Assembly: GCF_014205165.1 (NCBI RefSeq) | Contig: NZ_JACHMZ010000001.1 | Span: 4,570,501-4,634,500, forward strand | DNA: 64,000 nucleotides | From: Micromonospora carbonacea | GTDB taxonomy: Bacteria > Actinomycetota > Actinomycetes > Mycobacteriales > Micromonosporaceae | Reading direction: 5' to 3' | Part shown: piece after piece, positions 1 through 64,000 of the stretch | How the letters are laid out: each line of letters starts with the position of its first letter | Numbering within the stretch: the stretch's first letter is position 1 | Notes under the pieces: model-generated | What the model saw: only the letters and a program-made list of their open reading frames with translations | Database searches by the model: none | Told to the model about the DNA's origin: nothing | Made by a program: the position numbers and the translations under genes

Positions 1-3000
1 AAGGCGGGGTCGAACTCGCCGGCCCCGGCGACGAAGCCGCCCTCCCGCACGTAGCTGGTGCCGAGGTGCTCGGGGTCGGGGTGGTACAGCTCGGCGATGT
101 TCCAGCCGCGCTCGCCGGGCATCAGGGTCATCGCGTCGGTGCCGGTGGCGAGGAGGTCCCAGAGCTGCTCCGGTGAGCTGACCCCGCCGGGGAACCGGCA
201 GCTCATCGCGACGATGGCGACGGGCTCGCGGTGGGTGTCGGTGCCGGCGGCGACGACGTCGCCGGGGGTGTCGCCGGGTAGCCGGTTGGTCAGCCCGTGC
301 AGGTGGGCGGCCAGCTCGGCGACGGTGGGGTGGTCGAACACGAGGGTGGCGGGCAGGGTCGTGCCCGTCTCGGCGGTGAGCCGGTTGCGCAGCTCGACGG
401 CGGTGAGCGAGTCGAAGCCGAGGTCGCGGAAGGCGCGGTCGGGCAGCGGCCGCCCGGCCGGGTAGCCGAGCACCGCGGCGGCCTGGGTGCGCACCAGCTC
501 GGTGAGCTGCGCCAGGGACCGGCCGACGACGACGGCCCGGACGGGGCCGCTCGCCACGGCGGGCACCCCGGGCAGGGCAGAGATCAGCGGGTTCGGCCGC
601 CCCCAGGACGCGGCGAGGCGTCCCCAGTCGACGTCGGCGACGGTGACGGCCGGCCCGGCGGCGTTGACGACCCGGCCGAGGGCGGTGACGGCCTCGGCGG
701 CGGGCAGCGGGTTGATGCCGCCCCGGGTGAGCCGGGCGGTGAGCGCGGCGGTGGTGGCGGCCATCCCGTCGGCGGCCCACGCGCCCCAGGCGACGGCGGT
801 GGCGGGCAGCCCCTGGGCGTGCCGCCACGCGGCGAACGCGTCGAGGTAGGCGTTGGCCGCCGCGTAGTTGCCCTGCCCGGCGCTGCCGACGACCCCGGCG
901 AGGGAGGAGAACAGCACGAACGCGTCGAGGTCCCGGCCGGCGGTGGCGTCGTGCAGCACCCGGGCGGCGGTGGCCTTGCCGGCGAGGACGGCCTGCATCC
1001 GGTCGAGGTCGAGGCCGTCGAGGACGCCGTCGTCGACGATCCCGGCGGTGTGCACGACTGCGGTGAGCGCGGGCAGCCCGGCGACGAGCGCGGCGACCGC
1101 CTCGCGGTCGGTGACGTCGCAGGCGACGACCCGCACCGCCCCGGCCCCGCCCAGCTCCTCGACCAGCCCGTCGGCACCGGGAGCGTCCGGGCCACGCCGG
1201 GAGGCCAGCACCACCTCGGCCGCCCCGTTGGCCAGCAACCAGCGGGCGGTGTGCCGACCCAACGCGCCCGTGCCACCGGTGACCAGCACCGTCCCCGACG
1301 GCCGCCACCCCGAACCGACCGGCGCGGCGGCCGGCACCAGCCGTCGGCCGAGGACGCCCTGCGGGCGGATCGCCACCTGGTCGTGGCCGGCGTCGGCGAG
1401 GACGGCGAGCAGGGCGTCCCCGCTCGCCCGGTCGAGCCGGTCGTCGCCGCTGTCGCTGCCGCTGCCGGGCAGGTCGACGCCGCTGCCAGTGGCGGGCAGG
1501 TCGACGAGGCCGCCCCAGCGGTCGGGCTGTTCGAGGGCGATCACCCGCCCGAGGCCCCAGGCGGCCGCGGCCGACGGGTCGGCGACGCGCTCGCCGCCGC
1601 CGACGGAGACCGCCCCCCGGGTGAGGCACCACAGCCGGCCGGGCAGTCCGGTGTCGGCGAGCGCCTGGGCGAGGGTGAGCAGGAGCGCGGTGCCGGTGGG
1701 CACGGCGGGGGCGTCCGGCAGCGGCACGTCCCGCTCGGGCAGCAGGCAGACCACCCCGGCCCACCCCGTCTCCCCGCCCGCGCTGCCCGGCTCCCCGAGC
1801 CGCCGCAGCGCGTCCCCCAGCTCGCCCCGCCCGACCCCACCGCCGACGCCGAGCACCTCGACCCGCGCCCCACCCCGGCGCAGCGCCGCCACCACCCCGC
1901 GATCTTGCAGTTCCAGCCCCGACAAAAGCCTCGTTCCGCCCGTTTCGGGGGCCGCAAGTGCAAGATCGGCGGGGTGGATGGGGGTGACGACCAGCCAGCG
2001 GCCCGGCCGGGGCGCGGCCGGGGCGGGGTGGACGGGGTGCCAGGCGACGCGGTACGTCCAGGCGTCCAGCGTCGCGTCGCGCTGGCGGGCCCGCCGCCAC
2101 GACGACAGCACCGGTACGGCGGGGGCGAGCGCCTCGATCGCGGCGGGATCGTCCTGCACGGCCAGGTGGGACGCCACCTCGGTCAGGTCGCCCCGCTCGA
2201 CGGCGGCCCAGAAGTCGCCCTCGGATCCGGCGGCGTGGACCGCCTGCGCGGCGGCGACCGCGGCGGCCTCGGGCCAGTACCGCTCCCGCTGGAACGCGTA
2301 CGTGGGCAGGTCCACCCGGGACGCGCCGGTGTCGGCGAACCACGGCCGCCACCCCACCGACACCCCGTTGACGTGCAGCTCCGCCAGCGCGGCCAGCAGA
2401 GCCGGCACCTCCGGCCGATCCCGACGCTGGGCAGCCACCGCGACCACGGAAGCCTCGGGCAGCGCCTCGGCCGTCAACGCCGTCAACACGCTCTGCGGAC
2501 CCACCTCCAGGAACGTGTCCACCCCCGCCGACCGCAACGCCGCCACCCCATCGGCGAACCGCACCGCCTCCCGCACATGCCGCACCCAGTAGTCGACACT
2601 GCGAATCTCGTCGGGATCGGCCAGCGCCCCGGTCACGTTCGACACGACGGGCAACTCGGGCGCGGCGAACGTCAGCCGCGACAGCACCGCCCGGAACTTC
2701 TCCAGCATCGGCTCCATCAGCGGGCTGTGGAACGCGTGACTCACCGCCAACCGACGCGTCCGCACCCCCCGACCCCGCCACGCCTGCTCCACCTGGTCCA
2801 GGGCGTCCACCGCACCCGACACGACAACAGAAGTCGGGCCGTTCACCGCCGCGATGCCCACCCGATCGGACAACCCGTCCAACGACGCCAGCACCTCGGC
2901 CTCGGCCGCGGCCACCGCCAACATCCCGCCACCGGCCGGCAACGCCTGCATCAGGCGACCCCGCGCCACCACCAACGCACACGCATGCTCCAGCGACAAC

Positions 3001-5009
3001 ACCCCCGCCACATACGCCGCGACGATCTCACCAACCGAATGCCCACCCACAAAGTCCGGCACCACACCGAACGACTCCACCAGGCGGAACAGGGCCACCT
3101 CGACCGCGAACAACCCCGCCTGCGTGAACACCGTCGAATCCAGCAGCGCCACCTCGGCGCAACCCTCCGAAGCGAACAGCACCGACTTCAACGGCTGCGG
3201 CAGCCCACGGTCCAGATGCCCACACACCTCGTCCAACACCGACGCGAACACCGGGAACGCCGCGGACAACTCCCGACCCATGCCGGGGCGTTGCGCCCCC
3301 TGACCGGAGAAGAGCACGGCGAGCTGGCCGCGCGAGGTGGCCGTACCGGACAGGACGTTGCCGGCCGGGGTGCCGGCGGCGAGGGCGCGCAGCCCGGCGA
3401 GGAGGTCCTCGCGGCCCGTCGCCGCGACCACCGCGCGGCTGTCCAGGGCGGCGCGGGCGGTGACCGACGACCACGCCACGTCCACGGGACGCACGTCGGC
3501 GTCGGCGTCCAGCCAGGCCGCCCAGCGGCCCGCCTGCACGGCGAGGGCGGCGTCGGTGCGGGCGGACAGCAGCACCGGCACGGCGGGCAGCGCCCGCCCG
3601 GGTGCGACGGCCTCGGCGGTGGCCTCGGGCTCGGGGGCCTGCTCGATGATGGTGTGCGCGTTGGTGCCGGAGACGCCGAACGACGACACGGCGGCCCGGC
3701 GGGGCCGGTCCACGGCCGGCCACGGCCGCGCCTCGGTGGCGAGTTCCACGGCGCCGGCCGACCAGTCGATGTGCTGCGACGGCGCGTCGACGTGCAGGGT
3801 GGGCGGCACGACGCCGTGCCGGATGGCCTGCACCATCTTGATCACCCCGGCGACGCCGGCGGCGGCCTGGGTGTGGCCGATGTTCGACTTGACCGACCCC
3901 AGCAGCAGCGGCGTGTCCCGCCCCTGCCCGTACGTGGCGAGCAGCGCCTGCGCCTCGATCGGGTCGCCGAGCCGGGTGCCGGTGCCGTGCGCCTCCACGA
4001 CGTCCACGTCCACCGGCGACAGGCGCGCCGAGGCGAGGGCGTGGCGGATGACGCGCACCTGGGAGGGGCCGTGCGGGGCGGACAGGCCGTTGGACGCGCC
4101 GTCGGAGTTGACGGCGCTGCCCCGCACGACGGCGAGGATCGGGTAGCCGTGGCGTTGGGCGTCGGAGAGCCGGGCGAGCAGCAGCATGCCGACGCCCTCG
4201 GACCAGGAGGTGCCGTCGGCGGCGGCGGCGAACGCCTTGCACCGGCCGTCGGCGGCCAGCCCGCGCTGCCGGCTGAAGCCGACGAAGACCGCCGGGGTGG
4301 GCATGACGGTGACGCCGCCGGCCAGGGCCAGCTCGCAGTCGCCGTTGCGCAGCCCCTGGGCGGCGAGGTGGATCGCGACGAGCGACGACGAGCAGGCGGT
4401 GTCGACGGTGACGGCCGGCCCCTCCAGGCCGAGCGTGTACGCGACACGGCCGGAGATGACGCTTGTCGCGTTGCCGGTGAGCAGGTGCCCCTCGCCGTTC
4501 TCGGCCTGCGCCATGATCCCGTCGTAGCCGTGCGAGGCCGCGCCGACGAACACGCCGGTGCGGCTGCCCCGCATGGTCGCCACGGGCAGGCCGGCCCGCT
4601 CGAACGACTCCCACGCGGTCTCCAGCAGCAGCCGCTGCTGCGGGTCCATGGCGAGGGCCTCGCGGGGGCTGATGCCGAACAGGTCGGCGTCGAAGTCGGC
4701 GGCGTCGTAGACGAAGCCGCCCGCGGAGACGTAGCTGGTGCCGGGGTGGTCGGGGTCGGGGTGGAACAGCCGGTCGAGGTCCCAGCCCCGGTCGGCGGGG
4801 AACGGGCCGATGCCGTCCCCGCCGTCGCGGACGAGATCCCAGAGCTGCTCGGGCGAGGCGACGCCGCCGGGGTAGCGGCAGCTCATCGCGACGATGGCGA
4901 TGGGTTCGCCGTCGCGGGCCTCCAGCTCCCGCAGCCGACGCCGGGTGCGCCGCAGCTCCGAGGTCGTACGCTTCAGGTACTCGACGTACTTCTCGTCCTC
5001 GTTGCTCAC
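1..5009 (-). CDS. Type I modular polyketide synthase, C-terminal part beyond window (KS-AT-KR-ACP-KS...)
   Basis: Cytoplasmic assembly-line PKS that extends a polyketide on its ACP. The frame is open from GTG 5009 to the left edge with no stop. The start is supported by GAGGTGGG upstream and by the docking coiled coil it begins ([18 protein letters not shown]). Domains by residue: docking 1-35; KS 36-460 (Cys206 in TACSSS); AT about 560-850 (GHSVGE Ser658, HAFH motif, so malonyl-CoA predicted); KR about 1100-1450 with a VDD in place of LDD (B-type) and intact SS...Y (Tyr1382); ACP (GFDSL, Ser1537); then the start of a second KS at about 1590. No DH or ER lies between AT and KR, so the module should leave a hydroxyl. 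The KR structural half carries an in-frame repeat insertion (1900-1968). It follows the upstream PKS by 43 bp, so it is the same operon. Confidence 0.95.
1900..1968. repeat. 69-bp inverted-repeat element inserted in frame in the PKS
   Basis: Perfect 10-bp terminal inverted repeats, CGATCTTGCA (1900-1909) and TGCAAGATCG (1959-1968), bound an interior of lower G+C than its surroundings. The length is a multiple of three, so the PKS frame stays open. The related KR of the right-edge PKS (about 63.2 kb) has roughly 20 fewer residues between WLVVT and the following helix. The insertion adds the [14 protein letters not shown] part of the linker. From memory, GATCTTGCA-type palindromic repeats are scattered through Micromonospora and Salinispora genomes; that family link is unverified. 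Confidence 0.75.
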
Positions 5010-5052
5010 CGTGGACCCACCTCACTCGGCATGCCGTGGTCGTTGCGGCTGG

Positions 5053-16308
<11,256 letters not shown>

Positions 16309-16353
16309 GGTTGATCTCGCTCCCTCGTGTGGCACCGGTACGTGTCGCGTGAC

Positions 16354-31344
<14,991 letters not shown>

Positions 31345-31386
31345 CGGGCCACTCCGTATCGGGATCAGACGTCCGGGACATCCGGG

Positions 31387-34300
31387 TCAGGCCGTTCCGA
31401 GCTCGTCGTCGAGCAGGTGGAAGATCTCCTCCGCGGTGGCGGAGGCGAGCCCGCCGTCGCCGGCGCTGTCGGCGGCGGCGTCGGCCTCGGTGTGCGTCCA
31501 CGCCGACAGCAGCTCCCGCAGCCGGTCGGCGACGGCGGCGCGGTCGGTGTCGTCGGCGGCGACGGCCCCCATGACCGTCTCCAGCTTGCTCAGCTCGCCG
31601 AGCACCGACAGCGCGGACGTGCTGCGCTCGGCGAGCAGCGCGCCCCGCAGGTAGCCGACGAGGGCGGTGGTGGTGGGCCGGTCGTAGACGAGGGTCGACG
31701 GCAGCCGCAGCCCGGTGGCGGCGGTGAGCCGGTTGCGGAACTCCACCGCCGTCAGCGAGTCGAAGCCCAGCTCCACGAAGCCCTTGTCGGCGTCGATGTC
31801 GCGCAGCGACGCGTAGCCGAGGACCGCCGCCGCGTGGGTGCGGACCAGGTCGGACAGCACCCGGTCGCGCTCGGCCTCTCCGGTGGCGGCGAGGGTGTCG
31901 CGCAGCGCCGCCGCCGCGTCGGCGGCCGGTGCCGCCGCCGGTGCCGCCGCGCCGGCCGGGCGGACCAGGCCGTGCAGCAGCCGGGGCAGCACCGGCCCGA
32001 GCCGCCCGAGCACCCCCAGGTCCAGGGCGACGGGCACGACCACCGGGCCGGCGTGGCGCAGCCCCTCGGTGAACAGCTCCATGCCCTCGTCGGCGTCGAG
32101 GGGGCGGAAGCCGCCCCGGCTCATCCGCCGCTCGTCGACGTGGCCGGGCCGCCCGCCGGGCAGGTCGGGGTTGGCCCACGGCCCCCACGCCATCGACGTG
32201 ACGGTGAGCCCCCGCGCGCGCCGGTGGTGGGCGAGCGCGTCGAGGAAGGCGTTCGCGGCGGCGTGGTTGGCCTGCCCGGGGCCGCCGAACAGCCCGGACG
32301 CCGACGAGAACAGCACGAACGCGGCGAGGTCCAGCTTCTCGGTCAGCTCGTGCAGGTGCCAGGCGGCGTCGACCTTCGGCCCGAGGACGGCGTCGAAGCG
32401 GGCCGGGGTGAGCGCCGGCAGCACCCCGTCGTCGAGGACCCCGGCGGCGTGCACGACGCCGACGAGGGGCCGGTCGGCGGGGATCTCGTCGAGCAGCACG
32501 GCGAGCGCGTCGCGGTCGGTGACGTCGGCGGCGACCACCTGCGCGGCCACGCCGAGGCCGGTCAGCTCGGCGACGAGGTCCGCCGCGCCGGGGGCGTCGG
32601 GGCCGCTGCGGCTGGCCAGCAGCAGCCCGCGTACCCCGTGCCGGGTGGCCAGGTGCCGGGCGACGAGCCGGCCGAGCGCGCCGGTCGCGCCGGTGACCAG
32701 GACGGTGCCGGCGGACAGGTCGGGGGCCGCCGCCTCGGCCGGCGGCGGGCCGAGCCGGGCCAGCCGGGGCGCGCGGAGCTGCCCGGCGCGGACGGCAAGC
32801 TGCGGCTCCCCGGTGGCCAGGGCCGCCGGCAGCGCCGCCGCCGACCGGGGGTCGTCGTCCAGGTCGAGCAGGACGATCCGGCCCGGGTGCTCCGACTGGG
32901 CGGAGCGCACCAGGCCCCACACGGTGGCGGCGGGCAGGTCGGTGAGCTGGTCGTCGGCGGCGACGGCGACCGCGCCCCGGGTGACCACGACGAGCCGGAC
33001 CGGTTCCAGCTCCGGCCGGGCCAGCCAGTCCTGGGCCAGGGCGAGGGCCTCGTGGGCGGCCAGGTGCGCGGCCCGCGCCGGGCTCGGCTCGTCGGCGCGC
33101 TGCCCGGTCACGGCGGCGAGCACCGCGTCGGGCCGGGCTGCGCCGCCGGCCACGGCCGCGACCAGGTCGTACAGGCTCGGGTACGCGTCGACGCCCGGCC
33201 ACCCGTCGCTGCCCCCGAAGACTTCGACGCCCGACCACCCGTCGCCGAGCGCGGCGAGGGCGGCGGGCCGGGCGGCGGCCGGTTCCGGGGTGACCCAGTC
33301 GAGGCGGTACAGGGACCGGTTGGCGGTGCGGCGGGCGGCGCTGAGCTGGTCGGCGGTGATCGGCCGCAGCACGAGGGCGTCGAGGGAGGCGACGGGCACG
33401 CCGCCGGTGTCGGTGACGGTGGCCGCCACCGACCCGTCGGCGGCGGTGAGGCGCACGCGCAGTTCCCGGGCCCGGGTGGGCGCGATCGCCACCCCGGTCC
33501 AGGAGAACGGCAGCCCCGGCTGCACGCCGCTGCCGGTGCTGTCCCCGTCGGCCTCGCTGCCGTCGCCGTCGGCCCCGGCCCCGCTGTGGGCGCTGTCGGG
33601 CTGGCTGCCGGTGCCGGCAAGGGCGCTCGCGCCGATGGCGTGCAGGGCGGCGTCGAGCAGGGCCGGGTGCACGGTGAACGGGGCCGCGTCGCCGGGCGCG
33701 TCGGCGTCGAGGGCGACCTCGGCGAGGATGTCGTCGCCGTGCCGCCAGGCGGCGCGCAGCGCCCGGAACACCGGGCCGTAGTGGTAGCCCTGTTCGGCGA
33801 GGTGCGGATACAACGCGTCGAGGGCGATCGGCTCCGCCCCGGGCGGGGGCCACGCGGCGGCCGGTGCGACGGTCACCGGCCGGGTGGGGGCGAGCAGGCC
33901 GTGGGCGTGCCGCTGCCACTGCCGGCCGGCCGCCCCGGGCTGGTCGCCGCCGTCTGCGGCGGACGGGTGGGCCTCGCCGACACACGAGTGGACGGAGACG
34001 GGCCGCAGGCCGTCCTCGCCGGCCGCACCGACGCGGACCCGCAGGTCGACGCTCCCCTCCTCCGGCACGGCGAGCGGTGCCTCCAGGACCAGCTCGGTCA
34101 CGTGGGCGGCGTCGAGTGGCCGGCCGCTGAAGGAGGCCAGCTCGACCAGCGCGGTGCCGGGCAGCAGGACGGTGCCGAGCACGGCGTGGTCGGCGAGCCA
34201 CGGGTGGGTGGCCAGGGAGATCCGGCCGGTGAGCAGCAGGCCCTCGTCGCCCGGCAGGTCGGCCACCGCGCTGAGCAGCGGGTGGTCGGCGGCGTCGAGG

Positions 34301-37300
34301 CCGACCGCCGGCAGCCCGGCCCGGCTCGCGCCGCTGCCCTGCAACCAGTAGCGGTCCCGCGCGAACGGGTAGGTGGGCAGGTCGACGGTGCCGGCCTCGT
34401 CGAGGACCTTCGTCAGGTCGACGGGCAGGCCGATCGCGTGCGCGGCGGCCAGGTTGGTCAGCAGCCGCGTCGGGTCGTCGTCACCGCGGCGCAGGCTACC
34501 GATCGTGTGGCCGGTGACCCCGGCGTCGTCGAGGATCGCCGTCACCGGCATCGTCAACACCGGATGCGGGCTGATCTCCACGAACGTCGTGTGCCCGGCC
34601 ACCACGGCCACCCGCACGGCCGCGTCGAACTGCACCGTCTGCCGCAGGTTGTCATACCAGTAGTCCGCCGTCATGCTCCCCGGGTCCACCCAGTCACCCG
34701 TCAACGTCGACACCAGCCGAACCCGACCCGGCTGCGGGCTCACGTCGGCCAGGTCCGCGCGGAGGCGTTCGGCGACGTCCTGCACCGACGGGGAGTGCGA
34801 GGCGTAGTCCACCGGAATCAACCGCGCCCGGATCCCCTCGGCCTGGCACGCCTGCACCAGGTCCGCGACCGGCTGCGGCGGACCCGACACCACCACCGTC
34901 GCCGGACCGTTCACGGCGGCGACGCCCACGCCCGGGAACTGCGCGAGGCGTGCGGTCACCGCGACGGCGGACAGGTCAACCGACGCCATCGCACCAGTCC
35001 CCCGCAACACGGCCAGGGCCCGCGACCGCAGAGCGACGGTCTTCGCCGCGTCGTCGAGGGACAGGATCCCCGCGACGCAGGCGGCACCGATCTCGCCCTG
35101 CGAGTGGCCGACCACCGCCTGCGGGGACACGCCCGCGTGTTCCCACACCGCCGCGAGGGCGACGCCGACGGCCCACAGGACCGGCTGCACCACCTCGACC
35201 CGCTCCAACCACGACTCGTCATCCCCGGTCAACACGGAGACAAGGTCGACGTCCAGGAACGGAGCCAGGGCCCGCTGACACTCCGCCAACCGCGCGTCGA
35301 ACACCGGAGTACGACCCACCAGACCGGCCGCCATGCGCGCCGACTGCGCACCCTGCCCCGGGAACACGAACACCGGACCCACACCGTGACCAGACGCCAC
35401 ACCGGACACCACATTGCCCGCCGGCAGACCGGACGCCAGAGCATCCAGCCCCGACAGCAACTCCTCCACACCCGAGCCGACCACCGACGCCCGCTGATCG
35501 AACGTGGCGCGCGTGGTGGCGAGGGACCAGGCCAGCGCGGCAGGGTCCAGGGCGTCGCGGTCGCGTACGTGAGTGGCCAGCCGGGCGGCCTGGTCGCGCA
35601 GCGCCGCCGCCGACCGCGCCGACACCGGCCAGACGAGGACGTCCGCGTCGACCAGCCCCGGCGCGGGGTCCGCGACCGGGGCGTCGGCGGGTTCCTCCGG
35701 CTGCTCGACGATGACGTGGGCGTTGGTGCCGGACATCCCGAACGACGACACCGCCGCCCGACGGGGCCGGTCCACCACCGGCCACGGCCGCGCCTCCGTC
35801 ACCAGGTCCACCGCACCCGCAGACCAGTCGATGTGCGGCGACGGCTCGTCCACATGCAACGACGCCGGCACCACACCGTGCCGCATCGCCTGCACCACCT
35901 TGATCACACCCGCCACACCCGCCGCCGCCTGCGCATGACCGATGTTCGACTTGACCGACCCCAACAACAGCGGCCGGTCACCGGGACGGTCCTGCCCATA
36001 CGTCGCCAGCAACGCCTGCGCCTCGATCGGATCACCCAGCGTCGTGCCCGTCCCGTGCGCCTCCACCACGTCCACGTCCGACGTGGACAACCGCGCGTTC
36101 GCCAGGGCCTGCCGGATCACCCGCTGCTGCGACGGACCGTTCGGCGCAGTCAACCCGTTCGACGCACCGTCCTGGTTCACGGCGCTGCCGCGCACCACGG
36201 CGAGGACCCGGTGCCCGTTGCGGCGGGCGTCGGAGAGCCGTTCGACGAGGAGCATGCCGACGCCCTCGGACCAGCCCGTCCCGTCGGCCGACGCCGCGAA
36301 CGACTTGCACCGGCCGTCGGCGGCAAGGCCCTGCTGGCGGGAGAACTCGGCGAACGTGCCGGGGGTGGCCATCACGGTGACGCCGCCGGCCAGGGCCAGG
36401 TCGCATTCGCCCCGGCGCAGCGCCTCGCCGGCGAGGTGCAGCGCGACCAGCGACGACGAGCAGGCCGTGTCGACGGTGACGGCGGGCCCTTCGAGGCCGA
36501 GCGTGTACGCGACGCGACCGGAGATGATGCTGTGCGCGGCGCCGGTCATCAGGTAGCCCTCGGTGCCCTCGGGCACCTCGGTGAGCCCCGTCCCGTAGCC
36601 GGAGGTGGACGCGCCGACGAAGACGCCGGTGCGGCTGCCCTTGAGGCTGCCGGGGTCGAGCCCGGCGCGTTCCAGAACCTCCCAGGACGCCTCCAGGGTG
36701 AGCCGCTGCTGCGGGTCCATGGCGAGGGCCTCGCGCGGCGAGATGCCGAAGAACGCGGGGTCGAAGGCGGGGACGTCGTAGAGGAAGCCGCCGGCCGGGG
36801 CGTATCCGCTGTCCGGGGTGGTGGTGGCCCAGCCCCGGTCGGTGGGAAAGTCGCCGATGGCGTCGACGCCGTCGGCGACGAGCCGCCACAGCTCCTCGGG
36901 GCTGCGGGCGTCGCCGGGGTAGCGGCAGGCCATGCCGACGATGGCGACGGGTTCGTCGGTGCCCACGGCGACACGGGCCTCGGCGGTCGGGGCTGCGGTG
37001 GTGCCGAACGCGGTCTCGCGCAGGTGCCGGGCCAGGTCGGCGGGGGTCGGGTGGTCGAAGACGAGGGTGGACGGCAGGCGCAGCCCGGTGACCTCGGTGA
37101 GCCGGGTACGCAGGTCCACGGCGGTGAGTGAGTCGAAGCCGAGGTCGGCGAACGGCCGGCCGCGCAGGTCGTCGGCGGTGGCGTGGCCGAGGACGCGGGC
37201 GGTCTGCGCGTTGACGATGCCGAGCAGTTCGCGTTCCTGCTCGGCCTCGGGCAGGTCGGCGAGGTGGCGCAGGGCGTCGGCGACGCCGGCCGGCGCGGCG

Positions 37301-40300
37301 GCGGCCTCGGCGTCGGCTTCGGCGAGGGCCCGCACCTGGGGCAGCTCGGACAGCAGCGGGCTGGGCCGGGTGAGGGTGAACGCCGGGTGGAAGCGGCCCC
37401 AGTCGACGTCGGCGACGGTGACGCAGGGGGTGGGCCGGCGCACCGCCCGGTCGAGGGCGACGAGGGCGTGCTGCGGGTCGATGGTGGGCAGGCCCATCCG
37501 GTGCAGCGCCTCGGTGGCGGTGTTCTTGGCGGCCATGCCGTCGGCCCCGCCCCACGCGGTCCAGGACACGGCGGTGGCGGCGAGGCCCCGGTCGCGGCGG
37601 TGCACGGCGAGCGCGTCGAGCAGCGAGTTGCCGGCCCCGTACGCGCACTGGCCGGCGCTGCCCCACACGCCGGAGATGGAGGAGAACAGCAGGAACGCGG
37701 TCAGCGGTCGGTCGGCGAGGCAGTCGTGCAGGTTTAGCGCGCCGAGCACCTTGCCGGCGACGACGTGGGAGAACTCGTCGAGGGTGGTGCCGGTGAGCGG
37801 GGTGAGCTGGTCGGTGCCGGCGGCGTGCACGACGGCGGTCAGGTCGGGCAGCGTGTCCAGCAGCGCGGCGACGGCGTCCCGGTCGGTGACGTCGCAGGCG
37901 GCGGCGGTGACCCGCCCGTCGTCGGCGTACCCGTCGAGGAGCCCGGGGGTGGCGACGCCGCGCCGGCCGACGAGGACGACCCGGCGGGCCCCCTTGTCGA
38001 GCAGCCAGCGGGTGACGTGGCCGCCGAGCGCGCCGGTGCCACCGGTGACCAGGACGGTGCCGTCGGCCCACCAGTCGGTGGCGGGCCGGTCGGGGGCGGC
38101 GGCCGGGGCGAGCCGGCGGCCCCAGACTCCGCCGGGGCGCACGGCGACCTGGTCCTCGCCGCTGCCGCCGGCCAGGACGGCGGCGAGCCGGCGCAGCACG
38201 CTCTCGTCGGGGTGGGCCGGCACGTCGACGAGGCCGCCCCAGCGGTGCGGCTGCTCGACGGCGGCGGCCCGGCCGAGGCCCCACACGAGGGTCTGGAGGG
38301 GGTGGTCGACCCGGTCGGCGGGGCCGGCCTTGACGGCCCCGCTGGTGACGCACCAGACGGGCGCGGCGACGTCGAGGTCGGTGAGGGCCTGGAGCAGCAC
38401 GAGGGTGGTGGCGGCGGCGACGCTCGTGCCGGGGTGGGCGGGCAGCAGCGCGTCCTGGCCGGCGACGAGGTGCAGCACCCCGGCGACGGGCGCTTCGCCG
38501 ACGGCGGCGCGCAGCCGGTCGGCGAGCGCGGCCCGGTCGAGGTCGTCGGCTCCCACGCGCAGGGTCGCCGGTTCGTCGCCGCCGGCCCGCAGCAGGCCGG
38601 CGAGGCCGTCGGCCCAGGCGGGCGCGGCGTCGGCGGGCAGCACGAGCAGCCAGCGGCCCGCCGGCCGGTCACCCTCGGCGACCGGCACGGGCTTCCACAC
38701 CACCTGGTACGACCAGCCGTCCGCCACGCCCGAGTCGTGCCGGTCGCGTCGCCAGGCGGCGAGGACGGGCAGCGCGGGCAGCAGGGCGTCCACGGGGTCG
38801 GCGTCGCCGGCCGGGGCGCTGCCGAGCTGGTCGCGCAGGGCGTCGACGTCGGCCCGTTCGACGGCCGCCCAGAACGCGGCGTCGGCGGTGGACTCCGTGC
38901 CGGCGGGGGCGGGCGGGGCCGTCAGGTCGGGCCAGTAGCGCTCGCGGTGGAACGCGTATCCGGGCAGCCGGACGCGGCGGGGGTCGGCGCCGGCGAACAG
39001 TTCCCGCCAGCCGACGGGCACCCCGGCGACGTGCAGCTCGGCGAGCGCGGTGAGCAGGGACGCCGACTCGGGGCGGTCGCGGCGCAGCAGCGCCACGGCG
39101 GCGGTGGGGTCGGCGTCGGGCCCGAGGGTCTCCCGGGTCAGCGCGGTGAGCACCCCGCTGGGGCCGACCTCGAGGTACGTGCCGACGCCGTGGGCGCGCA
39201 GGGTGCGTACGCCGTCGGCGAAGCGGACGGCCTCGCGGACGTGCCGCACCCAGTAGTCCGGGGTACGGATCGCCGCCGGGTCGGCGAGGCCGCCGGTCAC
39301 GTTGGACACGATGGGCAGGGTCGGCGCGCGCAGGTCGAGCCCGGCGACGACGGCGGCGAACCCGGCGAGCATCGGCTCCATCAGCGGGCTGTGGAACGCG
39401 TGGCTGACCTTCAGCCGCTTGGCCTGCACACCGCGCCCGGTCCACAGGTCGGCGAGTTCGTCGATGGCGGCCTCGGCGCCGGCGACGACCACGGCGGCCG
39501 GGCCGTTGACGGCGGCGATCCCGACCGGGCCGGTCAGCCCGGCGAGGGACTCGACGACGGACGCCTCGTCGGCGGCGACCGCCAGCATCGCCCCGCCGGG
39601 CGGCAACGCCTGCATCAGCCGCCCCCGCGCCGCGACGAGCGCGCAGGCGTCGGCGAGGGTGAACACCCCGGCGACGTGCGCGGCGGTGATCTCGCCGATC
39701 GAGTGGCCGACCAGCACGTCGGGGGTGACGCCCCAGGACTCCAGCAGCCGGTGCAGGGCCACCTCGACGGCGAACAGCCCGGCCTGGGTGAACACCGTCT
39801 GGTCGAGCAGCGCGGCGTCGGGCGTGCCGGCCTCGGCGAACAGGACGGTCTTCAGCGGCTTCGGCAGCCGGGGGTCGAGATGCGCGCAGACCTCGTCGAG
39901 GGCGGCGGCGAACGCCGGGAACGCGGCGGCCAGCTCCCGGCCCATGCCGGCGCGCTGCGCGCCCTGCCCGGAGAACAGGAACGCGAGCTGCCCGCCGCGC
40001 GGCGCGCCGGTGACGAGGCCGGGGGCGGTGTCGCCGGCGGCGAGCGTACGCAGGTCGCGCAGCAGGCCGGCGCGGTCGGCGGCGAGGACGACGGCCCGGT
40101 GCTCCAGCGCGCCCCGGGTGGTGACCGACGACCAGCCGAGGTCGGTCAGCCGCGCCCCGGCACCGGTCCCAGGGTCGGCGGCTTCGGTGCCGGGGCCCGC
40201 GGCGTCGGCGTCGAGCCAGTCGGCCCAGCGGGCGGCCTGGGCGGGCAGCGCGGCGGCGTCCCGGGCGGACAGCAGCACCGGGACCAGGCCGGCGGTCGCC

Positions 40301-41772
40301 ACCGGGGCGGGGACGGCCGGGCGGGTCGCCGGGGCGGCCTCGGCGGGCGGGGTGCCGGGGGCCGCCGGGGCGGCGTCCGGCGTCTCCGCCGGGGCCTCCT
40401 CGATGATCACGTGGGCGTTGGTGCCGCTCATCCCGAAGGAGGAGACGCCCGCGCGGCGGGGCCGCTCCCCCGCCGGCCAGGGCTGCGCCTCGGTGAGCAG
40501 GGACACCGCGCCGGCCGCCCAGTCGACGTGCGGGGTCGGCTCGTCGACGTGCAGGGTGGCGGGAAGCTGGCCGTGGCGCAGCGCCAGCACCATCTTGATG
40601 ACCCCGGCGACGCCGGCGGCGGCCTGGGTGTGGCCGATGTTCGACTTGACCGAGCCGAGCCGCAGCGGCCGGTCCGCCGGGCGACCCTGCCCGTACGTGG
40701 CGAGCAGCGCGGTGGCCTCGATCGGGTCGCCGAGGCTGGTGCCGGTGCCGTGGGCCTCGACGGCGTCCACGTCGGCGGGGGTGAGCCGCGCGCCGGCCAG
40801 CGCCTGGAGCACCACCCGCTGCTGGGCGGGGCCGTTGGGGGCCGTCAGCCCGTTGGACGCGCCGTCCTGGTTGACGGCGGAGCCCCGCACCACGGCGAGG
40901 ACGGGGTGGCCGTTGCGACGGGCGTCGGACAGCCGCTCGACGAGGAGCACGCCGACGCCCTCGCCCCAGGCGGTGCCGTCGGCGGCCCCGGCGAACGCCT
41001 TGACCCGGCCGTCGACGGCGAGGCCGCGCTGCCGGGAGAAGCCGATGAACGCGGCCGGGGTGGACATGACGGTCGCGCCGCCGGCCAACGCGAGGGTGCA
41101 CTCCCCCTGCCGCAGGGCGTGGCAGGCCAGGTGCAGCGCCACCAGCGACGACGAGCAGGCGGTGTCGACGGAGACGGCGGGGCCCTCCACGCCGAGCACG
41201 TACGAGATCCGGCCGGAGACGACGCTGGCGGCGGTGCCGGTGAGGACGTACCCCTCGACGCCGGGCGGGGGCGACTGGAGCAGCGCCGCGTAGTCCTGGC
41301 CGGTGGTGCTGGCGAAGACGCCGACCTGGTGGCCGCGCAGCGTCGCCGGGTCGATGCCCGCGTGCTCGAACGCCTCCCAGGAGGTCTCCAGCAGCAGCCG
41401 CTGCTGCGGGTCCATGCCCAGCGCCTCGCGCGGGGAGATGCCGAAGAAGCCGGCGTCGAACTCGGTGGCCGAGTCGAGGAACCCGCCCTGCCCGACGTAC
41501 GAGGTGCCGGGGTGGTCGGGGTCGGGGTGGACGAGCCGGTCGACGTCCCAGCCCCGGTCGGCGGGGAAGTCGGAGATGGCGTCCCGGCCGTCGGCGACGA
41601 GCCGCCACAGGTCCTCGGGGGACCGCACGCCGCCCGGGAACCGGCAGCCGATACCGACGATGGCGATGGGCTCCCGGTGGGCCGCCTCCAGCTCCCCGAG
41701 TTTCCTCTTCGTCTGGTGAAGATCCGCGGTCACCCATTTCAGGTATTCCCGGAGAGTGTCCTCAGTCGCCAT
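31387..41772 (-). CDS. Type I modular polyketide synthase, two modules (KS-AT-KR-ACP / KS-AT-DH-KR-ACP)
   Basis: First gene of the leftward operon inside the window. ATG 41772 ([11 protein letters not shown]) has AAAGGTGG eight bases upstream and opens the docking helix; an in-frame ATG at 41799 lacks such a site. 3,461 aa. Module 1: KS Cys206, AT Ser691 (HAFH, malonyl), KR A1-type (Trp before Tyr1378, no LDD), ACP Ser1548. Module 2: KS Cys1771 with a shortened loop after DRGW, AT Ser2224 (YASH, methylmalonyl, in the identical tract), DH His2529 ([11 protein letters not shown]) and DAALH about 2706, KR about 3020-3220 with LDD (B-type) but His3170 where the catalytic Tyr belongs (GQANHAAAN), ACP Ser3339, then docking helices ending in IFHLLDDEL. 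There is no loading module, so synthesis starts on another protein. Confidence 0.97.
34490..35529 (-). repeat. Long identical tract, copy 2 (methylmalonyl AT)
   Basis: Partner of 9092-10131. It spans the AT of the second module of this PKS, including GHSQGE and YASH. Immediately right of 35529 (AT/KS linker) and left of 34490 (post-AT linker) the two genes differ. Confidence 0.9.
39180..39418 (-). repeat. Near-identical malonyl AT tract, copy 2
   Basis: Partner of 13821-14059, in the first module of this PKS, again centred on the HAFH region. Confidence 0.7.
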
Positions 41773-41879
41773 TAGCGCCACCTTTTCGGGCCGGAACAAA
41801 CAGGCGACCCAATACCGTCCACAGACGCCTCAAGCCGCGACACCAAGGCCCATCAAGCCCGACCACGAATTGCATTAAC

Positions 41880-41890
41880 CAACAGTGTTG
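41880..41890. promoter_or_regulatory. Palindrome CAACAGTGTTG, possible operator
   Basis: Odd-centred perfect inverted repeat (CAACA-G-TGTTG) about 108 bp upstream of the PKS start codon and overlapping a TTGACC hexamer read rightward (41888-41893). Its position suggests an operator for divergent promoters. No regulator is assigned. Confidence 0.3.
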
Positions 41891-41911
41891 ACCGCGCCCA
41901 CCAGGTCCTAC

Positions 41912-41928
41912 TTACCGGAGGAAGGTAA
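41912..41928 (+). promoter_or_regulatory. Hairpin with a Shine-Dalgarno loop
   Basis: TTACC (41912-41916) pairs with GGTAA (41924-41928), leaving GGAGGAA in the loop directly before an ATG at 41929. An anti-SD-complementary loop on a short stem would expose the ribosome site of the following ORF. Confidence 0.35.
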
Positions 41929-42438
41929 ATGTCGACCGGCGGCGGTCACAACCCCTACGGTGCCCCTAGGGTCGCCCCTACCAGAACCAGGCTCGGACCG
42001 GCCGCAGGCTGGGCCGGGGCCGCCCCGAGGGGGCCGCCGGGCGCGCGGGCGGGGGCGGTCCCGACGGGGGCGGCCACGGAGCGCCGTCGGCTTTCGGCCG
42101 CCCGGATCCCGGCCCGGGCGGCAGCCGGACGGGCACGCCCCCGATCGCGCCGTTCCGCCGATGTCGAACAATCGGCAGCCGGCCCCGGCAAGGAAACGTC
42201 AGGCCACCCATTGTCATTTTTCGTTTGCGGCGGGCCACGGCGCCCCGCGCCCCACCGGGCGGAGCTTCCCGGGGCCGACGCCGACGTCGGGTGGGGCATT
42301 GCGCGGGCCGGGGTCGCGGACGCCGCCGCCGGGGCCGGGACGCGGCACGAGCAGATCCGGCCCGCAATTCCCACCGTCAGGCATTGCGAATGCGGGCCGA
42401 AAGAGCACCCGAACGAAGTGCACAATATGAAACAATAA
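41929..42438 (+). CDS. Doubtful small ORF with a strong ribosome-binding site
   Basis: 169 codons from an ATG with an excellent GGAGGAAGG site. I recognise no family. The product (MSTGGGHNPYGAPRV...) is rich in Ala, Arg, Gly and Pro, has no membrane segment or known motif, and the region lacks the strong third-position G+C pattern of the neighbouring genes. The stop at 42436-42438 is followed at once by the CRP-like site. It may be a short leader peptide or noncoding sequence whose start region merely looks good. Confidence 0.2.
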   Translation: MSTGGGHNPYGAPRVAPTRTRLGPAAGWAGAAPRGPPGARAGAVPTGAATERRRLSAARIPARAAAGRARPRSRRSADVEQSAAGPGKETSGHPLSFFVCGGPRRPAPHRAELPGADADVGWGIARAGVADAAAGAGTRHEQIRPAIPTVRHCECGPKEHPNEVHNMKQ

Positions 42439-42454
42439 TGTGACCCACATCACG
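42439..42454. promoter_or_regulatory. CRP-like binding site (TGTGA-N6-TCACG)
   Basis: The half sites TGTGA (42439-42443) and TCACG (42450-42454) with a six-base spacer differ by one base from the CRP/FNR-family consensus TGTGA-N6-TCACA, which mycobacterial CRP also uses. The site lies in an A/T-rich patch between the divergent operons. Confidence 0.4.
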
Positions 42455-42583
42455 TTTAAAGCGAGAAAAGGCGTTATCCGCTCCCGCCCCGCCCGCTCGA
42501 TCCACCCCGGATAGCCGAGGTGGCAACGCACTCCGCAGTCAGCGCTGCACATCCCACCGCGGCTCGCCGAAACGAATTCGCCC

Positions 42584-42612
42584 TTGACGGATTCGCGGCA
42601 GCCCAGCAATGT
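42584..42612 (+). promoter_or_regulatory. Candidate rightward promoter for the sugar cassette
   Basis: TTGACG (42584-42589) and CAATGT (42607-42612) are separated by 17 bases, the best sigma-70-like pair I found upstream of the transketolase genes. It would give a leader of about 390 bases. Confidence 0.35.
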
Positions 42613-42654
42613 GACTGGAGGCGACAGCATTACCCCGAATTGGAGAAGTTGGCG

Positions 42655-42801
42655 ATGTCGACCGGTCGGCACACTGCCGGCGGGCGGACCGGCTCGGGGC
42701 CCTCCCGACCGTCGGCCGGCCGGCCCCCGCGGTCCGCCGGGCACGACCGCCGGGCCCCGCGCGAAGGCCCGTCCGGCGACGACCCGCACCTGCCCACCTG
42801 A
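42655..42801 (+). CDS. Doubtful 48-codon leader ORF
   Basis: Starts with ATG 42655 behind GGAGAAG, about 40 bases past the promoter candidate. The product (MSTGRHTAGGRTGSGPSRP...) is low-complexity and resembles nothing I know. Its first codons match those of the other doubtful ORF at 41929 (both begin MSTG). Possibly a translated leader, possibly chance. Confidence 0.15.
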   Translation: MSTGRHTAGGRTGSGPSRPSAGRPPRSAGHDRRAPREGPSGDDPHLPT

Positions 42802-43012
42802 GCCACCCGCCCACCCTGAGTTGCCCGACCGCCGGCGACCGCGCCACCGCGCCGACGCCCGCGATCCCGTGTGTGATCCGTCCCGCGCCGCTCGGCGCGT
42901 TCCTCCGCGATGCCCGAACGTCACCGTGTCGGCCCGCCTCGGCGGCCGACTCCGCCACGCGTATCAACCTGCCCGCAGCCATCGGGCCGGATCCTGACAG
43001 GAAGGCGCACGC

Positions 43013-43924
43013 ATGCAGCCCAGCATCAGCTATGCCACACCTGAGCCACCGCCGGACGACAGGCTCTCCCACCGGCGGGAGTCGCCCCTACCGACGCGGC
43101 TGGCCCGGACGGGACAACTGGCCGACCGCAGCCGCGCGGCGGTGCTGGAAATGATCTACCGCGCCGGCTCGGGACACGTCGGTTCCTCACTGTCCTGCGT
43201 CGACATCATCAGCGTGTTGCGATTCGACCAGATGAACTGGTCCGCGACGCGGTCCCGCAGCGAAAGCGACGTGTTCATCCTCTCCAAGGGCCACGCGGCC
43301 CCGGCCTGGTACGCCTCCCTCATGGTCGGCGGCGACCTGGGACCCGAGGAGGTCGGCACCCTGCGCCAGATCGACAGCCGGTTGCAGGGGCACCCGGACC
43401 GCACCCGGCTGGACCTCGTGGACCTCAGCACCGGCGCGCTCGGCCAGGGGCTCTCCGTGGCCGTCGGGCGGGCCCAGGCCAAGCGGCTGCGGGGCCGGGG
43501 CGACTTCGTGTACTGCCTGGCCGGCGACGGGGAGTTGCAGGAAGGCCAGATCTGGGAGGCGGTGACCGTGGCCGGCGCGCGTCGACTCGCCAACGTCGTG
43601 CTGGTCGTCGACCACAACGGCAGCCAGAACGACGGGCTGCTGTCCGAGATCATGCCGTTGGCCGGGCTGGCCGAGCGGTTCCGCGCCTTCGAGTGGCACG
43701 TCCAGGACGTCAACGGCCACTCCCACCTGTCGCTGATGGACGCCCTGGCCAACGCCCGCGACAACCAGGCGCAGCCCTCCGTGGTCATCGCGCGCACCCG
43801 CAAGGGGCATCTCGGGCCCGGGAGGATCGCGCTCAACGGATCACACAGCGCGACCCTCACCACGGAGGAGTACGAGTCGGCGATGCGCTACCTGGAGGGG
43901 AGGCGCGATGAAAGCCACCCGTGA
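43013..43924 (+). CDS. Transketolase, N-terminal (thiamine diphosphate) subunit
   Basis: With the next gene it should form a two-subunit, thiamine-diphosphate-dependent transketolase that moves a two-carbon ketol unit between sugar phosphates. 303 aa, about half a full transketolase, as usual for split enzymes. Visible motifs are GSGHVGSS (His55), SKGH (His94) and the cofactor motif GDGELQEGQ (171-179) followed by Asn202. ATG 43013 follows AGGAAGG at good spacing. It overlaps the C-terminal subunit by 17 bases, pointing to coupled translation and equal amounts. It is first in a nine-gene rightward operon. The location inside a PKS cluster points to a dedicated, not housekeeping, copy; that is inference, as is the acceptor substrate. 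Confidence 0.9.
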   Translation: MQPSISYATPEPPPDDRLSHRRESPLPTRLARTGQLADRSRAAVLEMIYRAGSGHVGSSLSCVDIISVLRFDQMNWSATRSRSESDVFILSKGHAAPAWYASLMVGGDLGPEEVGTLRQIDSRLQGHPDRTRLDLVDLSTGALGQGLSVAVGRAQAKRLRGRGDFVYCLAGDGELQEGQIWEAVTVAGARRLANVVLVVDHNGSQNDGLLSEIMPLAGLAERFRAFEWHVQDVNGHSHLSLMDALANARDNQAQPSVVIARTRKGHLGPGRIALNGSHSATLTTEEYESAMRYLEGRRDESHP

Positions 43925-44849
43925 CTGGTTCGGCGAGTCCCTGGCCGACCTCGCGGCCGAGCACGAGGACATCGTGGTGGTGAACTGCGACCTGGCCTCG
44001 GCCACCAAGACGGCCGCCTTCCGGGCGCGGTTCCCGCACCGGTTCTTCGAGGTCGGCATCGCCGAGGCCAACGCCGTGGGCGTCGCGGCCGGCCTGGCGC
44101 AGGAGGGCTTCCGGCCGTTCGTCGCGAGCTTCGGGCACTTCCTGACCGGGAAGTACCTGGAGATATTCCAGTCGGTGGGGCTCAACGACGCCGGCGTCGT
44201 GCTGGTCGGCACCCACGCCGGCCTGGCCATCGGCAAGGACGGGCCCACCCAGATGGGTCTGCGGGACGTCGCGCTGATGCGGACCCTGCCCAACGTGGAG
44301 ATCCTGCATCCCGTCGACGGTGTGGAGACCCGGGAGATGATGCGCCACGTCGTCGGCCACCGCCGGCCCACCTACCTTCGGCTCTGCCGCCAGCCGCAGC
44401 GCGAGGTGCACGACCCGCGGCACCGGTTCGTGCCCGGCGCGCCGGACGTCCTGCACGCGGGGCGCGACGTCGTCGTCTTCTCGATGGGCGGCACGGTGGG
44501 CGTGGTCCTGGACGCGCTGGACACCCTGGCCGCGCGGGGCATCACGCCGACCGTCGTGAACGTCTCCTCGTTGCCGGTCGACGCCGCGGCGCTGGGCGAC
44601 ATCGTCGACGCGCACCGACGGGTGTTCGTCATCGAGGACCACTACGTCCGGGGTGGGCTGGCCGACGAGGTCGCCCGGATCGTCCTCGACCGCGGGCACC
44701 GGGTCGCGTTCCGCGCCTGGGGTGTCCCCGACTACGGCCAGGCGGGCGACCCCCGCGACCTCTACGCCCGCTACCGGCTGGACCGCGACGGCGTGGTGCA
44801 CCACCTGACGAGCTTCGCCGACGCCGACCTGGCGACGGCCCCGCGATGA
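43908..44849 (+). CDS. Transketolase, C-terminal subunit
   Basis: Partner of the preceding gene; 313 aa with pyrimidine-binding and C-terminal transketolase domains. The catalytic Glu lies in EVGIAEAN (Glu53), and the substrate loop reads GKDGPTQMG, with Gln where E. coli transketolase has His, as in the animal-type enzymes. ATG 43908 has GGAGGGGAGG just upstream, inside the end of the first subunit gene. DXP synthase is less likely because the protein is split and the substrate loop is of transketolase type. Confidence 0.9.
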   Translation: MKATRDWFGESLADLAAEHEDIVVVNCDLASATKTAAFRARFPHRFFEVGIAEANAVGVAAGLAQEGFRPFVASFGHFLTGKYLEIFQSVGLNDAGVVLVGTHAGLAIGKDGPTQMGLRDVALMRTLPNVEILHPVDGVETREMMRHVVGHRRPTYLRLCRQPQREVHDPRHRFVPGAPDVLHAGRDVVVFSMGGTVGVVLDALDTLAARGITPTVVNVSSLPVDAAALGDIVDAHRRVFVIEDHYVRGGLADEVARIVLDRGHRVAFRAWGVPDYGQAGDPRDLYARYRLDRDGVVHHLTSFADADLATAPR

Positions 44850-44860
44850 GGAGGAACGTC

Positions 44861-45628
44861 TTGGAACAGCAGGTACGCAACAGCCGGGACCTGGTGGACG
44901 GGCTGGCCGACCGGCCGTATGTGTTCGTGGAGCACCGCCTCGGGGCCGGCGAGACGGTGGACTTCCGGTCGCATCCCCACGGCCACCGCAGCTTCGTGGT
45001 GGTCGCCGGCCGGGTGCGGGTCGAGCAGCGCTCCGGCAGCGGGTCGCCGCGCGAGTACGGCGCGCTCCGGGGATGGCACGCCCCGCCCGGTGCGGTGTAC
45101 CGGTTCACGCAGGTCGGCACGGTGCCGGCGATCGTCGTCGAGGCCGGCTCGGACCACGGGGACGCGGCCACCGGGGCCTCGGCGGTCACCGACTGCCTGG
45201 ACATCGACGACTACCTCGTGGAGAAGCCCTGGGGCCACGAGGTCTGGTACACCAACAACCTGCCCGGCGCGACGTACGCGCTGAAGCAGATCCACATGAC
45301 GGCGGGCCACCAGTCGTCGTTGCAGTCGCACCAGCGCAAGGTGGAGACGAACTACGTCGTCACCGGCGAGGCGGTCGTGCTCAACGGGACGCCCGCGCCG
45401 GCGGACCCAGGGGCGGTCGTCGACGCCGCGGCCATCCCCCGGGCCGGGCACGGACCGGGTTCGAGTTGGACGTCGGACGCCAACGTCCTGCACCGGGTCA
45501 TCGCGGACACCGACTACACCTCGGTCGAGGTCTCGACCACCGAGCTGGACGACGTGATCAGGTGGGCCGACGACACCAACCGGGGAAACGGCCGGATCGA
45601 CGCGGAGCACCTGGGGCGGGCCCGGTGA
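44861..45628 (+). CDS. Two-cupin protein related to type II mannose-6-phosphate isomerase
   Basis: Predicted metal-dependent sugar-phosphate isomerase or epimerase. It has two cupin folds. The first is about residues 20-100 (SHPHGHRSFVVVAGRVRVEQ). The second is about 120-250 and begins EKPWGHEVWY, the signature of the cupin part of ManC/type II phosphomannose isomerases, followed by AGHQSSLQSHQRKVE with probable metal ligands (Gln, His, Glu). No nucleotidyltransferase domain is attached, so isomerisation, not GDP-sugar synthesis, is expected. I chose TTG 44861 because GAGGAGG lies six bases upstream; ATG 44846, overlapping the previous stop, is in frame but has no such site. The stop overlaps the next start (GTGA). 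The substrate is unknown. Confidence 0.75.
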   Translation: MEQQVRNSRDLVDGLADRPYVFVEHRLGAGETVDFRSHPHGHRSFVVVAGRVRVEQRSGSGSPREYGALRGWHAPPGAVYRFTQVGTVPAIVVEAGSDHGDAATGASAVTDCLDIDDYLVEKPWGHEVWYTNNLPGATYALKQIHMTAGHQSSLQSHQRKVETNYVVTGEAVVLNGTPAPADPGAVVDAAAIPRAGHGPGSSWTSDANVLHRVIADTDYTSVEVSTTELDDVIRWADDTNRGNGRIDAEHLGRAR

Positions 45629-46290
45629 GCGCCGCCGACCTGGTGGGGCTCTACCTCGCCGAGAAGATCGCGATCTGCGAGCAGTTCCCCGTCGCGTCGG
45701 TGGCGGCGCTGGCGGAGATGCTGTTCGACACCTACGAGGCCGGCGGCACCGTCTACGCCATGGCCAACGGCGGCAACTCGGGGACCCTCGACCACGCCTA
45801 CTGCGACTTCAAGCACCACCCCTTCGTCTCGGAGGACAAGTCCCGTCCGCTGCCGCGGTCGGTGAAACGACTGTCGTTCGTGAACCTGTGCGGCTCGCCG
45901 GCGGAGCTGACCGGCCTGGTGAACGACCTGGGCCCGGACGAGATGTACGTGGCGTCGCTGGAGCCGGTGGTGACCCGCGACGACCTGGTGATGGCCTACT
46001 CCGGCAGCGGCAACTCGCCGAACGTGGTCCGCGCGCTGGAGGTCGCCGGGCAGGCGGGCGCCAGGACGTTCGCCATGACGAAGGGCGACGGGGGCCGCTG
46101 CCGCGCCCTCGCCGACGTCTGCATCGTCGTGCCCGGGTCGTCGCGGTTCCCGGGACAGACCGGTAGCAACAACAACAACTTTCACTTTGAGGACGCTATG
46201 CTGTCACTCAATCACATCCTGGTCGGCCTGTTGAAGCAACGCGTGGCGGAGCGCCTCGCCCGCCTCCCCTCCGGAGTCGCCTCATCCTGA
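45625..46290 (+). CDS. SIS-domain phosphosugar isomerase, GmhA-like
   Basis: 221 aa with one SIS fold of the sedoheptulose-7-phosphate isomerase (GmhA) type: ANGGNSGTLDHAYCDF near residue 45, YSGSGNSPNV near residue 128, and a C-terminal helix NNFHFEDAMLSLNHIL at the place of GmhA catalytic residues. Family members convert keto- to aldo-sugar phosphates such as sedoheptulose-7-phosphate to a heptose phosphate. Beside a transketolase, which can make or consume sedoheptulose-7-phosphate, a heptose or similar branch is plausible. Other SIS enzymes of this type, such as LmbN of lincomycin, use octuloses. The GTG start overlaps the upstream stop by four bases (GTGA), so translation is coupled. Confidence 0.82.
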   Translation: MSAADLVGLYLAEKIAICEQFPVASVAALAEMLFDTYEAGGTVYAMANGGNSGTLDHAYCDFKHHPFVSEDKSRPLPRSVKRLSFVNLCGSPAELTGLVNDLGPDEMYVASLEPVVTRDDLVMAYSGSGNSPNVVRALEVAGQAGARTFAMTKGDGGRCRALADVCIVVPGSSRFPGQTGSNNNNFHFEDAMLSLNHILVGLLKQRVAERLARLPSGVASS

Positions 46291-46345
46291 GCCGGCTGCC
46301 CGTGAGCGACAGGCGCGCACGCCGAGCGACGAGGAGGCGACCCCG

Positions 46346-47431
46346 GTGATCGTTACGCAGCCACGGACCGCGGAGGCCCGGGACAGCACCCGGCTGACCG
46401 TCACCTACTTCCTGGGCTACGGCCTGGTCGGCCTGCTCTCGGCGGTCCTCGGCCCGTCGATGCAGACCTTCCTGGCCATGACCGGGTCCCCGCTGCGCAC
46501 ACTGGCCATCCTGTTCACCGCCGACGCCTTCGGCTCGGTGTGCGGCTCCCTCATCGCCGGGCGGCTGCTCAACCGGATCGGGACGCACGTGCAGGTGGCG
46601 GTGGGGCTGGTCGCGGTCGCGGTGGTCCTCGCCGCGATCCCGCTGCTGCGGTGGCCCGTCGCGCTCGCGGTCCTGTTCTGGGCGCTGGGGCTGGCGAAGA
46701 CGTTCGTCTTCGTCACGGTCAACACGCTCCTGCTGTGGGTGCGGCGGGCGAAGGTGGGCCCGTTCATCAACGCGGCCGACTTCTTCCTCGGCGCGGGGTC
46801 GCTGGTCATGCCGCTGATGATCGGCCTGTCGATCACCTGGACCGGCGACGTCCGCCTCGCCTACTGGCTGGTCTGCGGGTGCGCGGTCGCGTTGACGCTG
46901 TGGGTCCTGCGGACCCGCGCGCCCCGCCCGGAGTCCGAGCAGCGGGGCAGGGGCGGCGGCCGGCACTACCTGATGATCGGCGGCGTGGCGGTCCTGCTGT
47001 TCCTCTACGTCGGCGCGGAGATCAGCATCTCGGGTTGGCTCCCCTCGTTCGTCCTGCTCCGGGGGCTGACCGACGACGCCGCCACCGCCGCGTACTTCAC
47101 CTCGCTGTTCTGGGTCGCGGTCACGGTCGGACGTCTGCTGTGGGTGCCGTTCGCCCAGCGGCTCCGTCCCGCGGTGATCGTGGCGTCGAGCGCGGCGGTC
47201 TGCGCGCTGGCCGTCGCCCTCATCGTCAACAACGCCTCGTCGGTGGCGGTCGTGACCGCCGGCGTGGTCACCGTCGGGCTCGGCATGTCGTCGATCTTCC
47301 CGTCGGCCTTCGCGATGCTCGCCCGCCGGGTGGAGATGACCGGCATGGTCAGCGGCGTCTGCCTGTGCGCGGCGAGCCTCGGCGCCATGTTCTTCCCCTG
47401 GTTGGCCGGGCAGGCGCTGACCACTCCATGA
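46346..47431 (+). CDS. MFS transporter
   Basis: Integral membrane permease, 361 aa, with hydrophobic segments throughout (for example LVGLLSAVLGPSMQTFLA near the N-terminus and SSVAVVTAGVVTVGLGMSSI near the C-terminus) and a central basic, Arg/Gly-rich loop about residues 192-210 between two six-helix halves. The overall look is of the fucose-permease/FucP-like branch of MFS. It is a little short at the C-terminus. GTG 46346 is preceded by GAGGAGG. In this setting it may export the finished compound or a glycosylated, inactive form, or import a sugar; the sequence does not decide. Confidence 0.85.
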   Translation: MIVTQPRTAEARDSTRLTVTYFLGYGLVGLLSAVLGPSMQTFLAMTGSPLRTLAILFTADAFGSVCGSLIAGRLLNRIGTHVQVAVGLVAVAVVLAAIPLLRWPVALAVLFWALGLAKTFVFVTVNTLLLWVRRAKVGPFINAADFFLGAGSLVMPLMIGLSITWTGDVRLAYWLVCGCAVALTLWVLRTRAPRPESEQRGRGGGRHYLMIGGVAVLLFLYVGAEISISGWLPSFVLLRGLTDDAATAAYFTSLFWVAVTVGRLLWVPFAQRLRPAVIVASSAAVCALAVALIVNNASSVAVVTAGVVTVGLGMSSIFPSAFAMLARRVEMTGMVSGVCLCAASLGAMFFPWLAGQALTTP

Positions 47432-47470
47432 CCCGCACATTCCCGAAGATCGGCAGAACGGAGGCGGCAG

Positions 47471-48874
47471 GTGCTCAGCATTCAACAGCCAGACCCCCGA
47501 CCGGTGCTCCCCCGACTGGAGGCGCTGCTCGGCCCGGACCGCGCCGACGCGCTGCGGCGGGCGGCCGCCCGGATCCGGGACCGGCTGGCCGGCGGCACCC
47601 TCTGGCACGTCAACTCCACCGGGGCCGGCGGGGGCGTCGCCGAGACCCTCCAGATGGCCCTTCCCCTCTACCGGGACCTCGGCGTCTCGGCGACCTGGGC
47701 GGTGATCAACGGCGACGCCGACTTCTTCACGATCACCAAGCGGCTCGGGGTGGCCCTCTACGGCAGCCCGGGTGACGGCGGTCCCCTCGGGCCGGCCGAG
47801 CGGGGGCTCTACCTGCGGACGCTGGCCTCGGCCCGGGACGACCTGCTGTCGCGGGTCCGGCCCGGCGACATCGTGATCCTGCACGACCACCAGGCGGCCG
47901 GCCTGGCCGAACCGCTGCTGGACCGGGTCGGCGCGGTCTACTGGCGCTGCTACGTCGGCGTCGACGCGCCGACCGAGGCGTCCGAGGCGGCCTGGGACTT
48001 CCTCACGCCGCTGCTGACCGGCGTACGCGAGCTGATCTTCTGCGCGGACACGCTCGTGCCCGACCGGTTCGCGGCCCGCCCGGTCCGGATCCGGCCGCTG
48101 TTCACGTCGCCGTTCACCGCGAAGAACTGCGAGCTCGACGCCGCCACCGTCGAGCACCTGCTGGCCCGGTGCGGCCTGCATCCGGAGCACGAGGCGCCCG
48201 GCCCGGCGACGCTGCGCACGCCGGTCGGCGAGGTCGGCATCCGGCGACCGCCCCAGGTGATCGCGCAGGAGCGGCCCCGCCCCGGTCAGCCCCTCGTCAC
48301 CCAGGTCTCCCGGTGGGACCGCCTCAAGGACATGCACGGGGTCCTGGACGGCGTCACCTCCCACGTGGACGACGGCTACCTCGCGCTCGTCGGGCCGGAC
48401 ACCGCCGCCATCCCCGACGACATCGAACAGCAGGTCTGGTACGACCGCTGCGTCGAGGCGTGGCGGGCGCTGCCGCCGCGCCAGCGCGCACGGGTGGCGC
48501 TGGTCTGCCTGCCGATGGCGGACCTCACGGAGAACGCCCTGCTGGTCAACGCGATCCAGCGCGCGTCGGACGTGGTGGTGCAGAAGAGCCTCGCCGAGGG
48601 GTTCGGCCTGACGGTCACCGAGGCGATGTGGAAGTCACGGGTGGTGGTGGCGAGCGCCGTCGGCGGCATCCGGACGCAGATCACCGACCAGCTCGACGGC
48701 CTGCTGGTGGACGACCCGACGGACCTGGCGGCCTTCGGCCGGATCCTGCGCCGAGCGGTCGGACGGGAGGTGGACACGCAGATCCTCGGCAAGCGGGCGC
48801 ACGACAAGGTAAGGGCCGAGTTCCTTCCCGACGGGGAGGTCCTCTCGACCGCGACCATGATCGACGAACTGTGA
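47471..48874 (+). CDS. GT4-family glycosyltransferase, TreT (trehalose synthase)-like
   Basis: 467 aa with two Rossmann halves. The N-terminus has LWHVNSTGAGGGVAE (about 43-57), the hallmark of TreT-like transferases. The C-terminal half has KSLAEGFGLTVTEAMW with the GT4 E-x7-E pair (about 376-384), the NDP-sugar site. TreT couples NDP-glucose with glucose. Here the likely role is transfer of a sugar to the polyketide or to the sugar made by this operon. Known macrolide glycosyltransferases are mostly GT1, so this would be atypical. GTG 47471 has GGAGG upstream. It is 39 bp after the permease, so it is in the operon. Confidence 0.8.
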   Translation: MLSIQQPDPRPVLPRLEALLGPDRADALRRAAARIRDRLAGGTLWHVNSTGAGGGVAETLQMALPLYRDLGVSATWAVINGDADFFTITKRLGVALYGSPGDGGPLGPAERGLYLRTLASARDDLLSRVRPGDIVILHDHQAAGLAEPLLDRVGAVYWRCYVGVDAPTEASEAAWDFLTPLLTGVRELIFCADTLVPDRFAARPVRIRPLFTSPFTAKNCELDAATVEHLLARCGLHPEHEAPGPATLRTPVGEVGIRRPPQVIAQERPRPGQPLVTQVSRWDRLKDMHGVLDGVTSHVDDGYLALVGPDTAAIPDDIEQQVWYDRCVEAWRALPPRQRARVALVCLPMADLTENALLVNAIQRASDVVVQKSLAEGFGLTVTEAMWKSRVVVASAVGGIRTQITDQLDGLLVDDPTDLAAFGRILRRAVGREVDTQILGKRAHDKVRAEFLPDGEVLSTATMIDEL

Positions 48875-48888
48875 AAGGCGGTGACCCC

Positions 48889-49719
48889 GTGCGAGACACC
48901 GGAACCGGGCGGCTCGACCCCGATCAGGTGGAGTTCTTCAGGTCGAACGGCTACGTCGTCGGCGACGACCTGCTGAAGCCCGCCGCCTTCGCCGGCCTCC
49001 GCGAGCACTTCGAACGCAAGTTCGCGGCCCTGCCGGCGGACGAACGCCCCGAGGACATGGACGTCCCCCACTTCACCGACCCGGAGCTGTTCCGCTGGCT
49101 CCTCGACCCCGACGTGCTGGACGTCGCCGAGAGCATCCTCGGGCCGGACATCGCGCTCTTCTCGGCCCACTTCTTCTGCAAGCCCGCCGGCGACGGCAAA
49201 GGCGTGCCCTGGCACACGGACGCGTGGTTCTGGCGGGAGACGATCCACCCGCCGGAGCAGGCCGTCACCATCTGGCTGGCGATCGACCCGTCCACCGCCG
49301 AGAACGGCAACATGGTGGTGATCCCGGGCAGCCACCGGCAGCAGGCGGACGGGCCGTACCGGGAGGTGCGCTCCGAGGAGAGCGTGTTCACCTGGGAGCT
49401 GGACGTGTCGAAGATGCCGGTCGACACGGACCGGGCGGTGCCGATCCCGCTGCGGCCCAACCAGTTCAGCATCCACTCGGGCGGCCTGCTGCACAGCAGC
49501 GCGGTCAACCGCAGCACGATCCGCCGCTGCGGCTTCACCATGCGCTACATGAGCACGGCCGTGCGCTTCAACCACGAGGGGGTCGGCCACAAGCACCAGA
49601 TCTTCCTCGCCCGGGGCGAGGACCGGGCCGGCAACGTGTACGCGCAGCCCTGGCGGGCGTACCCCGAACTCGTCGACGCCCGCGGCAAGGGCCAGCGCGT
49701 GGTGACCGCGGACCGGTGA
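48889..49719 (+). CDS. Phytanoyl-CoA dioxygenase (PhyH) family oxygenase
   Basis: 276 aa, a non-haem iron and 2-oxoglutarate-dependent oxygenase by family. The iron ligands are visible: His109 and Asp111 in WHTDAW, and the distal His202 in LLHSSAVNRS, followed by Arg residues for 2-oxoglutarate. These enzymes hydroxylate or desaturate natural products and sugars. I place the start at GTG 48889, with AAAGGCGG upstream; GTG 48871 is in frame but overlaps the previous stop. The end overlaps the next gene by four bases. The substrate could be the sugar or the polyketide. Confidence 0.87.
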   Translation: MRDTGTGRLDPDQVEFFRSNGYVVGDDLLKPAAFAGLREHFERKFAALPADERPEDMDVPHFTDPELFRWLLDPDVLDVAESILGPDIALFSAHFFCKPAGDGKGVPWHTDAWFWRETIHPPEQAVTIWLAIDPSTAENGNMVVIPGSHRQQADGPYREVRSEESVFTWELDVSKMPVDTDRAVPIPLRPNQFSIHSGGLLHSSAVNRSTIRRCGFTMRYMSTAVRFNHEGVGHKHQIFLARGEDRAGNVYAQPWRAYPELVDARGKGQRVVTADR

Positions 49720-50420
49720 GGACCCCCGACCTGGTGCTCGACGTGGGCGGCGGCGACCCGGTGCGGCTGCGGTGCGCCGCCGTCCTGTTCGACATGGACG
49801 GCACGCTGGTCGACTCCCACGCCTGCGTCGAGTGGAAGTGGCGCACCTGGTGCGCCGGGCACGGCATCGACGCCGACGCGCTGCTGGCGGTCGCCCACGG
49901 CCGCCCCCAGGCGGAGACGGTGCGCATCGTCGCGCCGGAGCTGGACACCGAGCGGGAACTCGACCACCTGACCCGCCTGGAGGAGGGCTGCACGACGGGC
50001 ATCGTCGAGGTGCCGGGGGCGTCCGCGCTGCTCGACGCGCTGCCGGCCGGGACGTGGGCGGTGGTCACCTCGGCGTGGCGTCGCCTCATGGCGATCAGGA
50101 TGGGCTGCGCCGGCCTGCCCCTGCCGGCGGTGACCGTCACCGCCGACGACCCGGTGGACGGCAAGCCGTCGCCGCACGGCTACCTGTCCGCCGCGGCCCG
50201 GCTGGGGGTGCGCCCCGCGGACTGTGTGGTCGTGGAGGACACGCCGGTGGGCCTGGCGGCCGGGCAGGCGGCCGGCATGCGCACCATCGCGCTGGCCACG
50301 ACCTTCCCGGCCGACCGGCTCCCCGCCGGGCTCGTCGTGCCCGACCTCACGCAGGTCCGCCTGCACCGGCCGGGAGGCGGCGGGCCGTCCCCCGCCACCG
50401 GCCCCGACCGAAAGGAATGA
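49716..50420 (+). CDS. HAD-superfamily sugar phosphatase
   Basis: 234 aa, beta-phosphoglucomutase/phosphatase-like HAD hydrolase. Motif I is FDMDGTLVDS (Asp26, Asp28), motif II VVTSAW, motif III Lys in DGKPSPHGY, motif IV VVEDTPVGL. The cap inserted after motif I is the small helical type of sugar phosphatases. Likely role: remove phosphate from the sugar phosphate made by the transketolase and isomerases. GTG 49716 overlaps the PhyH stop (GTGA). A diverged fragment of this gene is present at 56093-56129. Confidence 0.85.
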   Translation: MRTPDLVLDVGGGDPVRLRCAAVLFDMDGTLVDSHACVEWKWRTWCAGHGIDADALLAVAHGRPQAETVRIVAPELDTERELDHLTRLEEGCTTGIVEVPGASALLDALPAGTWAVVTSAWRRLMAIRMGCAGLPLPAVTVTADDPVDGKPSPHGYLSAAARLGVRPADCVVVEDTPVGLAAGQAAGMRTIALATTFPADRLPAGLVVPDLTQVRLHRPGGGGPSPATGPDRKE

Positions 50421-50422
50421 GA

Positions 50423-51403
50423 ATGGAGTACGTCAAGCTGGGCGCGACCGGCCTGGACGTGTCGCCGCTCTGCCTCGGCGGCATGAGCTTCGGCGACCCG
50501 GCCAGGGGCGGCGACCCGTGGACCCTCGACGAGGACGGCAGCCGCGACATCGTCCGGCGCGCCCTGGACCACGGCATCAACTTCTTCGACACGGCGAACG
50601 CCTACTCCGACGGCAGCGGCGAGGAGATCCTGGGCCGGCTGCTGCGGCAGTTCGCCCGCCGGGACGAGGTGGTCGTGGCGACCAAGGTCTTCCTGCCCAT
50701 GCGGCCGGGGCCCAACGGCTCCGGCCTGTCCCGCAAGGCCATCCTCGCCGAGGTCGACAACAGCCTGCGGCGGTTGGGCCTGGACCACGTCGACCTCTAC
50801 CAGGTCCACCGCTGGGACCACCGCACGCCGATCGAGGAGACGCTGGAGGCCCTGCACGACGTGGTCAGGGCCGGGAAGGTCCGCTACCTCGGCGCGTCGT
50901 CCATGTACGCGTGGCAGTTCGGCAAGGCCCTGCACACCGCGCGGCTGCACGGCTGGACGCCCTTCGTCAGCATGCAGAACTACTACAACCTCATGTACCG
51001 GGAGGAGGAGCGGGAGATGCTGCCGCTCTGCGCGGACCAGGGCATCGGGGTGCTGCCGTGGAGCCCGCTGGCGCGGGGCAAGCTCGCGCGGGAGTGGACG
51101 GTGGAGACCACCCGCGCCCGGCACGACGACTTCGGCCGCAGCCTCTACGCCGCCACCGAGAGCGCCGACCGCCGGGTGGTGGAGCGGGTCGGTGAGATCG
51201 CCGCCGAACTCTGCGTGACCCGGGCGCAGGTGGCCCTGGCGTGGCTGCGGCGGCAGCCGGCGGTGACCGCCCCCGTCATCGGGGTCACCTCCGTCAAGCA
51301 CCTCGACGAGACGGTGGCCTCCCTGGACGTGACGCTCTCCGACGACGACCTGTGGAGGCTGGCGGAGCCGTACGTCCCGCACGCGGTCGTCGGGCACGAG
51401 TGA
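50423..51403 (+). CDS. Aldo-keto reductase
   Basis: 326 aa, NADPH-dependent reductase with the full tetrad: Asp56 and Tyr61 (FFDTANAYSDG), Lys88 (VATK) and His129 (YQVHRWD), plus the C-terminal NADPH-binding stretch APVIGVTSVKHLDE. It probably reduces the aldehyde or ketone of the sugar made by this operon, possibly to a deoxysugar or polyol. ATG 50423 is preferred because AAAGGA lies seven bases upstream; ATG 50417 is too close to that site. It is the last gene of the rightward operon. Confidence 0.88.
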   Translation: MEYVKLGATGLDVSPLCLGGMSFGDPARGGDPWTLDEDGSRDIVRRALDHGINFFDTANAYSDGSGEEILGRLLRQFARRDEVVVATKVFLPMRPGPNGSGLSRKAILAEVDNSLRRLGLDHVDLYQVHRWDHRTPIEETLEALHDVVRAGKVRYLGASSMYAWQFGKALHTARLHGWTPFVSMQNYYNLMYREEEREMLPLCADQGIGVLPWSPLARGKLAREWTVETTRARHDDFGRSLYAATESADRRVVERVGEIAAELCVTRAQVALAWLRRQPAVTAPVIGVTSVKHLDETVASLDVTLSDDDLWRLAEPYVPHAVVGHE

Positions 51404-51469
51404 CCCGCCGGGCCGCCGCCGGGCCGGCTCGCGGCCCGCTCCGGCACGCTTCGCACTCCGCCCGACGCT

Positions 51470-51488
51470 CCGGGCACGGGCTGCCCGG
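51470..51488. terminator. Hairpin between converging genes
   Basis: CCGGGCA (51470-51476) pairs with TGCCCGG (51482-51488) over a five-base loop, midway between the aldo-keto reductase stop and the converging XRE gene. No T-run follows, which is common for actinobacterial terminators. It could serve both strands. Confidence 0.5.
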
Positions 51489-51492
51489 CCCG

Positions 51493-52713
51493 TCACCCGA
51501 CCCCGAGGGCCGTGGCGAGCCGGGCCACGTCCGCCGGGAGCGGTTCGTGGCACGTCAGGTCGGTGAGCAGCGTACGGGCCACCGGCCGTAACCGGACCTC
51601 GGCCGGCGCGGTCCGGTCCGCGTCGACCAGGGCGCGCCCGGCGGCGAGCGGGTCGCCGGCCCCGAGGTGCGCGCGGCCGGCGTCGAGCAGGTAGGCCGCC
51701 CGGTGCTCGGCGGGCAGCCGCCGCCAGTGCTCCGCGCCGACGACCCGCTCGTGCAGGAGCACCGCCTCGCCGCCGTTGCCCAGCTCGACGGCGGCGGCGA
51801 CCCGGGCCATCCGCACCGCCGTGGGGCCGAACCCGGTCCAGTGCCGGTCGCGCTCCCCGCCGGTCTCGCCGCTCTCGCCTGTCTCGTCGGCGACCCGGGC
51901 CGCCTGGTCGACCAGTTCCGCTGCGCCGCGTTCGTCGCCGGCTCCGGCGGCGGCCAGGGCGGCCTGGACCAGCAGCGTTCCGTGCAGCGCCAGGTCCGGG
52001 GGTGGGCCGCCGCGCCACGCCTCGGGGGCGATGCGGTGCGCGGCGGCGACCGTGACGGCCAGGGCCGGGCGGGGGCGGCCGAGGGCGCGCAGCGCCTGCC
52101 CCAGCGGCACGGCTGCCGCCGCGACCAGCAGCGGGTCGCCGGCGGCCACGGACACGGCCCGGTCGGCGGCCAGCCAGCCGAGGTCGCCCACGCCGAGCTT
52201 CACCAGCACCGCCGACGTGACCCGGTACGCCTGCACCAGCGGTTCCGCAGCCCCGTCGCCCTGGGCGGCGTGGGCGTGTCGGGTGTCGCCGAGCAGCTCC
52301 GGCAGGATCCGCAGCAGTTGGGGATAGTCGGCGTGCTGGTAGGTCAGCCAGGCGTGCCGTACCCGCTGGTCCAGCTCGCCGACCGGCGGTGCCGCCCGCT
52401 GCGCCTGCGGCCCGGTCAGGGCGGTGTCGTAGCGGTCGAGGGCGGCGCGCACCCCGTCGATGCCGTGCGCGGCGGCGCGGGCGGCCTGCGACGGGAGGGC
52501 ATCGCGGCCGAGCAGCGCCACCGGGTCGACGCGCAGCGCGGCGGCGAGTTCCTGGATGACGGTGTACCGGTCGAGGGCGCGGACCCCCCGCTCGACCTTG
52601 TCGACCCAGCTCTTCGACTTGCCGAGCCGGTCGGCGAGCATCTGCTGCGTCATTCGCCGCCGGGTCCGCAGCCGGGCGACCCGGCGTCCGATCGGCAGCT
52701 CACGGTTGGTCAC
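51493..52713 (-). CDS. XRE-family transcriptional regulator with a TPR-like C-terminal domain
   Basis: 406 aa. Helix-turn-helix at about residues 8-65 (RTRRRMTQQMLADRLGKSKS ... VERG); the rest is Ala/Leu-rich helical repeat sequence like the TPR sensor parts of many actinobacterial XRE proteins. It binds DNA and may sense a ligand or peptide. GTG 52713 overlaps the end of the upstream gene by 14 bases, so it is third in a leftward operon with the Cys-rich and DivIVA-like genes. Whether it controls the PKS cluster cannot be told from sequence. Confidence 0.88.
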   Translation of the reverse strand: MTNRELPIGRRVARLRTRRRMTQQMLADRLGKSKSWVDKVERGVRALDRYTVIQELAAALRVDPVALLGRDALPSQAARAAAHGIDGVRAALDRYDTALTGPQAQRAAPPVGELDQRVRHAWLTYQHADYPQLLRILPELLGDTRHAHAAQGDGAAEPLVQAYRVTSAVLVKLGVGDLGWLAADRAVSVAAGDPLLVAAAAVPLGQALRALGRPRPALAVTVAAAHRIAPEAWRGGPPPDLALHGTLLVQAALAAAGAGDERGAAELVDQAARVADETGESGETGGERDRHWTGFGPTAVRMARVAAAVELGNGGEAVLLHERVVGAEHWRRLPAEHRAAYLLDAGRAHLGAGDPLAAGRALVDADRTAPAEVRLRPVARTLLTDLTCHEPLPADVARLATALGVG

Positions 52714-53005
52714 GACGCCACCGCCCGTCGGGTACGGCTCGGGTGCCCTCCTCGGCCGTCCACATCTCCAACGGCCGGGCGCACCAGCCGACGATCCGGT
52801 CGGCTATGTCGGCGCTGCTCAAGCCGGTGATCTCCGCCTGGGCGTCCGGCAGGTACGAGGTCAGGTAGCGGACGAGGGTCCGCACGTTGCACCGGCACAG
52901 CTCCTTGAGCTGGCGCTTACGGGTCAGGCACGGCCACGGGTCGCCGCAGACCAGGCAGTTCCAGTCCGGCCGCGACGGGCCGTGCAGCGCCGGATAGTCA
53001 GTCAT
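52700..53005 (-). CDS. Small actinobacterial Cys-motif protein of unknown function
   Basis: 101 aa. The N-terminal RPDWNCLVCGDPWPC has two Cys two residues apart and a third seven residues on, with further Cys later (ELCRCNV, GWCARP), suggesting metal binding. Similar short proteins beside XRE and DivIVA-domain genes are common in actinomycetes; to my knowledge they have no proven function and are sometimes misnamed flavin reductase. The start overlaps the upstream stop by eight bases. Confidence 0.75.
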   Translation of the reverse strand: MTDYPALHGPSRPDWNCLVCGDPWPCLTRKRQLKELCRCNVRTLVRYLTSYLPDAQAEITGLSSADIADRIVGWCARPLEMWTAEEGTRAVPDGRWRRDQP

Positions 53006-53402
53006 CGCCCGGCCCCTCCCCCGGCCGGCGGTGGCAGCCCTGCCGGCGGGGCGAGTAGGGCGGCCACAGGGGCGGGCGTCGGTACTCGTTCCGGGGCCGC
53101 CGCGCCGAGGGGCCGGGCCGCCAGCGCTGCGCGCGGAGTTCCGCCGCGGCCTCCCGGTGGCGGCGGGCCTCGTCCTGGGCGGCGACGAGCTGCCGGTAGA
53201 GGGCGTCGAGGTCGGCCTCCAACCGGCGCAGGAACCCGCGGACCGCCTCCGGGTCGAAGCCGCGCCGACCGAACCGGGTCAACGGAAACTCCTGCCACCG
53301 CACGTCGGCGGGGGTCAGCAGGTTTCGCTTGGGTTGGTACTCGCGGGTACCGCCGACATCGCTAGGGGGCCCGTCTCCAACCGTGTCGGTACTCGGCTCC
53401 AT
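52998..53402 (-). CDS. DivIVA-domain protein
   Basis: 134 aa. Residues about 28-85 match a short DivIVA domain: LTPADVRWQEFPLTRFGRRG followed by FDPEAVRGFLRRLEADLDAL and a coiled coil. The tail is Arg/Pro-rich. DivIVA proteins mark curved membranes and poles, but short copies next to XRE regulators have no known role. ATG 53402 has GGAG five bases upstream; an in-frame ATG at 53495 would start inside the divergent promoter region and is unlikely. Confidence 0.75.
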   Translation of the reverse strand: MEPSTDTVGDGPPSDVGGTREYQPKRNLLTPADVRWQEFPLTRFGRRGFDPEAVRGFLRRLEADLDALYRQLVAAQDEARRHREAAAELRAQRWRPGPSARRPRNEYRRPPLWPPYSPRRQGCHRRPGEGPGDD

Positions 53403-53471
53403 GTGACTCCGTCCCTGGCTGTTGACATCGTGCCTTGCCGGCCGCGTCTCGAAACCAACATACGTCATGAC

Positions 53472-53500
53472 TTGACTTAAGTCAGACCTTGACATATTGC
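53472..53500. promoter_or_regulatory. Divergent promoter with palindromic operator TGACTTAAGTCA
   Basis: A perfect 12-bp palindrome (53473-53484) sits between the divergent GntR and DivIVA genes. Rightward, TTGACT (53472-53477) and TATTGC (53495-53500) are 17 bases apart. Leftward, CTGACT lies 17 bases upstream of TATGTT on the other strand. The palindrome overlaps both -35 boxes, the expected place for autorepression by the GntR protein. Confidence 0.5.
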
Positions 53501-53545
53501 TGATCTTGTGGTGAGTGAGGACCTTGCCGACCTAAACTTCCCCTC

Positions 53546-53770
53546 GTGCCATACGAGCAGGCCGAGTACCGCCGCATCGCTGACGGCATCGCCGGGCAGA
53601 TCAAGTCCGGAGAGCTGAAGGCACACGACAAGCTGCCCTCCACCGCCGAACTCGCAGACAAGAACCACGTCTCGCTCGCGACGATCAATCGGGCCTTCGG
53701 CCTGCTGCACGATCGCGGCCTGGTGTACGGCAAGCAGGGCAAGGGCGTCTTCGTGGCTGAGACGAAGTAG
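53546..53770 (+). CDS. Short GntR-family regulator (DNA-binding domain only)
   Basis: 74 aa, consisting only of a GntR winged helix: YRRIADGIAGQIKSGEL, KLPSTAELADKNHVSLATIN, DRGLVYGKQGKGVFV. There is no effector domain, so it resembles the small DNA-binding-only GntR proteins of actinomycetes. GTG 53546. The palindrome 60 bases upstream is its probable operator. It likely controls the divergent DivIVA/Cys/XRE operon and itself. Confidence 0.85.
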   Translation: MPYEQAEYRRIADGIAGQIKSGELKAHDKLPSTAELADKNHVSLATINRAFGLLHDRGLVYGKQGKGVFVAETK

Positions 53771-53807
53771 TCACAACAGCAGCCGGACGGGCCAAGGCTC
53801 AAATGAA

Positions 53808-53838
53808 GGACCACCCCCTTCGGGAGCAAACCCCGCAG
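53808..53838 (-). repeat. Possible fossil CRISPR repeat
   Basis: GGACCACCCCC at the start and CCCCGCAG at the end resemble the CRISPR repeat, and the end lies 59 bases from the end of the next unit, close to the 61-base period. It may be an older, heavily decayed repeat beyond the recognised array. Confidence 0.25.
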
Positions 53839-53868
53839 TTCACCGCCGCCATCGCCGGCCCATGAAGA

Positions 53869-55667
53869 GTCACTCTCCCCGCGTGCGCCGGAAACAGCCG
53901 GAACGGATGGAGTTCAGCACCGCCCAGCTCGGACATCCCCGCGCAAGCGGGGAACAGGACCCGCAGTGCTGGCTGCTCCTCTGCCGCTCCGGGATCACCC
54001 CCGCCGACGCGGGGAACAGGGCGCGTGGACCGTGGACACGGCACACTTCCCCGGATCACCCCCGTGTGCGCGGGGAACAGGCGCGCACCGCCACCCTCAA
54101 GGAGGCCCGCACGGGATCACCCCCGCGTGCGCGGGGAACAGGACCGGCTGGTCGACGGTGGCCGCGCGAAACACGGATCACCCCGCGTGCGCGGGGAACA
54201 GGCGAGCATCCCCGACGACCACGGGGCGAGGCCCGGATCACCCACGCGTGCGCGGGGAACAGGTCGAGCAACGCACACCCGCCGGCCTGACGACGGGATC
54301 ACCCCCGCGTGCGCGGGGAACAGGTGTCCCGGTGGGCGGCGCGGCGCGACTCCCCGGGATCACCCCCGCGTGCGCGGGGAACAGACCCTCCTCTACGACT
54401 GGGTCGACCTCGCCCAGGGATCACCCCCGCGTGCGCGGGGAACAGGACCCCACCCAGCACGCGGGGCCCGGCCACACCGGATCACCCCCGCGTGCGCGGG
54501 GAACAGCTGCGGCCGGAAGGGTGCCGGGGGACGGGCACCGGGATCACCCCCGCGTGCGCGGGGAACAGCTCGCCCGCGCCCAGGGGCTCACGGAGGCGGA
54601 GGGATCACCCCCGCGTGCGCGGGGAACAGCGGGCGCAGCCGGACGTGGACGCCGTGTCCTGGGGATCACCCCCGCGTGCGCGGGGAACAGTTCCCGCACG
54701 CCGACGCCCGGGCCGACGCCCAGGGATCACCCCCGCGTGCGCGGGGAACAGCCGGTTACCTTAGCCGAATCGCTAGATCGCCCCGGATCACCCCCGCGTG
54801 CGCGGGGAACAGGCACCCTCAGCGGTTTTAGTGTCCGCCTTCCCCGGATCACCCCCGCGTGCGCGGGGAACAGGCTGTCGCCGTCGGCGAGCTTCTCGCG
54901 CTTCAGGGATCACCCCCGCGTGCGCGGGGAACAGGTGTGAGGCGCGCGTCTCAGGTGATAACCGTTGGGATCACCCCCGCGTGCGCGGGGAACAGTCCCG
55001 GGCGACCCGCGGGAGCTTGATGCCGACCGGATCACCCCCGCGTGCGCGGGGAACAGGGCGACCGCGCCGCCGGTCGCCCGAACATCAACGGATCACCCCC
55101 GCGTGCGCGGGGAACAGGGCGGGTATGTGAGTGGCAAGCCCCCGTACGGAGGATCACCCCCGCGTGCGCGGGGAACAGCCCGAGCCGCCCGGCCGGCTCA
55201 CGGTCCAGTCGGGATCACCCCCGCGTGCGCGGGGAACAGATCGCCGGCGACGTCGGCACCATCGCGACCCGCGGATCACCCCCGCGTGCGCGGGGAACAG
55301 ACAAAAGCCCTCGCGAGTGATCCGGGGCTGGAGTGGATCACCCCCGCGTGCGCGGGGAACAGAATCGGATGCGGCCGGCGACGTCGGCCTTGCCGGGATC
55401 ACCCCCGCGTGCGCGGGGAACAGGGCCGGTGCGTCTTGCGTGACGGGTACCAGGCGGGATCACCCCCGCGTGCGCGGGGAACAGGGACGCGCGGTCAGCG
55501 CATTGGTTGCCCTCGAAGGATCACCCCCGGGTGCGCGGGGAACAGGCTCGCATTGCTACCCGCCGGGGCTTCGGTGACGGATCACCCCCGCGTGCGCGGG
55601 GAACAGATCGACGGCCGGCAGCCGGCGGGCCCGGACCCGGGATCACCCCCGCGTGCGCGGGGAACAG
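53869..55667 (-). CRISPR. CRISPR array, type I-E-like repeat, about 30 units
   Basis: Thirty repeat units, 28 bases each in the main part, with spacers of about 33 bases (period 60-62, mostly 61). On the plus strand the repeat begins GGATCACCCCCGCG and ends GCGCGGGGAACAG; the reverse complement, starting CTGTTCCCCGCG, fits the actinobacterial I-E family, so the array is probably read leftward. Repeat ends run from 53897 to 55667. The last units on the left (ending 53897, 53957, 54019, 54080, 54201, 54262) carry changes, as expected for the oldest end. One unit ending 55545 has a single C-to-G change. No cas gene lies in the window. Apparent ORFs across the array encode only a repeated ITPACAGN-like peptide and are not genes. 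Confidence 0.98.
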
Positions 55668-55978
55668 ACTTCCTGACCTGGGCCGCTAAAGATCAACAAC
55701 GCCGATTTCATTCACTTGCCCGCTCAAGATCCTCCCCGCCCGTACCGCCCGGTTGCCGATAAGCAAAGTACCCCTGACGCTCCGCGCTCAACGCACCGCG
55801 CCCCCGCTCCTGCCATCCCCACCACCCATGACCGCCACCGTTCGGCAACTCCATCCTGGAGTCGTTGCCCCCGCCGGAGGCAGCCCTAACCCAGGCCACC
55901 CGGCAAGGGGCGGCCCAGGGTCTGCCCGTCTTCTCCCACTCCGGCCGCCAACGGCGGCTCACCAGGCCGTCGAGCCGG
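55668..55978 (-). promoter_or_regulatory. CRISPR leader region and anonymous spacer DNA
   Basis: Directly right of the last intact repeat, 55685-55720 is relatively A/T-rich (TAAAGATCAACAACG and neighbours), as leaders are. Repeat decay at the opposite end supports a leader here. The remainder up to 55978 shows no gene I trust. Confidence 0.55.
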
Positions 55979-56083
55979 TCAAAGGGCTCCACCCAGGTTG
56001 CCGTCGGGGCCGCCCAGCTCCCGGTGGATGAAGCCGGACAGCTCGACGTCGCTGGCCCCGTCGAGCGTCGGCGTCACGGCGCG
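55979..56083 (-). pseudogene. Relic of a PKS C-terminal docking tail
   Basis: Read leftward, this 105-base stretch encodes TPTLDGASDVEL, FIHRELGGPDGNLGGAL and a stop. It is a close copy of the last residues of the intact PKS ending at 56705 (TLDAASDAEL, FIHRELGGPDGTMGGGF). Frame and stop are conserved and about nine in ten bases match, but nothing upstream of about 56083 continues the homology. So it is a cut-off copy of a PKS 3' end. Confidence 0.8.
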
Positions 56084-56092
56084 CCTGCCGCG

Positions 56093-56129
56093 CGTCGCCT
56101 CATGCGGATCAGGATGGGCTGCGCCGGCC
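56093..56129 (+). pseudogene. Fragment of a HAD phosphatase gene
   Basis: These 37 bases match 50079-50115 in the HAD phosphatase gene of the sugar cassette with two differences, and read in the same frame (RRLMRIRMGCAG against RRLMAIRMGCAG). It directly abuts the PKS tail relic, so two unrelated fragments of this cluster are joined here. Confidence 0.65.
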
Positions 56130-56186
56130 AGCCGGGATCGTGATCAAGGAACGGCGGCTTGAGCAGGGTGTCGATATCATGCCGGG

Positions 56187-56519
56187 ATGGGTAGATTCCT
56201 GGCACTCTTCAACGGTGCGGCTGATGAGGTCGGCAAGGCCGAACTCAGCGAACAGCAGCAGAGCGAGTTCATTGACGCCTGGGCGTCATGGGCGCAGGCC
56301 AACGAGAAGGCTCTCGTCGACCCCGGCGCTCCGTTGAACGCGAAGAAGCTGGTCACGGCGCAGGGGGTCGAGGACTTCACCGACGCCATGATCGGCTACG
56401 CCATCGTGGAGGCGGGCTCGCACGATGAGGCCGTTGAGATCTTCTCCGGGCATCCGCACCTGGGCCTGCACGCCGGAAACTCGATCGCGGTCCTCGAGTG
56501 TCCGGCTCCGCCTGGCTGA
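56187..56519 (+). CDS. Small YCII-like protein
   Basis: 110 aa, complete. MGRFLALFNGAADEVGKAEL at the start, then DAWASWAQANEKALVDPGAP, a central YAIVEAGSHDEAVEIFSGHP and C-terminal GNSIAVLECPA give the ferredoxin-like pattern of YCII-related proteins. Their role is mostly unknown; some relatives are dechlorinases or accessory proteins. No strong ribosome site precedes ATG 56187. It converges on the PKS ending at 56705 and has no operon partner in view. Confidence 0.6.
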   Translation: MGRFLALFNGAADEVGKAELSEQQQSEFIDAWASWAQANEKALVDPGAPLNAKKLVTAQGVEDFTDAMIGYAIVEAGSHDEAVEIFSGHPHLGLHAGNSIAVLECPAPPG

Positions 56520-56651
56520 TACTCGGGCCGGAGCCTCGCTGTCGGGCGCGTGACTTCGTTCGGGGCCTGATGGAGAAGGGCCGGCACGCCGTCGGACAGT
56601 TCATGGCCGATGCGGCGGGCCGGCCCGTCTGGACCCCAGCGGCATTGCCGA

Positions 56652-56684
56652 GGTGCCGTCGATGTCCTGCGTCATCTCGGCACC
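56652..56684. terminator. Inverted repeat downstream of the right-hand PKS
   Basis: GGTGCCG (56652-56658) can pair with CGGCACC (56678-56684), 20 bases downstream of the PKS stop in its reading direction. The stem is seven pairs with a wide loop, so terminator function is uncertain. Confidence 0.3.
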
Positions 56685-56704
56685 ATCAGGCGGTCCGAAT
56701 CGGT

Positions 56705-59700
56705 TCAGAAGCCTCCACCCATGGTGCCGTCGGGGCCGCCCAGCTCCCGGTGGATGAAGTCGAACAGCTCGGCGTCGCTGGCCGCGTCGAGCGTCGGTGC
56801 CACCGGCGCGTCGACCGACGCCGGCCGGTCGTCGCCCCAGCGGGCCAGGAACGCCTGCATCTGCACCAGCAGCTTCTGCCGGGTGAGCTGGTCGGGCGCG
56901 CTGGCGGCGAACAGCCCGTCGAGCTTCTCCAGCTCGGACAGCAGCCCCTCGGTGGCCGTGGCCCCGTCGGCCACCACGAGCGTACGCAGGTGGCGGGCCA
57001 GGGCCAGCGGCGTCGGGTAGTCGAAGACCACGCTGGCCGGCAGGGTCGCCCCGGTGGCCGCCCGGAGCCGGTTGCGCAGCTCCACGGCGGTCATCGAGTC
57101 GAAGCCGACCTCCCGGAACGCCCGCCCCGGGCCGAGGTCACCGGCGTCGGGCAGGCCGAGCACCGCCGCCGCCTGGGCGGCCACGAGGTCGACGAGCACG
57201 GCGTCGCGTTCGGCGTCGGTGAGCGGGCGCAGCCGGTCCCGCAGCGCGTCGGCGGCCCCGTCGTCGGCCGGCTCGGCGCTGTGCAGGCCGCGCAGCGCCT
57301 CCCGGGCCTCGGGGACCTCCCCGAACAGCGGGCGGGCCCGCACGGCGGCGATGGCCGGCACGAACCCGTCCCACCGTACGTCGGCCACCACGACCTGCGC
57401 GCCGTCGGCGACGGCCTGCCGAAGCGCGGCGGTGGCCAGGTCGGGGGCCATGCCGGGCAGGCCCCGCCGGGTGAGCTGATCGAGGTCGGCGTCGGCGAGC
57501 CCGTCGGCCCAAGGGCCGAACGCCACCGACGCCACCGGCAGCCCGGCCCGCCGCCGGTTCTCGGCGAGCACCTGGAGCAGGGCGTCGCCGGCCGCCTGAC
57601 CGGACCGTCCGCCGGAGCCCCACACCCCGGAGGTGGAGGAGCAGAGCACCAGCGCGCCGAGTGCCGCGCCCTCCAGCTCGTCGGCGTAGCGGGGGATGTC
57701 GCCGACGGTGGCGACGAGGTCGGCGGCGAGGCCGGCGAGGGTCAGCTCCGCCAGCGGCGCGGTGCCGGTGTCGGCGGGCACGTGCAGCAGCGCCGTCACC
57801 GGCCGCCCGTCGGCGGCGAGCTGCGCCATCCGGTCGGTGAGCTTCCCGCCCGCCGGCTGGTCCAGCGGCACCACGGCCGCGCCCTGCCGGCCCAGCCAGG
57901 CCGTCGCGTGTCCGGCGACGGTGCCCGCCCCGCCGGCGACGAGGACGGTGCCGTGCGGCGTCCAGCCGCCGCCCGTACCGTCGGCCGGGTCGGTGGCCCG
58001 GACCAGCCGCCGCGCGTACGCGCCCGAGGCGCGGACGGCGAGCTGGTCCTCCCCCTCGCTGTTGGTGAGCGCGGCGACCAGCGCGGCGGCGAGGTCGGCG
58101 GTGACCGTGCCGGGCAGGTCGACGAGGCCGCCGACGTGCCGGGGGTGCTCCAGGGCGGCGGCCAGGCCGAGTCCCCAGGTGGTCGCCTGCCACGGCCGGG
58201 CGGCCGGCGCGTCGTCGGTGGCGACCGCCCCTGCGGTGGCCAGCCACAGCGGCAGCGGCACCTCGGCCGGCAGGCCGGTGTGCGCCTGCAACAGCAGCAG
58301 GTTCGCCGCGAGGCCGGCGGGCAGGGCGTCCTGCCCGGGGTGCGGGGCCTCGTCGAGGGCGAGCAGGGACAGCAGCCCGGTCGGCTGGTGCGTGGCGCAG
58401 GCCAGCGCCAGGTCGGCGGCGAGGCCGTCCCGGTCGACGGCCGCCGGGTCCACGGTGAGCAGGTGCACGGCCGCCCCACCGGCGCGCAACGCGTCGGCGA
58501 CCGCGTCGGCGGCCTCCCGGGGCGGCGCGACGAGCAGCCAGGTGCCCGGGTCGGCGGCGGTGAGCCGCTGGGGCCGCCAGGTGACCCGGTAGCGCCAGCC
58601 GGCGATCGTGTCGTCCTCGTGCTGGCGGCGTCGCCACGACTCCAGCTCCGGCAGGAGGTCCCGCAGGGGCTGGCTGGTGTCGATGCCGAGCCGGTCCAGG
58701 TCGCCGTCGGTGACCGCCCGCCAGAACGCGTCGTCGGCCCGGTCCACCCCGCCGGCCGGCGAGGCCGTGAGGGTGGGCCAGTAGCGCTGCGGCTGGAACG
58801 CGTACGTGGGCAGCTCCGGCAGGTCACGCGGGGCGGGCCGGGGGCCGGCGAGCGGGGCGAGCAACGCCGCCCAGTCGAGGTCCCGGCCGGTCGCGTAGCG
58901 GGTGGCGAGGGCGGCGAGCAGCGCCGCCGGCTCGGGCACGCCGGCCCGCAGGGCGGCCACGGCGGTGGCGTCGTCGGGCAGCAGCTCCGCGTTCATCGCG
59001 GTGAGCACGGCGGCGGGGCCGATTTCGAGGTACGTGTCGACGCCCGCCCCGCGCAGCGCGGCGATCCCGTCGGCGTAGCGGACGGCCTCGCGGACGTGCC
59101 GCACCCAGTAGTCGGCGGTACGCAGGTCGTCGCCGTCGGCGAGCGCCCCCGTCACGTTGGACACGACCGGCACCAGCGGCGCGGCGAAGGTCAGCGTCTC
59201 CAGGGTCGCGCGGAACTCGGCGAGCATCGGCTCCATCAACGGGCTGTGGAACGCGTGGCTGACCGTGAGCCGGCGGGTGCGGACGCCCCGGTCCCGCCAG
59301 GCCCGCTCGATCTCGTCGAGGGCCCCGACGGCCCCGGAGACGACCACCGACGTGGGCCCGTTGACGGCGGCGATCCCGACGTCGACGCGCCCGGCGATCG
59401 AGGCGAGCACGTCGGCCTCGGCGGCGTTGACCGCGAGCATCCCGCCCCCGGCCGGCAACGCCTGCATCAACCGACCCCGCGCGGCGACAAGCGCACACGC
59501 GTCCGCCAGCGACAACACCCCCGCCACGTGCGCGGCAGTGATCTCACCGACCGAGTGGCCGCCGACGAAGTCCGGCACCACCCCGAACGACTCCACCAGC
59601 CGGAACAGCGCCACCTCGACCGCGAACAGACCGGCCTGCGTGAAGACAGTCTGGTCGAGCAGCTCGGCCTCAGTCGTGCCCGCCTCCGCGAACAGCACCG

Positions 59701-62700
59701 ACTTCAGCGGCTGCGGCAGCAGCGGATCCAGGTGACCGCACACCTCGTCCAGCACGGCGGCGAACACCGGGAACGCCTCCGCCAACTCCCGACCCATCCC
59801 GGCACGCTGCGCGCCCTGGCCGGAGAACAGGACGGCGGTGCCGCCCGTCGCCGTCGGGGCGGGCCCGACGAGGGCGGGGTGGGTGCCGCCAGCGGCGAGG
59901 GCCCGCAGCGCCGCGAGCCGGGTCTGCGGGTCGGTGGCGACGACCGTCGCCCGGTGGGCCAGGTGCGCCCGGCCCTCGGCCAGCGCCCAGGCCACCGCCC
60001 CGGCCTCGGCCGCACCGGCACCGGCCGTGCCGACGTCGGCCGTACCCTCGCCCGGGGTTGCCGGGTCGGAGCCGGCCGGGGTTGCCGGGGCGGCGAGCCG
60101 GCGGGCCAGCCGGTCGGCCTGTTCGCGCAGCCCGGCGGCCGTGGCGGCGGAGAGCGGCCAGGGCAGCGCCGCGCCACCCGCCGCCGACTGCCCGGCAAGG
60201 CCAGCGGGCTCGACGGACGCGGCGGGGTCGGCCGGTTCCTCCGCCGGTGCCTGTTCGAGGATCACGTGGGCGTTGGTGCCGGAGATGCCGAACGACGACA
60301 CGCCGGCCCGGCGGGGGCGGCCGTCGGCGGCCCACGGGCGGGCCTCGGTGAGCAGCGCCAGCGGGGACGCCGCCCAGTCCACGTGCGGGGACGGCTCGTC
60401 GGCGTGCAGGGTCGCCGGCAGCGTGCCGTGCCGCAGGGCGAGCACCATCTTCATCAGGCTGGCCGCGCCGGCCGCCGCCTGGGTGTGCCCGATGTTCGAC
60501 TTCACCGAGCCCAGCCACAGGGGCCGGTCGGCGGGCCGGTCCGGCCCGTACGCGGCCGTCAGCGCCTGCGCCTCGATCGGGTCGCCGAGGGTGGTGCCGG
60601 TGCCGTGCGCCTCGATGGCGTCGACGTCCGCCGGGGTGAGCCCGGCGTTGGCGAGGGCCTGCCGGATGACCCGCTGCTGCGCCGGCCCGTTGGGGGCGGT
60701 GAGCCCGTTGGACGCGCCGTCCTGGTTGACGGCGGAGCCGCGTACCACGGCCAGGATGCGCCGGCCGTCGCGGCGGGCGTCGGAGAGGCGTTGCAGGAGC
60801 AGGACGCCGACGCCCTCGCCCCAGCCGGTGCCGTCGGCGTCCGCGCCGAACGCCTTGACCCGACCGTCGGCGGCGAGGCCGCGCTGCCGGGAGAACTCCA
60901 GGAACGCCCCCGGCGTCGACATGACGGTCACGCCGCCCGCGAGGGCCAGGTCGCACTCGCCGGACCGCAGCGCCTGCGCGGCCAGGTGCAGCGCGACCAG
61001 CGACGACGAGCACGCCGTGTCGACGGTGACCGCCGGCCCGTGCAGCCCGAACGAGTACGCCAGCCGGCCGGACACCACGGACGCGCCGTTGCCGGTGGCC
61101 TGGTAGCCCTCCACCTCGGAGCGGGCGCCCAGCAGCAGCGTCGCGTAGTCCTGCCCGTTGGTGCCCATGAAGACGCCGGTGGCGGAGCCGCGTACCCGGT
61201 GCGGGTCGATGCCGGCCCGCTCGAACGTCTCCCACGTGGTGTGCAGCAACAGCCGCTGCTGCGGGTCCATCGCCAGGGCCTCGCGGGGGTTGATGCCGAA
61301 GAACGCGGCGTCGAAGTCGGCCACGCCGTCGAGGAACCCGCCGCTGCGGGCATAGCTGGTGCCCACCCGGTCCGGGTCGGCGTCGAACAGGGCGGCGAGG
61401 TCCCAGCCCCGGTCGGTGGGCATCGGCCCGATCGCGTCCCCGCCGTCGAGCAGCAGCTCCCACAGCTCCTGCGGCGACGACACCCCGCCGGGGAAGCGGC
61501 AGGCCATCGAGACGATGGCGATGGGCTCGTCGGCCGCCGGCCGGGCCGCGACCAGACCGACCGCCGGGTCGGCGTCGGCCGCGCCGGCCACGAGTTCCGT
61601 ACGCAGGAACCGGGCCAGTTCCGCCGCCGATGGATGGTCGAAGACGACGGTCGACGGCAGGGTCAGCCCGGTGGTCCGGCCCAGCCGGTCCCGCAGTTGC
61701 ACGGCGGCGAGGCTGTCGAAGCCGAGTTCCCGGAACGCCCGGCCGGCGGGCACCTGGTCGGTGGAGTCGTGCCCGAGCACCGCCGCCGCCTCGGCGCGGA
61801 CCAGGTCGACCAGCAGGTTCTCCTGGCCGGTGGCCGGCAGCGCGGCGAGCCGCGCCCGCAGGCCGCTGGTGGCGGCGTCGGCCTCCGGCCGCTGCGCCTC
61901 GACGGCGGGGGCCGGGGCGACCCGGTCGAACAGGCGGCTCGGCCGCGCCGCGGTGAACGCGGCGACGAACCGGGACCAGTCCACGTCGGCGACGACCGGC
62001 GCGGGCTCGGGGGCGTTGACCCAGCGGCCCAGCGCCGCGACGGCGGCCCCGGGGTCGAGGGGGGTGAACCCCCGGCGGCGCAGGCCCTCGGCGGTCTCCC
62101 CGGCGGCCATGCCGTCGGCCGCCCACGGCCCGTAGGCGAGGGCGGTGGCGGGCAGCCCCTCGGCCCGGCGGGCGGCCACGAGGGCGTCGAGCAGGGCGTT
62201 GCCGGCGGCGTAGCCGGCCTGGCCGCCGCCGCCCCAGACACCGGCGACGGACGAGAACACGACGAACGCGTCGAGGTCCCGGCCCCGGCAGGCGGCGTCC
62301 AGGTGCAGGGCCCCGAGCACCTTCCCGGCGAGGGTCGCCGACAGGTCGGCGGCGGTCACCTCGTGCGCCGGGGCGGTCCCGCCGGCCGCGCCTGCGGTGT
62401 GCACGACGGCGGTGAGCGCGGGCAGGCCGGCGACGAGGGCCTCGACGGCAGCGGCGTCGGTGACGTCGCAGGCGACGACCCGCACCGCCCCGGCCAGCTC
62501 CTCGACCAGCTCGGCGGCACCGGGGGCGTCCGGGCCACGCCGGGACGCGAGGACCACCTCGGCCGCCCCGTTGGCCAGCAGCCACCGGGCGGTGTGCCGA
62601 CCCAACGCACCCGTACCACCGGTGACCAGCACCGTCCCCGACGGACGCCACCCCGACCCGACCGGCGCGGCGGCCGGCACCAGCCGCCGGCCGAAGACGC

Positions 62701-64000
62701 CGTTGCGGCGGATCGCCACCTGGTCCAGGGCGCCGTCGGCGAGCACCGCGACGAACGCGGCGCGGGTGCTGCGGTCGGCGCGGGCGGGCAGGTCGACCAG
62801 CCCGCCCCAGCGGTCGGGCTGCTCCAGGGCGACGGCGCGGCCGAGGCCCCAGGCAAGCGCCGCCCAGGTGTCGGCGGCCCGCTCGCCGGCCGTGACCGGC
62901 AGGGCGGCGCGGCTGAGCGCCCACACCCGGCCGGGCAGGCCCGTGTCGGTCAGCGCCTGGACGAGCGCGAGCAGCGTCGCCGTGCCGGCCGGCACGCCCG
63001 GCGCGTCCGGGAGGGCCTCGTCCTGCCGGGGCAGCACGCACAGCACGCCCGCCCAGCCGTCCACTCCGGTGCGGCGCAGCCGCTCGCCCAGCTCAGCCCG
63101 GTCGGGGGACGGCGGGGCGGTCAGCGTGTCGACGGTCGCGCCGGCCTCGGTGAGCGTCTTCGCGACGCCCGCGTCGGTGCCGCCGCCCACGGTGACGACG
63201 AGCCACCGGCCGGTCAGCCCGGCCGCCGGGGCGAACCGCACGGGCTCCCACCCGATGCGGTACGACCAGCCGTCGAGCGCGGTGTCGCGGGTGCGCGCCT
63301 GCCGCCACTGCGACAACGCGGGCAGGGCCGAGCTGAGCGCGTCGAGGGCGGTGTCGTCGCCGAGTTGGGTGGCGAGGGCGGTCAGGTCGCCGCGTTCGAC
63401 GGCGGCCCAGAACTCGGCGTCCCCACCACCGTCGGTGTCCTTGCGGGGGCGCGGCAGCGCCTCCGGCCAGAACCGCTGGTGCTGGAACGCGTACGTCGGC
63501 AGGTCGACGCGCTGCGGGTTTGCCCCAGCGAACCACTGCCGCCACGACACCGGCACCCCGCCGACGTGCAGCTCCGCCAGGGCAGCCAGCAGCGCGGTCG
63601 CCTCGGGCCGGTCCCGGCGCTGGACGGCGACCGTCAGCACACCCTCGTCACCCGGCAGGACGTCGGCCGCCAGGGCCGTGAGGACGCTCTGCGGTCCCAC
63701 CTCCAGGAACGTGTCGACACCGGCGGCCCGCAGCGCGGCGATCCCGTCGGCGAAGCGGACGGCCTCGCGGACGTGTCGCACCCAATAGTCCGGGGTGCGG
63801 ATCTCGTCGGCGTCGGCCAGCGCCCCGGTCAGGTTCGACACCACCGGCAGCAACGGCGCGGCGAAGCCGAGCCCGTCGAGGACCGACCGGAACTCGGCCA
63901 GCATCGGCTCCATCAACGGGCTGTGGAACGCGTGACTCACCGCCAACCGGCGCGTCCGCACACCCCGCTCCCGCCAGAGCTGCTCGACCTCGTCGAGGGC
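56705..64000 (-). CDS. Type I modular polyketide synthase, N-terminal part beyond window (...AT-KR-ACP / KS-AT-KR*-ACP)
   Basis: Open from the right edge to a stop at 56705; the start is outside. First module: AT with HAFH (63.93 kb, malonyl), KR about 62.65-62.2 kb of A1-type ([14 protein letters not shown]: Trp eight before Tyr, no LDD), ACP about 61.71 kb. Second module: KS with Cys near 61.01 kb, AT (Ser near 59.55 kb, HAFH near 59.25 kb, malonyl), a KR-like domain 57.96-57.5 kb, ACP near 57.1 kb, then docking helices ending in LFDFIHREL. The second KR is broken: GGAGTVAG replaces the NADPH motif, Gln (57596-57598) replaces the catalytic Tyr, and Asp replaces the usual Asn. This module should leave a ketone. 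Its tail is duplicated as a relic at 55979-56083. Sequence is closest to the PKS at the left edge. Confidence 0.95.
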   Translation of the reverse strand, partial: ALDEVEQLWRERGVRTRRLAVSHAFHSPLMEPMLAEFRSVLDGLGFAAPLLPVVSNLTGALADADEIRTPDYWVRHVREAVRFADGIAALRAAGVDTFLEVGPQSVLTALAADVLPGDEGVLTVAVQRRDRPEATALLAALAELHVGGVPVSWRQWFAGANPQRVDLPTYAFQHQRFWPEALPRPRKDTDGGGDAEFWAAVERGDLTALATQLGDDTALDALSSALPALSQWRQARTRDTALDGWSYRIGWEPVRFAPAAGLTGRWLVVTVGGGTDAGVAKTLTEAGATVDTLTAPPSPDRAELGERLRRTGVDGWAGVLCVLPRQDEALPDAPGVPAGTATLLALVQALTDTGLPGRVWALSRAALPVTAGERAADTWAALAWGLGRAVALEQPDRWGGLVDLPARADRSTRAAFVAVLADGALDQVAIRRNGVFGRRLVPAAAPVGSGWRPSGTVLVTGGTGALGRHTARWLLANGAAEVVLASRRGPDAPGAAELVEELAGAVRVVACDVTDAAAVEALVAGLPALTAVVHTAGAAGGTAPAHEVTAADLSATLAGKVLGALHLDAACRGRDLDAFVVFSSVAGVWGGGGQAGYAAGNALLDALVAARRAEGLPATALAYGPWAADGMAAGETAEGLRRRGFTPLDPGAAVAALGRWVNAPEPAPVVADVDWSRFVAAFTAARPSRLFDRVAPAPAVEAQRPEADAATSGLRARLAALPATGQENLLVDLVRAEAAAVLGHDSTDQVPAGRAFRELGFDSLAAVQLRDRLGRTTGLTLPSTVVFDHPSAAELARFLRTELVAGAADADPAVGLVAARPAADEPIAIVSMACRFPGGVSSPQELWELLLDGGDAIGPMPTDRGWDLAALFDADPDRVGTSYARSGGFLDGVADFDAAFFGINPREALAMDPQQRLLLHTTWETFERAGIDPHRVRGSATGVFMGTNGQDYATLLLGARSEVEGYQATGNGASVVSGRLAYSFGLHGPAVTVDTACSSSLVALHLAAQALRSGECDLALAGGVTVMSTPGAFLEFSRQRGLAADGRVKAFGADADGTGWGEGVGVLLLQRLSDARRDGRRILAVVRGSAVNQDGASNGLTAPNGPAQQRVIRQALANAGLTPADVDAIEAHGTGTTLGDPIEAQALTAAYGPDRPADRPLWLGSVKSNIGHTQAAAGAASLMKMVLALRHGTLPATLHADEPSPHVDWAASPLALLTEARPWAADGRPRRAGVSSFGISGTNAHVILEQAPAEEPADPAASVEPAGLAGQSAAGGAALPWPLSAATAAGLREQADRLARRLAAPATPAGSDPATPGEGTADVGTAGAGAAEAGAVAWALAEGRAHLAHRATVVATDPQTRLAALRALAAGGTHPALVGPAPTATGGTAVLFSGQGAQRAGMGRELAEAFPVFAAVLDEVCGHLDPLLPQPLKSVLFAEAGTTEAELLDQTVFTQAGLFAVEVALFRLVESFGVVPDFVGGHSVGEITAAHVAGVLSLADACALVAARGRLMQALPAGGGMLAVNAAEADVLASIAGRVDVGIAAVNGPTSVVVSGAVGALDEIERAWRDRGVRTRRLTVSHAFHSPLMEPMLAEFRATLETLTFAAPLVPVVSNVTGALADGDDLRTADYWVRHVREAVRYADGIAALRGAGVDTYLEIGPAAVLTAMNAELLPDDATAVAALRAGVPEPAALLAALATRYATGRDLDWAALLAPLAGPRPAPRDLPELPTYAFQPQRYWPTLTASPAGGVDRADDAFWRAVTDGDLDRLGIDTSQPLRDLLPELESWRRRQHEDDTIAGWRYRVTWRPQRLTAADPGTWLLVAPPREAADAVADALRAGGAAVHLLTVDPAAVDRDGLAADLALACATHQPTGLLSLLALDEAPHPGQDALPAGLAANLLLLQAHTGLPAEVPLPLWLATAGAVATDDAPAARPWQATTWGLGLAAALEHPRHVGGLVDLPGTVTADLAAALVAALTNSEGEDQLAVRASGAYARRLVRATDPADGTGGGWTPHGTVLVAGGAGTVAGHATAWLGRQGAAVVPLDQPAGGKLTDRMAQLAADGRPVTALLHVPADTGTAPLAELTLAGLAADLVATVGDIPRYADELEGAALGALVLCSSTSGVWGSGGRSGQAAGDALLQVLAENRRRAGLPVASVAFGPWADGLADADLDQLTRRGLPGMAPDLATAALRQAVADGAQVVVADVRWDGFVPAIAAVRARPLFGEVPEAREALRGLHSAEPADDGAADALRDRLRPLTDAERDAVLVDLVAAQAAAVLGLPDAGDLGPGRAFREVGFDSMTAVELRNRLRAATGATLPASVVFDYPTPLALARHLRTLVVADGATATEGLLSELEKLDGLFAASAPDQLTRQKLLVQMQAFLARWGDDRPASVDAPVAPTLDAASDAELFDFIHRELGGPDGTMGGGF

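What the first reader, a model, noticed from the sequence alone, without database searches (positions are those of the whole stretch)
43013..51403. Sugar-phosphate cassette without NDP-sugar genes in a PKS cluster
Nine rightward genes with overlaps or short gaps combine a split transketolase, a two-cupin isomerase, a GmhA-like SIS isomerase, a permease, a TreT-like glycosyltransferase, a PhyH oxygenase, a HAD phosphatase and an aldo-keto reductase. PKS clusters usually make sugars through NDP-4-keto-6-deoxy routes, and none of those genes is here. The set suggests ketol transfer on pentose-phosphate intermediates, keto/aldo isomerisation, dephosphorylation, reduction and oxidation to a heptose, branched sugar or polyol. 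I do not know a described pathway with exactly this set.
Basis: partly seen in the sequence, partly recalled or inferred. Interest (0 to 1): 0.8.

Follow-up and report, generated by a model that had tools for sequence, protein, structure and literature searches.

The report
Mobile sugar cassette inside quinolidomicin cluster
A self-contained nine-gene set, probably for an unusual trehalose-like sugar, sits as an insertion between two genes of a giant antibiotic-type factory in a Micromonospora-type bacterium, and some relatives carry nearly the same sugar genes away from any such factory.

Summary
The nine genes are real and at the stated places. The interpretation needs moving. The giant PKS on both sides looks like a quinolidomicin (qnm) cluster orthologue. 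Of 25 other Micromonospora loci with the orthologous PKS gene, 0 show the cassette in the DNA fetched; in 20 the two PKS genes lie within 1 kb, in 5 other DNA sits there. One relative (G275) shows a near-exact empty site, so the cassette is best read as an insertion of about 9.5 kb (41969-51469), not as the quinolidomicin sugar pathway. Nearly the same genes form a stand-alone locus with a LacI regulator and an MFS gene in four genomes, with no KS match in the 40 kb read. Split transketolase, bicupin, SIS protein and a trehalose-forming type of glycosyltransferase (TreT-like in 6, GT20 in 5) occur together in 11 of 11 loci, all found through the bicupin. Best reading: a transferable module that builds an aldose phosphate by ketol transfer and isomerisation and caps its anomeric carbon as a 1,1-linked glucoside. 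Substrates, product and step order are inferred. My paper searches brought up no description of this gene set.

The parts
41969..51469 (.). inserted segment (about 9.5 kb), not seen at the orthologous junction in 25 other Micromonospora loci
   Evidence: L073 aligns to 53777-51470 (91%) and then 41968-40910 (94%) with 14 unmatched bases between; junction survey
43013..43924 (+). split transketolase, N-terminal (ThDP-binding) chain
   Evidence: PF00456 8.6e-43; best solved relative is the N chain of the Carboxydothermus split transketolase, 8.8e-50
43908..44849 (+). split transketolase, C-terminal chain; phosphate-site Ser replaced by Ala
   Evidence: PF02779/PF02780; 6yaj 6.3e-56; residues
44846..45628 (+). 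bicupin with a phosphomannose-isomerase-like ligand set in the C-terminal barrel
   Evidence: PF01050, PF07883; Q160, H162, E167, H216 invariant in 34 of 34 rows; fold
45625..46290 (+). SIS-domain protein, GmhA-like but below the gmhA cut-off and with an inserted loop
   Evidence: NCBIfam gmhA 58 bits against 209.45; PDB phosphoheptose isomerases; alignment
46346..47431 (+). MFS transporter, presumed exporter; not detectably alike to the MFS of the stand-alone loci
   Evidence: PF07690 1.6e-22
47471..48874 (+). TreT-like glycosyltransferase (trehalose synthase type)
   Evidence: PF21269 1.1e-31; 6zj4 3.8e-48 and 2x6q 8e-44
48871..49719 (+). PhyH-family oxygenase (HxD motif seen by eye)
   Evidence: PF05721 2.1e-28; PDB 6zyk 9.2e-17, EvdO2 4xab 4.1e-9 and others
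49716..50420 (+). HAD phosphatase, sugar-phosphatase type
   Evidence: PF00702 2e-17; NCBIfam PRK11587 sugar phosphatase 150.9 bits against a cut-off of 282
50423..51403 (+). aldo-keto reductase
   Evidence: PF00248 7.6e-77
31387..41799 (-). flanking qnm-type PKS gene; not part of the cassette
   Evidence: motif scan; 25 orthologues at 80-98% in the N-terminal 105 aa
51493..52713 (-). HTH regulator next to the insertion; belongs to the junction in some strains, not to the cassette
   Evidence: found upstream of the PKS gene without the cassette in L073, L080, L087

Best explanation
The cassette is a self-contained, horizontally spread pathway for an unusual sugar metabolite that was inserted at a gene junction of a quinolidomicin-type PKS cluster. 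It is not needed for that macrolide. Likely steps, in order: (1) the split transketolase moves a C2 ketol unit from a phosphoketose of central metabolism to an aldehyde acceptor, giving a ketose phosphate; (2) the GmhA-like SIS protein and the PMI-like bicupin interconvert this ketose with one or two aldose phosphates, epimeric at C2; (3) the HAD phosphatase removes the phosphate; (4) the TreT-like transferase joins the anomeric carbon of the free aldose to glucose from a cellular nucleotide sugar, giving a non-reducing 1,1-linked (trehalose-like) disaccharide; in relatives a GT20 (trehalose-6-phosphate-synthase type) enzyme may do this on the phosphate; (5) the PhyH oxygenase and the aldo-keto reductase adjust oxidation states; (6) the MFS protein exports the product. 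Shown: gene content, families, absence from the orthologous junctions, near-same gene set elsewhere without PKS, conserved core. Inferred: every reaction, their order, chain length and product.
For: Insertion: empty site in L073 at 91-94% identity; 0 of 25 orthologous junctions show the cassette, 20 of 25 have the PKS genes within 1 kb; of the 25 genomes only G297 has the SIS gene at all, in another place. Independence: the genes lie in a LacI-MFS-AKR-tkN-tkC-cupin-SIS-GT-PhyH-HAD locus in G277, G296 and G084, and in G227 without a detected HAD gene; no match to a KS-containing query in the 40 kb read in each, about 14-16 kb either side of the locus. Core: tkN, tkC, bicupin and SIS together in 11 of 11 loci including the window, with a TreT-like GT in 6 and a GT20 in 5. 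Biosynthetic use: KASIII-like and one-module PKS genes in L025, L026, L027, L029, NRPS/PKS genes in L028, NRPS-like genes in G297. Chemistry: transketolase catalytic and ThDP residues kept; bicupin Gln/His/Glu/His 34 of 34; TreT relatives in PDB. The genome has other long transketolase-like frames (671 and 744 aa), so the cassette pair looks dedicated.
Against: No substrate or product is known. The 11 loci were all found through the bicupin, so the count does not show how often the other genes occur without it. PhyH and AKR relatives were found in only 5 of 11 loci and HAD in 4 of 11, each count including the window; the Pseudonocardia locus has a TreT-like GT but no matching HAD within the roughly 10 kb held on either side, which does not fit the phosphatase-before-TreT idea. 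The GmhA catalytic Glu65 column is Val in 13 of 13 family members compared and the His180 column is Ser in 2 of 13. In G277 an ABC transporter with a Peripla_BP_2 binding protein lies a few kb downstream. TreT enzymes can also run in the degrading direction (recalled), so a catabolic role is not excluded. The insertion could have been kept because it decorates the macrolide.
Confidence: 0.5

Rival explanations
1. The cassette decorates the quinolidomicin-type macrolide: it makes a sugar or 1,1-linked disaccharide that is attached to the polyketide in this strain.
For: It sits between two PKS genes of the cluster; relatives of the core lie beside other PKS or NRPS genes in six loci.
Against: 0 of 25 orthologous junctions show it; stand-alone loci without a KS match have nearly the same eight enzymes; a trehalose-type GT would close the anomeric carbon that a macrolide glycoside needs (inference).
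Confidence: 0.2
2. The split transketolase works like Rif15 of rifamycin: it transfers a C2 ketol unit to the quinone of the macrolide.
For: Rif15 is a two-subunit transketolase of a PKS cluster that acts on the C-4 keto group of rifamycin S (PMC6002545, passages); quinolidomicin has a quinone moiety (PMC9054317, passage).
Against: The same transketolase chains lie with bicupin and SIS in 11 of 11 loci, four of them without a KS match; sugar-phosphate residues Arg318 and Arg474 (human numbering, roles recalled) are kept in 11 of 11, though a phosphoketose donor alone would explain that. The cassette sequences were not compared with Rif15 itself.
Confidence: 0.07
3. A catabolic locus: the genes break down a 1,1-linked disaccharide or related sugar.
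For: LacI-type regulator and MFS in the stand-alone loci; an ABC transporter near the G277 locus; TreT reactions are reversible (recalled).
Against: No kinase and no ABC importer among the nine genes; a phosphatase and an oxygenase fit synthesis better; the core lies beside KASIII/PKS or NRPS genes in six of the ten relatives.
Confidence: 0.12
4. The core makes an ordinary compound such as trehalose or a heptose phosphate and the extra isomerases only feed flux.
For: SIS is nearest to phosphoheptose isomerases, the GT to trehalose synthase.
Against: Trehalose needs no transketolase or isomerases; Ser345 to Ala in 11 of 11 transketolases suggests an altered substrate; SIS scores far below the gmhA cut-off.
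Confidence: 0.11

Closest known systems
Quinolidomicin biosynthetic cluster (qnm, M. chalcea AK-AN57; orthologues in many Micromonospora)
   Same: The flanking PKS genes: order, AT/DH/ER pattern by motif scan, a terminal thioesterase-like stretch (by eye), and DegT- and DHQ-synthase-family genes to the right
   Different: The nine-gene cassette was not seen at the orthologous junction in 25 of 25 other loci; the reference cluster itself was not compared by sequence
Rif15a/Rif15b two-subunit transketolase of rifamycin
   Same: Split transketolase in an actinobacterial PKS cluster
   Different: Here with bicupin and SIS in all 11 loci, four of them without a KS match; no P450 in the cassette
GmhA phosphoheptose isomerase and the octose steps of lincosamides (LmbR/LmbN, recalled)
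   Same: C-C bond formation on sugar phosphates, SIS isomerisation and a HAD phosphatase
   Different: No kinase and no nucleotidyltransferase among the nine genes; a trehalose-type GT ends the route; SIS below the gmhA cut-off
TreT / GT20 trehalose and pseudo-trehalose enzymes (TreT, OtsA, VldE; roles recalled)
   Same: Same transferase families, expected 1,1 coupling
   Different: Found with a transketolase, bicupin and SIS set that I know from none of these systems (recalled)
Orthosomycin PhyH oxygenases (EvdO2)
   Same: PhyH oxygenase; PDB match 4.1e-9
   Different: Single oxygenase, not the best PDB match (6zyk, 9.2e-17, is), no oligosaccharide cluster

Membership tests
Quinolidomicin BGC (flanking PKS) | PKS gene order and domain pattern as in published tables | tested here: met
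   Regex motif scan: 32 KS motifs and an order that fits the table passages of PMC8698034 and PMC9967187; approximate, compared by eye
Quinolidomicin BGC (flanking PKS) | AHBA-type starter supply genes | tested here: inconclusive
   DegT aminotransferase, DHQ-synthase and FAD monooxygenase families present; AHBA function not tested, feature recalled
Quinolidomicin BGC (cassette as a member) | cassette present in orthologous clusters | tested here: not met
   0 of 25 junctions in the DNA fetched
Transketolase | ThDP-binding and catalytic residues | tested here: met
   H37, H77, H110, D155, N185, E366, H416, D424 (human numbering, roles recalled) kept in 11 of 11
Transketolase | complete phosphate site Arg318/Ser345/Arg474 | tested here: not met
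   Ser345 is Ala in 11 of 11, both Arg kept
Rif15-like tailoring transketolase | acts on a quinone polyketide | not testable with these tools
   needs an assay; Rif15 sequences were not compared
GmhA phosphoheptose isomerase | NCBIfam equivalog cut-off | tested here: not met
   58 bits against 209.45
GmhA phosphoheptose isomerase | catalytic Glu65 and His180 (recalled) | tested here: inconclusive
   Glu65 column is Val in 13 of 13 with Glu or Asp two places on; His180 kept in 11 of 13
Phosphomannose-isomerase-type cupin | Gln/His/Glu/His metal ligands (recalled) | tested here: met
   34 of 34 invariant; geometry not measured
TreT trehalose synthase | NCBIfam TreT equivalog cut-off | tested here: not met
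   175.9 bits against 775; the Pfam TreT_GT1 domain is met
NDP-4-keto-6-deoxy sugar pathway | nucleotidyltransferase and 4,6-dehydratase in the cassette | tested here: not met
   none of nine proteins

The most novel reading that the evidence does not exclude
A transferable five-gene module (split transketolase, PMI-like bicupin, GmhA-like SIS protein, and either a TreT-like or a GT20 transferase) makes a new class of 1,1-linked pseudo-trehaloses whose second sugar is built by ketol transfer. Different bacteria plug it into polyketide, NRPS or stand-alone pathways, and here it has been inserted inside a quinolidomicin-type cluster.
Probability: 0.35. Interest if true: 0.75.

Novelty: new variant of a known kind. 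Interest (0 to 1): 0.5.

Why it matters
If right, natural-product sugars have a portable route that builds the sugar without activating it: it is made by ketol transfer and isomerisation and capped by a trehalose-type enzyme. Such loci lack the usual NDP-sugar genes and may go unnoticed in cluster searches. The case also shows that a giant PKS cluster can take up an unrelated gene set at a gene junction without loss of the PKS genes on either side, which warns against assigning genes to a product because they lie between PKS genes.

Tried and rejected
Rejected: cassette as the quinolidomicin sugar pathway (junction survey); canonical GmhA or TreT membership (cut-offs); plain Rif15 analogue (synteny). 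Led nowhere: single-sequence scan of genome contigs with the bicupin found nothing, the alignment scan gave five loci; an order-level search found SIS in 2 of 348 genomes, both already known; the class-level search with the bicupin profile gave 28 of 394 genomes, the window and 27 weak matches that cover only the C-terminal part, and the seven of those 27 whose surroundings I fetched had no SIS or transketolase match. Foldseek of the bicupin gave only generic bicupins and other cupins in the 50 rows shown, and a profile search of PDB only weak oxalate decarboxylases. No convincing repeats at the insertion edges. Paper searches listed no paper that describes this gene set; several lists were cut (for example 15 of 277), the library is open access only, and the quinolidomicin cluster paper (Org. 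Lett. 2018) was not read: I know it from citing passages.

Limits: around the stand-alone loci ten proteins were annotated (seven of G277, three of G084); that no PKS is there rests on no match to one KS-containing query. PKS domains were found by regular expressions and ORFs in flanks by a home-made GC-frame method. L073 is cut by a contig end and L087 does not reach the upstream PKS gene, so for these two the absence of the cassette holds for the DNA fetched; the genus search for SIS found none in either genome. Functions of family members, motif residues and enzyme directions marked as recalled come from no call.
Full report
Observation. Family assignments hold. The cupin model matches bicupins.

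What surrounds it. The window lies on a single-contig 7.53 Mb genome. PKS genes run on the minus strand from about -39 kb to 41799 and again from 56705 to about 150 kb in window coordinates. I counted 32 KS motifs. The order and AT/DH/ER pattern, from 134782-150036 down to a thioesterase-like stretch (seen by eye) at -39048, fits the published tables for quinolidomicin-cluster orthologues, including the lack of one module (PMC8698034, passages and one section; PMC9967187, passages). DegT-aminotransferase, DHQ-synthase and FAD-monooxygenase family genes lie in the right-hand part, as an AHBA-type starter would need (recalled). Quinolidomicins are 60-membered macrolides with a quinone from 34 modules (PMC9054317, passage). 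In the published ORF numbering of two strains there is a jump at this same junction (1-1081 to 1-1091; 8-137 to 8-146), so other genes may sit there too.

The cassette looks like an insertion. I searched 160 Micromonospora genomes with the first 105 residues of the PKS gene that starts at 41799. Besides the window's own gene, 25 genomes have a match at 80-98% identity. I fetched the upstream side of all 25. In 20 the preceding PKS gene ends within 1 kb. In 5 (G275, G319, G045, G330, G327) other DNA lies there, in three of them including the HTH gene that the window has at 51493-52713. None shows the cassette, and only one of the 25 genomes (G297) has the SIS gene at all, in another place. G275 is limited by a contig end, but its DNA passes from the equivalent of 51470 (91% identity) to that of 41968 (94%) with 14 unmatched bases. 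So 41969-51469 is absent there. The segment has lower GC (72.4%) than the PKS gene beside it (77.0%), but a stretch of G277 has 71.6%, so GC says little.

The same genes elsewhere. In the family the bicupin is in 6 of 300 genomes including the window's. SIS is in 5 of 160 Micromonospora genomes, the same five of that genus in which the bicupin was found. In G277, G296 and G084 all eight enzymes lie together with a LacI regulator and another MFS gene; in G227 the HAD gene was not found. No KS match was found in the 40 kb read in each of these four. G297 has tkN, tkC, bicupin, SIS and a GT20 in a cluster with condensation, adenylation, carrier-protein, PLP-decarboxylase, AurF-like and Asn-synthase genes. 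In public genomes, three Actinoallomurus loci and one Actinomadura locus have two KASIII-like genes, a one-module type I PKS, tkN, tkC, GT20, bicupin and SIS; a Pseudonocardia locus has tkN, tkC, bicupin, SIS, a TreT-like GT and NRPS/PKS genes. So tkN, tkC, bicupin, SIS and one of two trehalose-forming transferase types occur together in 11 of 11 loci. All were found through the bicupin, so this is a conditional count. PhyH and AKR relatives are in 5 of 11 and HAD in 4 of 11, the window included.

How it may work. The transketolase keeps its catalytic residues; one phosphate-site Ser (345, human numbering) is Ala in 11 of 11, while both Arg are kept. Because the donor phosphate uses the same site, this cannot separate donor from acceptor. 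The C-terminal barrel of the bicupin has Gln160, His162, Glu167 and His216 in 34 of 34, the set known for metal-dependent phosphomannose isomerases (recalled). The SIS relatives listed are 62-79% identical, apart from the window's own group at 99%, and include a Sedimenticola and marine metagenome entries; the protein scores well below the gmhA cut-off and has an inserted loop. I made no tree. TreT enzymes join an NDP-glucose to a free aldose and GT20 enzymes join it to a 6-phosphate (recalled). In agreement, the HAD gene is in the window and three of the four stand-alone loci, which have TreT-like GTs, and no relative of it was found in the five GT20 loci. Against this, the Pseudonocardia locus has a TreT-like GT and no such HAD in the 20.7 kb held. 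The simplest route is ketol transfer, aldose formation by two isomerases, dephosphorylation and 1,1 coupling to glucose, followed by hydroxylation or reduction. Chain length (pentose to octose) is open.

The sugar-phosphate logic stands; the assignment to the PKS product does not. Among ten flank proteins scanned, two are of sugar type: a UDPGT-like gene at -42441 to -41014 and a GDP_Man_Dehyd/Epimerase family gene at 168117-169115. Whether they belong to the cluster was not tested, and the other flank genes were not scanned.

Print. Rif15 was the only split transketolase of a comparable cluster that my searches brought up (passages read); that paper itself cites two further reports of transketolases in natural product biosynthesis, which I did not read. 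No listed paper describes this gene set.

Noticed in passing
window 41799-56705: The junction between these two qnm-type PKS genes carries other DNA in 5 of 25 other strains (HTH regulators, an N6 methyltransferase in L080, an EryCIII/Glyco_transf_28-like gene in L087), so it may be an insertion hot spot.
   Followed up: partly
window 51493-53777: HTH regulator, two small genes and a GntR-like HTH (53546-53770); HTH and small genes are shared with G275, G319 and G330 at this junction, and a like block lies on another contig in G264 (L103).
   Followed up: partly
L025, L026, L027, L029: Actinoallomurus/Actinomadura loci with two KASIII-like genes, a one-module PKS, split transketolase, GT20, bicupin and SIS; they might make aryl esters of a trehalose-like sugar (inference).
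   Followed up: partly
L021/L022 (G297): NRPS-like cluster with PLP decarboxylase, AurF-like oxygenase, Asn synthase, APH-type kinase, GT20 and the core sugar genes; the same genome also has a qnm-type junction without the cassette (L078).
   Followed up: no
P0215, P0210, P0234: SIS relatives at 63-68% identity in Sedimenticola and marine metagenomes; their neighbours were not read.
   Followed up: no
L137-L143: Proteins alike to the C-terminal half of the bicupin in seven genomes without a SIS or transketolase match near by.
   Followed up: partly
L029:14401-15885: Type 2A encapsulin shell gene (SrpI-like) about 3 kb from the SIS gene.
   Followed up: no
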